Part shown: positions 1 through 64,000 of the stretch, one piece after another
How positions within the stretch are numbered: the stretch's first letter is position 1
How the letters are laid out: the number at the start of each line of letters is the position of its first letter
Origin: Catellatospora sp. TT07R-123
GTDB lineage: Bacteria > Actinomycetota > Actinomycetes > Mycobacteriales > Micromonosporaceae
DNA: 64,000 nt
Assembly: GCF_018327705.1 (NCBI RefSeq)
Contig: NZ_BNEM01000001.1
Location: forward strand, 186,001-250,000
Reading direction: 5' to 3'
Notes under the pieces: model-generated
Told to the model about the DNA's origin: nothing
The model's input: only the letters and a program-made list of their open reading frames with translations
The model's database searches: none
Program-made: the position numbers and the translations under genes

Positions 1-2
1 AG

Positions 3-1943
3 CTAGGCGGGCGGCGGCAGCAGGGCGGCACCCCGTCGACCGCGGAGTTGCAGTGGCGGATCCGGTCTCGGTTCGCCGAGCTGTCGCGGCAGGGCCCGCT
101 GGTCGTGGTCGTCGACGACTTCCACCGCTGCCCCGACGCGCTGCGGCCGCTGTTCGCACCGGCGCCCGACCCGGCCGGCCCGATCGTGTTCGTGCTGGCC
201 GACCGGGAGCCGCCGACCGGCCCGGTCCCGGTGATCACGGTGCCGCCGCTGTCGGCGGCGCACTCGCGGGAGCTGCTGGCCGGCCTCGACCCCGAGCTCG
301 CGCTGCACGCCAGCGGGCTGCCGGACCCGCTGATCGAGCGCAGCCGGGGCAACCCGCTGCTGCTGGAGCAGCTGTCGGCCCTGGCCGCCGAGGGTATCGA
401 CGACGTCGCACCGTCGGCGGAGGCCGCGCTCGGGTCCCGGATCGAGCGGCTCGCCGAGCCGACCCGGCAGGTGCTGGCCTGCCTCGGGGCGTGGGGCACC
501 GAGCTGCGCCCCGGCGACCTCGACGCCGTCTGCGAGACCGACGAGGCGGGACTGCTGGCGGCCCTGGGCGAGCTGGAGGGCCTCGGGCTGGCCGCGAACC
601 GCACCGCCGCCGAGGTCGCCTACGCCCATCTCGGGCTCGGGGAGCGGGCCCGGCTGCACGGGGCCGTGGCGCGGCGGCTGCGCGAGTACGCCCGTACCGA
701 ACCGGCGCTGCTCGACCTCGCGGCGTCGCACGCGACCCGGGCCCACCGGCACCGCCGCGACCTGGATCCCGGCTCGTCGGCGGCCGCCGACGCGGCTCGG
801 CTGGCGGCCGAGTGCCTGGTGGCCGCGGCCCGCCAGGCCGTGGGCCGTTCGGAGGTGCGCCCCGCGGCCGCGCTCGCGGCGCAGGCACGGGAACTCGGCG
901 TGCCCGACGACGACCTGGTGCTGGAGATCGCGGCGCTGGAGAGCTACGCCCTGGGTGCCGGGGGGCAGGTCCGCGAGGCCCTCGACCGGGTCGCGCAGGT
1001 GCGCGGGCTGCCCGGCAACCCGTCGGCGCGGCTGCACCTGGCCATCAACCAGATCACCTTCGGCAGCGGCGACCTCGACCAGGCACGGTCGCTGGCCCGC
1101 CAGACCGACGACGCGGGTGCGGCGGCGCGGCTGGACACGGTGGAGGGTCTGCTCGCGGCCCGGGGCGGGGACTACCCCCGGGCCGAGGAGCTGCTGCGCG
1201 CGGCCCACCGGGGCATGCGGGCGTTCGGCACCGGGCTGGGGGTCGCCGAGGTGTACGGCAACCTCTCGCTGTTCCTGATGTCCGCCGACACCCCGCCCGA
1301 CCGCGCCGCCGCCGCGTGCCTGGCGCTGCGGGAGGAGGTCGCCGACGCGCCGATCATGCACGCCGTCGTCAGCTGCGCCACGGCGGTGCTGCTCCAGCGC
1401 AGCGGCGACCCGGACGCGGCGGTGACCATGCTGGACCGGGCGCAGACGGTCTTCGCCGAGATGGGTCACGTCCTGGGCCAGGCCGGGGCGTACGAGTTCA
1501 GCAGCGTGGCGGCCGAGCTGCGCGGTGACCTGGCGGCCGCGACCGCGGCGGTGCTGCGGGCGCGGGAGGTCTACGCCGGGGCGGGGGCGACCACGGCGGC
1601 GGCGCGCTGCGGGGCCCGCGCCTACGTCCTGGACCCGGACCGGGCCGTCCCGGACCTGTCCGCGCTGCCCACCGGCGGCAGCTGGGACACGCGGGTGCTC
1701 CTGCACCAGGTCGCCGCCCTGAGTGCGGTGCTGCCGGAGCCCGGCGTCGCCGCCGACCGGGCCGGGGCGCTGTCGCGGCTGGACCGGGCGCTCGCGGTGA
1801 TCGCCGCGATCCGGGGCCGGGGCGCGACGCTGGTGCCGCTGTCCGGCTGCCTGCGCATCGCCGCCCGGCTCGGCGACCCGGTCCGGGTCGCGGCCGTCGA
1901 GGAGGCGCTCGGCCGGGCGTCGGCGGTGCCGCGCGGACGGTGA
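3..1943 (+). CDS. AAA/STAND ATPase regulator, 5' truncated by the window edge
   Basis: The reading frame is open from base 3, so the true start lies outside the window. The TTG at 48 falls inside the ATPase domain and is not a credible start. The first visible residues lead straight into a Walker-B-like strand (LVVVVDDFHRCP), so the Walker A loop must be upstream. The rest is helical, TPR-like sequence, as in MalT/LAL-type or AfsR-type regulators. It ends at TGA without a LuxR-type HTH, so any DNA-binding domain would have to be N-terminal (SARP-like) or absent. It converges on the SARP gene, with only one base between the stops. A cluster regulator is likely by context; the ATPase assignment rests on the Walker B region and the overall pattern. 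Confidence 0.75.
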   Translation, partial: LGGRRQQGGTPSTAELQWRIRSRFAELSRQGPLVVVVDDFHRCPDALRPLFAPAPDPAGPIVFVLADREPPTGPVPVITVPPLSAAHSRELLAGLDPELALHASGLPDPLIERSRGNPLLLEQLSALAAEGIDDVAPSAEAALGSRIERLAEPTRQVLACLGAWGTELRPGDLDAVCETDEAGLLAALGELEGLGLAANRTAAEVAYAHLGLGERARLHGAVARRLREYARTEPALLDLAASHATRAHRHRRDLDPGSSAAADAARLAAECLVAAARQAVGRSEVRPAAALAAQARELGVPDDDLVLEIAALESYALGAGGQVREALDRVAQVRGLPGNPSARLHLAINQITFGSGDLDQARSLARQTDDAGAAARLDTVEGLLAARGGDYPRAEELLRAAHRGMRAFGTGLGVAEVYGNLSLFLMSADTPPDRAAAACLALREEVADAPIMHAVVSCATAVLLQRSGDPDAAVTMLDRAQTVFAEMGHVLGQAGAYEFSSVAAELRGDLAAATAAVLRAREVYAGAGATTAAARCGARAYVLDPDRAVPDLSALPTGGSWDTRVLLHQVAALSAVLPEPGVAADRAGALSRLDRALAVIAAIRGRGATLVPLSGCLRIAARLGDPVRVAAVEEALGRASAVPRGR

Positions 1944-1944
1944 G

Positions 1945-3741
1945 CTACGCGCTGCCGGCGAGCTCCACGGCGTACCGGTGGAGCAGGTCGGTCAGCGCGT
2001 ACACCACCTCGTGGGCGCAGACCTCGGAGTCGGGCGCGTCGACGACCCCCGCCTCGATGAGCTGTTCGAGCGCGAGCCCGGCGGCGCGGCTGCCGCCGCC
2101 CAGCACCTGGGCCGCCTCGCCGAGGGTGAACCAGGGGCGGCCCAGCCGTCCCAGCTCGACGAACCGCTGCCGCTGCGCGGCGGACAGGTCGAGCAGCGCG
2201 GCCTCCAGCCGGGGCCGCACCGTGAGCGAGCCGGCCTGGAGTTCGTCCAGCGTCCGGTCGGCCTCGGCCAGCCGGTCGGCGAACTCGCGCAGCGGCAGGT
2301 GCCGCAGCCCGGCGAGCTTGCTCCCGGCCGCGGCGATCGCGAGCGGGAGCTGCCCGGTGGCCCGCAGGATCCGCACCACCGCGTCGCGGTCGGCGTCGAG
2401 CCGGTCGGGTCCGAGGTACCGGGCGAGCATGTCGTGCGCCGCGGGCGGGCTCAGCGGCCCGAGGACGAGGCGGTGGGCCGGTGCCAGGCCCGACAGCCTG
2501 GCCCGGGAGGTGATCAGCAGCACCGATTCGCCGGACTGCGGGACGAGCGGGCGGGCGGTCTCCTCCGCCGCGACGTCGTCGGCCACGATCAGGACCCGCC
2601 GCCGGGCCAGCCAGGTCTGCCAGGTGCGCTGGACCCGGGCCGCCGGTTCGTCGGCGGCGACGAAGACCCCGGCGTCGCGGAGCAGGTCGCGCAGCAGGTC
2701 GGCGGGCGGCCGCGGCTCGCCGTGGGCGCCGCGGGTGTCGACGTACAGCTGGCCGTCGCCGAACGCGTCGCGGACGCGGTGCGCGGCGTGCACCGCCAGC
2801 GCGGTCTTGCCGGTCCCGACCGAGCCGGTGATGACCGCCAGCCGCTCGGTCCGGTGCCGCAGGAGCTGCTCGACCGTCCCGAGCTCGTCGTCGCGGCCGC
2901 TGAACCCGGTGACGTCGCGCGGCAGCGAGCAGACGGCGCCGGGCTCCGCACGGCCACCGGCCGGGGCGTCGGTCTCCAGCAGCAGGCGCTCCTGTAGGCG
3001 GGTCATGACCGCGCTGGGCGGCAGGCCGAACTCGCGGGCGATCGCCTGGCGGTAGTCGTCGAAGACCGCCAGGGCCTCCGACCGGCGGCCGGCCCGATGC
3101 AGGGCGGTCATCTGGATGATCCGCAGCCGTTCCCGGTACGGGTCGTGCTGGATGATCGGTTCGATCTGGTCGACGACGGCGCCGGGGTGGGCCTGCAGGG
3201 CCGTCTCGGCCCAGGTCTCGAACACGGTGACGTAGCGCCGGGACAGCCGCTGCGCCTCGGTGTCGATCACCGGAACCGTGTGCAGGCCCTCGAACGCCGG
3301 GCCGCGCCACAGGTCGAGGGCGCGGCGCAGGCCCGCGTGCCCGGCCCGCGCCCGGTCGGTGCCGCCGAGGTCGGCGGCGGCGCGGGTCGCCTCCTCGAAG
3401 CCCAGCGAGTCGAGTTCGGCCGGTTCGACGAAGATGACGTAGCCCTGGTGCCGGTGGGAGATCCGGTCGGTCGCACCGGCGTGGCCGAGCTGGCGCCGGA
3501 TCGTGCTCACGTAGACGTGCAGGTTCTTGCGGGCGGTCCGGGGCGGGCGCTCGCCCCAGACGGCTTCGGCCAGCACCTCGGTGGGCACGTGCCGGTTGGG
3601 GCTGCACAGCAGGGTGGCCAGCACGATCTGCTGCTTGCGCGGGCCCAGCGGCAGGTCGCGGCCGCCGTGGCGGACCTGCATGGGGCCGAGCACCGAGAAT
3701 TGCAGCGCGGGGACGGGGAGTGCGGGTGCGGAGGGGGTCAC
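1945..3741 (-). CDS. AfsR/SARP-family regulator with NB-ARC-type ATPase domain
   Basis: Domains in order: an OmpR-type winged helix beginning near LQFSVLGPMQV, a bacterial transcriptional activation domain (BTAD) over roughly residues 100-250, then a P-loop NTPase with Walker A (GSVGTGKT) and downstream helical sequence. There is no long TPR tail, so it is shorter than AfsR. SARPs bind direct repeats and recruit RNA polymerase to antibiotic-cluster promoters. I prefer the GTG at 3741, which has AGGTG just upstream, over the longer GTG at 3819. The longer form adds residues unlike any SARP and would run into the 11-bp direct repeats at 3811-3854. It is divergent from the second SARP, so both can be controlled from one intergenic region. 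Confidence 0.88.
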   Translation of the reverse strand: MTPSAPALPVPALQFSVLGPMQVRHGGRDLPLGPRKQQIVLATLLCSPNRHVPTEVLAEAVWGERPPRTARKNLHVYVSTIRRQLGHAGATDRISHRHQGYVIFVEPAELDSLGFEEATRAAADLGGTDRARAGHAGLRRALDLWRGPAFEGLHTVPVIDTEAQRLSRRYVTVFETWAETALQAHPGAVVDQIEPIIQHDPYRERLRIIQMTALHRAGRRSEALAVFDDYRQAIAREFGLPPSAVMTRLQERLLLETDAPAGGRAEPGAVCSLPRDVTGFSGRDDELGTVEQLLRHRTERLAVITGSVGTGKTALAVHAAHRVRDAFGDGQLYVDTRGAHGEPRPPADLLRDLLRDAGVFVAADEPAARVQRTWQTWLARRRVLIVADDVAAEETARPLVPQSGESVLLITSRARLSGLAPAHRLVLGPLSPPAAHDMLARYLGPDRLDADRDAVVRILRATGQLPLAIAAAGSKLAGLRHLPLREFADRLAEADRTLDELQAGSLTVRPRLEAALLDLSAAQRQRFVELGRLGRPWFTLGEAAQVLGGGSRAAGLALEQLIEAGVVDAPDSEVCAHEVVYALTDLLHRYAVELAGSA

Positions 3742-3810
3742 ATTGCACCTGCCGTAGGGAGACTGGCTGCCGTCGGGCCGGTCGGCCTCGGCCACCCGAA
3801 GGTAGGTGCG

Positions 3811-3854
3811 GCCGCTCACCGGCCGCTCACCGCACGCTCACCGGCCGCTGACAC
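3811..3854. promoter_or_regulatory. Four 11-bp direct repeats, candidate SARP operator
   Basis: Four consecutive 11-bp units lie at 3811, 3822, 3833 and 3844. The first two are identical (GCCGCTCACCG), the third differs at two bases, and the fourth keeps GCCGCT. SARP proteins characteristically bind heptamer direct repeats on one DNA face at about 11-bp or 22-bp spacing. The array sits between two divergent SARP genes. The repeats are visible directly; the binding role is inferred. Confidence 0.65.
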
Positions 3855-3980
3855 CCTCGTACGCGCACGCGCGCGGGAATGTGGGGGCGCGGCCCCCATG
3901 CGCGACAGGCATCGGCGGTGGCAGATTTGCCGCAGCACCGCGACGACACCGCCGTCACGCCGGGCCGAAGGGAGGTCGTC

Positions 3981-4754
3981 ATGGAGTTCGGACTGCTCGG
4001 GCCGCTGCTGGTGCACGACGGCACCGTGGAGGTCATGGTCCCGGCGGCGCAGCAGCGGACGCTGCTGGCGGCGCTGCTGCTGCGGCTGCGCCAGGTCGTC
4101 CCGGCGCAGGAGCTGAGCGCCTCGATCCACGGCGCGGAGGCGCCGGAGCGCGACCGGGCATCGCTGCACTCGGCCGTCAACCGGCTGCGGCACCGGCTCG
4201 GTCCGGCGATCCGCGCCCGGATCCAGACCAGGCCGACCGGCTACCTCATCGACATCGCCGACGACGAGCTGGACCTGCGCCGGTTCGCGATGCTGTACGA
4301 CCAGGGCCGTGCCGCCGCCGACCTCGGCGACTGGGCGGCCGCGGCCGACGCCTTCCAGCAGGCGCTGGGCCTGTGGCGCGGCGACCCGCTGGCCGACATC
4401 GACTCCCCCCGGCTGCTGCGCCGGCACCGCGACCACCCCGCCGAGGTGCGGGTGCAGCTGCTGGAATGGCGCGTCGAGGCCGACCTGCGGCTGGGCCGCC
4501 ACGAGCAGCTGACCGCCGAGCTGCCGCTGCTGACCGCCGAGCACGCGCTGCGCGAGCGGTTCCACGGCCAGTTGATGCTGGCCCTGTACCGGTGCGGTCG
4601 GCGGGCCGAGGCCCTGGCGGCGTTCCGGTCGGTGCGCGACATGCTCACCGACGAGCTCGGGGTGGACCCCGGGCACGCGCTCCAGCGGCTGCACCGGCAG
4701 ATCCTCGCGGGCGATCCCGCGCTGGACTGGCAGCTGGCCGGTTCGGTCCGATGA
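3981..4754 (+). CDS. Small SARP-family transcriptional activator (wHTH plus BTAD)
   Basis: The 257-residue protein has an N-terminal winged helix starting MEFGLLGPLLVHDG and a BTAD from about residue 95 to the end (pattern ALGLWRGDPLADIDSP...LMLALYRCGRRAEAL). It has no ATPase domain, so it is the short, DnrI/ActII-ORF4-like architecture typical of pathway-specific activators. ATG 3981 is chosen because GGGAGG lies about 6 bases upstream and the fold begins at once. Its TGA overlaps the LanM start as ATGA, so it is translationally coupled to the lanthipeptide synthetase and probably activates this cluster. Upstream are 11-bp direct repeats that suit a SARP. Confidence 0.9.
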   Translation: MEFGLLGPLLVHDGTVEVMVPAAQQRTLLAALLLRLRQVVPAQELSASIHGAEAPERDRASLHSAVNRLRHRLGPAIRARIQTRPTGYLIDIADDELDLRRFAMLYDQGRAAADLGDWAAAADAFQQALGLWRGDPLADIDSPRLLRRHRDHPAEVRVQLLEWRVEADLRLGRHEQLTAELPLLTAEHALRERFHGQLMLALYRCGRRAEALAAFRSVRDMLTDELGVDPGHALQRLHRQILAGDPALDWQLAGSVR

Positions 4755-7633
4755 GCACAGTCCTGCCCGAGCTGCCCGAGCCGCTCGCGTCCGACCCGAC
4801 GGCGCCGTGGTGGACCCGGGGTGCGTCGCCCGACGACGGGGCCGGGTCCGGCGTGCCGGACTGGGCCGGGTTCGTCGAGGAGGCGCTGGCGCACCATCGC
4901 GGCGCGGCGGCCGGGGACGGCCTGGCCGCGGTGCTGGCGCCGCTGGTGTCGCGGGCCGGGGCCCGGCTGGTGCGGCACGGTCCGTGGCCGGACGTGGACG
5001 TCGCGGCGGTGCGCGACGGGTTCGAGCGGGTGCTCGCGGCGCGGCTGACCAGGCTGGCGGCCCGTACGCTGGTGCTGGAGCTGCATGTGATGCGGGTGAC
5101 CGGCCGGTTGTCCGGATCGGACCCGGCGGCCCGGTTCGCCGACTTCACCGCCCGGGTCGGCACCCGCGACGGCCTCACGGCGCTATTCGACGAGTACGCC
5201 GTGCTGGCCCGCGTCCTGGGCGGCTGCTGCCTGCGGGCCGTCGAGGCGACGGCGGAGCTGCTGGACCGGCTGACCGCCGACCGGGCCGAGATCGTCGACC
5301 GGCTGCTCGGCGCCGACCCGGGCGTGCTGACCTCGGTGCAGACCGGGGTCGGGGACGGCCACCGGGGCGGGCGGTCCGTGGCGGTGCTGCGGTTCGCCGC
5401 CGGGGCGCGGCTGGTCTACAAGCCCCGGTCCCTGGCCGTGGACGGCCTGTTCGCCTCGGTGCTGGCGTGGTTCGGCGCCGGGATCGGCGACGAGCTTGTG
5501 GTCCCGCCGATCGTGGCGCGGCCGGGATACGGCTGGGTCGCCTTCGTCGAGGCGGCGCCGTGCGCCGACGTCGAGGGGCTGCGCCGGTTCTACTTCCGCC
5601 AGGGTGCGCTGCTGGCCCTGGTACGCGTCCTGGACGGCTCCGACCTGCACTACGAGAACGTGATCGCCCGTGCCGACCAGCCGGTGCTGATCGACGTGGA
5701 GACGCTGTTCCACCCGGCGCTGACCACGGCCGGGCACGACCCGGCGGCGCGGGCGCTGGTGGCGTCGGTGCACCGGTCCGCGCTGCTGCCCCGGGTCGTG
5801 ATCGGCGCCGACGCGACGCTGGACATCTCCGGGCTCGGCGGCGACCGGGGCGGCACCACCCCGTTCGAGGCGGTGCAGTGGGACGACCAGGGCACCGACG
5901 GCATGCGGCTGGTACGCCGCCCGTGGACCTTCGCCGGGGCCGCCAACCGGCCGACCCTCGACGGCGCCGACGCCGACCCGGGCGAGTTCACGCCGCAGCT
6001 GCTGGCCGGGTTCGCCGCCGGGCACGCCCAGATCGCGCGCGGCCGGGACGAGCTCATCGGCCTGCTGGCCGGGGCGGCCGGGCACGAGGTGCGGGTCGTG
6101 CTGCGGGCCACCAGGCTCTATGCCGAACTGCTCGACGAGTCGACGCACCCGAACCTGCTGCGCGAGGCGGGACACCGCGACACCGCGCTGGAGACGCTGC
6201 GGGGGTACAGCCCCGGCGACGAGCTGCTCGCCCGGGTCGCCGACGACGAGCTCAGCCAGCTGCGCGACGGCGACGTCCCCTACTTCAGCACCCGGCCGGA
6301 CTCGGTGGACCTGGTCAGCGCCACCGGGCGCCGGTTCGCCGGGGCGCTGCCGGAGCCGGGGCTGGCCTCGGTCGTCCGCAACATCGCCGCAACGAACGAG
6401 GTCGACCTCGCCGACCAGAAGTGGATCATCCAGGCGGCGATGGCCACCCGGGTCACCGCGAACCCGCACGCGGTCGGCACGCCCGTCCCGGCCCCGGCCG
6501 CGGCGATGGCGCCCGACATCGAGCTGGTCCTCGCCGCGGCGCGCGGGATCGGCGACCAGATCGTCGCGCGCGCCTACCGCGACGCCGGCAGCGCGCACTG
6601 GCTGGGCCTGGAGCTGCTCGACGACCGGCACTGGCAGCTGGCGCCGCTGGGGGCCAGCCTGGGCACCGGCTACTGCGGCACGGCCCTGTTCCTGGCGCAG
6701 CTCGCCCAGGTCAGCGGCATCGACCGGTACGCCGACGTGGCCCGGCAGGCGCTGCGCCCCGTGCCCGAGCTGCTGAGTTCGCTGGGCGCCCGCCCCGACC
6801 AGCTCGGCATCGTCGGGACCGGGGCGTTCGCGGGCCTGGGCGGCATCGCGTACGCGCTGACCCGGCTGGCCGTGCTGCTGGCCGACCCCGCCGTCGCCCG
6901 CTGGGCCCGCGACGCCGTCGAGCTGGCGGCCACCGCCGCCGACGACGACACCGACTTCGACCCCGGCGTGGTCACGGGGTCGGCGGGCGGCCTGGCCGCG
7001 CTGACCGCGGTATGGCAGGCCACCGGGCACGACCCCGCCTGGCACGCCGCGACCCGGCTCGCCCGGCGCCTGGTCCAGGAGCCGCTGCCCGCCGGTGCCG
7101 GGTTCGCCGACGGCGCGGCCGGGATCGGCTGGGCCCTGGCCCGCTACGCCGCCGCCGGAGGCGGCCCGTCGTACGAAGCGGCGGGCCTGGCCGCGCTGCG
7201 CCGAGCCGCTGCGGCGGCCGGCGACCTGTCCTGGTGCCGGGGCGTCACCGGCATCGCGCTTGCCATCGCGGACAGCCCCGCCGCGATGGCAGAACCCGGC
7301 CTCGCCGCCGCGGTGACCCGCGCGGTCGCCCACGCGGTGGGGCAGCCGGTCCTGCCCAGTCATTGCCTCTGCCATGGGGAGCTGGGAGTCCAGGAGCTGC
7401 TCGGCGCGGTCCGGCCGGTGCCGATCGAACGGGCCAGCGCACTGCTGGCCGCGATCGACCGGTTCGGACCGCGCTGCGGGACCCCTGACGCGGTCGCGTC
7501 TCCCGGCCTGCTCACAGGTCTCGCGGGCATCGGCCACGGGTTGCTGCGGCTCGGCTTCCCCACCACCATCCCGTCTGGGCTGCTGCTGCACGCCCAGCGC
7601 TCCACAGAACCGAAAGGTGCAGGCCATGACTAA
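4751..7633 (+). CDS. lanM: Class II lanthipeptide synthetase LanM
   Basis: The 960-residue bifunctional enzyme should dehydrate Ser/Thr by phosphorylation and elimination, then cyclise Cys onto the dehydro residues. The N-terminal half is the DUF4135 dehydratase with kinase-like motifs (LVYKPRS near residue 220, DLHYENVI near 298). The C-terminal half is a LanC-like cyclase with glycine-rich alpha-toroid repeats. The zinc ligands are complete: Cys829 in SWCRG and Cys874-His875 in CLCHGELG. Length is within the usual LanM range of about 900-1100. ATG 4751 overlaps the SARP stop, and its own TAA overlaps the ATG of the precursor-like peptide. An intact cyclase beside a cysteine-free peptide is unexpected. 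Confidence 0.96.
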   Translation: MSTVLPELPEPLASDPTAPWWTRGASPDDGAGSGVPDWAGFVEEALAHHRGAAAGDGLAAVLAPLVSRAGARLVRHGPWPDVDVAAVRDGFERVLAARLTRLAARTLVLELHVMRVTGRLSGSDPAARFADFTARVGTRDGLTALFDEYAVLARVLGGCCLRAVEATAELLDRLTADRAEIVDRLLGADPGVLTSVQTGVGDGHRGGRSVAVLRFAAGARLVYKPRSLAVDGLFASVLAWFGAGIGDELVVPPIVARPGYGWVAFVEAAPCADVEGLRRFYFRQGALLALVRVLDGSDLHYENVIARADQPVLIDVETLFHPALTTAGHDPAARALVASVHRSALLPRVVIGADATLDISGLGGDRGGTTPFEAVQWDDQGTDGMRLVRRPWTFAGAANRPTLDGADADPGEFTPQLLAGFAAGHAQIARGRDELIGLLAGAAGHEVRVVLRATRLYAELLDESTHPNLLREAGHRDTALETLRGYSPGDELLARVADDELSQLRDGDVPYFSTRPDSVDLVSATGRRFAGALPEPGLASVVRNIAATNEVDLADQKWIIQAAMATRVTANPHAVGTPVPAPAAAMAPDIELVLAAARGIGDQIVARAYRDAGSAHWLGLELLDDRHWQLAPLGASLGTGYCGTALFLAQLAQVSGIDRYADVARQALRPVPELLSSLGARPDQLGIVGTGAFAGLGGIAYALTRLAVLLADPAVARWARDAVELAATAADDDTDFDPGVVTGSAGGLAALTAVWQATGHDPAWHAATRLARRLVQEPLPAGAGFADGAAGIGWALARYAAAGGGPSYEAAGLAALRRAAAAAGDLSWCRGVTGIALAIADSPAAMAEPGLAAAVTRAVAHAVGQPVLPSHCLCHGELGVQELLGAVRPVPIERASALLAAIDRFGPRCGTPDAVASPGLLTGLAGIGHGLLRLGFPTTIPSGLLLHAQRSTEPKGAGHD

Positions 7634-7832
7634 CGATGAGCTCGTCGCGCGATGGAAGACCCCCGGTGCCGCCGACGCGGGGCATCCGGCAGGCGAGGTG
7701 CTCCCGCGTGCCGTCCGCCCGATCGGGGGCCGCGCGCTGCTGCTGGCCGGTCAGCCGATCAACGGCGCCCAGACCTCGGGTGACTCGTGGACGCTGTCGC
7801 CGAGCCCGTTCACCATGGACTTCTCCCTCTGA
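7626..7832 (+). CDS. Putative LanM substrate (precursor peptide) lacking cysteine
   Basis: This 68-residue ORF starts within the last codons of lanM (ATG 7626, lanM stop at 7631-7633). The N-terminal part (MTNDELVARWKTPG..., then a HPAGEV stretch) looks like a charged lanthipeptide leader. An Ile-Gly-Gly near residue 34 could be a double-Gly cleavage site. The remaining roughly 33 residues, ending SPSPFTMDFSL, contain eight Ser/Thr and no Cys, so no lanthionine can form within the peptide. Possibilities are a dehydrated linear RiPP, a product modified by the neighbouring nitroreductase, P450 or methyltransferase, or a non-substrate peptide with the real precursor elsewhere. The coding call is good; the precursor role comes from position and leader likeness. 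Confidence 0.75.
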   Translation: MTNDELVARWKTPGAADAGHPAGEVLPRAVRPIGGRALLLAGQPINGAQTSGDSWTLSPSPFTMDFSL

Positions 7833-7841
7833 CGACGCGAC

Positions 7842-7885
7842 GCAGCGCCCGCGCGCCGTCCTCCCCGGCGGCGCGCGGGCGCTGC
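7842..7885. terminator. 17-bp perfect hairpin, bidirectional terminator
   Basis: Arms 7842-7858 and 7869-7885 are exact inverted complements, separated by a 10-base loop. The hairpin occupies the whole gap between the convergent precursor peptide gene and the UbiA gene, so it can stop transcription from both sides. Confidence 0.85.
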
Positions 7886-7886
7886 C

Positions 7887-8777
7887 CTATCCGGTCAGCC
7901 CGGTCAGCGCGGCGACGACCGCGAACCCGCTGTAGGCCAGCAGCAGGTAGTACGCGGAGTAGCGGGCCTGCCACCGGTTGGCCGCGGGATCGCGGAAGCG
8001 CCGCAGCGCGGTCAGCGGCAGGGCGAGCGGCGCCAGCACCAGCAGCGTCCACCAGGTCCACGGCCGGGCGGCGGCCAGCACCAGCGCGGCCGCGGCGAGC
8101 GGGGTCAGCACGGTCAGGGTCAGGGTCGCGGGCAGGCCGATGAGGGTGACGTAGGTCCGCTCCCCCGGCCTGGGCGCCCGCACCGTCTTCTTGGCCAGCT
8201 CCAGGTGCAGCGCGGCCAGCACGCAGACGGCCACGGCGGTCCACACCGAACCGTCGGCCGGGTGGCCGGCCGAGTCGAGGTACCCGGCGTAGAGGTACAG
8301 GTGCAGCAGGATCTGCGCCGGGCAGCTGATCAGCAGGGTCAGCGGCACGTCGTCGCCGTCGGGCCAGCCCAGCCGGTGGTGCGCGGCCAGCACGAGCAGG
8401 GCGTAGGCGAGCTGCCCGGCGACCAGGGCCAGGGCGGGGCCGCGGCCGAGGTTGAGCGCGACGATGGCGGCGCAGCCGACGGCGTACAGGCCGAGCAGTT
8501 CGGCGGGGGTGACCACGCCGCGCGGCAGCGGCCGGTCCGGGCTGTGCACCCGGTCGTAGTCCAGGTCGCGGATGTCGTCGATCACCCGCATCAGCAGCAG
8601 GTTCACCATCAGGGTGACCACGGCGACCGCGGTGCCGGCGTCCGGATGCCAGCTGCCGGGGTTCGGGTCGACGACCGCGAAGAGCCCGGTCACCCCGACC
8701 GCCCAGCAGGTCGCGAACGTGACCGACAGCAGCGGCGGGTAGCTGCCGAGCACGTAGGTGCCCAGCCGCCGGATCAC
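7887..8777 (-). CDS. UbiA-family membrane prenyltransferase
   Basis: The 296-residue integral membrane protein has about eight hydrophobic helices. The first UbiA motif is clear (VIDDIRDLDYDRVHSPDRPL, residues about 58-80), supplying the Asp residues for Mg-diphosphate binding. The second Asp-rich loop is replaced by ELAKKTVRAPRPGE, as in some UbiA subfamilies that have a Lys/Arg-rich loop. It should transfer a prenyl group to an acceptor in the membrane. GTG 8777 overlaps the P450 stop as GTGA, and it is the last gene of the eight-gene operon. The acceptor and chain length cannot be read from the sequence. Confidence 0.85.
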   Translation of the reverse strand: MIRRLGTYVLGSYPPLLSVTFATCWAVGVTGLFAVVDPNPGSWHPDAGTAVAVVTLMVNLLLMRVIDDIRDLDYDRVHSPDRPLPRGVVTPAELLGLYAVGCAAIVALNLGRGPALALVAGQLAYALLVLAAHHRLGWPDGDDVPLTLLISCPAQILLHLYLYAGYLDSAGHPADGSVWTAVAVCVLAALHLELAKKTVRAPRPGERTYVTLIGLPATLTLTVLTPLAAAALVLAAARPWTWWTLLVLAPLALPLTALRRFRDPAANRWQARYSAYYLLLAYSGFAVVAALTGLTG

Positions 8778-9964
8778 TCCCGGGGCCAGGTGACCGGCAG
8801 CCGATCCATGCTGCGCAGGAACATGCGGTCCCGCCATGTGACCTCCGTGGTGTCCAGATGCAGGTGGGGGAAGCGGCGCAGCAGCGTCGCGAGCGCGACC
8901 TGGAGCTCGACCCGGGCGTGCGGGGCGCCGAGGCACAGGTGGCGGCCGTAGCCGAAGCCCAGGTGCGGGTTGGGGCTGCGGTCGGGCCGGAACTCGTCCG
9001 GCTCGTCGAAGGCGGCCGGACAGCGGTTGGCGGCGTCGGTGAGCGGGACGACGACCTGGCCTGCGGCGATCACGGTGCCGGCCAGTGCCACGTCGGCCAG
9101 CGCCACGTGCGGCTGGCCGCCGGTGCCGGCGAACCACACCCAGCGCAGCAGTTCCTCGACCGCGGCCGGGATCTGCTCGGGGTGGGCGCGCAGCCGCGCC
9201 TGCAGGGCGGGGTCGGCCAGCACGTGGTGGGTGCACATGGCCAGGTGGTTGGCGGCGGTCTCACCGCCCGCCATCACCAGCCCGAAGGCCATCACGACCA
9301 GCTCGGTCTCCGACAGCGGCTCGGGTGCGGCCACCAGCGTGCCGAGCAGGTCGGCGGCCGGGGTGCCCGCGTCGGCGCGGCGGCGGCGGTCGCGGACCTG
9401 GTCGGCGAAGTAGCCGAACATGCGCTCCCGGGCGGCGGCGACCTCGGCCGGGTCGTACGCACCGGCCGACATCATCACGTCGACCCAGGGCTGCAACAGG
9501 TCGATGTCGGCGGCGGGCACGCCGACCAGCTCGCAGATCACCCGGTACGGCAGCGGCCGCAGGTATGCCTCGACCAAATCGACGGGCTGGTCGGCGGCGG
9601 CCACGGCGTCGAGCAGTTCGTCGGCGAGCTGCTGGATGCGGGGCCGGGCCAGCTCGGCCTGCCGGTGCGTGAACGCGGCCTGCACGGCGCGGCGGCGCGC
9701 CGTATGGGTGGGCGGGTCGCTGGTGACCAGGGCCAGTGAGGCGGAGTCGCGGGCGAACATGGTGCCGCCGCCCCAGGCCTCGCGGCTGAACCGGTCGTCG
9801 GACAGCACGGTGCGTACGTCGGCGTGGCCGGTGACCAGCAGCGCGGGATGGTCGCCGCGGATGCGCACCGGGATGAGCGGCTGTTCGCGGTACCGGCAGG
9901 CGTAGCCGGAGTCGAGGCCCACGCCGGGCAGGTCGGGGAACGGGAACTGCGGGGCGTCGGTCAC
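8774..9964 (-). CDS. Cytochrome P450
   Basis: The 396-residue soluble bacterial P450 has the I-helix oxygen-activating motif AGGETAAN, the ExxR helix (EELLRW), and the heme loop FGYGRHLCLG with the axial thiolate Cys344. Length is standard for actinomycete class I CYPs. GTG 9964 overlaps the stop of the upstream phosphotransferase gene (GTGA), and its own stop overlaps the UbiA start, so it is co-translated. No ferredoxin or reductase gene lies nearby, so electrons must come from elsewhere. It probably oxidises an intermediate of the operon's product. Confidence 0.95.
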   Translation of the reverse strand: MTDAPQFPFPDLPGVGLDSGYACRYREQPLIPVRIRGDHPALLVTGHADVRTVLSDDRFSREAWGGGTMFARDSASLALVTSDPPTHTARRRAVQAAFTHRQAELARPRIQQLADELLDAVAAADQPVDLVEAYLRPLPYRVICELVGVPAADIDLLQPWVDVMMSAGAYDPAEVAAARERMFGYFADQVRDRRRRADAGTPAADLLGTLVAAPEPLSETELVVMAFGLVMAGGETAANHLAMCTHHVLADPALQARLRAHPEQIPAAVEELLRWVWFAGTGGQPHVALADVALAGTVIAAGQVVVPLTDAANRCPAAFDEPDEFRPDRSPNPHLGFGYGRHLCLGAPHARVELQVALATLLRRFPHLHLDTTEVTWRDRMFLRSMDRLPVTWPRE

Positions 9965-12558
9965 GGCGTTCCTTCGACGATGCGGACGGTTCCGGCGGCA
10001 CCGTCGATCTCGATGACGGCCCCGTCCGGGATGCGGCTGGTCGCCCCGGGGACGGCGACGACGGTGGGGATGCCCAGCAACCGGCCGGTGATCGCGGTGT
10101 GCGACAGCAGCGTGCCCCGCTCGACCACCAGGCCCTTGGCGGACATCATCAGGAACAGCCAGCCGGGGTCGGTCTCGCGGGCCACCAGGATGGTGCCCTG
10201 GCAGGAGCCCGCGGCGGTGTCGGGGCCGAGGACCAGCCGGGCGGGGGCCCGGACCACGCCCGGGGCGGAGCCGAGACCGCGCAGCTCGGCGGGGTCGGCG
10301 ACGGGTTCGAGCACCGGGGTGGACCGGGCCAGCGCGTCGGCGAGCGGGATGCCCGGTTCGGTGGCGAGCAGGACCTCGCGGGCGGGGGCGGCGGTCCAGG
10401 CGTCGTGCTCGGCCCGGCGGACGGCGACCAGGCCGCGCAGGTCGGTGCCGGGCAGGGTGCCGTCGAAGGAGCCCAGCACCTCGGTGACGGTGAGGTGGCG
10501 TACGTCGGCGGGGTCGGCCAGGCGCCCGGCGCGGGCCAGCTCGGTGCCCAGGCGCCACATGACCTGCCGGGACAGCCCGTAGAGCTGGGTGCGGCAGAAG
10601 CGGGTGTCCTCGCGTGCCCGGATGGTGGCCCGGACGGTGGCGGCCAGCAGCCGCAGCACGGTGCGGCGCAGCGGGCCGCGGCAGTCGCGGGCCAGGTCCG
10701 CGCGCGCCTGCGCGGTGGCGCGGGCCTGCTCCTCGCGCAGCCGGGCCGTGGTCAGACCCTGCTGGACGTACGGTCGGACCAGGTCGAGGACGGTCCACGG
10801 GCGCTGGCGCGGGGTGGGTTCCTCCAGTTTGAGGTCGTGCATGGCCCGGTCGCCGTAGCGGCGCACGTAGTCGGCGGCGGCATCGGCCACCGGCTGCCCG
10901 TGGCGGCCCGCGGTCAGGTCGCGCCACAGCGGCTCGGCGGCGTCTCCCGCCAGCAGGGCGTCCTTCAGGGCGGGGACGGCGCTGATCCGTTCGGCCAGGT
11001 CGACGGCGGCGTGCACGGCGCGCAGCGACCGGTTGGGGCGGCCGCCGACGAGCAGGCCGGTGAGCAGGCGCCGGTCGGCGCCGGTCCACCGGGTCAGCAG
11101 CGCGGTGGTGGCACGGATCGCGAGCATGCTGTACACGGAGTTGGTGAGGGTGACGCCCCACCGGCCGGACACCTCGGTCCACATGCGGCGGTAGTGCTCG
11201 ACCAGTTGCGGCGGGGTCAGGTCGGACAGGTCGCCCGCGGCGGCGGTCAGGCCGTCCCACCAGCGCAGGAAGGCCCGGACCTGGGCGGGGTGGCGCAGCG
11301 CGCGCAGGAGCAGCGGCGGCAGGCTGAGCCAGGCCCGGGTCTGGGACCAGCGCGGGGACTGCCGGGCGGGTCCGCGTACCCCCATGGCGTCCTCCCACAG
11401 CGGGCGGACCAGTTCGAACGCGGGGATCTGGCCGTGCAGGGCGTGCCAGGCGGCCAGGCGGTAGTAGATCCGGCCGTCGAGGAACGCGACCAGCTGCTCC
11501 AGGTGGTGGCGGTGCGCGTCGAACCTGCGGCGGGGCACGCCCATGCGCCGGTACAGGTCACCGAAGGCCCGCCGGTAGAACTCGGACGCCTGGGAGTACG
11601 TGAGCACCGACGACACCCCGGGATAGCTCTCGGTGATGTTGTGGTTGCACCAGTACTCGGGCGCGGCGGTGACCAGCGGCCGGGCCTGTACGAGGTGGAC
11701 GGCGCCGTCCTGCGTGATCACGCCTTCGATGTCCTGCGGGCCGCCGAAGGCCTGCTCGACCCGGGCGGCCAGGGCCGCGATGTGCCGGGCCTCGGCGTCG
11801 GCCAGCACCGGCGCGTCGGCGAGCGCGGCCGGGACCTCGCACACCTCGGGCTCGTCGCCGCCGTCGCGCGGCGGGCCCACCATCCGCTGCTTGCGGACCG
11901 GTTCGGCGGTCACCCGGCGGCCGGTGACGAAGAAGTGGTCGACGTCGGCCTTCTCTTGCACGATGCCCTCGCCGATGCCGTGGGCGGCCGCGATGACGGT
12001 CCGGCGGGCACTGTCGCGGGGATCGCGGGTGAAGGCGACGAACGACCTGGTGCCGGGCACCATCCGCTGTACGCCGACGGCGATGCGGGTCGCCGTGGGG
12101 TCCAGGCCGCGCCACAGCCGGTAGGCCACGGCCCGGTCGGTGAACGCCGACGCCCAGCAGTCGGCGACGCGGCGCAGCAGGTCGTGGCGGGGCACGTACA
12201 GGTAGCTGTCGCTCATGCCCGCGAACGGGTCGGCGCCGTCCTCGCCGCCGTGGCCGCCGGGGGCGGGCACGGCGCAGGCCCGTACCGCGACCAGGGCATC
12301 GGGGCCGAACACGGTGTCGAACGCGGTCAGCACCTGCGGCGGGACGGCGGCCCGGCGCAGCGCGGCGGCCGCGTCGGCGCACCATCCGGCGGGGTCGCCG
12401 GGGCGCGGCGGCGGCGCCACCGCCGCCAGCGCGTCGTCGAACGCGGCGGCGGGCAGGCAGAACAGCTCCGGCACCGGCAGCCCGTCGGCCCGCATCCGCT
12501 GGAGCCGGGCGAACTTGTGGCCGAGCTGCGCCGGGTCGCCGACGGCGTGACTGATCAC
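9961..12558 (-). CDS. PEP-synthase/rifampin-phosphotransferase-like enzyme
   Basis: The 865-residue protein has an N-terminal ATP-grasp part (RAC..., FVAFTRDPR, GIGEGIVQEK, and VHLVQARPLV at the end of the ATP domain), a long middle domain, and a C-terminal swivelling His domain (GTLLSHTAITGR, His about 820). Length and layout match rifampin phosphotransferases (about 867 residues), which use ATP to place the beta-phosphate on a substrate hydroxyl, giving AMP and Pi. PEP synthase has a C-terminal TIM barrel that is absent here. GTG 12558 overlaps the nitroreductase stop. In this operon it could be a biosynthetic phosphotransferase activating an alcohol, or a self-resistance or inactivation enzyme. 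Confidence 0.88.
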   Translation of the reverse strand: MISHAVGDPAQLGHKFARLQRMRADGLPVPELFCLPAAAFDDALAAVAPPPRPGDPAGWCADAAAALRRAAVPPQVLTAFDTVFGPDALVAVRACAVPAPGGHGGEDGADPFAGMSDSYLYVPRHDLLRRVADCWASAFTDRAVAYRLWRGLDPTATRIAVGVQRMVPGTRSFVAFTRDPRDSARRTVIAAAHGIGEGIVQEKADVDHFFVTGRRVTAEPVRKQRMVGPPRDGGDEPEVCEVPAALADAPVLADAEARHIAALAARVEQAFGGPQDIEGVITQDGAVHLVQARPLVTAAPEYWCNHNITESYPGVSSVLTYSQASEFYRRAFGDLYRRMGVPRRRFDAHRHHLEQLVAFLDGRIYYRLAAWHALHGQIPAFELVRPLWEDAMGVRGPARQSPRWSQTRAWLSLPPLLLRALRHPAQVRAFLRWWDGLTAAAGDLSDLTPPQLVEHYRRMWTEVSGRWGVTLTNSVYSMLAIRATTALLTRWTGADRRLLTGLLVGGRPNRSLRAVHAAVDLAERISAVPALKDALLAGDAAEPLWRDLTAGRHGQPVADAAADYVRRYGDRAMHDLKLEEPTPRQRPWTVLDLVRPYVQQGLTTARLREEQARATAQARADLARDCRGPLRRTVLRLLAATVRATIRAREDTRFCRTQLYGLSRQVMWRLGTELARAGRLADPADVRHLTVTEVLGSFDGTLPGTDLRGLVAVRRAEHDAWTAAPAREVLLATEPGIPLADALARSTPVLEPVADPAELRGLGSAPGVVRAPARLVLGPDTAAGSCQGTILVARETDPGWLFLMMSAKGLVVERGTLLSHTAITGRLLGIPTVVAVPGATSRIPDGAVIEIDGAAGTVRIVEGTP

Positions 12559-13157
12559 GGGGTGTTCCACCCGTCGAGGTGGACGACGGCGTGCAGCGGG
12601 AGCCGGGCGGCGGCCCGGAAGGTGCCGGTGGTGTGCGCGGTCGGGATGAGCGCGCCCTGCCGCACCCGGTCGGGCAGGTTGAGCAGGCGCGCGACCTCGG
12701 CTTCGCGGTCGAGGTGCACGGTCGTCCAGGCGGTGCCCAGGCCCCGGGCGCGGGCGGCCAGCATGTAGCTCCACGCGGCGGGCAGCAGCGAGCCCCACAG
12801 CCCGGCCTGGTTGCCGGCCGGCAGCTGCCCGTCGGGCAGTTCCAGGCACGGGATGACCAGGACCGGCACCCGGTGCAGCTGCTCGGCCAGGTGCCGGGCG
12901 CTGGCGAGTTCCCGGTGCGGACCCTGGGCGTCCGCCGGATAGCGGGCCTCGAACGCGGCGCGGTAGACGGCCCCGACGCCCTGGCGCAGCGCCGGGTCGG
13001 TGACCACGATGAAGCGCCAGTGCTGCCGGTTGCCGCCGGTGGGCGCCTGCACGGCCACCCGCAGGCAGTCGCGCACCAGGCCCAGGTCGACGGGACGGCT
13101 GAGGTCGAGGCGGCGGCGCACCGACCGGGTGGTGGTGAGGACCTCGTCGGCGTCCAC
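12555..13157 (-). CDS. Nitroreductase-family FMN oxidoreductase
   Basis: The 200-residue protein has the nitroreductase fold signature: the N-terminal RSVRRRLD FMN-phosphate contact, QAPTGGNRQHWRF, and the C-terminal GLGTAWT stretch. Members reduce nitro, enone or dehydro-amino-acid groups with NAD(P)H, or dehydrogenate azolines and dipeptides. GTG 13157 directly follows the TGA of the upstream gene (TGAGTG). The neighbouring LanM could in principle supply dehydro residues as substrates, but the gene is co-operonic with the AfsA/UbiA set, so its substrate is more likely an intermediate of that pathway. Confidence 0.9.
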   Translation of the reverse strand: MDADEVLTTTRSVRRRLDLSRPVDLGLVRDCLRVAVQAPTGGNRQHWRFIVVTDPALRQGVGAVYRAAFEARYPADAQGPHRELASARHLAEQLHRVPVLVIPCLELPDGQLPAGNQAGLWGSLLPAAWSYMLAARARGLGTAWTTVHLDREAEVARLLNLPDRVRQGALIPTAHTTGTFRAAARLPLHAVVHLDGWNTP

Positions 13158-13787
13158 TCACCACACCCCGGGGACGAGCCGGGGGTGGCCGGTGGCGTAG
13201 GCGGGGTAGCCGGGCATGTCCCACAGCACCCGCTCCTCGACCCGGATGCGCCAGAGCACGGCCGTCACCAGTGCGGCCAGGCCCGCCAGCGCGACGGGGT
13301 TCGCGAAGTACGCGACGAAGCCGACGTGGGCCAGCAGCATCCCGGCGTAGGCCGGGTGGCGCACCAGCCGGTACGGGCCGCTGGTCACCGCGACCTGGTC
13401 GGTGCGCATCGCCACGTGGTGGGAGTAGAACCGGCCGAGGGTGCGGATCGCGACCTCGCGCAGCGTGATGCCGCCCAGGAACACCAGCGCCGCGCCGACC
13501 GCGCGCACGGTTGCGGGCGGCCAGGCGGCGGGCAGCAGGATGGCGCTGCCGAAGGTGGCGATGCGGGCCAGCGCGTACGGCACCAGCGTGCGGACGTCCT
13601 TGAGCGGCACCGCGCCCCGGAACGTCACCGGCGCCTCGAACAGCAGCCAGCCCAGGTAAGCCCCGATCAGCGCGATGGCGGGCAGGTCGCCCCACCGCAC
13701 GACCAGGCCCGCGACCAGCAGGACGACCGCGACGGCGAACAGTATCCGCGGCGCGCGCAGCAGCAGCCGCTCCCATGTCGGCGTCAT
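13158..13787 (-). CDS. Isoprenylcysteine carboxyl methyltransferase-like membrane enzyme
   Basis: The 209-residue membrane protein has about five helices. The C-terminal half carries the ICMT/PEMT signature GPYRLVRHPAYAGMLL, followed by RIRVEER. These form the SAM and acceptor site in the family. Bacterial homologues methylate lipid, phenolic or quinone-like substrates (for example next to type III PKS genes) rather than prenylated proteins. Together with UbiA this suggests a membrane-associated prenylated and methylated small molecule. ATG 13787 overlaps the previous stop as ATGA. Confidence 0.85.
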   Translation of the reverse strand: MTPTWERLLLRAPRILFAVAVVLLVAGLVVRWGDLPAIALIGAYLGWLLFEAPVTFRGAVPLKDVRTLVPYALARIATFGSAILLPAAWPPATVRAVGAALVFLGGITLREVAIRTLGRFYSHHVAMRTDQVAVTSGPYRLVRHPAYAGMLLAHVGFVAYFANPVALAGLAALVTAVLWRIRVEERVLWDMPGYPAYATGHPRLVPGVW

Positions 13788-14182
13788 CGCAGCCACCCTT
13801 CCGGCGGCTCGACCGCCTGGTCGAACACCGCCTGCCAGTACTCCCGGAACTCCGCGCAGCGGCCGTCGGGCGCGAACCGCATCCGGACGCAGCCGGCCGC
13901 GGTGCGCGGCGTGCCGGTGGCCGGGTCGTGCAGCACGCACCAGAACTCCACCACCGCCGCCGGTCCGGTCTCGGTGACCGGTCCGAACCAGATCCGGGCA
14001 CCGGCCTGCCGGGCCAGCGTCGCGGCCCAGTGGGCGCTGATCGCGGCGGTGCCCCGGTACGGCGGCTCGAACGGGCCGCGGTGGTAGGCGGCGTCCGCGG
14101 TGAACAGGGCGGCGACACCCTCGGGGTCGCGGCGGCGCCACGCCGCCTCCAGCGCCGCGACCCAGCTCTGCGCGTTCACCAT
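13784..14182 (-). CDS. NTF2-like / SnoaL-type protein
   Basis: The 132-residue single-domain protein shows the NTF2 cone-fold pattern: helical start (SWVAALEAAWRRRDPEGVAALF), YHRGPFEPPYRG, then strands ending in CVRMRFAPDGRCAEFREYW. The family includes polyketide cyclases, ketosteroid isomerase and binding proteins. No catalytic residues can be assigned without alignment. ATG 14182 overlaps the KAS III stop; a GTG immediately after (14179) is an alternative. It may cyclise or bind a pathway intermediate. Confidence 0.82.
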   Translation of the reverse strand: MVNAQSWVAALEAAWRRRDPEGVAALFTADAAYHRGPFEPPYRGTAAISAHWAATLARQAGARIWFGPVTETGPAAVVEFWCVLHDPATGTPRTAAGCVRMRFAPDGRCAEFREYWQAVFDQAVEPPEGWLR

Positions 14183-15246
14183 GCCCACTCCGGACGCTCG
14201 TCGATCGCCAGCACCGCGCAGCCCAGCGACGCGCCGGTGCCGTTGGCCATCATCAGTACGTGGTCGCCGGGCCCGACCTGCCCGGTCAGCAGCAGGTGCT
14301 CCAGCCCCGCGAGCTGGTCGCCGACCCCCAGGTGGCCCAGGCCCCGGCCGAACTCCAGCAGGCCGCGCGCGGGGTCGATGCCCAGCGGGTCGAGCAGGTG
14401 CTTGAGGTAGCGCTCGGTGCCCGCGAAGACGTGCAGGACCCGGGTGACCCGGTCGGCGGGCAGCTCCGCCTCGGCCAGCACCTGGCGGGCCAGGTCGGTG
14501 CGGGCGTCGCCCAGCCGGGTCAGGGCCTGCGACAGGGCGCCGGGGTGCTGCCGGTCGTAGTCGGCGAAGCGGCGGCCGAGCCGGAACGGCCGGTCGGGGC
14601 CGTGGGCGGGCGGGAACATCGGCTCGCCGCCGCGGTACAGCTCCTCCAGTTCCGACAGGGAACGGGTGGCGATGCTCAGCACGCGGGCGAAGCCGCCGCG
14701 GTTGGACAGCACCGCCGCGGTGGCCGCGTCGCCCAGCACCGAGCCGCGATGGGTGTTGCCGTTGTCGGCGTAGCGCCAGCGCAGCGCCGGGTCGGGACCG
14801 GTGGCGGGGTCCACCCCGAAGTTGTCGGCGCCGGTCAGCAGGGCCGCGCGGCGGCCGGGCACGGCCAGGTAGGCCGCGGCCAGGTCGAGGGCGTCGAGCA
14901 TGCCGGCGCAGCCCTGGCGCAGCTCGATCGCCGGGATGCCGCGGCCGACGACCAGGCGCTCGACGTGGTGCTGAGGGCACCAGCAGTGCGGACCCTGCGG
15001 GAACGTGTCGGCGTACAGCAGCAGGTCGAGGTCGGTGGCGGGGACGCCGGAGCGGGCCAGCGCGGTCCGGGCGGCGTGCACGGCCATCTCGGCCGGCGGG
15101 GTGTCCCCGGCGACGGCCGCGCCGGTCCAGCCGTCGTGGTGCAGGTTGTCGGGGTCGTACCAGCCGCGCGCCGCCGCCGTTTCGGCGCTGAGCACCGGAG
15201 GCAGGTACGCGGCGAGCCCGGCGAGGAACAGCGCGTCGGGTCTCAC
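14176..15246 (-). CDS. KAS III-like ketosynthase/acyltransferase
   Basis: The 356-residue thiolase-fold protein has its active-site Cys at 113 (RQGCAGML), the HAFAG-like second site His272 (LHVFAGTERY), and a C-terminal GLGHLGVGD segment. In FabH the third residue is Asn in GNTS; here it is replaced by His305, with Asp310 nearby, like KAS III-like acyltransferases that use a Cys-His-Asp set. It may therefore transfer an acyl group to O or N, or condense an unusual pair, rather than start fatty acid synthesis. GTG 15246 overlaps the AfsA stop. Confidence 0.85.
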   Translation of the reverse strand: MRPDALFLAGLAAYLPPVLSAETAAARGWYDPDNLHHDGWTGAAVAGDTPPAEMAVHAARTALARSGVPATDLDLLLYADTFPQGPHCWCPQHHVERLVVGRGIPAIELRQGCAGMLDALDLAAAYLAVPGRRAALLTGADNFGVDPATGPDPALRWRYADNGNTHRGSVLGDAATAAVLSNRGGFARVLSIATRSLSELEELYRGGEPMFPPAHGPDRPFRLGRRFADYDRQHPGALSQALTRLGDARTDLARQVLAEAELPADRVTRVLHVFAGTERYLKHLLDPLGIDPARGLLEFGRGLGHLGVGDQLAGLEHLLLTGQVGPGDHVLMMANGTGASLGCAVLAIDERPEWAW

Positions 15247-16112
15247 GGGCGGCCCGCCGGGAAGCGGATCTTCTCGTACGCCCGGCGCGACATCGTGTGG
15301 GACCGGCACGTGATCGTACCGACCTCGCGACCGGACCCGGTGACCAGCGCGAAGGGGAACGAGGCCCGGCCGCCGCGCTCGGGCGGCGACGGCCGCCAGC
15401 GCAGCGTGAGAGCCTCGTCCCGGGGTGCCGCGCCCGGCAGGTCGGCGGTGACGTCGAGCCAGACCACCTGGGTGTCGGCGGGCCGTCCGTGCGCGACGTG
15501 GCCGAGCATGATGCACAGCTGCCTGGTCGCTTCGATGATCTCCTCCGGGGCGCGGCGGTCGCCGCAGTGCGCGAAGGCGTCCGAGGTGAGCACCGCGGCC
15601 TCGGCGACGTCGGCGTGCGGACGGCTCAGCTCGCCGACCATCACGTTGCGGTCGTGGACCCGGTGCACCAGGTGAGCCGGAGCGGGCCCGACGGCCGGGG
15701 GCGCCGTGTCGCCGGGGCCGGGCCGGCCGGGTGCGACGGCGAGCGTGCCCTCGCATACGGGCAGTCCCGCCTGCTCGGCGCGCAGCGCCCAGGCGTCGCG
15801 ACCCGACGGTGCGCATTGCAGCGCGGTGGGCTCGGTGAGCTCGCAGAAGCGGGGGAAGCTCAGCGACAGCAGCAGCCGGTGCTCGGCCCAGGCCGCGGCC
15901 GGGTCTCCCGCGACGGCGCGGGCCAGGTCGAGCAGCCCCGCGACCAGGAGCATGCCGGGGACGTGGTCCAGCGGGTGGTCGAAGTAGAAGGGATGCTCCT
16001 GGTCCACGTGCAGGCGCGCGGTCCACGGCAGATGCGCCGCGGCGGGCTCGACGACGTCCCGGGCGGCGACTGCGGACACGCCGCGACCAGCATGAACTTG
16101 ACCAACGGCCAC
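15243..16112 (-). CDS. AfsA-family (A-factor biosynthesis hotdog) protein
   Basis: The 289-residue protein has the double-hotdog AfsA signature: HPFYFDHPLDHVPGMLL in the first repeat and RNVMVGELSRP in the second. AfsA joins a beta-ketoacyl chain to dihydroxyacetone phosphate in gamma-butyrolactone signal synthesis. The start is GTG 16112, with GAAGGAG ending 5 bases upstream. It is the first gene of an eight-gene operon. There is no adjacent TetR-type butyrolactone receptor and no reductase of the BprA type, which is unusual for a plain autoinducer locus; it may instead work as a biosynthetic enzyme for the operon's product. Confidence 0.9.
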   Translation of the reverse strand: MAVGQVHAGRGVSAVAARDVVEPAAAHLPWTARLHVDQEHPFYFDHPLDHVPGMLLVAGLLDLARAVAGDPAAAWAEHRLLLSLSFPRFCELTEPTALQCAPSGRDAWALRAEQAGLPVCEGTLAVAPGRPGPGDTAPPAVGPAPAHLVHRVHDRNVMVGELSRPHADVAEAAVLTSDAFAHCGDRRAPEEIIEATRQLCIMLGHVAHGRPADTQVVWLDVTADLPGAAPRDEALTLRWRPSPPERGGRASFPFALVTGSGREVGTITCRSHTMSRRAYEKIRFPAGRP

Positions 16113-16269
16113 AACGACTCCTTCGCCCGGATCATCGCGGGAGGAGGGCCACCGCTGATCGACTGTGCATTTTGGATCGAGTCACGAATCGATGTCAAGT
16201 TCCTCGATCAACAGGGCGTTACGGGATCGGGAAGTTACGGAACTCGATGACGGTGATTATTCTGGGGCG
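16113..16269. promoter_or_regulatory. Divergent promoter region between afsA-like operon and LuxR regulator
   Basis: The 157-bp spacer separates the eight-gene operon (minus) from the large LuxR gene (plus). It is less GC-rich than its surroundings and contains several GATCGA/ATCGAT words and a direct repeat of GTTACGG (two copies 16 bp apart, near 16218-16240). I see no convincing gamma-butyrolactone receptor palindrome. It must hold both promoters, but I cannot place the boxes. Confidence 0.45.
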
Positions 16270-19215
16270 ATGCCTGCCCGTTCCCCGATCCTGGTCGGCA
16301 GGCGGCGGGAACTCGGCCTGCTGGACACCGTCACCGATGGTGCGCGCCACGGGCGGGGCGGCGCGGCGTTCCTGCTCGGCGAGGCCGGCATCGGCAAGTC
16401 GCGGCTGCTCAACGAGTGCCTCTACCGGGCCAGCGCGGCGGGGATGCGTACGCTGCGCGGGCGCGGCAGCCCCACCGGCACCGACGTCGCGTTCCGGCCG
16501 CTGACCGAGGCGCTGTCGGCGCTCATGCGCACGGGCGGTCCCCCGGCCGCCGCCGACCTGGACCCCTACCGGCCCGCGCTGGCCCGGCTGATCCCCGAGT
16601 GGCGCACGGCCGGGTCCGCCCAGCGCGCCGACAGCATGCTCGAACTGTCCGAGGCGCTGCTGCGGCTGCTGGTCGTGCTCGGCCGCGACGGCGGTGCGCT
16701 GCTGGCGCTGGAGGACCTGCACGACGCCGACCCCGACACCGTCACCGTCGTCGAATACCTGCTCGACAACGTCGGCGACCTGCCGGTCGCGATCGTGGCG
16801 ACGCTGCGCCCGGAACCGGGTCCGGCCACGGACGTGACCACGGCCGCCGGGCAGCGGCGGGCGGCCGCCGTGTGCCAGCTGGCGGCGCTCAGCGCCGACG
16901 AGACCGGCCAGATCGCGGCGGCCTGCCTGGACGTGGCGGCCGAACAGGTCCCCGGTGCGGTCGTGCGGCGGCTGGTCCGCGACGGCGCGGGAAACCCGTA
17001 CCTCATCGAGGAGCTGCTCAGCGACATGGTCGACTCGGGCACGCTGCACGCCGTGGACGGGCGCTGGCAGCTCGACGGCGACCTCGGGGCCGCCGTGCCG
17101 CCGACGATCGTGCAGAACTACCGGCGCCGCCTGGACCGCCTCGGCCCGCAGACCCGCGAGCTGCTGATCACGGCGGCGGTGCTCGGGCAGCGGTTCGCGC
17201 TGCCGACCCTGCGCCTGGTCACCGGGCACGACGAGCGGCACCTGTTCCACCACCTGCGCGCCGCCGCCGACGCGTACTTCATCACCCCGGACGGTGCGGC
17301 GCCCGACTGGTACACGTTCCGCCACGCCCTGACCACCGACGCGATCCTGGCCGCGCTGATGCCGGGCGAGAGCGCCTCCATCGCCCGCGACGCGGCCGCG
17401 ACCATCGAGGACGCCGATCCGGCGCCGTCGGACGAACGCTGCCTGCTGCTGGCCGACCTGCACCTCAAGGCGGGCCGCCCGGCGGCGGCGGCCCGGCACT
17501 ACGCACAGGTCGGGCGCCGCGCCCTGGCCAGCGGGGCGGCCGGGACCGCCGAGGCGCTGCTCGACCGGGCATACCACCTGGCCGATCCACACGACCGCCC
17601 CGCCATCGCCGAGCAACTGATCCACGCCAGCGCCGGGCACGGGCGCCTCGACCAGGCGCTGGCCCTGATCGACGCCACCACGGCGGCCGGTGCCGCCCCG
17701 CTGGACCCGGCACGGCGGCTGACACTGCATACCCGGCTGGCCTGGACCGCGGTCACCTGCGACCGGATCGACGACGCGGCGGCCCAGGTCAGGGCCGCGC
17801 GAGCGCTGCTGCCGCCGTCGGCCGGGCCGCAGCACACCGCCGCACTGACCGTGGTGGAGGCCCACCTGGTGTTCCGGTCGGCACCAGCCTCCGATCACGA
17901 CCCGCGGGCGGGGGCGGAGCAGCTCGCGCAGCTGGCCGCCGAGCAGGCCGAGCAGGGGGCGCTGCCCGAGGTCGCCTGCCAGGCTCTCCAGCTGCTGGCG
18001 CTGCTGGGCCGCGAGCGCGGGTTCGGCACCGCCGAGCGGTACCTCGAACGGATCCTCGCGCTGGCCGAGGAGCACGACCTGCCGGTATGGCGGATCGAGG
18101 CGCTGCTGCGGCTGGGCATCAACGACTTCATGCGTACCGGCGACACCGCCCGGCTGCGGCGGGCCCGCCAGTCCGCGTTCGACCTCGGCTCGATCGTGCT
18201 GGGGCACAACGCCGAGAGCGTGCTCGCGCTCAGCGCCGTGCTGGGCGCCGATCCGGCGACCGCCCAGGACATGATCGACCGGGGCCTGGACGCCACCGCG
18301 CGGCTGCGCATCGCCCACGACCACCGGTACCTGCTGCTGGTCGCGGCGGCGCTGGCGGCCCACCACGGGCGCCGCCGCGACATGGAGCGGCAGCTCGCGG
18401 CGTTCGCCCACGACGGGGGTGCCGCCTCGCTGCTGTATCCGCTGTCGCTGGGCCTGTGCCGGGCCGTGTGCGCGCTGCTGGAGGAGGACCGCGAACTGGC
18501 CGCGGCCGAACTGGCCGCGATGGTGGCGTGGGAGACCAGCAATCCGCAGGTGTACTACCTGTCCGGCCGCTACGGGCTGCACACGCTGCTGGAGGTCCTG
18601 GCCGATCGCGCGGGCGAGGCCGAGTACGCCGCGGCCGACGCGGCCCCGGCCGCGGAGCTGCGCTGGAACCGGCAGTTCCTGCTGCTGGCGCGGGCGGTGC
18701 TGCTGGGGCGGGAGGGCCGGGCCGACGAGGCGGTGCGGACGTTCGAGCTGGCGCAGGCTGCCGCCGAGCCGTTCCCGATGGCACGGGCGCTGGGCCTGCG
18801 GCTGACGGCCCCGGCCGCGATCGACGACGGGTGGGGTGATCCGGCGGGCTGGCTGCGTACCGCCGAGGAGTTCTTCCATGCCGCGCAGGTGCCCGCGGTG
18901 GTCGGCGCGTGCCGGTCGCTGCTGCGGCGCACCGGCGCGCGGGTGGCCCAGCGCCGCGACGGCCACGAGAACATCCCGGCGATCCTGCGCGAACGCGGCG
19001 TGACCGTACGCGAGTACGAGGTGTTCATCCAGCTCACCGACCGGCCCGGCAACCTGGAGATCGCGCGGCGGCTGTACATCTCGCCGCGTACGGTCGAGAA
19101 GCACGTGGCCAGCCTGATCGCCAAGATCGGCTGCCGGGACCGGGCCGACGTCTGCGACTACGCCGTGGCGCTGGCCGACCCGGAGCGGCCCCGACCGGCC
19201 GACCGGGCGCGCTGA
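16270..19215 (+). CDS. LAL-type LuxR regulator (ATPase plus C-terminal HTH)
   Basis: The 981-residue protein has Walker A GEAGIGKS at 37-44, a Walker B-like LLALEDLHDAD near residue 155, a long TPR-like helical middle, and a C-terminal GerE/LuxR HTH (VREYEVFIQLTDRPGNLEIARRL..RTVEKHVASLIAKIG). LAL regulators activate polyketide, lanthipeptide or sugar clusters in an ATP-dependent way. ATG 16270 begins the conserved MPARSPILVGR start; an in-frame upstream extension is less likely. It is divergent from the AfsA operon, so it probably controls it. It overlaps the 3' end of the convergent FAD enzyme gene by 58 bp. Confidence 0.93.
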   Translation: MPARSPILVGRRRELGLLDTVTDGARHGRGGAAFLLGEAGIGKSRLLNECLYRASAAGMRTLRGRGSPTGTDVAFRPLTEALSALMRTGGPPAAADLDPYRPALARLIPEWRTAGSAQRADSMLELSEALLRLLVVLGRDGGALLALEDLHDADPDTVTVVEYLLDNVGDLPVAIVATLRPEPGPATDVTTAAGQRRAAAVCQLAALSADETGQIAAACLDVAAEQVPGAVVRRLVRDGAGNPYLIEELLSDMVDSGTLHAVDGRWQLDGDLGAAVPPTIVQNYRRRLDRLGPQTRELLITAAVLGQRFALPTLRLVTGHDERHLFHHLRAAADAYFITPDGAAPDWYTFRHALTTDAILAALMPGESASIARDAAATIEDADPAPSDERCLLLADLHLKAGRPAAAARHYAQVGRRALASGAAGTAEALLDRAYHLADPHDRPAIAEQLIHASAGHGRLDQALALIDATTAAGAAPLDPARRLTLHTRLAWTAVTCDRIDDAAAQVRAARALLPPSAGPQHTAALTVVEAHLVFRSAPASDHDPRAGAEQLAQLAAEQAEQGALPEVACQALQLLALLGRERGFGTAERYLERILALAEEHDLPVWRIEALLRLGINDFMRTGDTARLRRARQSAFDLGSIVLGHNAESVLALSAVLGADPATAQDMIDRGLDATARLRIAHDHRYLLLVAAALAAHHGRRRDMERQLAAFAHDGGAASLLYPLSLGLCRAVCALLEEDRELAAAELAAMVAWETSNPQVYYLSGRYGLHTLLEVLADRAGEAEYAAADAAPAAELRWNRQFLLLARAVLLGREGRADEAVRTFELAQAAAEPFPMARALGLRLTAPAAIDDGWGDPAGWLRTAEEFFHAAQVPAVVGACRSLLRRTGARVAQRRDGHENIPAILRERGVTVREYEVFIQLTDRPGNLEIARRLYISPRTVEKHVASLIAKIGCRDRADVCDYAVALADPERPRPADRAR

Positions 19216-20534
19216 CCGCCGCGCCGCCAGCCGCGCAGCACCCGCAGCACCGTGCCCGGCCGCAGCAGTGCCGTCGGCGGGTCCACCAGGTTGAGCACGC
19301 GCAGGAACGCCGCGCCCAGTGCCGGGTCGGCGGTGGCCGCGGCGTGCAGCCGGTGCACGTACGCGTTGACGAACCGCACCTTGGCCGACCGGGGCCCGTC
19401 GACCCCCGGGAACCGCAGGTCGGTGCCGACCGCGATCGCCCACGGGCCGTCGATCAGCCGGGCGCTGCCGCGGAAGAACCGGCGGCTCAGGTCCGGGGCT
19501 CCCGTGGCGAGCAGGCGGCGCAGCAGCAGCGCCTCCAGCGCCGCGACCGTCATGCCCTGCCCGTAGATCGGGTTGAAGCTGCACAGGGCGTCGGCGACGA
19601 CCAGGTAGCCGTCGGGGAACCGGCGCAGCCGCTCGTAGCGGCGGCGCACGCTGGCCGGGTAGCGCATGCTGACCGCGTCGGTCAGCGGCTGCGCGGACTT
19701 GACGATCTCGGCGACCTGGGGCGCGGCCAGGCTCTGCGCGAAGGCGAGCATCTCCTCGTCCTCGGTGGGCGGCTGCTCGCCGAGGACGCCGCTGAACGCG
19801 ACCGCGATCCGGCCGTCCTGCTGCACCGCGACGATCCCGGCGCGCGGGTTGCCGGGCACCGCGTTGGTCAGCAGCCCGAGCATGCCGTCCAGGTGGTGCG
19901 GCTCGTGCTGGTACACCCGGGTCACGTAGGTGACGTCGACGCGCACCCGCTCCTCGGCCGGCACCGGGTAGCCCAGCTCCTCCAGCCACAGCGGGCTGCG
20001 CGAGGCGCGGCCGCACGCGTCGACGACCAGGTCGGCCGCGACCGCGCGCTCGGTGCCGTCGCGGTGGCGCAGCCGCACCCCGGTGACCTGCCGCCGGTCG
20101 GGGCCGGTCAGCAGCCCGAGCGCCTCGGTGGTGGTGGCGAACTCGACGCCGGGCAGCGCGGCCACGCGGGCGCGGACGGCGTGTTCGAGCAGCGGACGGC
20201 TCATGCCCGCGGCGATGAGCGCCGACGGCCGCTTGGCCATCAGGTAGCCGTCGTTGTACCAGTGGACCCGCCCGTGCAGGTCGACCAGCGGCACGGTGAG
20301 GTCGGCCAGCTCCTGGGTCAGGCCGGGGAACAGCTCCTCCAGCGCGTGGCGGCCGCGCGCGAGCAGGACGTGCAGCTGCCGTCCCTGCGGCACGCCGCGG
20401 CGGTCGGCCGCCGCGACGGGCAGGTCGTCGCGGTCCACGACGAGGACCCGGGCGTGGGTGTCGGTGAGGGCGCGGGCCGCGAGCAGGCCGCCCATGCTGG
20501 CGCCGATCACGACGGCCGTACGGTCGGAGCGCAT
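19158..20534 (-). CDS. FAD-dependent monooxygenase/dehydrogenase (PHBH-like fold)
   Basis: The 458-residue protein begins with a Rossmann dinucleotide site (VVIGASMGGLLAARAL) followed by VLVVDRDDLP. The middle has DLVVDACGRASRSPLWLEELG and the C-terminal FAD-binding part has GYLVVADALCSFNPIYGQGM, all typical of FAD-dependent hydroxylases, halogenase-like enzymes and geranylgeranyl-reductase-like enzymes. ATG 20534 is used because the dinucleotide fold starts within ten residues; no strong ribosome site is visible. It converges on the LuxR gene with a 58-bp overlap. It could tailor the product of the neighbouring operon, but it is separately transcribed. Confidence 0.88.
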   Translation of the reverse strand: MRSDRTAVVIGASMGGLLAARALTDTHARVLVVDRDDLPVAAADRRGVPQGRQLHVLLARGRHALEELFPGLTQELADLTVPLVDLHGRVHWYNDGYLMAKRPSALIAAGMSRPLLEHAVRARVAALPGVEFATTTEALGLLTGPDRRQVTGVRLRHRDGTERAVAADLVVDACGRASRSPLWLEELGYPVPAEERVRVDVTYVTRVYQHEPHHLDGMLGLLTNAVPGNPRAGIVAVQQDGRIAVAFSGVLGEQPPTEDEEMLAFAQSLAAPQVAEIVKSAQPLTDAVSMRYPASVRRRYERLRRFPDGYLVVADALCSFNPIYGQGMTVAALEALLLRRLLATGAPDLSRRFFRGSARLIDGPWAIAVGTDLRFPGVDGPRSAKVRFVNAYVHRLHAAATADPALGAAFLRVLNLVDPPTALLRPGTVLRVLRGWRRGGQRARSAGRGRSGSASATA

Positions 20535-20602
20535 GCCAAACGGTAGGCCGAACCGGACCCGGCCCGCCCCTTCCAGCGTGCGCACCCCTACCCCTCCACA
20601 TT

Positions 20603-20677
20603 GATCGACCGAGTTGCCGGGCGATCGGGCGTTGGGAGGGGACGGAAGTGCCCGACTGCCCGGCAACTCGGTCGATC
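20603..20677. repeat. Dispersed inverted-repeat element, copy 1
   Basis: Arms 20603-20629 and 20651-20677 are 27 nt each. The outer 20 bp are perfect complements (GATCGACCGAGTTGCCGGGC) and two mismatches fall near the loop, which is 21 nt. A second copy with the same core GTTGCCGGGC lies at 36327-36401, and both are followed by CTTGG. It is probably a REP/MITE-like intergenic element of the genome. Confidence 0.85.
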
Positions 20678-20755
20678 TTGGCGTGGCCGGGATCGGACGC
20701 GGCGGGCTGGGCCGAACTCCGCCGCACCGGACGCCGGTCTGCTTAGGTGGTGGTG

Positions 20756-21664
20756 ATGGCGGGGGCGATTCTGGACAAGGCGACGGGCCTGCTGGACCGG
20801 CGGTTCGTGCTCAACGTGCTCGGGCCGAGCCTGGTGTTCTGGAGCGCGCTCGCCGTGCTGGTCGCGCAGGGCACCGGCTGGTCCCGGTGGGGCGCGCTGT
20901 GGCGCGGACTGAGCGGGCTGGAACAGGCGTACGCGGCGGGCGGGGTGCTCGCCCTGGTGATGATCTTCGGAGCGGCGGCGGGCAGCCAGATCGTCGGCCT
21001 GACCCGCCTGTGGCAGGGGTACTGGCCCAGCCCGCTCGGGCGGGCGATGGCCGGACGCGGCATCCGGCGGGAGCGGCGCCGCCGCGACCGGCTCGACCCC
21101 GCGACGCACGACGGCTACCAGCGCCGCTACTACGGGTTCCCGCCGCGCTCGGACGAGGTCCTGCCGACCCGGCTGGGCAATGTGCTCCAGGCGGCGGAGG
21201 CGTACTCCGGCGACGAGGCGCGCTACGGCGCCGACGCCGCGTTCTTCTGGCCCCGGCTGTACCTGGTCCTGCCCGCCGACATCCGGACGGCGGTGGACCA
21301 GGCCCGGTCGCGGCTGGGCATGTTCGTGATGATGGCCAGCCTCGGGACCGCGTTCCCGCTGCTCGGGCTGGTGCCGGTACTGCTGCTGGGCACGGCGTGG
21401 ACGCTGTGGGCGGCCCTGTCGGCGGCCGCGGTCGTCACGGCGGTGGTGGCGTACCGGGGTTCGGTCCGGGCCGGGGCGGCCTTCGGCGACCTGGTGCGGT
21501 CCTGTTTCGACCTGCACCGGCGAACGGCGCTGCGGCAGCTGGGGCTCGCCGTGCCGACGACACTGGAGCAGGAGCGGCGGCTGTGGCGGGCGCTGCGCCG
21601 GCAGCTCTACCGGCGCGGGCCGGGCGAGCCGGGATTGGAGTTCCGGCCCGACCCCGCGCCGTAG
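20756..21664 (+). CDS. Multi-pass membrane protein of unknown function
   Basis: The 302-residue protein has hydrophobic helices at about 20-40, 55-80 and two around 180-225, and charged cytosolic stretches such as RRERRRRDRLD and a basic C-terminal tail. I do not recognise a family. ATG 20756 is chosen over two GTGs just upstream because AGGTGG sits 5 bases before it. It lies alone between a repeat element and exonuclease III. A sensor, channel or anchoring function cannot be told from sequence. Confidence 0.8.
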   Translation: MAGAILDKATGLLDRRFVLNVLGPSLVFWSALAVLVAQGTGWSRWGALWRGLSGLEQAYAAGGVLALVMIFGAAAGSQIVGLTRLWQGYWPSPLGRAMAGRGIRRERRRRDRLDPATHDGYQRRYYGFPPRSDEVLPTRLGNVLQAAEAYSGDEARYGADAAFFWPRLYLVLPADIRTAVDQARSRLGMFVMMASLGTAFPLLGLVPVLLLGTAWTLWAALSAAAVVTAVVAYRGSVRAGAAFGDLVRSCFDLHRRTALRQLGLAVPTTLEQERRLWRALRRQLYRRGPGEPGLEFRPDPAP

Positions 21665-21670
21665 CCGCCG

Positions 21671-22549
21671 TCAGCTGGGGCTGCTCGGGCCGGCCGACCG
21701 GGCGCCGCGCCGGGTCGCCGGGGCCGACGGGGGCGGCACGACCGGGCCGATGTCGCCGTCGGGCGCCTCGTCCAGGTCCACGACCACCGGGGCGTGGTCG
21801 CTGGGGCCGGTGCCCTTGCGCGCGTGCCGGTCCACCCATGCGGCCCGGACCCGGTCGGCGACCGGCGCCGAGGCCAGGATCAGGTCGATGCGCATGCCGA
21901 GGTCCTGGTGGAACATCCCGGCGCGGTAGTCCCAGTACGTGAAGACCCGCTGGGTGGGCCACCGGTCGCGGACCACGTCACGCAGGCCCAGCGATTGCAG
22001 GTCGGCCAGCGCCGCCCGCTCGGCGGGCGTGACGTGGGTGCTGCCGACGAACGCGGCCGGGTCGAACACGTCGGCGTCGGTCGGGGCGATGTTGACGTCG
22101 CCGCAGACCACGGCCGCCTGCGGCCCGGCGGCGACGGCCTGGCGCAGGGCGGCCAGCCAGGCCAGCTTGTACCGGTAGTGGTCGGAGTCGGGGGTGCGCC
22201 CGTTCGGGACGTACACCGAGTGCACCCGCACCCCGCCGCAGGTCGCGGCGACCGCGCGGGCCTCCGGGTGCGGGAACCCGGGCGCGCCGGGCAGGTCGGT
22301 GGCCACGTCGTCCAGACCGGCCCGGGACAGGATCGCCACGCCGTTCCAGCGGCCCTCGCCGTGGGAGACGAACTCGTACCCCCTGGCGGCCAGTTCCGGG
22401 CCGAGCAGCTCGCCGAACGCGTCGTCGGCCAGTTTCGTCTCCTGTAGGCAGACGACGTCGGGCTGCCGCTGGTCGAGCCAGGGCAGCAGCCGGGGCAGCC
22501 GCTGCTTCGCGGAGTTCACGTTCCACGTCGTCACGCGCACCGTACCCAC
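21671..22549 (-). CDS. xthA: Exodeoxyribonuclease III / AP endonuclease
   Basis: The 292-residue metal-dependent EEP-fold nuclease acts in base-excision repair. Motifs: TWNVNSAKQR at the start, LQETK (metal-binding Glu), HSVYVPNGR, GDVNIAPTD, and the terminal SDHAP catalytic His. Downstream of the usual roughly 265-residue domain is a short Pro/Ala/Ser tail. GTG 22549 is used; a second GTG three codons later is possible. It converges on the membrane-protein gene, with 6 bp between stops. Confidence 0.95.
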   Translation of the reverse strand: MGTVRVTTWNVNSAKQRLPRLLPWLDQRQPDVVCLQETKLADDAFGELLGPELAARGYEFVSHGEGRWNGVAILSRAGLDDVATDLPGAPGFPHPEARAVAATCGGVRVHSVYVPNGRTPDSDHYRYKLAWLAALRQAVAAGPQAAVVCGDVNIAPTDADVFDPAAFVGSTHVTPAERAALADLQSLGLRDVVRDRWPTQRVFTYWDYRAGMFHQDLGMRIDLILASAPVADRVRAAWVDRHARKGTGPSDHAPVVVDLDEAPDGDIGPVVPPPSAPATRRGARSAGPSSPS

Positions 22550-22602
22550 GCTACGCGGTCCGGGCGCGGCGGCGGGCGGGCGCGGCGAAGGACGCGCGGT
22601 GG

Positions 22603-22632
22603 GGCGGGGCGCCCGGATCGGGGCGCCCCGCC
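22603..22632. terminator. 12-bp GC hairpin terminator
   Basis: Arms 22603-22614 and 22621-22632 are perfect complements with a 6-base loop. It lies just downstream of the sugar-dehydrogenase gene and upstream of xthA on the same (minus) strand, so it should end the former transcript. Confidence 0.75.
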
Positions 22633-22639
22633 GTCGCTG

Positions 22640-24331
22640 TCAGGCCCTCGGCGGAAGGGTGAGCCGCAGCAGCTGCGTCTCGGTGCCGGTGGCGGTGCGG
22701 GTGCTCGCGGCGAGCCACAGGGTGCCGTCCGCGCTCGGCTCGACGGTGATCAGCTGCCCGTAGGCGCCGGTGAGCAGCGCCTGCGCGTCGGTGACCGTGT
22801 CGCCGTCCAGGACGAGCCGCCACAGCCGGGAACCGGTCGCGCAGGCGAGGTACGCGACGTCGCGGATGATGGCGACACCGCCGCAGCCGCCCTCCCCGAC
22901 GGAGAACGCGAACTGCGGCTGGCGCGCGCCGGGTGCGTCGCAGTCGCCGCCGGCGGCGTTCTGCGCGCCGTCGCAGGCGGGCCAGCCGTAGTTGCCGCCC
23001 TTGACGACGTGGTTGCTCTCGTCGTCGGTGGTCTCGCCGGGCTCCTGCACCCACAGGCCCCGGTGGGAGTCGAAGGCCATGCCCAGCGGGTTGCGGTAGC
23101 CGAAGCTCCAGATGTAGCCGCCGAACGGGTTGCCCGCGGGGACGGTGCCGTCGAGGTTGAGCCGCAGCACCTTTCCGGCGAGGCTGGACTGGTCCTGCGC
23201 CAGACGCGGCCGGCCCGCGTCGCCGGTGGCCGCGTACAGCTTGCCGTCGGGCCCGAAGCGCAGCCGCCCGCCGTTGTGGATCCTGCCCCGGGGGATGCCG
23301 ACCAGCATCGACTGCATCGAGCCGGTGTCCAGCCCGTTGCCGCGCAGGTGCAGCCGCACGATCCGGTTGTCGGTCGCGGTGGTGAAGAAGAGGTAGACCC
23401 AGCGGTCCTTGGCGTACGTGGGCGCGACGGCGATGCCGAGCAGCCCGCCGTCGCCGCCGGTGCTGACCGCGCCGGGCACCTGCCCGAGCGAGGTGGTCTG
23501 CCCGGTCTTCGGGTCCAGCCGGACGACCTCACGCTGGTCGCGGCGGCCGTAGAGCACCGTGCCGTCGGGCAGCTGCGCCAGACCGAACACGACGGCGGTG
23601 TCCCTGGCCACCGGCGTGATCGCGCACAGCAGCGTGCAGTCCTTGCCGGTGGTCACGTCGACCGCGGCGCTGGGCGAGGAGGTGTTGCCCTGGCCGTCGC
23701 GGGCGCTGACCTGGTATCGGTGGCTGGTGGCGGCGGCCACGCCGAAGTCGACGAAGCCGAGCGACCCGGCGCCGCCGACGGTGCCCACCTTCTGCCCGTC
23801 CCGGAAGACGTCGTACGCCGCCACGGCGACGTCGTCGGTGGCGGCGGCCCAGCTCATGGTGACGCTGGTGCCGTCGGCGGTGGCCTTGACGCCGGCGGGG
23901 GCGCCGGGCGCCGTGGTGTCGGACCCGCACTGCGGCGGGGTGACCGCGACCGAACCGCCGGCCGCGGAGGCGTTGCCGGCCGCGTCGCGGGCGGTGACGT
24001 GGAGCTCCCATGCCTGGCCGGGCACGCCCGCGACGTCGGCGGAGCGGCTGTCGCCGCCGACGCTCGCGACGACCTGGCCGCCCTGGTGGACGTCGTAGCC
24101 CACGACGTCGGTGTCGTCCGTCGACGGCCCCCAGCTCAGCGAGATCGACCTGCAGGTCGTCGCGCCGAGGGTCAGGCCGCCGGGCGGGGTCGGCGGTTGG
24201 ACGTCCGGCGGCGGATCGGGCCAGCGGACGATCAGGACGATGAGACCGATGACAGCGACCAGCAACAGCCCGCTAAGCAACCGGGAACCCCCGGATGCCG
24301 GCGCGATGGGCGACGGGGCGACGGGTGTCAT
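22640..24331 (-). CDS. Membrane-anchored PQQ-type glucose/sorbosone dehydrogenase with two FN3 domains
   Basis: The 563-residue protein has a short cytosolic start, a single TM helix (about residues 18-36, LLSGLLLVAVIGLIVLIV), then a Pro-rich linker, two fibronectin type III domains (about 48-225), and a C-terminal six-bladed propeller with GSDH-family motifs (HNGGRLRFGPDGKLYAATGDAG, FGYRNPLGMAFD, NYGWPACDG). The family oxidises aldoses extracellularly using PQQ, though many members are of unknown activity. ATG 24331 is selected; a GTG at 24364 would add 11 residues. The FN3 modules are related to those of the DUF4832 proteins further on. Confidence 0.9.
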   Translation of the reverse strand: MTPVAPSPIAPASGGSRLLSGLLLVAVIGLIVLIVRWPDPPPDVQPPTPPGGLTLGATTCRSISLSWGPSTDDTDVVGYDVHQGGQVVASVGGDSRSADVAGVPGQAWELHVTARDAAGNASAAGGSVAVTPPQCGSDTTAPGAPAGVKATADGTSVTMSWAAATDDVAVAAYDVFRDGQKVGTVGGAGSLGFVDFGVAAATSHRYQVSARDGQGNTSSPSAAVDVTTGKDCTLLCAITPVARDTAVVFGLAQLPDGTVLYGRRDQREVVRLDPKTGQTTSLGQVPGAVSTGGDGGLLGIAVAPTYAKDRWVYLFFTTATDNRIVRLHLRGNGLDTGSMQSMLVGIPRGRIHNGGRLRFGPDGKLYAATGDAGRPRLAQDQSSLAGKVLRLNLDGTVPAGNPFGGYIWSFGYRNPLGMAFDSHRGLWVQEPGETTDDESNHVVKGGNYGWPACDGAQNAAGGDCDAPGARQPQFAFSVGEGGCGGVAIIRDVAYLACATGSRLWRLVLDGDTVTDAQALLTGAYGQLITVEPSADGTLWLAASTRTATGTETQLLRLTLPPRA

Positions 24332-24652
24332 TGCGGGACTGTATCGAGCGTGCGGCCCGGGCACCAGACCTCACCGCGAGCCGAATTCCGGCGCCATTTG
24401 GGCCGGGTGGGCACATCGAAATTGACAAGTGGCCTCGGAAGCAATTCGGAATGCTGCCGGAAGAGGGTCGGCCGCAATGCGGCAAAGCGCTGGAATGACG
24501 TGGCGTGATGTCCTTTCGCCGTCACGGAGAAGTCGTGGACCGGACCGCTCCCCCCGGCAGGGCACCACTCTCCGCCTGCCGAAGTGCGCCAGGCCCGTCG
24601 ACTGTCCGCATGGCACCTGCACACCTGACCCGACCGGAGAAGAGGTTGCGAT
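24332..24652. promoter_or_regulatory. Divergent intergenic region (about 320 bp)
   Basis: It separates the sugar dehydrogenase (minus) from the lipoprotein gene (plus) and is less GC-rich than the flanks. A TTGACA lies at 24422-24427 and could be a plus-strand -35 box, but no matching -10 is clear. No gene or hairpin is supported here. Confidence 0.4.
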
Positions 24653-25849
24653 ATGAGGCAGACAGGACTGCGCGCGTCGCGGGCGATCATCGCGCTCGCC
24701 GTCGCCGGACTGCTGGCGTCGGCGTGCGGGCCCGGCGGCAAGGCCGGCCCGGGCGCCGCGGCGTTCACCCTCAGCGCTGACGAGGTGTGGCAGCGGCTGC
24801 CCGTCGCCCACGCGTGGTCTTCGGCGCTGGGCGAGCAGCCGGTGGACTGGGCCAGCACCGACCGGCTCGACGCCGACGACAGGATCCCGGTCTGCGCGGG
24901 CTCGGACGAGAACGGGGTCGCCCAGCCGTCCGGCGCCTCGGTCACCACGTTCGCCGCGCAGTACACCAACAAGGAGGCGCTGGAGAGCGTCACGCTCATC
25001 GGCAGCGTCACGGTGCTGCCCGACACCGCCGCGGCCGAGGCCTTCGGCCGTACGGTCACCGACGCGGTCAAGGCCTGCGGCACGGTGCTGCCGGACGCCT
25101 CCGGCATGCCCACGGCGGCGGCCCGGCTGCTCTACAGCCCGGCGCCGGCGAAGTCCGACTGGGCGAAGGTGTTCGACGCCTACTACACCAAGCCGGGCAG
25201 CGCGGCCGGGATCGTGACGCACAACCTGGCCGCGGTGCGCGGCGACGGCAGGGTCGTGGTCCACCTGCGGACCAGCCACATCGTCGACGACACGCCCGGG
25301 TTCGAGCGGCACGGCTCGTCCGACCTGCACCGAGCCCACCTGGACCTGCTGCTCGGGCTGCTGGACGGCTCGTCGTCTGCCGAGCTGTTCGGGCGCCGCC
25401 GCGACGACATCCCGTGCCTGATCGTGCCGAGCAGTACCGTCACCGACGCCAACAAGGGCGCCGACACCTACCGCTTCTACGACCACCGCGTCGAGCTGCT
25501 GCCGTCGTGCTACCACGGCCAGCACGACGCCGACACCAAGCAGCTGGTGAAGGTGCTGACGGTGCTGGGGACCAGTTCGGACACCCCGCCGGAGGGGGCG
25601 ACGGTGCTGCGCGACAAGCCGGTGCTGGCCACGCTGCGCCATGCCGAGAACGGCATGCAGCTGACCCTCCAGCGGACCTCGGCCATCGAGGGCGACGAGA
25701 AGCTCGACAACGCCTACGGCGACCTGTTCCCGCACTACCCGCACCAGATCGCGTTCCAGATCATCACCATGCCGGACCCGGGTTACAGCACCGAGCAGTG
25801 GACCGCGCTGGTGGACCGGATCCTCGCCCCGTACCAGGCCAGGGCGTGA
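24653..25849 (+). CDS. Secreted lipoprotein of unknown function
   Basis: The 398-residue protein has a type II signal peptide with lipobox LLASAC (lipidated Cys25). The mature part is alpha/beta with Cys pairs (CAGSD, VKACGTV, IPCLIV, LLPSCYH) suggesting disulphides. I cannot assign a family; it resembles the sensor-domain-type lipoproteins common in actinomycetes. ATG 24653 follows GGAGAAGAGG at good spacing. A hairpin separates it from the next LuxR gene on the same strand. Confidence 0.85.
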   Translation: MRQTGLRASRAIIALAVAGLLASACGPGGKAGPGAAAFTLSADEVWQRLPVAHAWSSALGEQPVDWASTDRLDADDRIPVCAGSDENGVAQPSGASVTTFAAQYTNKEALESVTLIGSVTVLPDTAAAEAFGRTVTDAVKACGTVLPDASGMPTAAARLLYSPAPAKSDWAKVFDAYYTKPGSAAGIVTHNLAAVRGDGRVVVHLRTSHIVDDTPGFERHGSSDLHRAHLDLLLGLLDGSSSAELFGRRRDDIPCLIVPSSTVTDANKGADTYRFYDHRVELLPSCYHGQHDADTKQLVKVLTVLGTSSDTPPEGATVLRDKPVLATLRHAENGMQLTLQRTSAIEGDEKLDNAYGDLFPHYPHQIAFQIITMPDPGYSTEQWTALVDRILAPYQARA

Positions 25850-25855
25850 GCGGCC

Positions 25856-25890
25856 GGGCCCGGACCCGCCGGACGGTGCGGTCCGGGCCC
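25856..25890. terminator. 11-bp hairpin, terminator or attenuator
   Basis: Arms 25856-25866 and 25880-25890 are perfect complements (GGGCCCGGACC) with a 13-base loop, just after the lipoprotein stop and before the LuxR gene. Confidence 0.65.
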
Positions 25891-25959
25891 GGTCCTGCCG
25901 CACCCGCCCGTCCCGCCGGGCCGCGCCCCGGCCCACCCCGACCCACGGAGCGCCGCGCC

Positions 25960-27084
25960 ATGAACCGAACCGTCCGCAAGGTGAGCCGACGGCGGGATGC
26001 ACTGGTCCGCAACCTGGACTCGCGGCTGCCGCCCGATGCCGGCCCGTTGCAGGTGCTGGCCCAGGCCGCCGCGTCGCTGCTGCGCGAAGTGCCCGCCGAC
26101 GTCTGGTCCGCGGTCGTGCTGGACCCGTCCACGCTGCTCCACACCGGCGGCCTGTACACGCACGGCCTGCCCCACGACGTCATGCCGCGCCTGTTCGAGA
26201 TCGAGCATGTCGAGGCCGACGACGTCGACAGCCTGCGCAATCTCGCCACCCGCCCCGCCGCGGCCAGCGCCCTCAGCCGCTCCACCGGCGGCGACCTGGC
26301 CTCCAGCAGATACTTCACCGAGATCCTGCGTCCGCTGGGGCTCGCCGACGAGCTGCGGGTGCTGCTGCGCGAGGGCGGCCGGACGTGGGGGCTGCTGGTG
26401 CTGGCGCGGGCCGGGTCGGCCGGATTCGGCGACGACGACCTCCAGGTGGCCGCCGCGATCAGCGCACCGGCGGCGGGGGCGCTGCGGCGCTCGCTGCTGG
26501 CCGTCGGGCACGCTGACAGCGCCGCGCCCGACGCCCCCGGCATGATCGTCCTCGATGACGGCCACGACGTGGCCTCGGCCAGCCCGACCGCGCAGCACTG
26601 GCTCGGCGAGATCCAGGAGATCCCGGCCGCGCCGCCGGGCCGGCTGCCGTACGCGGTGGCGGCGATCGCGACCCGCACCCGGGCGGTGCCACCTGACACC
26701 GTGGTACGTGCCCGAGCCGCGACCCGGTCCCGGCAGTGGGTGTCCCTGTACGCCTGGCGCAGCGGGGGGCTGACCACGGTCGCGCTGGCCCCGCCGCAAC
26801 CCGGCGAGCTGGTCGCGCTGATCCTCGACGCCTACGGGCTGACCGCCCGCGAACACGACGTCACCCGGCAGGTGCTGCTCGGCCGGTCCACCGCGCAGAT
26901 CGCGGGCGCGCTGCGGATGTCGGCGCTGACCGTCCAGGACCACCTGAAGTCGGTTTTCGACAAGACGGGGGTACGCAGCCGCCGCGACCTGGTCGCCGAC
27001 GTGTTCTTCCGGCACTGCGCCCCGCGGCTGGACCACCCGGACCCGTCCACCGGCCGGCGGCTGCTGCACACGCCCGGCCGTTGA
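25960..27084 (+). CDS. LuxR-family regulator with GAF-like sensor region
   Basis: The 374-residue protein's N-terminal two thirds look GAF-like (VWSAVVLDPSTLL...WGLLVLARAGSAGFGDDDLQVAAAIS). The C-terminal GerE HTH is clear (YGLTAREHDVTRQVLLGRSTAQIAGALRMSALTVQDHLKSVFDKTGVRSRRDLV). This form is common in Actinobacteria as a helix-turn-helix regulator without known ligand. ATG 25960 has ACGGAG upstream. It follows the lipoprotein gene and precedes an MFS transporter 86 bp away, which it might regulate. Confidence 0.9.
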   Translation: MNRTVRKVSRRRDALVRNLDSRLPPDAGPLQVLAQAAASLLREVPADVWSAVVLDPSTLLHTGGLYTHGLPHDVMPRLFEIEHVEADDVDSLRNLATRPAAASALSRSTGGDLASSRYFTEILRPLGLADELRVLLREGGRTWGLLVLARAGSAGFGDDDLQVAAAISAPAAGALRRSLLAVGHADSAAPDAPGMIVLDDGHDVASASPTAQHWLGEIQEIPAAPPGRLPYAVAAIATRTRAVPPDTVVRARAATRSRQWVSLYAWRSGGLTTVALAPPQPGELVALILDAYGLTAREHDVTRQVLLGRSTAQIAGALRMSALTVQDHLKSVFDKTGVRSRRDLVADVFFRHCAPRLDHPDPSTGRRLLHTPGR

Positions 27085-27170
27085 CCGCGTCACCGGCCTG
27101 ACCGGTCTGCCGGGGCTCCCGGCCGCCGCGCGGTGTGGCCGGGGGACGCCGCGTCCGGCATGATCACCGG

Positions 27171-28364
27171 GTGAGCACTCGCACCACCGCCCCGGTCCGC
27201 ATGTCCCTGCTCCTCCTGGCGTACTTCGCCTTCATCAGCCTCGGGCTGCCCGACGGGCTGCTCGGCGTGGCGTGGCCGTCGATGAGCGCGGACCTGCACG
27301 TGTCCCGGGAGACGATCGGCCTGCTGCTCATCCCGGCGACCTGCGGCTACCTGGTGTCGACCGTGACCGCCGGGTTCGTGCTGGCCCGGCTCGGGGTCGG
27401 GCGGCTGCTCGCGGGCAGCACCGCGCTGGCCAGCGCGGCCCTGTTCGGGTACGGCCTGTCCCCCGCGATCGCGGTGACGATGACCGCCGCGCTGGCGGCG
27501 GGGCTGGCGGGCGGCGCGATCGACGCGGGCCTCAACGCGTACGCCGCCTCGGCGTTCGGCCCCCGGCACATGAACTGGCTGCACGCCTTCTTCGGCCTCG
27601 GCGTCGCGATGGGCCCGCTGATCATGACCGCCTCGATCCAGTACGCCGACGCGTGGCGCCCCGGCTACCTGCTCGTCGCCAGCGGGCAGGCCGCGCTCGC
27701 GCTGGCGTTCGCGCTCACCGCCCGGCAGTGGGCGCAGCGGCCCGCGTACGCGCAGCAGCCGCACGAGGCGCACGCCGGGCCGGTGCGCGCCCGCGACACC
27801 CTCGCGCTGCCCGCCGTGTGGTTCAGCGTGCTGACCATCGCCGTGTACGTCGCGCTGGAGGTCGCGGCGGGCCTGTTCGCGTACCAGCTGCTCACCGAGG
27901 GGCGCGGCATGGGCGACGCGGTCGCCGGCGTATGCGTGTCGCTGTACTGGGGCAGCCTGTTCGCCGGGCGGGTGCTCCAGGGCTTCGCCGCGCACCGGTT
28001 CCTGCCGGGCCGGGTGGTGATCTGGTCGATCGGCGGGATGGCGGCCGGAGCGGTGCTGGTCGCGATCCCGGGTCCGGGCTGGCTGGCCGCGTTCGGTTTC
28101 ATGGTCATCGGCTTCGCCGCGGCCGCGGTGTTCCCCATGTTCACCCTGCTGACCGCGGAGCGGGTCGGGGCGGCGCACGCCGACCGGACCATCGGGCTGC
28201 AGATGGCGGGCGCCGGGCTCGGCGGCTCGGTCATCCCGGCGGCCATCGGCGTCGTGATGGGCGCCGCCGGGGTCGAGGCCCTGGGCCCGTCGCTCGTGGT
28301 GCTCGCCGCGGCGCTGGTCGCCGCGTACCTCGCCGCGACCGGAGGCGCCCGCCGCCGGGCGTGA
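27171..28364 (+). CDS. MFS transporter
   Basis: The 397-residue protein has about 12 hydrophobic helices. The pattern (FISLGLPDGLLGVAWPSM, GAIDAGLNAYAASAFGPRHMNWLHAFFGLG) matches the FucP/YfkF-like branch of MFS proteins often annotated as sugar or fosmidomycin-type transporters. The start is GTG 27171, about 12 bases after a GTCCGG stretch with no strong ribosome site. Substrate and direction are unknown. It is flanked upstream by the LuxR gene on the same strand. Confidence 0.88.
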   Translation: MSTRTTAPVRMSLLLLAYFAFISLGLPDGLLGVAWPSMSADLHVSRETIGLLLIPATCGYLVSTVTAGFVLARLGVGRLLAGSTALASAALFGYGLSPAIAVTMTAALAAGLAGGAIDAGLNAYAASAFGPRHMNWLHAFFGLGVAMGPLIMTASIQYADAWRPGYLLVASGQAALALAFALTARQWAQRPAYAQQPHEAHAGPVRARDTLALPAVWFSVLTIAVYVALEVAAGLFAYQLLTEGRGMGDAVAGVCVSLYWGSLFAGRVLQGFAAHRFLPGRVVIWSIGGMAAGAVLVAIPGPGWLAAFGFMVIGFAAAAVFPMFTLLTAERVGAAHADRTIGLQMAGAGLGGSVIPAAIGVVMGAAGVEALGPSLVVLAAALVAAYLAATGGARRRA

Positions 28365-28494
28365 TGCGGCGGTGACACGGCGGCCGCGTTCCGGCCGAGC
28401 CGCGACCCGGCCGTCTGTCCACTGTGGTCCGCCGATTGTCCCGGCCTCCGCGTTTCACGGCATCCGCCTGGTTGCTCGTGGTTAGAGTGTCGGG

Positions 28495-29610
28495 ATGGCA
28501 CATCCTGGGGCGGTCGTGGTGGACGTGTCCAACGTCTGCTGGTCCGGTGACCTGGCCCCGCGCGCCCACGGCGCGCCGGGGCCGGTGCTCGGCCGGCTGG
28601 ACACCCTGATCACGGCGTGGCGCGGCCTGCACGGCGCCGACGCGCCGATGACGCTCGTGGCGGACCGGTCCCTGCGCCACTGCCTGCCGCCGCGGGACCG
28701 CTCCCGGTGGCCCTCGGTCGCCCGGGAGCTGGACATCCAGACCGCCCCGGTCGCGGACGAGCTCATCCTGCGGCAGGCGGCCGAGAGCGGCCTGTGGGTC
28801 GTCACCCGCGACCACTACCTCGACCACCGGCGCCACCATCGCTGGATCGAGCAGCACCCGGAACGCTTCCTGCGCTGGCGGGCCGACGGCCGGGCCGTGT
28901 CGTTCGAGCCGCTCGGCATCACCAGCGCCCCGCACCAGCTGGTCTCGCAGCACGAGGAGGCCAAGGAGCTCAAGCGGGTCGGCCTGGACACCAGGCGGCA
29001 CCGGGAGATCCTGCTGACGCGCTGGCGCTGCGCGAACCCGCGGTGCCTACAGGCGAGGCTGTGGCAGGACGCGCTGCTGCTGTGGCCGGAGGTCGACCGC
29101 GACGACCGCGCGACCTGCCCGAGCTGCCGGGCGCCGCTGACCGCGCTCGGCCCCCGCGCAGCTGTCCGTCAGCTCATCGTGTCGGCCGCCGACGATCCGG
29201 ACACCGAGATCATCCGCTTCCCGTTGGAGGCGGGCACCCCGGTGGTCCTCGGCCGCGGCCGGCTGGAGTGCGGGGTCAGCCTCGACGGGCTGCCCCGCTC
29301 CCCCGCCAGGATCAACCGGCTCAGCCGCCAGCACGTGGCGGTCCGGCTCGACGAACAGGGAGCGCTGTCTGTGGTGGACATGGAGTCGGCCAACGGCACC
29401 GAGGTGCGCAACCCGGGGGCGGCCGACTTCCGGCGCCTGAACCCGGGCGACTGGGTCAACGTCGCCGACCGCGGCCAGGTCCGGCTCGGCGGCGTGGTCG
29501 TCCTGGAGCTGTCGGGGCAGCGGTTCCTCGCCGACCCCAGGCGCCCGCCCGAGCACGACCACGAGGCCCCGGCCACGGAGATCTCGACCACGTACGAAGG
29601 GCGCCACTGA
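28495..29610 (+). CDS. NYN/PIN-type nuclease with zinc ribbon and FHA domain
   Basis: The 371-residue protein has three parts. Residues 1-150 have the NYN/Zc3h12a-like PIN fold: acidic VVVDVSN near the start, then VADELILRQAAESGLWVVTRDHYLDH, with the expected Asp residues for a metal-dependent RNase. Residues about 180-225 form a zinc ribbon (CANPRC...CPSC). Residues about 240-350 are an FHA domain with GRG, LSRQHV and NGT motifs, which reads phosphothreonine. ATG 28495 is the first gene of a five-gene operon; its TGA overlaps the next ATG. Likely an RNA-cleaving effector recruited by kinase-dependent phosphorylation; the cleavage role is inferred. Confidence 0.82.
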   Translation: MAHPGAVVVDVSNVCWSGDLAPRAHGAPGPVLGRLDTLITAWRGLHGADAPMTLVADRSLRHCLPPRDRSRWPSVARELDIQTAPVADELILRQAAESGLWVVTRDHYLDHRRHHRWIEQHPERFLRWRADGRAVSFEPLGITSAPHQLVSQHEEAKELKRVGLDTRRHREILLTRWRCANPRCLQARLWQDALLLWPEVDRDDRATCPSCRAPLTALGPRAAVRQLIVSAADDPDTEIIRFPLEAGTPVVLGRGRLECGVSLDGLPRSPARINRLSRQHVAVRLDEQGALSVVDMESANGTEVRNPGAADFRRLNPGDWVNVADRGQVRLGGVVVLELSGQRFLADPRRPPEHDHEAPATEISTTYEGRH

Positions 29611-30857
29611 TGCTCGTCGGTTTGACCCGCGTGGGGCCGCTGCGCCAGCGGGTGGACAAGTGCTTCACCGTCACCGGCGGCCGCCAGGCCCCACAGGCGG
29701 CGACGGTGGGCGGGATCCGGCTCGAACCCGCCAGACGCGACGGGCTCTGGTATGCCGTGACCCCGCTGACGTGGCTGGGCAGCCCCGACAGCCGCGACGC
29801 CTGGGCCGCCCAGCTGTCCCGGGCGATCGGCACGGTCGGCACCGGCGGCGCGGCGGTCCTGCCGACGACCGTGCCCGGCCCGGGCGGGATCACCCCCGCC
29901 GGCGGCGACGTGCACACCCTGGAGGTGGCCTCGCCCGCCGAGCAGGAGGTGCTGTGCAACCTGCTGCGGGAGCACGTCCCGCTGCTGGTCGCGCTGACCT
30001 GCCGGACCGGCACCGTAGCCACCAGCGGGTCGTACTGGCTGGCCACCTCCCGCGAGCACGTGGCGGCGCGCTACCTGGCCTCCACCGCGCCCATGCACCT
30101 GGAGCGGGTCATCACCGAGCTGCGGCGGGTGGACGGGGTGGCGCAGCTGGAGCGGATGGACGTGTTCCCGTCGAAGGAGGACGACGGCACGCTGACCGTC
30201 ACCGTGCGCTGCGTCGAGGGCGCGAGCGTGGCGGCCGCCCGGGCGCACGTGCTGCTGCTGGCCGCGCTGGCCATGCACGCCCGGCGCCTCGTGCAGGACG
30301 GGCGCCGGCTCGGCCACCTGCCGCAGCGGCGGCTGGAGGAGAACCGCGCCCGCGCCGTCGCCCGGGGGCTGAGCTCGCGCATGTCCAAGGACGGGCCGGG
30401 CAGCGCCCCGGTTCCGGCGCGGCAGCTGGCCCGGTCGCTGCTGACCGACACGCTGGCCAAGGAGCTGGACAACCTGAGGGCGACCTCGCAGGAGCTGTTC
30501 CCGCTCATCGCCGCCATCGACCTGCCCCAGCTCGGCCTGGCGCGGGCGGCGACCGAGGACGAGCTGCTGCGCGGGTGGGCCGCCGACCAGGGCGCGAAGT
30601 TCGCGGGCATCGCCGCGCACGTGCTGCTGAACCAGGGCCCCGGCGGTCCCTGCCTGACGGCGGCCGGCCAGCTCGCCCCGGGCCGGACCAGCCTGCTGCT
30701 CGACGAGTGGACCGCGATCATCGCCGCACGCAGGGGCGGGGTCGGGACGTCGGGCCCGGCCAAGCGGCCCGGCCAGCCCGCGGCGGGCAGCGGCCGGGGC
30801 GACCAGCCGCACCGGCGCAACGACCAGCGGCGACCAGGACGAGGAGACAACCGGTGA
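29610..30857 (+). CDS. Divergent GCS2-like (carboxylate-amine ligase) protein
   Basis: The 415-residue protein has no certain family, but its middle resembles bacterial glutamate-cysteine ligase type 2 (YbdK-like): REHVPLLVALTCRTGT, then YWLATSREHV, then MDVFPSKEDDGTLTVTVRC, then AARAHVLLLAALAMHARRL and NRARAVARGL. In GCS2 these correspond to the hydrophobic core helix, the substrate Arg/Asp strand and the final Asn-Ala helix. It may ligate an amino acid to a peptide or protein using ATP. The C-terminus is a basic low-complexity tail. ATG 29610 overlaps the upstream TGA and its own TGA overlaps the next GTG. The domain call is my inference. Confidence 0.6.
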   Translation: MLVGLTRVGPLRQRVDKCFTVTGGRQAPQAATVGGIRLEPARRDGLWYAVTPLTWLGSPDSRDAWAAQLSRAIGTVGTGGAAVLPTTVPGPGGITPAGGDVHTLEVASPAEQEVLCNLLREHVPLLVALTCRTGTVATSGSYWLATSREHVAARYLASTAPMHLERVITELRRVDGVAQLERMDVFPSKEDDGTLTVTVRCVEGASVAAARAHVLLLAALAMHARRLVQDGRRLGHLPQRRLEENRARAVARGLSSRMSKDGPGSAPVPARQLARSLLTDTLAKELDNLRATSQELFPLIAAIDLPQLGLARAATEDELLRGWAADQGAKFAGIAAHVLLNQGPGGPCLTAAGQLAPGRTSLLLDEWTAIIAARRGGVGTSGPAKRPGQPAAGSGRGDQPHRRNDQRRPGRGDNR

Positions 30858-32203
30858 CAGCCGCCGACATCGAGGTCGTGCTCGACATCCGCGAGTACCG
30901 GCAGGAGAAGGCGGGCCGGGCCCTGCTCGATCCGGCCGAGTTGCAGGCGCTGTGGGACCAGATCGAGGGCGCGCTGGTCGACCGCGACCTCAGCGCCCGG
31001 CCGGTGCACACCCTCGGCCACCCGAACGGCGACATCCACGTACGGGTCGTGCGGATCAATCCGGCCAGCAGCCCCGTCGTCAGTCCGGGCACCACGTTCC
31101 AGATCACGACGGTGCTGGACCCGCCGCAGATCCGCTACCGGTGCCAGCGCTGCCCGAAGTACGGGCCGTTCCTGTGCCGGGACTGCGGCGAGGACCGCTC
31201 GGCGCGCCTGTGCGACGACCACGTCCTGATCCTGGACGGCTCGCTGCTCCCGACCTGCGAGAAGCACCGCCCGACGTGCGCCGAGTGCGGCGGGACGGCC
31301 TCCTTCCGCTGCACCGGGCGCAGCTGCCGCTCGCAGAAGGCCCACTGCGACCGGCACCGGGTGGTGCACCCGCACGACCCCGACCACGCGTACTGCCCGT
31401 CCTGCTTCGCCGAGAAGTTCCCGCGCTGCGAGATCGGGTCGTGCCGCAACATCGGGGCGAGCCCGTGCGAGATCGTCGACGCGGGCGTGGACCCGTGCGG
31501 CGCCCGGGTGTGCGCCATGCATCTGCGCCGGTGGCAGGTGTTCGGGGGCGAGGCGCTGGGGCTGGCTCTATGTGCCCGGCACTCGCGCAGCCTGCCGCAG
31601 GTCACGGCGGAGGAGCTGGTGCGCCAGATCGTGGTCGCGACCTACAACCGGTCGCTGCGCCGCGGCGGCGCGGAGCCGCTGCCGAGCCTGCGCGGGTTCG
31701 CCCACAGCATCCGGCCCCGCCACGCCGCGCTCGCGCTCGACTTCGACTGGATCTTCTCCACCCTGTCCAAGCTGGAGAACGGGTTCGCCGCAGGCCCGGA
31801 CCGCGCGCGGCTGCGGCAGCTGCTACAGGAGCGCCGGGCCGGTGACCAGCGGGGCCGCGTACGCAAGCCCTGGCAGCAGGAGAAGCAGGAGATCGGCGGC
31901 GCCAACATGCGCGGCGCCCAGCTGGTGGAGCAGTTGCGGGCGCTGGTGCGGCAGGTGGTCCGCCACGACGCCGACGCGGTCGCCCGGTCGATCTCGCTGG
32001 CCAGCTACCGCGCGCCCCGGCAGGTGCAGGGGGCCGCCCAGCCGGGCCTGCTGTTCGTCAAGGTGCCCGAGCAGTACCGGGGCGCGTTCAAGGGCCGGGA
32101 CAGGGCGAACATCGACTTCTTCGCCCAGCAGCTGTCCCTTCAGGAGCCGGGTGGCGTGACAGTGCGGATCGACGACGACAAGCGCGGCGGGGGACACCGA
32201 TGA
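30854..32203 (+). CDS. Cysteine/histidine-rich zinc-binding protein
   Basis: The 449-residue protein has an N-terminal roughly 90 residues of mixed alpha/beta, then a dense metal-binding region (about 95-235) with repeated CxxC and CxxH pairs: CQRCPKYGPFLCRDCG, CDDH, CEKH, CAECG, CRSQKAHCDRH, CPSC, and CEIGSC. The spacing suggests three or more treble-clef, B-box or RING-like fingers. The C-terminal 200 residues are helical and basic. It is probably an adaptor or scaffold, possibly binding nucleic acid or protein. GTG 30854 overlaps the upstream stop (GTGA) after GAGGAG. No named family is recognised. Confidence 0.75.
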   Translation: MTAADIEVVLDIREYRQEKAGRALLDPAELQALWDQIEGALVDRDLSARPVHTLGHPNGDIHVRVVRINPASSPVVSPGTTFQITTVLDPPQIRYRCQRCPKYGPFLCRDCGEDRSARLCDDHVLILDGSLLPTCEKHRPTCAECGGTASFRCTGRSCRSQKAHCDRHRVVHPHDPDHAYCPSCFAEKFPRCEIGSCRNIGASPCEIVDAGVDPCGARVCAMHLRRWQVFGGEALGLALCARHSRSLPQVTAEELVRQIVVATYNRSLRRGGAEPLPSLRGFAHSIRPRHAALALDFDWIFSTLSKLENGFAAGPDRARLRQLLQERRAGDQRGRVRKPWQQEKQEIGGANMRGAQLVEQLRALVRQVVRHDADAVARSISLASYRAPRQVQGAAQPGLLFVKVPEQYRGAFKGRDRANIDFFAQQLSLQEPGGVTVRIDDDKRGGGHR

Positions 32204-34128
32204 TCAGTTCGAAGGATCACCGCGCGGTCGGCCTGCCCGCCCGGGGACTCATCTCGGGGCAGCGGATCGGTGTCGCACCGAACGCGGGGACGAGCGGTCC
32301 GGCGCTGCTGACCGTGGCGGCGGCGGGCGGTTCCCGCCACACGGCCGTCGACCTGGTCTCCCATCCCGACGTCCCGGCCCGGACCCTGGCCGTCGGTGAG
32401 GACCTGTTCCACCAGCTGAACCTCGGCGACGACGTCCCCTGGAGCATCTCGACGCGCCCGGTGGTCGAGGCGTCGCAGCTGGTCCTGGAGCTGCCGACCG
32501 AGCTCAAGCCCGAGGAGATCGAGCAGACCAAGACCCAGATCGCCGGGGCGGGACTGGCCGGCTCGCTGCTGTGGGTCGCGTCGAGCGGCGGTGACCTACT
32601 GCTGGACGTGGCGGACGTGCCGTACCGGGTGACCGAGGTCGGCACCGGCGGCCAGCGCGACGTGATCGCCCGGATCGGGCCGCGGACCAGGATCGAGCTG
32701 TTCGCGCCGGGCGTCAAGGCCGGTGTGGACATCGTGATCCTCGCCGATTGCAGCGGTTCCATGGACACCGAGGACATCCCCATCCCCCGCGAGTCGGCGC
32801 TGGCGTTGCGCCGTACCGGCGAGATCCGGCGGATGGAGGCGCTCCAGCAGGCGCTGCGGGATCTGCTGGAGGTGCGGCTGCGGGTGTCGGGCCGGGTGTC
32901 GCGGATCGCGATGCTGGGCTTCAACACCGCGGCCACGCCGCGCTTCCCCCGCCAGGGCGGCATGGCGCAGCTGGACGGCGACTCGCCGCCCGAGGTGATC
33001 GCGCAGTTCCGGGACGCGATCACGCTGCTGCGGGCCGACGGCGGCACCAGTATCGGCAACGCCCTGCACGCCGCCGCGGACCTGATCTACCAGCACGGCC
33101 GACCGGGCAACGACCGCCTGGTGATCCTGGTCAGCGACGGGGCCGACTGGGTCCCCCGCGGCGAGAAGGCCACCGGCGAGATCCTGGAGGCGACCACCGA
33201 ACCGGTCAGCCTGATGACCCACCTGCACCGCGACATGCACATCCGCCTGCACGCGCTCGGCATCAGCACCCGCGAGCTGTACCTGCGCAAGTATCGGGAC
33301 CAGGTCGGTTTCACCCCGAACCACGACCTGCTCCAGGAGCTGGTGAACGTCGGCGGCGGCGACCCGACCGCGATCGGCGGCCTCGACGTGCTGGTCGAAT
33401 ACTTCTCCGGGGTGGGCGCCGGGGTGACCCACCGGGTCCGGGGCCCGCTGTCGGCACCGGCCCAGCAGCAGCTCGACACCGCGGCCCGGGACCTGCTGCG
33501 CGCCGCCTCGACGCGGCACGGAGCCGCGCACATCAACCACGAGCTGGAGGAGATCGCCACGGCGCACGACCGGGTCGAGACCATCGCGTTGCGGGTGTTC
33601 GCCGGACCGGTCGTCGCGCGGCGCGAGTTCGTGATGGCGCTGGCGCCGCTGCGAGAACAGCTCGACCCGGCCGAACTGCCCGGCGTGCTGCGGCGCTCGC
33701 TGCGGCGGCTGGCCCCGGCGCTGCCGGAGGCCGCGCAGCCGCCGACGGTGCGCAGCTGGGCGAGCCTGGTCGGCAGCCTCGCCGGCATGGTGTCCGGGGA
33801 CAGCCCCGACCTGCGCGGGCTGGGGATCATGTGCCAGGCCACCAGTGAGGCGCCGATCGATCTGGCCGGGGCGGTGCTGCGCCGGCTCACGCTCGCGCTC
33901 GCGGCCATCGCCGACGAGATCGACCGGCTGCCGGATCGGGCCGAGCCTGCGGCCCCGGCCGGCCAGGCGGCTCCGACCGGCTCCGCGGCGACGACGGTGC
34001 CGGACGGCGACTCGCGCCGGGCCGCGGCCACCGAGGTCGACGACCTGCCGCTGACCCGGCCCGACACCGGCACCACCCTGCCCCAGCAGTCGAAGCCCGC
34101 CGCGGGCGGCTTCGTCTACCGCGACTAG
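32200..34128 (+). CDS. vWA-domain protein of the NYN-FHA/kinase operon
   Basis: The 642-residue protein's first roughly 165 residues look like a small beta-rich domain with a DLVSHPDVPARTLAVGEDL stretch. The vWA domain has an intact MIDAS: DCSGS (Asp183, Ser185, Ser187), the Thr in GGTSIGNAL, and Asp in VSDGAD. The C-terminal part is helical and ends in a Pro/Ala/Thr-rich tail. vWA proteins assemble complexes in a metal-dependent way and are often paired with MoxR ATPases or kinases; here no MoxR ATPase is present. ATG 32200 overlaps the previous TGA. It is probably the platform of the system. Confidence 0.85.
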   Translation: MISSKDHRAVGLPARGLISGQRIGVAPNAGTSGPALLTVAAAGGSRHTAVDLVSHPDVPARTLAVGEDLFHQLNLGDDVPWSISTRPVVEASQLVLELPTELKPEEIEQTKTQIAGAGLAGSLLWVASSGGDLLLDVADVPYRVTEVGTGGQRDVIARIGPRTRIELFAPGVKAGVDIVILADCSGSMDTEDIPIPRESALALRRTGEIRRMEALQQALRDLLEVRLRVSGRVSRIAMLGFNTAATPRFPRQGGMAQLDGDSPPEVIAQFRDAITLLRADGGTSIGNALHAAADLIYQHGRPGNDRLVILVSDGADWVPRGEKATGEILEATTEPVSLMTHLHRDMHIRLHALGISTRELYLRKYRDQVGFTPNHDLLQELVNVGGGDPTAIGGLDVLVEYFSGVGAGVTHRVRGPLSAPAQQQLDTAARDLLRAASTRHGAAHINHELEEIATAHDRVETIALRVFAGPVVARREFVMALAPLREQLDPAELPGVLRRSLRRLAPALPEAAQPPTVRSWASLVGSLAGMVSGDSPDLRGLGIMCQATSEAPIDLAGAVLRRLTLALAAIADEIDRLPDRAEPAAPAGQAAPTGSAATTVPDGDSRRAAATEVDDLPLTRPDTGTTLPQQSKPAAGGFVYRD

Positions 34129-34138
34129 GAACCGGCGG

Positions 34139-35944
34139 ATGTACGACGATGAGCGCCCGGAACTCGGGCAACCCGGCTGGTACGTCGGCACCGACCGCGA
34201 GCCGCGGCTGTACCGGCTGGTCGAACGCATCCACCGCGGCGGCGAAGGCGTGGTGTGGCGGTGCGAGAGCGCCCAACCGGGCGCCGGCGGCCAGTGGGCG
34301 GTGAAGATCTGCCTCGGTAGGCAGCTCAGCAGCAACTACGACGAGGACCTGCGCAAGACGCTGAACCGCTGGGAGGCGATCTGGGACAAGACGATCGACC
34401 GGACCGGCCTGCTGTACGACCTCCCCGGCATCGTCCCGGCCACGCGCGTCTTCCAGGGACCGGCGCCCACCCCGGACGGCAGGCCGGCCGCCGACGCGCT
34501 CAACCACCGCACCCTCTGCCTGGTCACGCCCTGGGTGTACGGCCAGGACCTGCACGACTGGCAGCACGCGACCCGGCGCGAGCCCGACGAGGTGTTCGAC
34601 GTCCTCATCCGGCTCAGCCAGATCGTGGACCAGCTCGCCGACCGTGCCCAGGTGCACCGCGACATCTCGCCGCGCAACGTGATGATCGGCCGCGACGGCG
34701 GCATCGTGCTCATCGACTTCGCCTTCATGCGGGAGGCGGGCTCGCCGGTCACCCACATCGTCGTCAAGCGCGGCTTCAGCGCGCCGGAGCACGACATCGA
34801 CCCGGCCAACGACCGCTACTCCGTCGGTGCCGTCGCGTTCCAGCTGCTCACCGACATGCCGCCGCCGCAGTGGGACGTCATCGACACGGTCCGCCGGACG
34901 CTGGTCGGCCGCGGCTACTCCCGGGCGTTCGCCGATCAGCTCGTGCAGGTGCTGTACACCGACCCGCAGCGGCGGCCCGACCGGCTCACGCCGTGGGCCA
35001 CGGCCCTGCGCGGCCTCGGCCGCCGGTCGCAGGCCCCGCAGCACCTGGTCGACACCGCGCTGGTGGCCACCGCCGACGGCCTCACGGAACTGGCGATCGC
35101 CGGCACCGCCGTGGCGAGCAGCCGGATCTCCCCCAGCCTGCACCCGGTGCTGTCCGGTGACCACAGCGGCCCGGCGGAGTGCCGGTCGCTGGCCGGGGCC
35201 CGCCGCGGCACCGGGGATGTGACGCTGTTCGCGGTGGCCGGGCAGGGCGCGGTGTGGGTGCGGGCGGACGGCACGTGGCGGGAGGTGCCCGGGACGGCGG
35301 CCGACGGCTCCATCCGGGCCGCGGCGGCCGGGGACGGCCGGGTGTCGGCGTTCTTCCGCGAGCGCGACGGCGACCTGGCCTCGATCACGGTCGACATCGG
35401 CGCGGCGGTCACGGTACGCCGCCACCCGCAGCCGGTGCACCGCGTGCACAGCGTCGTCGAAGGCCCGGCCGGGCGGCCGGTCGTGCTGGCCGAGGACCGC
35501 AGCGGGCGGCTGCTGTGCGGCGAGCCGACGGCGCTGGAGCCCATCGGCCTGCGCGGGGCCGTCGCGGCGGACCTGGCGCTCGGCCAGGGGGGTGAGCTGT
35601 TCTGCGTCGCGGCGGTGCAGGGGGACCGCATCGCGCGGCTGGAGACCATCCGGGGGCAGTGGGACCAGCCCGACTGGCTCAGCGCCCCCGCCGAGGCCGA
35701 CGACGTGTCCTGCGTGGCGCACCGTACCGGCCTGACCGTGGCGCTCGCGTCGGCGGCGGGCATCTGGGTCCACGACGGCGGCGCGGCCGCCTGGCGCAAC
35801 GTGTGGACCTCCGCCGCCGACCGGGTGGTCCTGGTTTCCGGGCCCGGCTGGCGGCTCCAGCTCGCCGGGCTCTCCGGCCAGCAGGTGGTGTTCGCCGAGG
35901 AGGCGATGGCGGGCGAGTGGAGCCCGGCGTCCCCGGTGCGGTGA
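34139..35944 (+). CDS. Protein kinase with C-terminal repeat (propeller-like) domain
   Basis: The 601-residue protein's N-terminal kinase has a Gly loop (GGEGVVW), catalytic Lys56 (AVKIC), HRD at 173-175 (HRDISPRNVM), and an APE-like motif (FSAPEHD). The DFG motif is DFA (193-195), an uncommon but tolerated change, as Asp193 is kept. The C-terminal roughly 290 residues contain repeated beta-strand patterns (VTLFAVAGQGAVWVRADGTWRE...) that suggest a beta-propeller sensor. There is no TM helix, so it is cytosolic. ATG 34139 is 10 bp after the vWA stop, with AGGAACCGGCGG before it. It most likely phosphorylates Thr residues read by the FHA protein. Confidence 0.88.
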   Translation: MYDDERPELGQPGWYVGTDREPRLYRLVERIHRGGEGVVWRCESAQPGAGGQWAVKICLGRQLSSNYDEDLRKTLNRWEAIWDKTIDRTGLLYDLPGIVPATRVFQGPAPTPDGRPAADALNHRTLCLVTPWVYGQDLHDWQHATRREPDEVFDVLIRLSQIVDQLADRAQVHRDISPRNVMIGRDGGIVLIDFAFMREAGSPVTHIVVKRGFSAPEHDIDPANDRYSVGAVAFQLLTDMPPPQWDVIDTVRRTLVGRGYSRAFADQLVQVLYTDPQRRPDRLTPWATALRGLGRRSQAPQHLVDTALVATADGLTELAIAGTAVASSRISPSLHPVLSGDHSGPAECRSLAGARRGTGDVTLFAVAGQGAVWVRADGTWREVPGTAADGSIRAAAAGDGRVSAFFRERDGDLASITVDIGAAVTVRRHPQPVHRVHSVVEGPAGRPVVLAEDRSGRLLCGEPTALEPIGLRGAVAADLALGQGGELFCVAAVQGDRIARLETIRGQWDQPDWLSAPAEADDVSCVAHRTGLTVALASAAGIWVHDGGAAAWRNVWTSAADRVVLVSGPGWRLQLAGLSGQQVVFAEEAMAGEWSPASPVR

Positions 35945-36007
35945 CGGCGTCACGGTGGCGGCCGCACCGGAGGGCTTCTCCTCCGCTTCCCTGACGGGGC
36001 GGTACCC

Positions 36008-36267
36008 CCTATCGACCAAGACAGCTTTCAGTAATGACAAAGCTACGTACAGTGAAAAAATCTTGCCGGAGACCTGGACGGCGCCGATCGGGCGACCTAA
36101 CGTGGTCAGCGGTGGTGCGACGCTCGACGGAAGCCCGGGCGGCACGGTCCGTCATGCGGCACCGAGCGGAGCACCCCAGGGGGAATGGGTGGACGACGCT
36201 GTTGGGGGACAGCGTTCACCCGGACGGAAAGCCGGTGGTCGCCAACGGGGGTGGGCGACCACCGGCT
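36008..36267 (+). ncRNA. Candidate structured small RNA or long leader (low confidence)
   Basis: An AT-rich segment contains an AGCTTT/AAAGCT inverted pair (36023-36044) and a TACAGT -10-like box at 36048-36053, followed by GTGAAAAAA. From there about 200 nt of GC-rich sequence can form hairpins (including ACGCTGT/ACAGCGT near 36196-36215) and end in a perfect 14-bp stem. That is the layout of an independent non-coding transcript. I do not recognise a known RNA family. Confidence 0.3.
36230..36267. terminator. 14-bp perfect hairpin
   Basis: Arms 36230-36243 and 36254-36267 (AGCCGGTGGTCGCC and complement) with a 10-base loop. It could terminate the kinase operon or a small RNA from the AT-rich promoter-like patch. 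Confidence 0.7.
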
Positions 36268-36326
36268 CCACTCGTCACCCCGCCATCCCGCTGAGCATCC
36301 CCGATCGACCAGGTGAACGCCCCCTT

Positions 36327-36401
36327 GATCAGCCAAGTTGCCGGGCAATCGGGCGTATCTTGGGCCGCCATTAGGCCGATTGCCCGGCAACTTGGCCGAT
36401 C
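36327..36401. repeat. Dispersed inverted-repeat element, copy 2
   Basis: Arms 36327-36352 and 36376-36401 are 26 nt each with one mismatch. The shared core with copy 1 is AGTTGCCGGGC followed by ATCGG, and the spacer is 23 nt. The flanking TTGATC and CTTGG are also shared with the element at 20603-20677. Confidence 0.85.
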
Positions 36402-36593
36402 TTGGCCCGGCCCGCGCGGCGCCGCGCGGGCTGGACCGGCCAGGCCCGGCCGGCTTCGGGGCGATGATCACCGTTGCTGGTCAGAAAGTGCTGTTTTGGG
36501 GTGTATTTGGGCCGGAACTAGCGATCATGGCGAGGATCAGCGGCCTTGATCGCTGGTTGCGGGAGGTTGGCGCCAGCAGATGCCCGGTCCGGG

Positions 36594-37676
36594 TCAGTCG
36601 TCGCCGGGGTGGCCCGGCAGGCCGCCGCGCGCCACCGCCAGCAGGCGGGCCGGGGCGGCCGGCCGCTCGCGCAGCGGCACCGACCCGTCGCCCTCGCCGC
36701 GTGCCATGCCGTCCAGCAGCTCCGCCAGCGCGTCCAGCGCGTCGGTACGCGGCCGCCAGCCCAGTTCCCGCTCGGCCCGGCGGCACGACATCAGCGGGCA
36801 GGCCGCCGCCAGCTTGATCCAGCCCGGCTCGGTCGGCTGCAATCGCGCGGTCCAGGTCAGCGCGGCCGCCCCGCGCAGCAGCAGCGGCGGTGTCGGCACC
36901 GCCCAGCCGTGGAAGCGGGCGCCGACGGTCTGGGCGTCCAGGACCGGCTCGGCGGCGATGTTGAACGGCCCCCGGGCCTCGGCCAGGATCGCCCGCACGT
37001 ACGCCTCGGCGACGTCGTCGCTGTGCACCGCCTGCACCCGCAGCGAGCTGTCCCACGGCAGCAGCGGCAGCCTGCCCAGCCGCAGCAGGCCCAGCGGCGC
37101 GAACGGGCCGATGAACAGGCGGGCGATCTCGGCCGCGGCCGACCGCTGGAACGCCAGACCGTTGCGGACCCGGATGATCCGCATCTGCCGGTGCTCCATC
37201 TCGACCCGGTCGAGCAGCGCCTCCACATCCGCCTTGTCCTCGCTGTACGTCGACCCGGGCACCCCCGTGGCGGGCCACACCTCGTCGACGCGCGTGTCCT
37301 TGGGCGCTCGCGCGTAGGCCCCCGCCGACGAGGCCACCGCCAGCGTCGGCACGGACGCGGCCACCGCTGCGGCGATCGTGTTGGCGGTGCCGGTGATGTT
37401 GGTCCGGCGGAGCTGGGCGCGGTCGTGGCTGGGCTGGATCTGCCACGCCAGATGGATCACGGCACCGGCACCGGCGAACAGGTTCGTCAGCTCGCCCGCC
37501 GCGTCCGGCGCGCCCACGTCCAGAGTGTGCCAGCGCACGCCCTGGTACGGCCCGCCCGTCTCCAGGGGCAGCCGCCGCGCCACCCCGGTGATCTCGTCGA
37601 CCTCACCGGTGTTCAGCAGCCTCCGCAGGACCGCAGTCCCGATGTTCCCCGTTGCCCCCACCACGACCACCCGCAT
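36594..37676 (-). CDS. NAD(P)-dependent epimerase/dehydratase (SDR family)
   Basis: The 360-residue extended SDR has an N-terminal nucleotide site VVVGATGNIGTAVL, AWQIQPSHD, a SSAGAY strand, and the catalytic YSEDK (YxxxK pattern) near residue 150. The C-terminal part has the NIAAEPVLDAQTVG substrate-domain region. Most relatives act on nucleotide sugars or isoprenoid/flavonoid-like ketones. ATG 37676 starts directly with MRVVVVGATG. It is monocistronic between a repeat-rich gap and a DUF1963 gene on the same strand. Confidence 0.9.
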   Translation of the reverse strand: MRVVVVGATGNIGTAVLRRLLNTGEVDEITGVARRLPLETGGPYQGVRWHTLDVGAPDAAGELTNLFAGAGAVIHLAWQIQPSHDRAQLRRTNITGTANTIAAAVAASVPTLAVASSAGAYARAPKDTRVDEVWPATGVPGSTYSEDKADVEALLDRVEMEHRQMRIIRVRNGLAFQRSAAAEIARLFIGPFAPLGLLRLGRLPLLPWDSSLRVQAVHSDDVAEAYVRAILAEARGPFNIAAEPVLDAQTVGARFHGWAVPTPPLLLRGAAALTWTARLQPTEPGWIKLAAACPLMSCRRAERELGWRPRTDALDALAELLDGMARGEGDGSVPLRERPAAPARLLAVARGGLPGHPGDD

Positions 37677-37788
37677 ACCTGCGGTTTACCCCGCCGCCCG
37701 CGATCGCAATCGCGACCAGCGGCCAAGGTCGCATATCGTGACCTTCTTCACAGAAAACGTGAACGGGATGAAACCGGCGTCGGGCCGG

Positions 37789-38772
37789 TCACTGCATCGC
37801 CGTGGCGGGCGGGTGGTCGAACGAGACCGGGCAGCGGAAGACGTACAGCGAGTACCCCCGGCCGATCGTCACGTCGACAGGGTCGCTCTTGGCCCCCTCG
37901 GGTTCCTCCAGCGGGCGCCAGCTGCGGCTGCCGCCGTCCCACTCGCCGGAGTCTGCCGTGAACAGCAGCGTCATCGCGGTGCCGCACTCGGCGCAGTCCA
38001 CCGCGTGCGGGTCGGTCAGCGACCAGTTCGCAAACCCGCCCACCTTCCAGCCCGGCGCCAGGGACAGGTCGTACTGATACTGGTGCCCGGTCTGTTTCTC
38101 CCAAGCCGTGACCTGGGCGTCCAGCTCCTTCGGGAGCAGGTCGCCGTACTGGAACTCGCGGATCTGCTCGGGGTGCACGACGCACGGGGTCGGCAGGTAG
38201 GAGTCATTGACCACCGACGGCTCGGGGGCGGTGTCGAGGGGCCGGGTCACATCGGCCGCGCGGCGCCAGAACAGCTGGACCCGGGGGTTGTAGCGCTCCT
38301 CCGGGTGGTCCAGCGGGCACCACAGCACCTGGAGCAGGTCGGCGTCGTCTGGCCCGGCGAAGTCGGGGATGTCGGCCCGGTACAGCTGAGCGACCGGGAT
38401 CAGCGGGATCGGCTGCTCCACCAGGTGTTCCGGTTCGGAGAAGTCGTAGTCGGGCAGCTCGGCCAGCTCCGCGTCGGTCAGCGCGTAGCGGGTGCCGGTC
38501 GCGGCTGCCCGCGCCGTCGCCGCCGCGTAGATCTCGCGCTGGCGGCGCACCGAGGCCGGGGTCATGAGCTGGTCGACGTAGTGGCCGTCGCCGTCGGTGC
38601 ACACCGGCCAGGGCTCGTCGGCGGGCCACAGCAGCGGGCCGCCGACCGAGCTGTCGGCGGCCGTCGGCGTGCCGGGGCGCGGGTGCAGCCGGGTCGCGGT
38701 GGCCGTGTGCTCGCGCAGCTGCGGGAAGAGCAACGCGATGTCGACCGGTCGCGGCGGGGTGGTCCGGGTCAT
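37789..38772 (-). CDS. DUF1963 / YwqG-like protein
   Basis: The 327-residue protein has the family traits of a GGPLLWPADEPWPVC segment early, IPLIPVAQLYRADIPDF in the middle, and GWKVGGFANWSLTDPH with the CAECG pair near the C-terminus, where a zinc site may form. The family is widespread and of unknown biochemical role, sometimes linked to toxin immunity. ATG 38772 has a weak ribosome site. It lies 44 bp downstream of the vWA gene on the same strand and could be co-transcribed with it. Confidence 0.8.
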   Translation of the reverse strand: MTRTTPPRPVDIALLFPQLREHTATATRLHPRPGTPTAADSSVGGPLLWPADEPWPVCTDGDGHYVDQLMTPASVRRQREIYAAATARAAATGTRYALTDAELAELPDYDFSEPEHLVEQPIPLIPVAQLYRADIPDFAGPDDADLLQVLWCPLDHPEERYNPRVQLFWRRAADVTRPLDTAPEPSVVNDSYLPTPCVVHPEQIREFQYGDLLPKELDAQVTAWEKQTGHQYQYDLSLAPGWKVGGFANWSLTDPHAVDCAECGTAMTLLFTADSGEWDGGSRSWRPLEEPEGAKSDPVDVTIGRGYSLYVFRCPVSFDHPPATAMQ

Positions 38773-38816
38773 GGCCCAGGATCATAGGGATCCGGTGCGA
38801 CCCGGCCCGCCCCGGC

Positions 38817-40580
38817 TCAGAAGCTGCTGAGCAGCTTCACGAACGCCTCGTCGATGAGCTGCGGATCCTGCGCGTCGAACGCCTTGCCCGCGGTGGCCTT
38901 GGCGATCGCGTCCAGCGTCTTGAGGTCCGAGCCCTTGTCGAAGGCGATGCAGAAGACCTTGACCGGGCGGTCGGGGTCCAGTTCGATCGCCTTGAGCAGG
39001 CTGGCCAGATTGTCGTCCTTGGCGTACTCGTTCTCGCCGTCGGTCAGCACCACGACGGCGTTGATCCGGTTGCGGTCGTAGTGGTCCAGCAGGTACCGGT
39101 GGGCGGCGCGGACCGTGGCGTACAGCGCGGTCGCGCCTCCGGCCTGGAGCCCGTCCAGCCGGTCCGTGAACGCGCCGAGGTCCAACCGCGACAGCGGGAT
39201 CTGCTCCCGGTACGGCAGGTCGCCCGACCCCTGCTTCTCGGAGGAGAACGACCACAGCCCGACCCGGTCCTCCGAGTTGAGCAGTCGCAGCCCCTTCGCG
39301 GCGGCGGCGGTGGCCACCTCCAGCCGGGTGTGCGCGCCGACGGTGTTGGCCACCATCGACCCGGACACGTCGACGGTCATCAGGATGTTCGCCTTCTTGC
39401 GCAGCGTCGCCCAGCTGTCCAGGATCTCCTGCACCACCGCGGGCGCGGGCGGCAGGAAGTAGGGCATGCCGACGGCCTCGTGGCCGCCCACCGCCGCGGT
39501 GAGCTCGGGCGTGGCGACCCGCTCGTGGTCGCGGAAGCCGAGCCCGGCGAACGCCCGCTGCTGCGGCTCCTCCTGCAGGAACGCCAGGAAGTCGGCGGCG
39601 GCGGCCCGCTGCGCGTCGGAGGCGTCGGGCAGCACCACGTACGGGTGGTCGAGGTTGAAGGTGCCCTCTTTCGGATAGATCGCGACGAGCGGCTCGTGCG
39701 GTCTGTCGCCGGGGTGCGGGCTCAGTCTGCCCTCGTTGTAGAGGTAGACGAGCTCCTCCTGCATCACGATGGCGCTGAGGTCGGCGCCCGCGCCGTCGAC
39801 CCGGGACAGGTCGGCGGCGGCCAGCGACCGCAGCAGGTCCACCGAGTCGTCGCTGTAGTGGGAGACGTTGGCCTCGATGCGGCGTACGAACTGGGTCACC
39901 TCCGGCTGGCGCACGGCGATGCCGGTCAGGTCGCTGGAGGTGCCGGTGGCGGCGTAGTAGGTCGCGATGGTCGCGGCCAGGCCGGAGGTGGACAGGCGCG
40001 GGTTGTCCTTGCCGAAGGTGAACCGCTTCCATTCCGGCTTGCCGAACGCGCCCCAGCCCTCCTCCCCGGACATGCCGAGGATGTCGCCCCAGCCGAGGCC
40101 GCGCTGCTGCAGGACCTTGGCCTTGGTCGCGGGCATCGCGATGACCAGCGGGCTGTTGGCGATGGACGGGTAGCTGCCCGGGGTCTGCTCGGCCCGCTTG
40201 GCGGCCTGGTCGCGCAGCCGCAGCTGGCCGGTCCACAGGCTCGACGTCGGCAGCCACACCTGCGGCCGGGGAATTCTGCCGCCGGTCTGCGCCGACCAGT
40301 CCCCGGCCAGCGCCTCCATGGCGGCGCCGGAGGTGAGCCCGGAGACGGTCACGTCGGCGCACCGGCCGCCGAACCGCCTGCGGCTGCTGTCGTACCGGTC
40401 GGCGAGCTCGGCGACCAGCACGTTCTTCTCGGTCGAGGACAGCACGTCCAGCGCCACGCAGTCGCTGCGGTCGGTGTCGAGCCGGACGTAGGCGTAGGAG
40501 CCCGCGATCACGGCGACGCCGACCACCACGGCGACGGCGACGGGGAGCCACCTGCGAGCGGTCGAGCGGCCCGGTGCCAT
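38817..40580 (-). CDS. Membrane-anchored vWA protein with solute-binding-like domain
   Basis: The 587-residue protein has an N-terminal TM helix (about residues 11-30, WLPVAVAVVVGVAVIAGSYA) that anchors an extracellular part. Residues about 45-350 resemble a periplasmic-binding fold (VWLPTSSLW, YPSIANSPLVIAMP, GDILGM). The C-terminal third is a vWA domain with MIDAS DVSGS, the Thr of GGATALYATV and LTDGENE. ATG 40580 follows GGAGGAACGC. It is 27 bp after a membrane-associated kinase gene on the same strand, so the two form a two-gene unit in which the extracellular sensor may be linked to kinase signalling. Confidence 0.85.
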   Translation of the reverse strand: MAPGRSTARRWLPVAVAVVVGVAVIAGSYAYVRLDTDRSDCVALDVLSSTEKNVLVAELADRYDSSRRRFGGRCADVTVSGLTSGAAMEALAGDWSAQTGGRIPRPQVWLPTSSLWTGQLRLRDQAAKRAEQTPGSYPSIANSPLVIAMPATKAKVLQQRGLGWGDILGMSGEEGWGAFGKPEWKRFTFGKDNPRLSTSGLAATIATYYAATGTSSDLTGIAVRQPEVTQFVRRIEANVSHYSDDSVDLLRSLAAADLSRVDGAGADLSAIVMQEELVYLYNEGRLSPHPGDRPHEPLVAIYPKEGTFNLDHPYVVLPDASDAQRAAAADFLAFLQEEPQQRAFAGLGFRDHERVATPELTAAVGGHEAVGMPYFLPPAPAVVQEILDSWATLRKKANILMTVDVSGSMVANTVGAHTRLEVATAAAAKGLRLLNSEDRVGLWSFSSEKQGSGDLPYREQIPLSRLDLGAFTDRLDGLQAGGATALYATVRAAHRYLLDHYDRNRINAVVVLTDGENEYAKDDNLASLLKAIELDPDRPVKVFCIAFDKGSDLKTLDAIAKATAGKAFDAQDPQLIDEAFVKLLSSF

Positions 40581-40607
40581 GCGTTCCTCCTGTGCTGGGG
40601 GTGAGCG

Positions 40608-41855
40608 TCAGCGCTCGGACGGGTCGGGTTCACCGCGGTCCAGCGCGGCGGCCAGGACCAGGCGGACCAGGTAGACGGTGCCGAACGCGACGGCGCCCAT
40701 CGTCGCGGCCGTGGCGGTGTCGGCGGCGGCGACGAGGCCCGCCGCGAAGCCGCCGGCGCCGAGCAGGATCGCGGCCGAGATCCCGACCGGGTCGCCGGCC
40801 TGGCGGCCGAGCCGCCGCGGCCAGCCGGCCGGGGGCACGGTGAGCAGGGTCGGTGCGGGCACCGGGACCACGGCGGTGGTCTGGGCGTACGCGGGCGGCG
40901 GCGCTGCCGTGGTCGAGGTGCCGGTCGCGTACACGGTGCCGGTCGCCGCCGTCGCGGGCAGCACCGAGGTCGCGGCCGCGTCGCTGCCCTCCCGCAGCGC
41001 GGCACCCAGCGGGATCTCCGCCGCGGGCTGCGCGGTGTGGCCCAGCAGCCGCAGCAGGATCTGCTCGGCGGTGGGCCGGGCGTACTGGTCCTTGGCCAGC
41101 CCCTCCCCCACCAGGTCGAGCAGCGTGCCGGACAGGTTCGCCAGGTCCGGCGGCTCGTGCAGCACCCGGGCCATCACGGTCGCCAGCGAGTCGTGGCCGA
41201 ACGGGCCCCGACCCGAGGCGGCGAAGGCGATGGTGGCCGCCCAGCCGAAGATGTCGCAGCGCGGGCCGATGTCGACGTTGTGGAACCGCTCGGGCGCCAT
41301 GTACGGCACGGTGCCCATGACGTTGCCGGTCAGCGTGTGCGTGCCCATCGCGCGGGCGATGCCGAAGTCGATCACGCGTGGGCCGTCCGCGCCGAGGATC
41401 ACGTTGTCCGGCTTGAGGTCGCAGTGCACGATGCCCGCGTGGTGGATCGCCGCGATCGCGGTGGCGGTGCCGACCGCGAGCCGGTAGAGGGCGTTGCCGG
41501 AGACCGGGCCGTGGTCGCGGACCTGCCGGTGCAGGGTGGGTCCCTCGATGAACTCGCTGACCACGTACGGGTGCTCGCCGTCGAGGTCGGCGTGCAGGAT
41601 CTGGGCGGTGCAGAACGGGGCGACCCGCCGCGCGGCGGCGATCTCCTTGCCGAACCGGGCCTTGGCTTTCGGGTCGTGTTCCAGGTCGATGGTCAGCATC
41701 TTCACCGCCACCTGGCGGTCGGCGGGGTCGGTGCCGAGGTAGACCACGCCCTGCCCGCCCTGGCCCAGCCTCCCGTGCAGCCGGTACGGCCCGGCCGTGC
41801 GTGGATCGTGGACGGTCAGCGAGGTCAGCTGGGGCGTCTGCGCAGGGTTCGGCAC
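40608..41855 (-). CDS. Ser/Thr protein kinase with C-terminal membrane helices
   Basis: The 415-residue Hanks-type kinase has the Gly loop GQGGQGVVY, catalytic Lys52 (VAVKML), HCDLKPDN, DFG (VIDFGIARAM) and APE (MAPERF), all intact. A Pro/Ala/Thr linker leads to two hydrophobic helices near the C-terminus (IGISAAILLGAGGFAAGLVAA and GAVAFGTVYLVRLVLAAAL-like). There is no PASTA domain. GTG 41855 follows GGGAGGCAGCAGGCC. The vWA gene lies 27 bp downstream, so the sensing module is a separate protein. Confidence 0.92.
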   Translation of the reverse strand: MPNPAQTPQLTSLTVHDPRTAGPYRLHGRLGQGGQGVVYLGTDPADRQVAVKMLTIDLEHDPKAKARFGKEIAAARRVAPFCTAQILHADLDGEHPYVVSEFIEGPTLHRQVRDHGPVSGNALYRLAVGTATAIAAIHHAGIVHCDLKPDNVILGADGPRVIDFGIARAMGTHTLTGNVMGTVPYMAPERFHNVDIGPRCDIFGWAATIAFAASGRGPFGHDSLATVMARVLHEPPDLANLSGTLLDLVGEGLAKDQYARPTAEQILLRLLGHTAQPAAEIPLGAALREGSDAAATSVLPATAATGTVYATGTSTTAAPPPAYAQTTAVVPVPAPTLLTVPPAGWPRRLGRQAGDPVGISAAILLGAGGFAAGLVAAADTATAATMGAVAFGTVYLVRLVLAAALDRGEPDPSER

Positions 41856-42016
41856 GGCCTGCTGCCTCCCTGAAGCTCGATGATCGCCATGCGGCGCAAG
41901 GATAGCGGCGCCCGTCCACTGTGCCTGCGCGCGGTCGGCGCCGCCCGCGATGTGGTCGCCGGTGGCGGCGATGTGCCGACGTGGCGCGGTGGCGTTGACC
42001 CCTTCGATGACAGGCC

Positions 42017-42043
42017 TTAACTTTGTCAATACGATAAACTTAA
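42017..42043. promoter_or_regulatory. Inverted repeat upstream of GH12 gene, candidate ROK/XylR-type operator
   Basis: The sequence TTAACTTTGTC, a 5-base spacer, and GATAAACTTAA form an inverted repeat with 9 of 11 positions paired. It lies about 70 bp upstream of the GH12 start and resembles XylR/ROK-family operators (TTAGTTTGT...ACAAACTAA). A ROK gene lies in the same locus (59450). The role is inferred. Confidence 0.45.
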
Positions 42044-42114
42044 ATCCGTCTCCCGGGGTCCTGGGCGGCTCCTCCACGGCCGCAGCGGGTCCCCGGCGAC
42101 CGACTGGAGGAAAC

Positions 42115-43272
42115 ATGCGCAGACGGACCTCAGCCATCGCGGCCATCGCGGCCGCCACGATGGCCGCCCTGGGGACCGCGGTCGTCACCGAACTGCCCTC
42201 GTACGCGGCGACCGGATGCACCGTCACCTACACCGTCACCAACCAGTGGCCCGGCGGCTTCGGCGCCGACGTCACCGTCAAGAACCTCGGCGACCCCCTC
42301 AACGGCTGGAACCTGGTCTGGTCGTACTCGGCCGGCCAGCAGGTGGGCCAGTTCTGGAGCACCGCCCTGACCCAGAGCGGGTCGACGGTGACGGCCGCCA
42401 ACGTCGGCTACAACGCGTCGGTGGCGACCAACGCCACGGTCAACTTCGGCTTCAACGCCTCGTGGGCCGGCAGCAACCCCGCCCCGGCGAGCTTCCGCCT
42501 CAACGGTGTCGCCTGCACCGGCGGCGTGTCCGGCTCGCCCAGCCCGACCCGCACCAGCGGCCCGTCGCCCTCCCCGTCGCGGTCGGTCACGCCGTCGCCC
42601 AGCAGCGGCACGCCCGGCGTGCCCTCGGACGCGGCCTGGGTCGCCTCGGGCCAGTGGGACACCTGGAACAACAGCGGTTACACCGTCTACAACAACATCT
42701 GGGGCTCCGGCGCGGGCAGCCAGACGATCTGGGCGCGTACGCCCACGAACTGGGGCGTCATCGCCAACCACCCGATGACCTCGGGCGTGAAGTCCTACCC
42801 GCACACCGTCAAGGGCGCGGTCAACCGCACCGTCAGCTCGCTGGGCACGTTCACCAGCTCGTTCAACGTCAGCGTCCCGAGCAGCGGCAACTACTCCACC
42901 ACCTACGACATCTGGGCCAACAACTGGGCCTACGAGGTCATGCTGTGGATGAACTACAACGGCGCGGTCGGCCCGATCGCCGACCAGTACGACGCCAACG
43001 GCGCCGTCCCGGCGTTCCGCAACGTCAGCCTGGGCGGCCACACCTGGAACATCTACCGGGGCTCCAACGGCGCCAACGCGGTCTTCTCGTTCCTGCGCAC
43101 CGGCAACACCAACTCCGGCACCGTCGACCTCCGCGCGATCATGAACTGGCTGCGCACGCAGAACTGGTGGGCTGACGTGACCGTCGGCGAGGCCCAGTTC
43201 GGCTTCGAGATCAGCGGCACCAGCGGCTCGGCCGCGTTCACCGACAACAGCTTCGCCATCAACTGGAGCTGA
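42115..43272 (+). CDS. Secreted GH12 endoglucanase with CBM2
   Basis: The 385-residue protein has a signal peptide ending near Ala31-Ala32, a CBM2 (about 33-134, CTVTYTVTNQWPGGF, disulphide Cys35-Cys134), a Ser/Pro/Thr linker (140-170), then a GH12 jelly roll. The catalytic pair fits: nucleophile Glu274 in YEVMLWM and acid/base Glu365 in FEISGT. It should cleave beta-1,4-glucan or xyloglucan outside the cell. ATG 42115 follows GGAGGAAAC. The upstream region is AT-rich with a candidate operator. The gene is single and ends in a hairpin. Confidence 0.95.
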   Translation: MRRRTSAIAAIAAATMAALGTAVVTELPSYAATGCTVTYTVTNQWPGGFGADVTVKNLGDPLNGWNLVWSYSAGQQVGQFWSTALTQSGSTVTAANVGYNASVATNATVNFGFNASWAGSNPAPASFRLNGVACTGGVSGSPSPTRTSGPSPSPSRSVTPSPSSGTPGVPSDAAWVASGQWDTWNNSGYTVYNNIWGSGAGSQTIWARTPTNWGVIANHPMTSGVKSYPHTVKGAVNRTVSSLGTFTSSFNVSVPSSGNYSTTYDIWANNWAYEVMLWMNYNGAVGPIADQYDANGAVPAFRNVSLGGHTWNIYRGSNGANAVFSFLRTGNTNSGTVDLRAIMNWLRTQNWWADVTVGEAQFGFEISGTSGSAAFTDNSFAINWS

Positions 43273-43280
43273 CCCGGCCT

Positions 43281-43313
43281 CCGGTGGGTGCCGTACCCGG
43301 CGGCATCCACCGG
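43281..43313. terminator. 13-bp hairpin between convergent genes
   Basis: Arms 43281-43293 and 43301-43313 pair with one G-T type mismatch. The hairpin lies between the GH12 stop and the convergent MFS gene. Confidence 0.7.
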
Positions 43314-43335
43314 ACCCGGCGCGGGCCGGCCCGGC

Positions 43336-44583
43336 TCACGCCACCGCAGGCTGCGCGGCGTCCTCGGTGGCGATGCGGGTCAGCTCCCGCCACAGCAGCA
43401 CGACGAAGACCGCGGACGCGGCGAAGGCGAACCAGAACGGCGCGGCGACGCCGTACGCCCCGGCCAGGGCGCCGCCCAGCGGCGCGCCGACGACGAGCCC
43501 GCCGTACACGCAGAGGGTGTTGAGGCTGCCGACGCGGCCTTGCAGATGCTGCGGCACCGCGCGTTGCCGCACGGTGACCGAGGTGGTGCCCCAGACGAAC
43601 GCGTGCGCGCCGAACAGGAAGAAGACCACCGAGGCGACCCAGGCCGACCGGGTGAGGGCCAGGATGAGATGCGTCAGGGTCTCGATGATCAGGCCGATGC
43701 GCATCAGGTCACCGAGCCGGATCCGGCTGGTCAGGCGGCCGTACAGGCCGGTGCCGAGCAGGCCGCCCAGCGCGGAGACGGTCGAGAGCAGGCCGAACCC
43801 GACCGGGCCGAGGCCGAGCTGCTGCTGGGCGTAGAGCACGAGCACGGACCAGGCCGCACCGAACGAGACGTTGAAGATCAGGATGGTCAGCAGGAGGGTG
43901 CGCACCGCCGGGTGCCGTACGGTCCAGCGGAAACCCTCGACGACGTCCTGCCGCATGTTGCGCACGGCGGCATCGGCGGCCCGCCCGTGCGCGGGCAGGA
44001 CGAGCCGCGTCACCATCAGCAGCCCCGCCAGGTCGAGGATCACCTCGGTCGCGAACGGCCACACGGTTCCTGCGGCGAACAGCGCCGCGCCGATCGGCGG
44101 CCCCGCCAGCTGGTTCAGGGTGATGAAGCCGGTCTGCAGCCGCGCGTTCGCCACGACGAGATCGTCGCGGTGCACCAGCATCGGCGGCAGCGTGGCGCTG
44201 GTGTTGTCGGCGAACACCTCGGTGGTGGCCAGCAGGCCCAGCGCCAGCAGCGCCACCGTGGCCGACAGCGTCCCGGTCGCGATCGCCGCTATCAGCCCGG
44301 TGAGCAGGGCGACCCGGGCGGCGTTGGCGGCGAGCACGATCCGGCGCCGGTCGCGGCGGTCGGACAGCACCCCGGCGTACAGGCCGAACACCAGGGGCGG
44401 TGCCCAGCCGAACACGGCGGCCAGCGAGATCAGGAAGGGGTCCCTCGTCAGCGAGGCGACCAGCAGCGGGCCGGCGGCCAGCGCGATGCCGTCGCCGAGG
44501 TTCGTGGTCCAGGAGGACGCCAGCAGCCAGCGGAAGCTGCGCCCGAGGCGGGCCGGGACCAGCCGATCGACGAGGGTGTTCAC
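43336..44583 (-). CDS. MFS exporter (MFS_3/EntS-like)
   Basis: The 415-residue protein has about 12 TM helices, an N-terminal FRWLLASSWTTNLGDGIALAAGPLLVASLTRDP signature, and the loop SDRRDRRRI typical of MFS_3 exporters of siderophores or macrolides. The start is GTG 44583. It is convergent with the GH12 gene and adjacent to the DUF4832 operon on the same strand, but separated by a strong terminator, so it is probably independent. Substrate unknown. Confidence 0.88.
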   Translation of the reverse strand: MNTLVDRLVPARLGRSFRWLLASSWTTNLGDGIALAAGPLLVASLTRDPFLISLAAVFGWAPPLVFGLYAGVLSDRRDRRRIVLAANAARVALLTGLIAAIATGTLSATVALLALGLLATTEVFADNTSATLPPMLVHRDDLVVANARLQTGFITLNQLAGPPIGAALFAAGTVWPFATEVILDLAGLLMVTRLVLPAHGRAADAAVRNMRQDVVEGFRWTVRHPAVRTLLLTILIFNVSFGAAWSVLVLYAQQQLGLGPVGFGLLSTVSALGGLLGTGLYGRLTSRIRLGDLMRIGLIIETLTHLILALTRSAWVASVVFFLFGAHAFVWGTTSVTVRQRAVPQHLQGRVGSLNTLCVYGGLVVGAPLGGALAGAYGVAAPFWFAFAASAVFVVLLWRELTRIATEDAAQPAVA

Positions 44584-44630
44584 GAGGTGTGGACCCTACG
44601 TGGCCACCTCCGCGGCCGCAACAGCGTTAA

Positions 44631-44667
44631 GGGCGGGGTGTCCTGAGCCGTCCAGGACACCCCGCCC
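44631..44667. terminator. 15-bp perfect hairpin terminator
   Basis: Arms 44631-44645 (GGGCGGGGTGTCCTG) and 44653-44667 are exact complements with a 7-base loop. It is placed directly after the first DUF4832-type gene's stop. Confidence 0.85.
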
Positions 44668-44685
44668 GCCGCCGCCTCCTCGCGG

Positions 44686-47202
44686 CTACTGGAAGGAGAT
44701 GTGGTCGATGGTGATGGTGGAGTTGCCGCCGTACCAGAAGCCCATGGCCAGCTGCGACGGCGAGTTGCGGTTGATCCCGTTCGCCACGAGCGGGATCTTG
44801 ATGTCCTGGTACGCCGTGGTGATCACCGGGTGCGCCCCGCCGTCGAGGGTGAAGTCCCCGAACAGCTTCGTCACACCGCCCATGCCCAGGTTGAAGTGGG
44901 TCTGCTCCCCGCCTGCGGCGCCCTTCACCCGCACCACCAGGTACGTGTAGGCGCTCAGGTCCACGCCCACGTCGGAGCCGAACCAGCCGCAGTTGTTGTA
45001 GCGCAGGCTCAGCGCCCCGCCGGTCAGGACGCCGTAGCCGCCGCCGTCGAGGAAGCAGTTCGCACCCGTCCACTTACCCAGGTCGTTCTGCGCCGACGCC
45101 GGGTAGGCGGGAGTGCCGTCGAAGTTGTCCAGCACCAGACCGGTCGGCGGGGGCGGAGTCGCGTCGGTGGTCACGGACACCGTGTTACCGGCCGCCGAGC
45201 GGTTGCCCGCCGCGTCGCGGGCCTTCACCGTGTACGCGTAAGCAGTCGACGCCGTCAGCCCGGTGTCCGTGAACGTGGTGCCCGACGGGCTCCCGACCAG
45301 CGTCGATCCCCGGAACACCTCATACCCGGTCACACCTACGTTGTCGGTGGACGCCGTCCACGACAGGCTCACCGTCGTGTCCGACTTGCCGGTCGTGGAC
45401 AGGGTCGGCGCCGACGGCGCGGTGCAGTCGCCCGAGCAGCCGGTTGTCGTGCCTGAGACCGCGGTCGACGTCCCGGACGTGTTGCCCGCGGCGTCCACGG
45501 CCCGGACCGTGTACTGGTAGGTCGACCCCGGGCTGCGCCCGGTGTCGGTGAACGTCGTGCCCGTGGGCGAGCCCGCGAGCACCCCGTCGCGCAGCACCTG
45601 GTAGCCGGTCACCCCGACGTTGTCCGTCGACGCCGACCACGACAGCGACACGCTCGTGTTGGTCACCCCGGTCACCGCCAGGCCCGACGGCACCGACGGC
45701 GCCGTGCAGTCACCGGTGCAGGTGCCGACGGTGACGGCGGTGGACAGCACGTTGTACCCGTTGGTCGCGTCCCAGGTGCCGGTGTTGGCCAGGCGCACCG
45801 AGTACGCCGGGCGCGACTGGAGCGCGGCGACCGGGTCGGGCAGCCACAGGGCCAGCTTGTACGTCCCGGCCGCGACGTTGCCCGGCACGGCGGCGTTGGC
45901 CGTGACGGTGCTCGCCCCGGCCAGCCAGGTCCGGGGGTCGACGCCGGACAGCGGCAGGTTGTAGCGGTTGCTCGCGCTCTGGAGCACCAGGTAGACCGGC
46001 CGGTTCTTGATCAGGCCGGACCAGCCGTCGTTGTTCAGGTGCGCGGTGAAGCCCAGGTTCGCCCCCGGCGCGACGCTGGTCGGGAACGTCGCGTCGAGCA
46101 GTCTGAGCCGGTAGCCGAGCTTGCGCTTGATGCGTACGAAGCAGGTCTCGGCCGGGTCGTTGCCGACGGCGGCCAGGTTCGCCGCCTTCCACTTGTCGGT
46201 GTTGACCGCCGCGTAGTCCTCGTTGATCTCGGTGAAGTTGAGCTTGCTCATCTCCGCCTGGGCGTTGACGCAGGCGGCGTCGTTGTAGCCGTCGGCGCCG
46301 CAGGTCTCACCGCCGACCATCTTGTTGACGCCGGTCGAGGTGGCCAGGTCGTACATCCACTGCTTCTTCTGCTCGATGTAGTACCAGCCCATCCAGGACG
46401 GGTTGTCGTAGGTGCCCATGTCGTTGGCGTCGGCCAGGAAGCAGTCGTTGTGGAACCCGATGCGGTCCTTCTGCGCCTGGGTCAGCGTGCAGCCCTCGGG
46501 CACCACGCATGCGGTCGGGTCGGTGACCTCCTTGATGTAGATCGGGTAGCGCATCACGATCGGGATCGTCGCCGGGGTGGTGTCGGCGATCTTCTTGACG
46601 ATCCGGTACCGGGCGGGCGCCTCCTCGACCGAGGACGAGTTGGTGAGCGTGCCGGTGTGCCACTCCCCCCACGCCCCGAGGTAGCCGGTCTCCAGGTGCA
46701 GCACGACGTCGGCGTTGGCCGAGACGACCGCGTTGATCTGGGCGATGTGGGCCAGGATCTGCGACTCGGCGACGCTGGCGTAGCCGTCCCAGGTGTAGGC
46801 GGGGCGCAGCACGATCTTCATACCGGCGGTGCGGACCGCGGCCAGGCCGGAGGCGAGGTTGTCGAGCAGCGCCTGCGGCAGGGCCTCGGTCTTGTACTTG
46901 TCCAGGTGCACGTAGCTGTGGACGATCGTGTCGCCGTCGGCCTTGGCGCGGGCGAAGGTGCGGTCGAGCAGGTCGGGGTTGAATCCCGGGATGGTGGCGG
47001 CGTTGACGTAGTCGTTGACCGCCGGGTCGTTGATGATCTCGTAGCGGTTGTGGAATCCGCGCTCGGGGTTGGCGAACGCGGTGGCCAGGTCGGCCGCGTA
47101 GGTGACGGTGGCGGCGTGGGCGGGCGCGGCGTCGATCGCCACGGTGCCGAGCGCCGCCACCAGCGCTGTCACGGTGAACAGGCGCAGTGAGCGGAACTTC
47201 AT
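44686..47202 (-). CDS. Secreted DUF4874/DUF4832 protein with two FN3 and a C-terminal CBM-like module
   Basis: The 838-residue protein has a signal peptide cleaved near Ala31. The N-terminal TIM-barrel-like part has NPERGFHNRYEI, VLRPAYTWDG and LETGYLGAWGEWHTG (Glu180), later MVGGETCG, then DUF4832. Two FN3 domains (about 485-670) carry Cys pairs, and a C-terminal jelly-roll-like module (about 690-838, starting LDNFDGTPAYP) probably binds sugar. The two conserved Glu (WGEWH and GGE) suit a retaining glycosidase. ATG 47202 follows GGAAGG. The FN3-FN3-CBM part is nearly identical to that of the neighbouring 895-residue protein. The function is a prediction. Confidence 0.85.
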   Translation of the reverse strand: MKFRSLRLFTVTALVAALGTVAIDAAPAHAATVTYAADLATAFANPERGFHNRYEIINDPAVNDYVNAATIPGFNPDLLDRTFARAKADGDTIVHSYVHLDKYKTEALPQALLDNLASGLAAVRTAGMKIVLRPAYTWDGYASVAESQILAHIAQINAVVSANADVVLHLETGYLGAWGEWHTGTLTNSSSVEEAPARYRIVKKIADTTPATIPIVMRYPIYIKEVTDPTACVVPEGCTLTQAQKDRIGFHNDCFLADANDMGTYDNPSWMGWYYIEQKKQWMYDLATSTGVNKMVGGETCGADGYNDAACVNAQAEMSKLNFTEINEDYAAVNTDKWKAANLAAVGNDPAETCFVRIKRKLGYRLRLLDATFPTSVAPGANLGFTAHLNNDGWSGLIKNRPVYLVLQSASNRYNLPLSGVDPRTWLAGASTVTANAAVPGNVAAGTYKLALWLPDPVAALQSRPAYSVRLANTGTWDATNGYNVLSTAVTVGTCTGDCTAPSVPSGLAVTGVTNTSVSLSWSASTDNVGVTGYQVLRDGVLAGSPTGTTFTDTGRSPGSTYQYTVRAVDAAGNTSGTSTAVSGTTTGCSGDCTAPSAPTLSTTGKSDTTVSLSWTASTDNVGVTGYEVFRGSTLVGSPSGTTFTDTGLTASTAYAYTVKARDAAGNRSAAGNTVSVTTDATPPPPTGLVLDNFDGTPAYPASAQNDLGKWTGANCFLDGGGYGVLTGGALSLRYNNCGWFGSDVGVDLSAYTYLVVRVKGAAGGEQTHFNLGMGGVTKLFGDFTLDGGAHPVITTAYQDIKIPLVANGINRNSPSQLAMGFWYGGNSTITIDHISFQ

Positions 47203-47226
47203 GGGTGCCTTCCTGTCGGGACGGAA

Positions 47227-47261
47227 GGCCGCCTGATCGGATAGCGCCCGGCCAGGCGGCC
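47227..47261. terminator. 9-bp hairpin between tandem DUF4832 genes
   Basis: GGCCGCCTG (47227-47235) pairs with CAGGCGGCC (47253-47261). It lies in the 65-bp gap between the two paralogous genes and could lower read-through. Confidence 0.45.
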
Positions 47262-47267
47262 GGACTG

Positions 47268-49955
47268 CTACTGGAAGGTGATGTGGTCGATCGTGATGGT
47301 GGAGTTGCCGCCGTACCAGAAGCCCATGGCCAGCTGCGACGGCGAGTTGCGGCTGATCCCGTTCGCCACGAGCGGGATCTTGATGTCCTGGTACGCCGTC
47401 GTTATGACGGGGTGCGCCCCGCCGTCGAGGGTGAAGTCCCCGAACACCTTCGTCACACCGCCCAGACCCAGGTTGAAGTGGGTCTGCTCGCCTCCGGCCG
47501 CGCCCTTCACCCGCACCACCAGGTACGTGTAGGCGCTCAGGTCCACCCCGACGTCGGAGCCGAACCAGCCGCAGTTGTTGTAGCGCAGGCTCAGCGCCCC
47601 ACCCGTGACGACACCGGACCCGCCGCCGTCGAGGAAGCAGTTGCCGCCGGTCCACTTACCCAGGTCGTTCAGGTTCGACGACGGGTACGCGGGGGTGCCG
47701 TCGAAGTTGTCCAGCACCAGACCCGTCGGCGGCTGCGGCGCCGCATCGGTGGTCACCGACACCGCGTTGCTGGCCGCCGACCGATTACCTGCGGCATCAC
47801 GGGCCTTCACCGTGTACGCGTAAGCAGTCGACGCCGTCAGCCCCGTGTCCATGAACGTGGTGCCCGACGGGCTGCCGACCAGCGTCGACCCCCGGAACAC
47901 CTCATACCCGGTCACTCCCACGTTGTCCGTCGAGCCCGTCCACGACAGCGACACCGTCGTGTCGGACTTGCCGGTCGTCGACAGAGTCGGCGCCGACGGC
48001 GCGGCGCAGTCGCCCGAGCAGCCGGTCGTGGTCGCCGAGACGGCCGCGGACTGGTTGGAGACGTTGCCCGCCGCGTCCAGCGCCCGGACCGTGTACTGGT
48101 ACGTGGTGCCCAGGCTCCGGCCGGTGTCGGTGAACGTCGTGCCGGTCGGCGAGGCGACCACCACCCCGTCGCGCAGCACCTGGTAGCCGGTCACGCCGAC
48201 GTTGTCCGTCGACGCCGACCACGACAGCGACACGCTCGTGTTCGTCACCCCGGTCACCGCCAGGCCCGACGGCACCGACGGCGCCGTGCAGTCACCGGTG
48301 CAGGAGCTGGTGCTGACCGCGCCGAGGTTGACCCAGCCGTCGGCGCCCTGGTTGGCGTTGGCGAACGACAGCGGCAGGCGCGGCCGCCACTGGTCGATGA
48401 TCCAGTCGGTGAGCCGGCTGGCCGCCGGGCGGGCCCGCAGGACGTCGGCGGTCACCGTCTCCAGCGGGTTGCGCACCTTCAGGACCAGGCTGTAGTCGCC
48501 CGCGGGCACGCCCGCGGTGCTGACCGTGGTCGAGAAGTTCACCGGACGGCCGAAGTCGAGGTACTTCGGGTCGGCGCCCACGTTCCAGTCGGGGAAGGCC
48601 CGGATCTGCAGGGGCTGCACGGTGCGCAGGTCCCAGCTGGTGTCCCAGGTCTTGACGACGTTGCCCGCGCCGTCGCGCAGACCGAGCTGGACCGTCCACG
48701 GGTAGTAGAACGGTGCCACGCCGTTGTTCTGCACGGTGACGCCGACCTTGTAGCTGCCCGAGGCGACGGCGTTGAAGTTGGCCTGCGGGATGTGCAGGTT
48801 GTAGCCCATCTTGCGGACCCCGGCCGACACCTTCGGGTCGGTGGGGCTGTACCCGCCCGCGCCCGTCTGGTTGATCATCCAGCTGATGTGGGTGAGCTCG
48901 GTCGCGGCCAGGACGTTGTCGACCTGGTTGGCGCCGTTGGGCCAGTCGGTGTAGAGGCTGCCCTGGATCTCGGGGCGGGCCTCGCCGCCGATGGACTGGG
49001 TGATCCACCGGTTCTCGGTGTCGGTGTTGAGCTGCAACTGGAGGAACGCGTCGTCCCAGCCGTTCATGGACACCGGCAGGGTCATGCCCTTGAGCTGCCC
49101 GTTGCGGATCTCCTTGTACGGCCACGAGTCGTCGTGGAACCCGATGTTCGCCGTGCCCTCCGTGCCCGCGAGCGGGTAGCGGACCTCGACCTGGATGTTG
49201 GAGAACGCCGCGTCGGCCGCGCCGATGATGGTGCGGATCGTCGCGTCGGTCGGCATCAGGTTCGGGTAGCCGTCGGCGGTGTCGCGGTCGTACGGCCAGG
49301 TGTGCCACTCGCCCCACAGGCCGACCAGGCCCAGGGTCATGAAGCCGATGCGCGGGTCGGCGGTGCCGCCCGGCCCCGCGTGGTCGTACTTCGCCGCGAA
49401 CGCGTTGATGAACGTGGTCAGCGCGGCGATCACGTCGGGGTCGTCGTAGTCGGGGCTGACGGTGCCCCAGAATCCGTTGGTGCGCAGCGCCATCTTGCCG
49501 TTCAGGCACGGCGGGATGCCGTTGCCGGGGTGGGTGCCGCTGCCGCCGGGGTATTCGAGGTAGAAGCGGAACGCGACCTGGCGGCTCCATACGGCCGCCT
49601 CGTCGAGGGCCTTCTCGAACACGCTCCAGTCGATGTTGGCGCAGTTGGCGGGGTCCTTCATCACCTCGTTGAGGGCGAAGTAGCTCCACACCAGGCCGCC
49701 GGGGTACTTCGTGGACAGGTTGTCGCCCGGGAACAGGTACGGGGCGAAACCCTTGAGCGGCTGGCCGACCGGGGCGTCGGCGTAGGTGTAGGTGTGCGTG
49801 GTGAGGCTGGTGTCCGGGCCGGGACCGGCCGCCGGGCGCGGCGGCGGTCCCGCCGGTGCCGCCGTGGCCGGGACGGCCACGGTCAGCGAGAGCGTCAGCG
49901 CTGTCGCGGTGGCCGCGAGCAGTCTGCGTAGCTTGGGCACTGATGTTCCTTTCAT
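47268..49955 (-). CDS. Secreted DUF4832 protein with two FN3 and a C-terminal CBM-like module
   Basis: The 895-residue protein has a signal peptide ending near AAP at 32-34. The catalytic-like domain (55-520) has LGLVGLWGEWHTWPYD (Glu216), SIGGEARPEIQ and PFYYPW motifs shared with two other paralogues here. Two FN3 domains (about 550-725) and a C-terminal sugar-binding-like module (about 745-895) follow. ATG 49955 has AAAGGAACATCAGT upstream on the minus strand. Its last roughly 1 kb is almost the same DNA as in the adjacent gene, which suggests duplication or gene conversion of the tail. It is likely an extracellular polysaccharide hydrolase. Confidence 0.85.
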   Translation of the reverse strand: MKGTSVPKLRRLLAATATALTLSLTVAVPATAAPAGPPPRPAAGPGPDTSLTTHTYTYADAPVGQPLKGFAPYLFPGDNLSTKYPGGLVWSYFALNEVMKDPANCANIDWSVFEKALDEAAVWSRQVAFRFYLEYPGGSGTHPGNGIPPCLNGKMALRTNGFWGTVSPDYDDPDVIAALTTFINAFAAKYDHAGPGGTADPRIGFMTLGLVGLWGEWHTWPYDRDTADGYPNLMPTDATIRTIIGAADAAFSNIQVEVRYPLAGTEGTANIGFHDDSWPYKEIRNGQLKGMTLPVSMNGWDDAFLQLQLNTDTENRWITQSIGGEARPEIQGSLYTDWPNGANQVDNVLAATELTHISWMINQTGAGGYSPTDPKVSAGVRKMGYNLHIPQANFNAVASGSYKVGVTVQNNGVAPFYYPWTVQLGLRDGAGNVVKTWDTSWDLRTVQPLQIRAFPDWNVGADPKYLDFGRPVNFSTTVSTAGVPAGDYSLVLKVRNPLETVTADVLRARPAASRLTDWIIDQWRPRLPLSFANANQGADGWVNLGAVSTSSCTGDCTAPSVPSGLAVTGVTNTSVSLSWSASTDNVGVTGYQVLRDGVVVASPTGTTFTDTGRSLGTTYQYTVRALDAAGNVSNQSAAVSATTTGCSGDCAAPSAPTLSTTGKSDTTVSLSWTGSTDNVGVTGYEVFRGSTLVGSPSGTTFMDTGLTASTAYAYTVKARDAAGNRSAASNAVSVTTDAAPQPPTGLVLDNFDGTPAYPSSNLNDLGKWTGGNCFLDGGGSGVVTGGALSLRYNNCGWFGSDVGVDLSAYTYLVVRVKGAAGGEQTHFNLGLGGVTKVFGDFTLDGGAHPVITTAYQDIKIPLVANGISRNSPSQLAMGFWYGGNSTITIDHITFQ

Positions 49956-49987
49956 GGACGGGTGGCAGGAACAGATCTCGGGCGTCG

Positions 49988-51361
49988 TCAGCGGGTGGTG
50001 ACGGTGCCCAGCCGCAGCCAGCCGGAGTGGGTGTCCTGGCTGGTGTTGGCGAAGCGCAGCGGGATGCCCTGGGGCAGCGGGTTGGCGATGCGCAGGACGA
50101 TGTCGTAGCTGCCGCGCTTCAGGCCGTGGGTGTTGACGGCGGTGGTCAGCTCAGTGGGGTCGGCGCCGGGCTGGATGCCGGTGACGGTCCAGCCGGTCTG
50201 CCAGCGGGCGGCGACGCGGCCCTGGTCGTCGATCGCGGCCAGCTCGACCTTCCAGGGGTAGTAGAAGGGCGCGGTACCCCGGTTGGCGATGCGGACCGAG
50301 ACGCGCTGCGCGCTGACGGCGGCCTCGGTGACGGTCAGCTCGTAGCCGAGGGACTTCGCCGCCTGCACGGCGCGGAAGTACTCGTCGCCGGTATAGCCGG
50401 TCGGGGCGAAGGCGGCGTGGTTGATCAGCCAGGAGGCGTGGGTCTGCTCGACCGAGGCGGCGTAGTCCTCGTACTGGCCGCAGCTGACGGGCTCCTCGAA
50501 CAGGCAGGACTGGATCTCGGGGCGCAGCTCGCCGCCGACGGGCTCGGTACGCCACTTGTCGGTGACGCCCTCGTCGATGAGGCGCTGCACGAAGTGCCAG
50601 GAGGTCGGCGGCAGGGTCTCGAAGGCGAACGAGTCGTCGTGGTAGCCGATGCCCAGGTCCTTGTTCTGCGGGCTCGGGTAGCGGGCCAGCAGCCGGGTGC
50701 GGTCGAACGCGTCGTCGTAGTCGGTCAGGATGCGGGTGAGCACGTCGGTGCCGGGCATCCAGTTCTCGGGGTTGGTCCAGCCGTCGTAGGGCCAGGTGTG
50801 CCACTCGCCCCAGAAGCCGATGAGGCCGAGGGTGATGAACCCGATGCGCGGGTCGCCGTCGTAGCGGTGGCCGAACGCCCCGATGAAGTTCTCCAGCGCC
50901 GAGACCAGGCGCGGGTCGCTGTAGTCGGGGGCGACGCTGACGCCGTTGTTGCCGAAGTCGTCGTAGGTGTGGGTGGCCAGGCCCTGGTCGAGCAGGTACT
51001 GCGGGACGCCGGTGGGCTTGCCCGGATAGTCGAGGTAGAAGCGGAAGACGGCCTGGTGGCCCCTGGAGGCGATGTCGTTGAGCTGCTTCTCCAGGGCGTT
51101 CCAGCGGAACTGGTGCGGGCCGGTCATCACGGCGTTCAGCGGAAGGTAGAACCATTCCATGCTGTACGGGAAGGTCTGGTAGCTGCCCGCGTACGGGATG
51201 AAGCCCTTGAGGGGGTTGTCGGCGGGGGCCGAGGTGTAGGTCAGCGGGGTCCACTGCGGGGTGCTCGGCGCGGGTGTCGCCGCGGCGGGTGTCCCGGTGG
51301 CCAGGGTCAGGGTGGCCAGCAGCGCGACGGCGAATCGCACTCTTCGTCCGGTTAGTCTCAT
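49988..51361 (-). CDS. Secreted single-domain DUF4832 protein
   Basis: The 457-residue protein has a signal peptide with cleavage near Ala28. It holds only the core domain, with NPLKGFIPY at the start, LIGFWGEWHTWPYD (Glu186), IGYHDDSFAF, VGGELRPEIQ and FYYPWKVE; no FN3 or binding module is attached. It therefore defines the minimal catalytic-like unit of the four paralogues. ATG 51361 has AAGAAGG upstream. It lies 32 bp from the next DUF4832 gene and 70 bp after the previous one on the same strand, so co-transcription is likely. Confidence 0.85.
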   Translation of the reverse strand: MRLTGRRVRFAVALLATLTLATGTPAAATPAPSTPQWTPLTYTSAPADNPLKGFIPYAGSYQTFPYSMEWFYLPLNAVMTGPHQFRWNALEKQLNDIASRGHQAVFRFYLDYPGKPTGVPQYLLDQGLATHTYDDFGNNGVSVAPDYSDPRLVSALENFIGAFGHRYDGDPRIGFITLGLIGFWGEWHTWPYDGWTNPENWMPGTDVLTRILTDYDDAFDRTRLLARYPSPQNKDLGIGYHDDSFAFETLPPTSWHFVQRLIDEGVTDKWRTEPVGGELRPEIQSCLFEEPVSCGQYEDYAASVEQTHASWLINHAAFAPTGYTGDEYFRAVQAAKSLGYELTVTEAAVSAQRVSVRIANRGTAPFYYPWKVELAAIDDQGRVAARWQTGWTVTGIQPGADPTELTTAVNTHGLKRGSYDIVLRIANPLPQGIPLRFANTSQDTHSGWLRLGTVTTR

Positions 51362-51431
51362 CTGGAGGCCTTCTTTTGCGCAGGGTGAGGGACCGGCCGG
51401 GCGGATGCCCGGCCGGTGTCGTGGATCGGGA

Positions 51432-54311
51432 TCAGCTGACGACGATGCGGTCGATGTCGGGAGCCCAGCCGCTGGGGTTGGCGATGGTGATGGTGGTGCT
51501 GCCGGCACTCAGGGTGAGGGTCACGCTGGTGGAGCCGACGGTGTTCCAGTCGGCGGTGGGCGAGAAGTTGACCGTCTGGCCGTTCACCACAGCCGAGCGG
51601 GCGACCGCCGAGCTGTAGTAGATGGTGATGGTCTTGGCGCCACCGGATCCTGCGGCTATGCCGTTGAAGACGAGGGTGGCGCCGTTGCCGATGTAGCCGA
51701 CCTTCGACCCGCCCGAACACGCGGCGCACGAGGCGGTCACGGCCCCGCCGGTACGGGTGTTGCCGGAGGCTTCGGCCTCGTAGCTGACTGGCGAGCTGCC
51801 TGCGCTGGTCGTCACGATCAGCGAGCTCGATGCCGCAGAGTAGTTCCCGGCGGCGTCATATGCCTTGATCGTGTAGGTGTAGGCGGTTGACGCGGTCAGC
51901 CCGGTGTCGGTGAAGCCGGTGGTCGACGACGTTCCGACGGGGCTTCCCCCACGCAGGATCTGGTAGCCGGTCACCCCGACGTTGTCGGTGGAGGCGTTCC
52001 ACGTCAGTGAGACCGAGGTGGAGGTCTTGCTCGGCGAGGCCAGGCCGGACGGGATGCTGGGTGCCGAGGTGTCGCCGCCGCCAGCCCCAGGCAGGGTGAT
52101 GCGGTCGATGTCGGGAGCCCCGCCGGTGGGGTTGACGACGTTGATGGTGTTGCTGCCCGCACCGAGGTTGAGCACGACCGTGGTCGAACCGACGGTGTTC
52201 CAGCCGCCGGTCGACGCGAAGCTGACGGTCTGCCCGTTGATCACGGCGGTGCGCGCCTCGGCCGACAGGTAGTAGATCGTCACGGTCTGCATGCCGCCGG
52301 AGCCGGCGGCGACGTTGTTGAACGCCATCGTCGCTCCGTTGCCGAGCGAGCTGACCTTCGACCCGCCCGAGCACGCGCTGCATGACGCCACGACGGCGCC
52401 ATTGGACAGCGTGTTGGTCGATGCCTCGGCCTCGTAGGTGGTGGACGTGCCGCCGCCGGAGGTGGTGGACGCCGTGACCGTGTTGCTGGCCACGGACCGG
52501 TTGCCGGCCGCGTCCCGGGCCTTGACCGTGTAGCTGTAGCTGGTCGAGGCGGTGAGACCCGTGTCGGTGAAGGAGGTCGCCGTCGGGCTGCCGACCAGCG
52601 TCGACCCGCGGAACACCTCGTAGCCGGTCACCCCGACGTTGTCGGTGGACGCGGACCAGGACAGCGACACCGACGACGACGTCTGGCCAGTCGACGTCAG
52701 ACCGGCCGGAACCGACGGCGCGGTGGTGTCACCACCGCCGGAGGTGCCCACGGTCACCGCACCCATGCCGAGCCAGCCGTCCGCGTTCTGGGTGGCGTTG
52801 GCGAACCGCAGCTTCTTCGCGTCGGTGTCGACGGCTTCCAGCGGGTTCTTCACACGCAGCACCCACTGGTAGGCACCCTGGGGCACCGCGCCGAGGTTGA
52901 CACTGGTCTGGAAGTACTGCGGGTAGCCGAACGCGCGGTACGTGGGATCGGATCCCACGTTCCAGTCCGGGAACGCCCGGATGTTCAGCGGCTGGACGGT
53001 GCGCAGATCCCACGGGGTGTCCCAGGTCTGCACCACGGTGCCGGAGCTGTTCTTGAGCCCAAGGGTCATGGTCCAGGGGTAGTAGAACGGGGCGACGCCG
53101 GTGTTGCTGATCTGCACGCCGACGTTGGTCGTACCGGAGGCGGTGTTCTGGTAGTAGGCGTTGTTGACGGTCAGGTTGTAGCCCATGAGCTGCACCCCGG
53201 CCGTGACGTTCGCGTCGGTGGGCGAGTAGGCGGCGCTGCCCTCGTTGATCATCCAGGTGGCGTGGGTGAGCTCGATGCACGCCTTGAGGTTGTCGACGGT
53301 GCCGGAGCCGTTGGGCCAGGACTGGAACGCCGAGACCTGGATCTCGGGCCGGAGCTCGCCGCCGATCGAGCTGGTGATCCACTTGTTCTCGGTGCCGGTG
53401 GCGATGTTGCGCTGCAGCTGCGCGTAGGAGGCGCCGCCCAGCGAGGCGGGCAGGGTCACGCCCTGTAGCGGCGAGCCCTCGCGGAAGCAGAACGAGTCGT
53501 CGTGGTAGCCGATGTCGCGGGAGTTGGCCGCGCCGCCGGCCGCGTCCGGGTACCGGATCTCGACCTTCGTCTTGTTGAACGCGGTGTCGAACGCGGCCAC
53601 GATCTGGGCGCCGTTGGCGTCGGTGGGCATGTAGTTGGGCAGCCCGTCGGCGGTGTCGGTGTCGTAGGGCCAGGTGTGCCACTCACCCCACAGCCCGACC
53701 AGGCCGAGGTGGATGAACCCGATGCGCGGGTCGCCGTCGTAGCGGGCGCCGAACGCCGCGATGAAGTTCTTCAGCGCGTTGATCAGGAACGGGCTGTCGT
53801 AGTCGGGATGGACGACGTTCCAGGTGGCGTCGGCGCGGGTGGCGACGTTGCCGTTGAAGCAGGCCGGGATGGCGTTGGCCGGGTGGTTGCCGGTGCCGCC
53901 GGGGTAGGTCATGTAGATCCGGATGGCGGCCTGGTTGCCGTAGCCGGCGGTCTCGGCCAGCATGCTGTCCAAGATCGCCCAGTTGTAGCTGCCGCAGTTC
54001 GAGGCATTGGTCATGATCTCGGAAAGGCCGAAGTAGCCCCAGGTCAGCGAGTGCGGGAAGCCGTTGTTCTGGTCCCCGCCCGGGGAGTAGAACCGGGCCC
54101 AGCCCTTCAGCGGGTTGTCCACCGGGCCGGGCGCCGAGCTCAGCGCGTGGACCTGCAGGGCCGGATCGGGAGTGGCCGGTGCGGCAGGACGGGCGGGCGG
54201 ACCGGCCGGCGCCGCCTGGGCGCCGGTCGGAGCGGTCAGGACGAGGGCCGCACTGAGCACGGCGGCGCCCAGTGCGGCGAGCAGATTCCTGCTGCGGTTA
54301 CGTGAATTCAT
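51432..54311 (-). CDS. Secreted DUF4832 protein with FN3-CBM35-FN3-CBM35 tail
   Basis: The 959-residue protein has a signal peptide ending near residue 33 and a core domain (55-530) with WGEWHTWPYD (Glu210), GYHDDSFCF, SIGGELRPEIQ (Glu319) and FYYPW. The tail has FN3 (about 548-635), a CBM35/CBM6-type module (starting TYEAEAST), another FN3, and a second CBM of the same type (YEAEASGNTRTGG). CBM35 modules often bind uronic acid or alpha-galactose residues, which suits the alpha-galactosidase encoded downstream. ATG 54311 has GGAGAGCG upstream. It is the first gene of the minus-strand set and diverges from the ABC transporter. Confidence 0.88.
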   Translation of the reverse strand: MNSRNRSRNLLAALGAAVLSAALVLTAPTGAQAAPAGPPARPAAPATPDPALQVHALSSAPGPVDNPLKGWARFYSPGGDQNNGFPHSLTWGYFGLSEIMTNASNCGSYNWAILDSMLAETAGYGNQAAIRIYMTYPGGTGNHPANAIPACFNGNVATRADATWNVVHPDYDSPFLINALKNFIAAFGARYDGDPRIGFIHLGLVGLWGEWHTWPYDTDTADGLPNYMPTDANGAQIVAAFDTAFNKTKVEIRYPDAAGGAANSRDIGYHDDSFCFREGSPLQGVTLPASLGGASYAQLQRNIATGTENKWITSSIGGELRPEIQVSAFQSWPNGSGTVDNLKACIELTHATWMINEGSAAYSPTDANVTAGVQLMGYNLTVNNAYYQNTASGTTNVGVQISNTGVAPFYYPWTMTLGLKNSSGTVVQTWDTPWDLRTVQPLNIRAFPDWNVGSDPTYRAFGYPQYFQTSVNLGAVPQGAYQWVLRVKNPLEAVDTDAKKLRFANATQNADGWLGMGAVTVGTSGGGDTTAPSVPAGLTSTGQTSSSVSLSWSASTDNVGVTGYEVFRGSTLVGSPTATSFTDTGLTASTSYSYTVKARDAAGNRSVASNTVTASTTSGGGTSTTYEAEASTNTLSNGAVVASCSACSGGSKVSSLGNGATMAFNNVAAGSGGMQTVTIYYLSAEARTAVINGQTVSFASTGGWNTVGSTTVVLNLGAGSNTINVVNPTGGAPDIDRITLPGAGGGDTSAPSIPSGLASPSKTSTSVSLTWNASTDNVGVTGYQILRGGSPVGTSSTTGFTDTGLTASTAYTYTIKAYDAAGNYSAASSSLIVTTSAGSSPVSYEAEASGNTRTGGAVTASCAACSGGSKVGYIGNGATLVFNGIAAGSGGAKTITIYYSSAVARSAVVNGQTVNFSPTADWNTVGSTSVTLTLSAGSTTITIANPSGWAPDIDRIVVS

Positions 54312-54484
54312 GTCGCTCTCCGGTGCAAGAGTTCGGGCAGATCTCCTGGCGGTGCGGCGCTCGCGCAGCGGGCTGCGCGGCGTTCGTGCGGTGGTGCGAC
54401 GTTCATGTGCTGTTCAGGACGCGGGTACGGTGCATCGCGCCCCCACCCCGTCGGGCTCCGTTACCGAAGCAATACGAAGAGGTG

Positions 54485-54515
54485 TTGACAAAATTTCGAA
54501 GGTCTACATCATTAT
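54485..54515 (+). promoter_or_regulatory. Candidate promoter of the sugar ABC operon
   Basis: A TTGACA box (54485-54490) is followed at about 17-19 bp by ATCATT/CATTAT (54508-54515). The area is the AT-rich part of the divergent gap between the DUF4832 gene (minus) and the permease (plus), and it contains TTGACAAAATTT, similar to half of the GH12 operator candidate. Confidence 0.45.
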
Positions 54516-54569
54516 TCGAGAGCGGGGCGGCTGGCAAGAGCCGACCGAGAGATGGATCTGAGGACGTGG

Positions 54570-55451
54570 ATGAGCTCGACAAAACAGCGCGACGACCGGC
54601 GGGCGGCATGGTGGTTCCTGCTGCCGGTGCTGGTCGGATTCGCCGTCTTCTACGGCTACCCCGCCGCCCGGGGCATCTGGTACTCGCTCACCGACTACAC
54701 GATGCTCAACACGCCGACCTACGTCGGCACCGAGAACTACGCCAAGCTGTTCGCCGATGACCAGTTCTGGAACTCGCTGCTGGTCACCGCCTGGTACGTG
54801 GTGCTCAACATCGGGTCGCAGACGCTGCTGGCGCTGGGTATCGCGGCGCTGATGCACCGGCTGACCCGCTCGGTCGCCCTGCGGGCGATGCTGCTGCTGC
54901 CGTGGCTGGTCCCCAACGTGACCATCGGCCTGCTGTGGATGTGGCTGCTGGACACCAACCTCGGCTTCGTCAACCACCTGCTCGACACCATGGGCCTGGG
55001 CCGGATCGGCTTCTTCACCGACGAGACCTGGGCGATGCCGTCGGTCGCGGCCATCAACACCTGGGCCTACACCGGCTACACCGCGCTGCTGCTCTACGCC
55101 GGGATGCTGCAGATCCCGCAGTACCTGTACGAGGGTGCGGCCATCGACGGCGCGGGCGAGTGGCGCATGTTCCGCCGCATCACCCTGCCGCTGCTGCGCC
55201 CGGTGCTGGCCCTGGTGCTGGTGGTGTCCATGATCGGCTCGTTCCAGATCTTCGACACCATCGCCGTCACCACCAAGGGCGGCCCCGTCGCCGCCACCCG
55301 GGTCATCTACTACTTCATCTACCAGCAGGCATTCAAGTTCTTCCACATGGGTTACGCCGCCGCGGCGGGCATCTGCCTCGCGCTGATCCTCGGCGTGCTC
55401 ACCGCGATACAGATGCGCCTGCTGCGCGCGTCGCGCTCGGATCTGGCGTGA
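54570..55451 (+). CDS. Sugar ABC transporter permease (MalF-type)
   Basis: The 293-residue permease has six TM helices and the EAA-type loop (YEGAAIDGAGEWRMFRRITLPLLRPV) that docks on the ATPase. I choose ATG 54570 because GAGGACG lies 6 bases before it; ATG 54552, six codons upstream, lacks a ribosome site. Its stop overlaps a possible GTG of the next permease. Together with the MalG-type permease and binding protein it imports an oligosaccharide. No ATPase gene is present; a shared MsiK-like ATPase is usual in actinomycetes. Confidence 0.93.
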   Translation: MSSTKQRDDRRAAWWFLLPVLVGFAVFYGYPAARGIWYSLTDYTMLNTPTYVGTENYAKLFADDQFWNSLLVTAWYVVLNIGSQTLLALGIAALMHRLTRSVALRAMLLLPWLVPNVTIGLLWMWLLDTNLGFVNHLLDTMGLGRIGFFTDETWAMPSVAAINTWAYTGYTALLLYAGMLQIPQYLYEGAAIDGAGEWRMFRRITLPLLRPVLALVLVVSMIGSFQIFDTIAVTTKGGPVAATRVIYYFIYQQAFKFFHMGYAAAAGICLALILGVLTAIQMRLLRASRSDLA

Positions 55452-55465
55452 AGGGGTCGACCGAC

Positions 55466-56350
55466 ATGAAACGCAGGACTCTCAACCCCGGCCGGATCGT
55501 GGCCTGGGTGGCGATGGCACTGGTCGTCCTGGTGACCCTCTTCCCCTTCTGGTGGATGATCCGCACCGCACTCACCCCGGCCGCCGACATCTACAGCGAC
55601 AACTCCAGCCTGCTCCCCGCGCACCCGACTCTGATCAACTTCATCCGGGTGCTGGGCCTGACCAGCGAGGCCGAGGCCCGCGCCGCAGGCGGCTCGGGCG
55701 CCCACCTCGACTTCGCCGCCTACCTGTGGAACTCGGTGATCTACTGCGGGCTGATCGCCGCGCTACAGACCCTGTTCTGCGCGATGGCCGGCTACGCCTT
55801 CGCCCGGCTGCGCTTCCCCGGTCGCGACCTGGTCTTCGGCATCGTGATCGCGGCGCTGATGGTGCCGCCGATCTTCACGCTGCTGCCCAACTTCATCCTG
55901 GTCAAGGACCTCGGCCTGGTGAACACGATGGCCGGCATGGTCGCCCCCACCATCCTGATGACCCCGTTCGCGGTGTTCTTCCTGCGCCAGTTCTTCCTGT
56001 CGCTGCCGCGCGACGTGGAGGAGGCGGCCATCCTCGACGGCACCGGACCCTGGGGCATCTTCTGGCGCATCGCGCTGCCGATGAGCCGCGGCCCGCTGAT
56101 CACCATCGGGATGACCACCACCGTGTGGGCCTGGAAGGACTTCCTGTGGCCGCTGCTGGTGGGCCGGGACGACGACAACCGCCTGGTCACCGTCGCGCTC
56201 GGCGTGTTCCTCCAGCAGTCGCCCAACACCCAACCCGACTGGACCGGGCTGATGGCCGCCTCGACGCTGTCGGTCCTGCCCGTCCTGCTGCTGCTGGTCT
56301 TCATGGGCAAGCGGCTGGTCCAGTCCCTGAACTTCACCGGAAGCAAGTGA
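55466..56350 (+). CDS. Sugar ABC transporter permease (MalG-type)
   Basis: The 294-residue permease has the MalG signature: TM1 IVAWVAMALVVLVTLFPFWWM, and the loop EEAAILDGTGPWGIFWRIALPMSRG. ATG 55466 is preferred because AAGGGG is 9 bases upstream. GTG 55448, which overlaps the previous stop as GTGA, would add six residues and is a serious alternative. It forms the heterodimeric channel with the MalF-type protein, and the binding-protein gene follows after 32 bp. Confidence 0.92.
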   Translation: MKRRTLNPGRIVAWVAMALVVLVTLFPFWWMIRTALTPAADIYSDNSSLLPAHPTLINFIRVLGLTSEAEARAAGGSGAHLDFAAYLWNSVIYCGLIAALQTLFCAMAGYAFARLRFPGRDLVFGIVIAALMVPPIFTLLPNFILVKDLGLVNTMAGMVAPTILMTPFAVFFLRQFFLSLPRDVEEAAILDGTGPWGIFWRIALPMSRGPLITIGMTTTVWAWKDFLWPLLVGRDDDNRLVTVALGVFLQQSPNTQPDWTGLMAASTLSVLPVLLLLVFMGKRLVQSLNFTGSK

Positions 56351-56382
56351 AACACCACCACCCCCTGAGAAAGAAGGATCCG

Positions 56383-57726
56383 ATGAACCGCACCTCACGG
56401 GTCGCGGCAGCGCTGCTGTCGCTGACCGTCGCGGCCGGCCTGGCCGCGTGCAGCAAGGCCGAGGAGGAGAGCAGCGGCCCCGTCACCCTCAACTACTGGC
56501 TGTGGGACGACAACCAGAAGGCCTCCTACCAGCAGTGCGCCGACGCGTTCCACACCGCCAACCCGAACGTCACCGTCAAGATCAGCCAGGCGGCGTGGAA
56601 CGAGTACTGGCAGAACCTGACCACCCAGATCGCCTCGGGTGACGCCCCGGACGTGTGGACCAACCAGGGCTCGTACTACCCGCAGTTCGTCACCTCGGGG
56701 CAGATCCTGGACATCCAGCCGTACGTGACGGCCGACAAGGTCGACCTGTCGCAGTACCAGGGCGGTCTGGCCGACCTGTTCACCAAGGGCGACCAGCGCT
56801 TCGGCCTGCCGAAAGACTGGGACACCATGGCGCTGGTCTACAACGTCGACCAGCTCAAGGCGCAGGGCATCGACGCGGCCGCGCTGCAGGACCTGACCTG
56901 GAACCCCAAGGACGGCGGCACGTTCGAGCAGATCATCGCGAAGGCCACGGTCGACGCGAACGGCAAGAACGGCCTCGACCCGGCCTTCGACAAGAAGAAG
57001 GTCAAGGTCTTCGGCTTCCTGCCGGAGTGGGGCGACGGCTCGCAGGGCCAGAACGGCTGGGGCGACCTGGCCGCCAGCAACGGCTTCACCTACCTGGACA
57101 AGAACCCCTGGGGCACCCAGTACAAGTACGACGACCCCAAGCTCGCCGAGACCATCGACTGGTTCAAGTCGATCATCGCCAAGGGCTACAGCCCCGCGCT
57201 GGACAAGGCGTCCACGCTCAGCCGCGACTCCCTGCTCAACGCCGGCACCGGGTCGATCACCCTGGCGGGTTCCTGGATGATCAACAGCTACCTGGGTGAC
57301 GGTGCGAAGGTCAAGTTCGGGTTCGCGCCGCTGCCGGCCGGGCCGCAGGGCCGCAAGACCGCGATCAACGGCCTGTCCGACGCGATCTGGTCGGGCACCA
57401 AGCACAAGGACGAGGCCTGGCAGTGGGTCAAGTTCCTGGCGTCGGCCGACTGCCAGAACATCGTCGGCGGCAACGGCGTGGTCTTCCCGGCCATCAAGTC
57501 CGCCAGCGAGAAGGCCCTGGCCGCGCACACCGCCAAGGGCCGTGACGTGAAGGTCTTCGTCGACGAGGCCGCCGCCCCCGGTGGCACGTTCTTCGTCCCG
57601 ATCACCGACCACGGCAACGAGGTCAGCCAGATCGTGCAGGACGCCATCCAGTCCGCGGTCCTCGGCGCCGACTCCGCCACCGCGCTGAAGAAGGCCAACG
57701 AGCAGGTCAACGGCCTGTTCAAGTAA
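56383..57726 (+). CDS. Sugar-binding lipoprotein of the ABC importer
   Basis: The 447-residue protein has a lipoprotein signal peptide with lipidated Cys23 (GLAAC). It is a class B cluster solute-binding protein of the MalE type: LNYWLWDDNQKASYQQCADAFHTANP, then GDAPDVWTNQGSYYPQFV, and GFAPLPAGPQGRK with later hinge strands. It captures an oligosaccharide outside the membrane. ATG 56383 has AGAAGGATCCG upstream. A strong hairpin follows the stop and probably keeps its mRNA at higher level than the downstream alpha-galactosidase. Confidence 0.95.
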   Translation: MNRTSRVAAALLSLTVAAGLAACSKAEEESSGPVTLNYWLWDDNQKASYQQCADAFHTANPNVTVKISQAAWNEYWQNLTTQIASGDAPDVWTNQGSYYPQFVTSGQILDIQPYVTADKVDLSQYQGGLADLFTKGDQRFGLPKDWDTMALVYNVDQLKAQGIDAAALQDLTWNPKDGGTFEQIIAKATVDANGKNGLDPAFDKKKVKVFGFLPEWGDGSQGQNGWGDLAASNGFTYLDKNPWGTQYKYDDPKLAETIDWFKSIIAKGYSPALDKASTLSRDSLLNAGTGSITLAGSWMINSYLGDGAKVKFGFAPLPAGPQGRKTAINGLSDAIWSGTKHKDEAWQWVKFLASADCQNIVGGNGVVFPAIKSASEKALAAHTAKGRDVKVFVDEAAAPGGTFFVPITDHGNEVSQIVQDAIQSAVLGADSATALKKANEQVNGLFK

Positions 57727-57745
57727 CCCGACCGTCCATCGCACC

Positions 57746-57779
57746 GGTGCGGCGGGCCGGACAGCCGGCCCGCCGCACC
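57746..57779. terminator. 15-bp perfect hairpin (partial terminator or mRNA stabiliser)
   Basis: Arms 57746-57760 (GGTGCGGCGGGCCGG) and 57765-57779 are exact complements with a 4-base loop. It lies between the binding-protein gene and the alpha-galactosidase gene, the usual place for a processing or read-through hairpin in sugar ABC operons. Confidence 0.75.
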
Positions 57780-57817
57780 CCGTACCTCGTCGCACCGCAA
57801 CCCTGTCAAGGAGAACC

Positions 57818-59314
57818 ATGGCACTGCTCATCGAGCTCGCCGGCCACACCCTCGCCCTCGAACACGACGGACCCGGCAGCCCGCACGCAGCCGACGGGGG
57901 CCTGATTCTTCCACCGGGACGCGTCGCGCTCCTGCACGGACTCGGGGACGTGCCGTTCTACCGGCACGGGCAGAACTCGTGGAGCCCGTGCGGCTGGCGG
58001 CGGCTGTCCGAGCCGCCGCTGCGCATCGCCAATCCCGTCCGCCGCGTCACCGCCGACGACGACGCGTGGGACGACCCGGCGCGGCACCACTCCTCCGCCG
58101 TCGCCGCGCTGGAGGCCGGGGACGGCAACGTCCTGCTGCTGGGCGCGCTCGGCCTGGGCGTGCCGCGCCTGACGGCCGACCGCGACACCCTCGCCGGCTG
58201 GTACGAGCACGGCGCACAGCCCTGGTTCCTGGCCCTCGGGCCCGAGGACGAGGTGTTCGGCGCGTACAGCCGCGAGCTCGCGGCCCGGCTGGGCAGCAGC
58301 GACCGCCGCGCCGGCAACGTCTGGTGCTCCTGGTACGCCTACTACGAGACCATCACCGAGCAGCAGCTCTCCAAGGACGTCGCCGCGCTGCGGGGCCTGC
58401 CGTTCGACGTCGTGCAGATCGACGACGGCTGGGAGCGCCTGGTCGGGGACTGGGAGCCCAACGAGAAGTTCCCCTCCGGCATGAAGGCGCTGGCCGAGCG
58501 GATCACCGACACGGGTATGACGGCCGGGCTGTGGCTGGCCCCGTTCATCGCCCTGCCCGACTCCGAGCTGGCACGGCGGCAGCCGCAGCTGCTGCTGCGC
58601 GACAGCCGGGGCGAGAAGGTGATCGCGGGCCACAACTGGGGCACCGGCTACCACGCCCTGGACCTGTCCACCCCGGCCGCGCACGAGTACCTCGCCGAGC
58701 TCACCCACCGGGTGGTGCACGAGTGGGGGTTCAAGTACCTCAAGCTGGACTTCATCAACGCCGGTGCCGCGCCCGGAGCGCGCGCCGACGGCGGCGAGCG
58801 CGAGCAGTGCTACCGCGACGCGCTCGCGGTGATCCGCCGGGCCGCCGGGGACGACGTGTATCTGCTGGGCAGCGGCGGGATCCTGCTGCCGTCGCTGGGG
58901 ATCCTGGACGGGATGCGCAGCGGCCCCGACGTCGCGCCGATGTGGCAGAACTACGCCAGCGACGACCCGTCGGACGCGATGGCCCGCAACGCCGTGGTCA
59001 ACACGCTGCACCGGCTGTGGCAGCAGCCGCTGATCGAGGTGGACCCGGACGTCATCTACTTCCGCAGCCGGCTCAACCTGCTCACCGACCAGCAGCTGGC
59101 GTGGCTGCGGGACCTGGCCGACATCTGCCGGTTCCGGGCGGTGTCGGATCCGCCGGGCTGGCTGACCGGCGCCGAGCTCGACGCGATGACCGCCTACCTC
59201 ACCGCGCGTCCGGGCATCGAGCGGCTCGACCGCTACCGGTACGCCGTCGACGGCAGGGCGGTCGATTTCACGGCCGCGGTGACGCCCGGCGAGCAGTTGT
59301 ACCCGATCTCCTGA
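57818..59314 (+). CDS. GH36-like alpha-galactosidase
   Basis: The 498-residue protein has an N-terminal beta domain (1-160) followed by a GH-D clan barrel. The nucleophile Asp311 is in KYLKLDF, and the acid/base Asp371 in GMRSGPDVAP. VQIDDGWE (202-206) and SWYAYYE are the other typical clan motifs. It has no signal peptide, so it should act in the cytosol on oligosaccharides brought in by the ABC importer, removing alpha-galactosyl residues. ATG 57818 has AAGGAGAACC. The ROK regulator gene is downstream on the same strand. Confidence 0.92.
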   Translation: MALLIELAGHTLALEHDGPGSPHAADGGLILPPGRVALLHGLGDVPFYRHGQNSWSPCGWRRLSEPPLRIANPVRRVTADDDAWDDPARHHSSAVAALEAGDGNVLLLGALGLGVPRLTADRDTLAGWYEHGAQPWFLALGPEDEVFGAYSRELAARLGSSDRRAGNVWCSWYAYYETITEQQLSKDVAALRGLPFDVVQIDDGWERLVGDWEPNEKFPSGMKALAERITDTGMTAGLWLAPFIALPDSELARRQPQLLLRDSRGEKVIAGHNWGTGYHALDLSTPAAHEYLAELTHRVVHEWGFKYLKLDFINAGAAPGARADGGEREQCYRDALAVIRRAAGDDVYLLGSGGILLPSLGILDGMRSGPDVAPMWQNYASDDPSDAMARNAVVNTLHRLWQQPLIEVDPDVIYFRSRLNLLTDQQLAWLRDLADICRFRAVSDPPGWLTGAELDAMTAYLTARPGIERLDRYRYAVDGRAVDFTAAVTPGEQLYPIS

Positions 59315-59449
59315 ACGCCGATCGGGCCGGCCGGCGGCGCCGTCCGCCGACCGGTCGGCATCCGATCATCGACTTGCCATCCACCCAGCATTTTGTAAAG
59401 ATCGTAGCGTATTCATCATGTGCATCCACGCGCCTGCAAGGGGCATACC

Positions 59450-60619
59450 GTGACAGACCTGGCCACCACCGGAACGGATCTGCCGCGGCTGCGCGAACTC
59501 AACTCGCTGAGCATCGTGCGCGCCCTGCGCAACCAGCCGCCGTCCACGGTCACCGAACTCTCCCAGCGCACCGGCCTGTCCCGCCCAGCCGTCGACGTCA
59601 TCGCCCAGGGGCTGGTCGCCGACGGCTGGGCCGTGGTCCTGGAGCCCGGCGCCAACAGCGCCGTCGGCCGCCCGGCCCGCCGGTACCAGTTCCGGGCCAC
59701 CGCCGGGCACGTGCTGGGCATCGACGTGGGCGTACACAAGATCCTCGCGCTCCTGTGCGACCTGGACGGCAACATCGTGCACACCGTCCGCCACAGCGTC
59801 GCCGCCGAGGCCCCGCCCGCCGACCGGCTCGCCGAACTCGACAAGGTCATCAGCGAGTGCCTGACCACGGCCGGCAAGGCGCCCGCCGACATCTGGGCCG
59901 TCACCGTCGCGGTCACCGGTGCCGTCGACGCCTCCGGCCGCACCAGCTTCTTCAGCCCGCTGCCCGGCTGGAAGAGCGTCAACCTGACCGGCCACCTCAG
60001 CACCCGGTTCCCCTGCCCCATCGTCGTCGAGAACGACTGCAAGCTCGCCGCCGTCGCCGAGCAGTGGAAGGGCGCGGCCAGCGACGCCAACGACATCGTC
60101 TACCTCCTCGCCGGTATGCGTACCGGTGCCGGGCTCATCCTCGACGGCGTGCTGCGCCGCGGATTCGGCGGCGCCGCGGGCGAGATCGGCGCGCTCAAGC
60201 ACGTCCGCTGGCTCAACGCCCCCGAGCACCTGCAGAACTGCCCCGGCGTGCCCGACACCGTCAGCCCGGACGACGCCGCCGCCTGGGTCTTCAACGCCGC
60301 CCGCGAAGGCGACAAGGCCGCCCGCACCGCCGTCGGCCGCTATGTCAAGGACCTGGCCGTCGGCGCCGCCGCGCTCGTGCTCACCCTCGACCCGCAGGTC
60401 GTCGTCCTGGGCGGCGGCTTCTCCCGCTCGGCCGACCTGATCCTGGAGCCGCTGCGCCACGAGATGCAGCGGCTGTGCCTGCGCATGCCGGAGGTGCGCG
60501 CCTCCACCCTGGGCGCCGACTCCGTCGCGCTCGGAGCGTTGAAACTGTCCCTGAACGAGGTCGACGACCGGCTGTTCAGTGCCGGTCTCTCCGCTCCGGT
60601 CGCGCCCCGGCGCAACTGA
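59450..60619 (+). CDS. ROK-family transcriptional regulator
   Basis: The 389-residue protein's N-terminal winged helix (about 10-75, STVTELSQRTGLSRPAVDVI) is followed by the ROK sugar-kinase-like fold (GIDVGVHKI, VVENDCKLAAVAEQ, GAAGEIGALKH). The usual zinc-binding CxCGxxGC motif of active ROK kinases is not present; there is only LQNCPG, so it is likely a repressor that binds sugar. GTG 59450 has AAGGGG about 6 bases before it. It presumably controls the ABC/GH36 operon and perhaps the GH12 gene. Confidence 0.9.
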   Translation: MTDLATTGTDLPRLRELNSLSIVRALRNQPPSTVTELSQRTGLSRPAVDVIAQGLVADGWAVVLEPGANSAVGRPARRYQFRATAGHVLGIDVGVHKILALLCDLDGNIVHTVRHSVAAEAPPADRLAELDKVISECLTTAGKAPADIWAVTVAVTGAVDASGRTSFFSPLPGWKSVNLTGHLSTRFPCPIVVENDCKLAAVAEQWKGAASDANDIVYLLAGMRTGAGLILDGVLRRGFGGAAGEIGALKHVRWLNAPEHLQNCPGVPDTVSPDDAAAWVFNAAREGDKAARTAVGRYVKDLAVGAAALVLTLDPQVVVLGGGFSRSADLILEPLRHEMQRLCLRMPEVRASTLGADSVALGALKLSLNEVDDRLFSAGLSAPVAPRRN

Positions 60620-60630
60620 ACCCGCGTGGT

Positions 60631-60767
60631 ATGTTCGACGCCGCCGTGCACCACGACGACCTGAGGAGGTGAGTCCGATCAACGCTGTGACCACGACCAG
60701 TCGGGACTCCCTCCTCCGCATGGCCTAGGGAGCGCCCGCCCCGACACCCTGAAAGGGTGTGGACGCC
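60631..60767 (+). promoter_or_regulatory. Two-ORF leader with ribosome-site-sequestering hairpin
   Basis: Upstream of the hydrolase gene, a 13-codon ORF (ATG 60631 to TGA 60672) overlaps a 19-codon ORF (GTG 60669 to TAG 60728) as GTGA. GAGGAGG at 60663-60669 is the ribosome site of the second ORF. It can pair with CCTCCTC at 60710-60716, reinforced by AGTCC (60672-60676) with GGACT (60704-60708). This resembles a translation-coupled attenuator. I do not recognise a named leader. Confidence 0.5.
60669..60728 (+). CDS. Short leader peptide (19 residues)
   Basis: The ORF reads VSPINAVTTTSRDSLLRMA from GTG 60669, with GAGGAG just upstream, and ends TAG. Its position in a hairpin and its overlap with a preceding 13-codon ORF suggest a regulatory uORF rather than a functional protein. 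Comparison with other actinomycetes would show if it is conserved. Confidence 0.4.
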   Translation: MSPINAVTTTSRDSLLRMA

Positions 60768-61505
60768 ATGCGCTTCACCATCACCTCCGCCACGTCGGCC
60801 GACGGCGTCAGCGAAGAACACTTCACCGTCGGCCAGATCCCCGGTGTCCTGTGGACGCCGGGCGGCGCGGCCGGCCCCCGGCCCCTGGTCCTGCTCGGAC
60901 ACGGCGGCGGCCAGCACAAGACGGCCCCGCGCGTCGTGGCCGGTGCCCGCCGCTACGCCGCCGAACGCGGCTACGCCGTGGTGGCGATCGACGCCCCCGG
61001 CCACGGCGACCGGCCCAAGACCCCCGAGCTGGAGCAGGCCTTCACTGACCTGCGCACCCGGATGGCGGCGGGCGAACCCGCGTTCGCGCTGGTAGCCGGA
61101 CTGCACACCATGCTGGCCGAGCAGGCCGTGCCGGACTGGCGTGCGGTGCTGGACGCCGTCACCGCACTCGACCACGTCGGCGCCGGACCGGTCGGCTACC
61201 TGGGCATGTCACTGGGCTGCGGGCTGGGCGTCCCGCTGGTCGCGGCCGAACCCCGGATCCGGGCCGCGGTGCTGGGCCTGTTCGGTGCGCTGGGCCTGGC
61301 CGAGGCCGCGGCGCGGATCACCGTACCGGTGCGGTTCGTGCTCCAGTGGGACGACGAGCGCATACCCCGGCCCGAGGGCCTGGCGCTCTACGACGCGTTC
61401 GGATCTGCCGAGAAGACGCTGAGCGCCAACCCGGGCGGGCACGGCGACGTCCCCGCGTACGAGACGGACGAAGCGCTGCGCTTCTTCGCCAGACACCTGG
61501 GCTGA
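60768..61505 (+). CDS. Alpha/beta hydrolase
   Basis: The 245-residue dienelactone-hydrolase/esterase-like protein has an oxyanion-region LLGHGGGQHK, the nucleophile elbow GMSLGCG (G-x-S-x-G), and the catalytic His in HGDVP near the C-terminus. ATG 60768 is chosen because AAAGGG is about 10 bases upstream; GTG 60759 is too near the ribosome site. It has no signal peptide, so it is cytosolic. It sits behind the two-ORF leader and could deacylate sugars from the locus, though this is guesswork. Confidence 0.85.
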   Translation: MRFTITSATSADGVSEEHFTVGQIPGVLWTPGGAAGPRPLVLLGHGGGQHKTAPRVVAGARRYAAERGYAVVAIDAPGHGDRPKTPELEQAFTDLRTRMAAGEPAFALVAGLHTMLAEQAVPDWRAVLDAVTALDHVGAGPVGYLGMSLGCGLGVPLVAAEPRIRAAVLGLFGALGLAEAAARITVPVRFVLQWDDERIPRPEGLALYDAFGSAEKTLSANPGGHGDVPAYETDEALRFFARHLG

Positions 61506-61512
61506 CCGTCGC

Positions 61513-61560
61513 GCAGGCAGGCCAGGTGCCGCGATTCTTCGCTGCGCCGGGCCTGCCTGC
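61513..61560. terminator. 11-bp hairpin between convergent genes
   Basis: GCAGGCAGGCC (61513-61523) and GGCCTGCCTGC (61550-61560) are perfect complements around a 26-base loop. It lies between the hydrolase and the convergent phosphotransferase gene and can serve both. Confidence 0.65.
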
Positions 61561-61573
61561 TCGGCCAGGTCCG

Positions 61574-62356
61574 TCAGCGGCTCGGCGCGACCCAGAAGTC
61601 GTCCGGCAGCTGGGCCACCTCGGCCCCGGACCGTTCCAGGTCCGCAGCCCACGGCAGCATGCGCTGGAACGTCGGCTCCCCGCCGCCGGCCAGCTGCCGG
61701 ATCACGGCGACGTTGCGCTCGACGCGGCCGAGGATCGCGTCACGGATCGCGGTCGGGTCGCCGGTGTATCCGTACGCGTCCAGCAGCAGGTGCAAACGCC
61801 GGTGACGGTCGCGTGCGTCAGCGAATCCGACCTGCTCCGCGAGTTCCGGCGTGAGCAGGGGCGCCCAGGTCAGCGCCGAGAACGCCAGATCGTCCTCCCG
61901 CCGCGACGGGCTCGCGGTGTCCCAGTCGACGAAACCGACCAGGGTCCCGTCGTCCCACACGGCATTCCAGGGCGCCGCGTCCAGATGACCGATCAGGAGC
62001 TCCGGCTGCCACGGCCGACCGGTGAACCAGACGGCATCGCCGGTTGGCCGGAACGTCGCGGTCGCATCGTGCAGCCGCCGAAGCCACGCACCGACCTGCC
62101 GGAGCGCCTCGTCGGAACGCAGCCAGTCCGGCCAGGGCGAGGTCTCGCCAAGGGTCTCACCGGGCAGGTACGTCAGGCGTTCGCGGCCCTGGTCGTCGAC
62201 GCCACGGGCGCGCGGGGCGCCGCCGAAGCCGACGTCCTCCAGATGCCGCAGCACCGAGTGGACCGTCGCGGTCCACGGTTGCCCGGGGCGACGGACCTCT
62301 TCGCCGACGCGTACAGCTCCGAAACTGCGCCCGCCGGGCAGCCGTTGTTCAGTCAT
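61574..62356 (-). CDS. Aminoglycoside-phosphotransferase-family protein
   Basis: The 260-residue APH-fold kinase has the catalytic loop HLDAAPWN (His124, Asp126, Asn131) and metal-binding Asp144 in FVDWD, as in APH/choline kinase proteins. The Gly-rich loop is poorly defined at the N-terminus, which starts at ATG 62356. It is somewhat shorter than many family members. Substrate unknown; resistance need not be implied. It converges on the hydrolase gene. Upstream is the gene-poor stretch before the rRNA operon. Confidence 0.88.
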   Translation of the reverse strand: MTEQRLPGGRSFGAVRVGEEVRRPGQPWTATVHSVLRHLEDVGFGGAPRARGVDDQGRERLTYLPGETLGETSPWPDWLRSDEALRQVGAWLRRLHDATATFRPTGDAVWFTGRPWQPELLIGHLDAAPWNAVWDDGTLVGFVDWDTASPSRREDDLAFSALTWAPLLTPELAEQVGFADARDRHRRLHLLLDAYGYTGDPTAIRDAILGRVERNVAVIRQLAGGGEPTFQRMLPWAADLERSGAEVAQLPDDFWVAPSR

Positions 62357-62604
62357 CCCCAGGTTCTACCGCGATCACCCTTCCGGGGCGACCGAATACT
62401 CGACCCCGCCGACATCCTGGGAACTCAGCTGAGACAGTGTCGCCAAGCCACCGTACGCAGAGCACGGCCACAGCGCACATGACGATCGCCAGGACCGCCG
62501 TCGCTACGGCCGAGATCGATGACCGGCGAGATGCCGCCACAGCCACGCGGCGGTTCCAAAAAGCTCCGTGACGAGGCCCGAGCCTCCGACAAGGCTCGAG
62601 ACTC

Positions 62605-62666
62605 TGCAGTTTCGGGGAAAGTGCTGGAATCAGGCTTCGGATTCCAGCACTTTCCCCGAAACTGCA
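62605..62666. repeat. Perfect 27-bp inverted repeat
   Basis: Arms 62605-62631 and 62640-62666 are exact complements with an 8-base loop (AGGCTTCG). The arm begins TGCAGTTTCGGGGAAAGTGC and is clearly lower in GC than the surroundings. It could be a mobile-element remnant, a transcription terminator or a protein-binding site. Confidence 0.85.
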
Positions 62667-63005
62667 CGCTGCCCGTGGGGAGGCACGCTTCCCGTTTGGG
62701 GAGGCAGGGTGCGGTGATTTGGTGCATCGTGGTTGTGCTGGCGGTGTCGCGGTGGTGTGTCGGCGGTCCTGGGCTCGTGATCGCTGGTTGCGGTCGGGAT
62801 CTGGCCTGAGGCGTGAGATTGTGACCGAGGACGGCGATCACATCCCGGACTTCAGGTCCCCGTGACCCGCATCCACCGCAGCTGGTGCCGTGTCTGTGGT
62901 GTTGCGCTATCGGGTCGGTGGCCGGTGGTTGATCACGGTGGTGGGGTGGGGACACGCCGCCGAACACGTCCACAAGTTCATGATCGACGCGGAAGAGCGG
63001 GCCGG

Positions 63006-63105
63006 GCTGGCAGCAGACCCCGGCCCCGGAGGCCCTGGAGGCCAGCCGGTGCTGGCAGCAGGCCAGGACCCGGGGGCCGGCCAGTCGGCTGGTGCTGGCA
63101 GCAGG
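63006..63105. repeat. Degenerate direct repeats
   Basis: GCTGGCAGCAG occurs at about 63006, 63051 and 63094, spaced 43-45 bp, within GC-rich low-complexity sequence. Probably decayed tandem repeats; no function assigned. Confidence 0.5.
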
Positions 63106-63226
63106 CCCAGGCCGAGGGGGCTGGCCTGAGCCGGCCCGGGGTCGGCTTGGTGCCGGCCGGTTGCCGGGGCGGTGTGGGCGGGGTGGCTGGTGTTGTCCGG
63201 CGGTGGGAAAGGGGGGCCGGAAACGC

Positions 63227-63259
63227 GTCAAGGCCCACCCCTGGGGGGTGGGCCTTGAC
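63227..63259 (-). terminator. rRNA operon terminator hairpin
   Basis: GTCAAGGCCCACCCC (63227-63241) pairs perfectly with its complement at 63245-63259 around a 3-base loop. It lies 10 bp beyond the 5S 3' end on the minus strand. Confidence 0.85.
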
Positions 63260-63269
63260 AGCGATGTTT

Positions 63270-63387
63270 GTCCGGCGGTGTCCTACTCTCCCACAACGTC
63301 CCCGTTGCAGTACCATCGGCGCTGGAGGGCTTAGCTTCCGGGTTCGGAATGTTTCCGGGCGTTTCCCCTCCGCCATGACCGCCGTAA
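63270..63387 (-). rRNA. rrf: 5S ribosomal RNA
   Basis: Read on the minus strand, it begins TTACGGCGGTCATGGCGG, has the conserved CCGAACCCGGAAGCTAAG segment, and ends near GTAGGACACCGCCGGAC. Length about 118 nt fits 5S. It is downstream of the 23S gene and followed by a strong terminator. Confidence 0.95.
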
Positions 63388-63502
63388 CACTATCAACATA
63401 TCAACCCTTGCCTACGACACCGAACGGTGGAGGCGGTTGCATGCCGTGATGTGCATGGTGGACGCGAGCGTTTCTTTGCGCAGCTTCTGACGTAAAGATA
63501 GT

Positions 63503-64000
<498 letters not shown>

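Follow-up and report, generated by a model that had tools for sequence, protein, structure and literature searches.

Do five tightly packed genes in the 9.17 Mb genome of Catellatospora sp. TT07R-123 work as a single system, and if so, is it one that has already been described? The genes lie in a stretch of 64,000 nucleotides that was analysed as a whole (hereafter the window; contig NZ_BNEM01000001.1, positions 186,001 to 250,000), to which all coordinates below refer. A sequence-only reading had proposed a coupled operon of NYN-FHA, GCS2-like, zinc-finger, vWA and kinase genes, in which the kinase phosphorylates, the FHA domain reads, the vWA protein assembles, the ligase-like protein may modify and the nuclease may cleave RNA. 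The list of open reading frames with translations places five frames (g1 to g5) on the plus strand between 28495 and 35944, and their coordinates confirm the claimed arrangement of three overlapping junctions (1 bp for g1/g2, 4 bp each for g2/g3 and g3/g4) and a last gap of 10 bp between g4 and g5. GC content at codon position 3 ranges from 0.95 to 0.97 across the five genes. The operon is flanked by a transporter gene and an epimerase-like gene (names assigned by eye), between which the gene caller finds g1 to g5 and nothing more; the flanks look ordinary by eye, and ARAGORN finds no tRNA in the window. The proposed domain labels also hold, the FHA, vWA and kinase domains by passing profile cut-offs, the NYN domain through its homologues, and the GCS2-like protein by predicted fold and profile comparison.

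Relatives of the operon were sought chiefly with g3. A three-row g3 alignment scanned against genome contigs gave at least five loci (two from Actinoplanes, two from Streptomyces and one from Pseudosporangium). Genome searches found the locus in at least 1 of 11 genomes of the window's genus, at least 9 of 330 of its family, at least 8 of 67 of the genus that contains Actinoplanes (in at least nine places), and at least 5 of 343 Streptomyces genomes; these counts are lower bounds because at most 4 to 26 candidates from a first look were scored per genome. Within the family, an earlier single-protein search had found 3 of 150, and in samples of the phylum (396 genomes) and the class (374 genomes) the window's own genome was the only one among the matches listed. 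After second copies were merged (L010, L011, L032 and L039 with L013, L017, L014 and L016, respectively), at least 16 distinct loci were left, one of which (L038, from G559) is a fragment with a partial g3 and the vWA gene only and was excluded from the 15 complete loci. Within the window's genus, the flanking transporter is kept in all 11 genomes, and in the five stretches compared the other window genes are unmatched, apart from a single weak similarity of 29% identity that two of them show.

The sequence-only reading had made its proposal depend on gene order being conserved in other genomes, and so it is: all 15 complete loci have g2, g3 and g4 next to each other and in the same order (in L016 the gene caller had missed g2, which was added from the comparison of loci), in keeping with the claim of a functionally coupled unit. 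The junctions themselves are largely preserved, with 4-bp overlaps in 12 of 15 loci both for g2/g3 (the others being a 32-bp gap in two and a fusion in one, L037) and for g3/g4 (the gap in L035 is 74 bp as called and varies with the choice of start). By contrast with this constant core, the outer genes are absent or replaced in relatives, a division that the earlier reading had not noticed. Eight loci (the window, L013, L014, L015, L016, L033, L034 and L040) carry both g1 and g5, one (L041) carries g5 without g1, and six carry neither; automated g4-g5 distances for the window and L036 were artefacts caused by another kinase match. The co-occurrence of g1 and g5 at opposite ends of the core is stronger than expected among the 15 loci when phylogeny is ignored (Fisher p 0.0014). 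In the trees of g3 and g4 the nine kinase loci form one clade, so the co-occurrence is not nine-fold independent and may go back to a single event.

Other partners take the place of the outer genes elsewhere. In 2 of the 15 loci (L017 and L035), EACC1 and caspase genes lie directly upstream of the triad; L042 and L043 have instead a protein of 401-407 aa with two transmembrane segments by eye (a putative membrane protein), and in L036 and L037 none of the neighbouring genes looked at is an obvious partner. The exchange can be followed most closely in L040 and L041, which share about 91% identity across the operon: between matching flanks, L041 has, in place of nearly all of the g1 of L040, a NACHT ATPase gene in divergent orientation and a gene for 239 aa.

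Turning to the individual proteins, g1 (28495..29610, plus strand; 371 aa, ATG start) is predicted from Pfam and from its homologues to be a NYN nuclease joined by a Zn-binding linker to an FHA domain. The NYN domain (approximately residues 5-128; 28507..28878, plus strand) has an acidic set, D10, D57, D88 and D106, that is invariant together with N13 in all eight g1 homologues. The Pfam profile RNase_Zc3h12a (NYN) matches the window copy weakly and below cut-off (E 0.066), and, with E up to 1 allowed, matches five of the eight homologues, the best of them at E 3.8e-6; profile comparison adds weak matches to ZC3H12C (best E 0.022). The linker (29029..29127, plus strand) contains four cysteines, C179, C184, C208 and C211, which are invariant in 8/8 and presumably bind Zn. 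FHA domains that read phosphothreonine share a core motif of GR and SxxH. The FHA domain of g1 (residues 251-319 by Pfam; 29245..29451, plus strand) lies above the gathering cut-off in the window (E 1.7e-4), is recognised in all eight homologues at E up to 1, and keeps G253, R254, S277, R278 and H280 in every one of them, while the NGT loop is only partly kept. Judged by these residues, g1 would qualify as an FHA reader, and the profile match together with the conserved acidic residues points to a NYN (PIN-like) ribonuclease, as the sequence-only reading had predicted.

At the other end of the operon, g5 (34139..35944, plus strand; 601 aa, ATG start) is a predicted Ser/Thr protein kinase with a large C-terminal region, which looks like a propeller by eye and makes up the C-terminal half. 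The Pkinase profile is found in 9/9 g5 proteins, with the window copy passing its cut-off, and the residues expected of an active kinase, K56, H173, D175, N180 and D193 (catalytic Lys, HxD, Asn and DFG-Asp), are invariant in all nine; the DFG glycine is replaced by Ala or Thr in each. On catalytic residues, then, g5 should be an active Ser/Thr kinase, and the residues retained in nine g5 and eight g1 proteins are consistent with the proposed logic of a kinase that writes and an FHA domain that reads. Over its kinase part, g5 matches mad6 of PADLOC (E 4.2e-19) as well as the listed kinases PD-T4-6 and MkoA; the NCBIfam model MAD6 gives 40.9 of 460 bits, far under cut-off, and TCAD9 is matched by three of nine g5 (best E 2.1e-5), which is weakly suggestive of kinship with listed conflict or defence kinases. 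For g1 to g4 no PADLOC family is found at E up to 1.

Of the core proteins, g2 (29610..30857, plus strand; 415 aa, ATG start) has the fold of GCS2/YbdK proteins, an identity supported by the predicted fold and by profile comparison; the NCBIfam GCS2-type match (E 1e-3) is far below that model's cut-off, a sequence search of the PDB gave nothing useful, and the four non-self matches of a g2 search were a YbdK-family protein (L009) and three frames judged spurious by eye. In carboxylate-amine/ammonia ligases, as described in the part of PMC2588565 concerned with their motifs, an Ex[EH] motif lies on core strand 1. This motif is absent from the first 45 residues of 15/15 g2 homologues (strand 1 comprises residues 12-22 in the model), and an invariant lysine, K17, stands in the strand expected to hold it; the Ex[EH]-type triplets at residue 48-49 in L015 and L016 fall outside strand 1. 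Of the strand-6 motif Ex[RK]x2D, the Glu is present in two homologues (L036 and L037) and missing in 13 of 15, and the final Asp is kept in 14 of 15, being Glu in the window copy. D100-x-H102, invariant in 15/15, would fit the strand-4 [HD]x[NH] in a register taken from the model strand 101-105, the hhalign alignment beginning only after it. The g2 proteins of L017, L035, L036, L042 and L043 have an extra C-terminal region that is absent from the kinase clade. Thus g2 shares fold and sequence homology with YbdK/GCS2, PafA and Dop, but differs from them in the loss of the Mg/ATP-binding motif. Of the suggestion that a GCS2-like ligase may modify a partner, the fold stands and the ligase activity does not, because that motif is gone throughout; g2 is probably a pseudo-ligase that no longer ligates and binds a nucleotide or other anionic ligand.

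The second core protein, g3 (30854..32203, plus strand; 449 aa, GTG start), combines a Zn-rich multi-finger region with a C-terminal KH-like domain. In the Cys/His-rich region (residues 97-243; 31142..31582, plus strand), 23 Cys/His are invariant in all 15 homologues and could form about six Zn sites at four ligands each. The KH-like domain (approximately residues 398-440; 32045..32173, plus strand), overlooked in the earlier reading, emerges from homologue profiles: with E up to 1 allowed, KH_1 matches 8 of 15 g3, the best at 6.3e-5 and the window copy not among them, and the g3 profile finds KH proteins in the PDB (best E 0.0074). The GxxG pattern is present in 9/15 and degenerate in the window copy (FKGRDR) as well as in five of the 14 remaining homologues. 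The protein g3 probably senses or holds RNA.

In g4 (32200..34128, plus strand; 642 aa, ATG start), AF2 modelling, Foldseek and VIA suggest an N-terminal beta-rich domain, a vWA domain, a helical C-terminus and a low-confidence tail (mean pLDDT 60.6). The vWA domain (residues 174-411; 32719..33432, plus strand) passes the Pfam cut-off, and its MIDAS residues D183, S185, S187, T283 and D313 (DxSxS...T...D) are invariant in 15/15, so that the vWA protein of the sequence-only reading is present, with its MIDAS intact. VIA aligns it with many vWA proteins, ArnAB among them. The N-terminal domain (residues 1-165; 32200..32694, plus strand; a block of pLDDT 69-91) finds no match by sequence profile or PDB sequence search. 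Foldseek on the whole model places GATOR1 chains at the top (best E 3.0e-11; rank 2, a DEPDC5 dimer, E 8.9e-11), in alignments of 364-413 columns with low TM-scores over the model (0.23-0.26), and SPATA5, NSF and p97 chains within the top 50; as the aligned ranges are not given, we infer from the model that the N-terminal domain is p97/NSF-N-like. Across homologues, no conserved TxxD docking motif was found in the tail.

Taken together, the five genes may constitute one switch, present in some actinobacteria, in which a kinase recruits an RNase to a conserved three-protein platform. In the mechanism that we favour, g2-g3-g4 would be the constant core for sensing and assembly: g3 would sense or hold RNA through its Zn-rich region and KH-like domain, the g2 pseudo-ligase would bind a nucleotide or other anionic ligand, and g4, with its p97-N-like domain and MIDAS-bearing vWA, would scaffold the complex. 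The kinase g5 would phosphorylate threonines, most likely in the g4 tail or in g5 itself; the FHA domain of g1 would dock on the phosphothreonine, so bringing or releasing the NYN ribonuclease, which would cut the RNA that g3 holds or senses and thereby arrest growth or infection. Relatives would couple the same core to other outputs, namely the EACC1-caspase pair, the putative membrane protein, or the NACHT ATPase whose gene replaces g1. Since relatives couple the core to different partners, caspase among them, the set looks like an undescribed effector-swapping system of defence or stress. That it is a modular, vWA-centred conflict system (against invaders or for growth arrest), with a kinase/FHA/NYN output on the g2-g3-g4 core, is a reading whose chances we consider evenly balanced. 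More tentatively, the core could represent a new class of immunity in multicellular actinobacteria, a platform of pseudo-ligase and p97-N-vWA proteins that binds RNA, recognises it when foreign or damaged, and drives exchangeable outputs through adaptors (phosphothreonine/FHA-RNase or EACC1/caspase). Several observations run against the favoured mechanism: TxxD is unconserved in the g4 tail, long as this candidate target is; the window copy has a degenerate GxxG in its KH-like domain, the DFG glycine is lost in g5, and the L041 kinase occurs without NYN-FHA; and g3, the only query used there, found no match in plasmids or viral contigs.

The main competitor is a regulator of growth state or stress, in which the kinase would set FHA-vWA docking by nutrients or stress and the NYN domain would trim selected transcripts. 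This is possible though rather unlikely: ArnA-ArnB, as treated in part of PMC6509490, regulates motility by the same FHA/vWA/kinase logic, and NYN is not necessarily a killer nuclease, but the spread is that of a rare accessory set (at least 1 of 11 genomes in the genus and 9 of 330 in the family) and the outputs are swapped for caspase/EACC1 or NACHT, as in the conflict systems described in passages of PMC7159879. The rare, patchy distribution, the exchange of modules and the EACC1/caspase link to described conflict systems are why we favour defence. The flanks lean towards regulation: a PADLOC scan of 10 proteins from the flanks of four loci (L015, L034, L040 and L041) established no defence neighbour, and an enrichment in defence islands, raised in the earlier reading, is not borne out among these few. 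Matches to LmuB (Lamassu) beside L040 and L041 were rejected, as they adjoin an SbcD-like gene and the L041 one is SbcC-like by Pfam, and a BovA match near L034 belongs to a CHAT-domain protein and was treated as incidental.

A unit resembling a toxin-antitoxin pair, with NYN-FHA as toxin held off by core and kinase until damage or infection, would account for a nuclease gene at the 5' end, for the coupled genes and for the replaceable module; it is nevertheless improbable, for it requires four partner genes, far above the usual antitoxin, and the kinase persists without the nuclease in L041. Quite improbable, too, is a pupylation-like branch in which g2, as an active amide ligase, would tag proteins or peptides and the Zn protein would be its adaptor, given the state of strands 1 and 6 and the invariant K17; we reject this role. 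The idea that the genes are chance neighbours without joint function draws on the small number of genomes and nothing else, and is extremely improbable since synteny is conserved in 15/15 complete loci, the order being kept despite g4 identities to the window copy down to 29-57%; their neighbourhood is more than chance. The favoured conflict system matters in that a single, patchily distributed operon brings together kinase and FHA signalling, the cutting of RNA and a vWA scaffold, and that elsewhere its core is joined to a caspase module. This opens to direct test the idea that RNA decay in bacterial defence or programmed arrest is set off by a phosphothreonine switch; bacterial signalling also gains a ligase fold turned to new use and a p97-N-like/vWA protein.

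How does this set compare with known systems? No name or description of g1-g5 was found in searches of open-licence PMC literature, which agrees with the earlier view of an undescribed set. Among PADLOC-listed systems no multi-gene match was obtained, g5 alone matching listed kinases. TerY-P triads, to which the set had been likened, combine genes for a kinase, a PP2C phosphatase and a vWA protein; g1-g5 share with them a kinase gene adjoining a vWA gene and differ in having no PP2C gene among the five, so that membership is rejected and kinship beyond kinase plus vWA is unsupported. Overall the sequence-only reading is partly supported: apart from this comparison and the ligase step, its logic stands. 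A kinase-PP2C-vWA set is also treated under the GAP1-N2 theme in PMC7159879.

The VMAP/iSTAND vWA-MoxR ternary systems (PMC7159879, PMC8195603) are likewise vWA-centred and are reported in PMC7159879 to count kinases, FHA and PIN RNases among their effectors; most of their kinases are reported to have disrupted catalytic residues, whereas those of g5 are kept. Neither a MoxR AAA+ ATPase nor a third component (VMAP, iSTAND) occurs in the five genes or up to the flanking transporter and epimerase genes, and membership is rejected. GCS2 is not mentioned in the main text of either paper, and NYN is mentioned 0 times in that of PMC7159879 and 3 times in that of PMC8195603, in passages that concern animals. 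The two-gene EACC1-caspase conflict system of multicellular actinobacteria (Kaur et al. 2020, PMC7159879, in the part devoted to it) resembles our set in pairing a constant component with exchangeable effectors, and the pair itself lies directly upstream of the triad in the two loci noted above; the window's five genes include neither EACC1 nor caspase, and the g2-g3-g4 core is absent from the relevant passages of that paper.

Farther afield, the N-terminal region of DEPDC5 (GATOR1) supplies the leading structural matches of g4, but it serves eukaryotic nutrient signalling and may have nothing but domain order in common with g4. The best tested parallel is ArnA-ArnB with the kinases ArnC/ArnD, regulators of the Sulfolobus archaellum, which have the FHA/vWA/kinase logic in common with our operon and differ in being archaeal and in regulating motility; they are not known to have a NYN, GCS2-fold or Zn-KH partner, and the vWA match of g4, placed at rank 48 in a tie with many others, reflects the fold in general. 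According to the pertinent part of PMC6509490, the kinases there phosphorylate the C-terminus of the vWA protein, where the FHA protein binds. Set against these systems, the operon is a real, conserved and, as far as the literature was searched, apparently undescribed variant within the effector-exchanging, vWA-centred systems of actinobacteria.

Among the related loci in other genomes, L037 (8702-11053) encodes a single 783-aa protein in which g2, of GCS2 fold, and the zinc-rich, KH-like g3 are fused, an arrangement that supports a physical partnership of the two. The C-terminus of g2 carries an additional region in five loci (L017, L035, L036, L042 and L043) that is lacking in the kinase clade, and this region may serve as a docking part for other outputs, the exchangeable modules beside the g2-g3-g4 triad.

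EACC1 and caspase genes lie immediately 5' of the triad in L017 (6432-8218) and L035 (12488-14397), and in L034 an 875-aa CHAT-domain (caspase-like) protein is encoded on the minus strand (3566-6193), two genes upstream of the operon. In L042 (6609-7814) and L043 (276-1499), g2 is immediately preceded by a candidate membrane protein of 401-407 aa, which shows by eye two hydrophobic stretches at its C-terminus and for which a Pfam search gave nothing above the cut-off. Between two Streptomyces loci that are ~91% identical, the NYN-FHA gene of L040 (12254-13384) is swapped in L041 (12811-15387) for a divergent NACHT ATPase gene and a 239-aa gene. Locus L038 (G559:C30:28001-48000) holds only partial copies of g3 and of the vWA part of g4 (~9268-10844), and appears to have decayed or been cut down.

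Separate from the g1-g5 operon, the minus strand of the window bears another adjoining pair (38817-41855), a kinase-like gene (40608-41855) and a vWA-like gene (38817-40580), both named by eye. For residues 1-411 of the window g4, the top Foldseek matches of the predicted model were GATOR1/DEPDC5 chains, and the arrangement at the N-terminus of DEPDC5 may have a bacterial relative in this part of g4.
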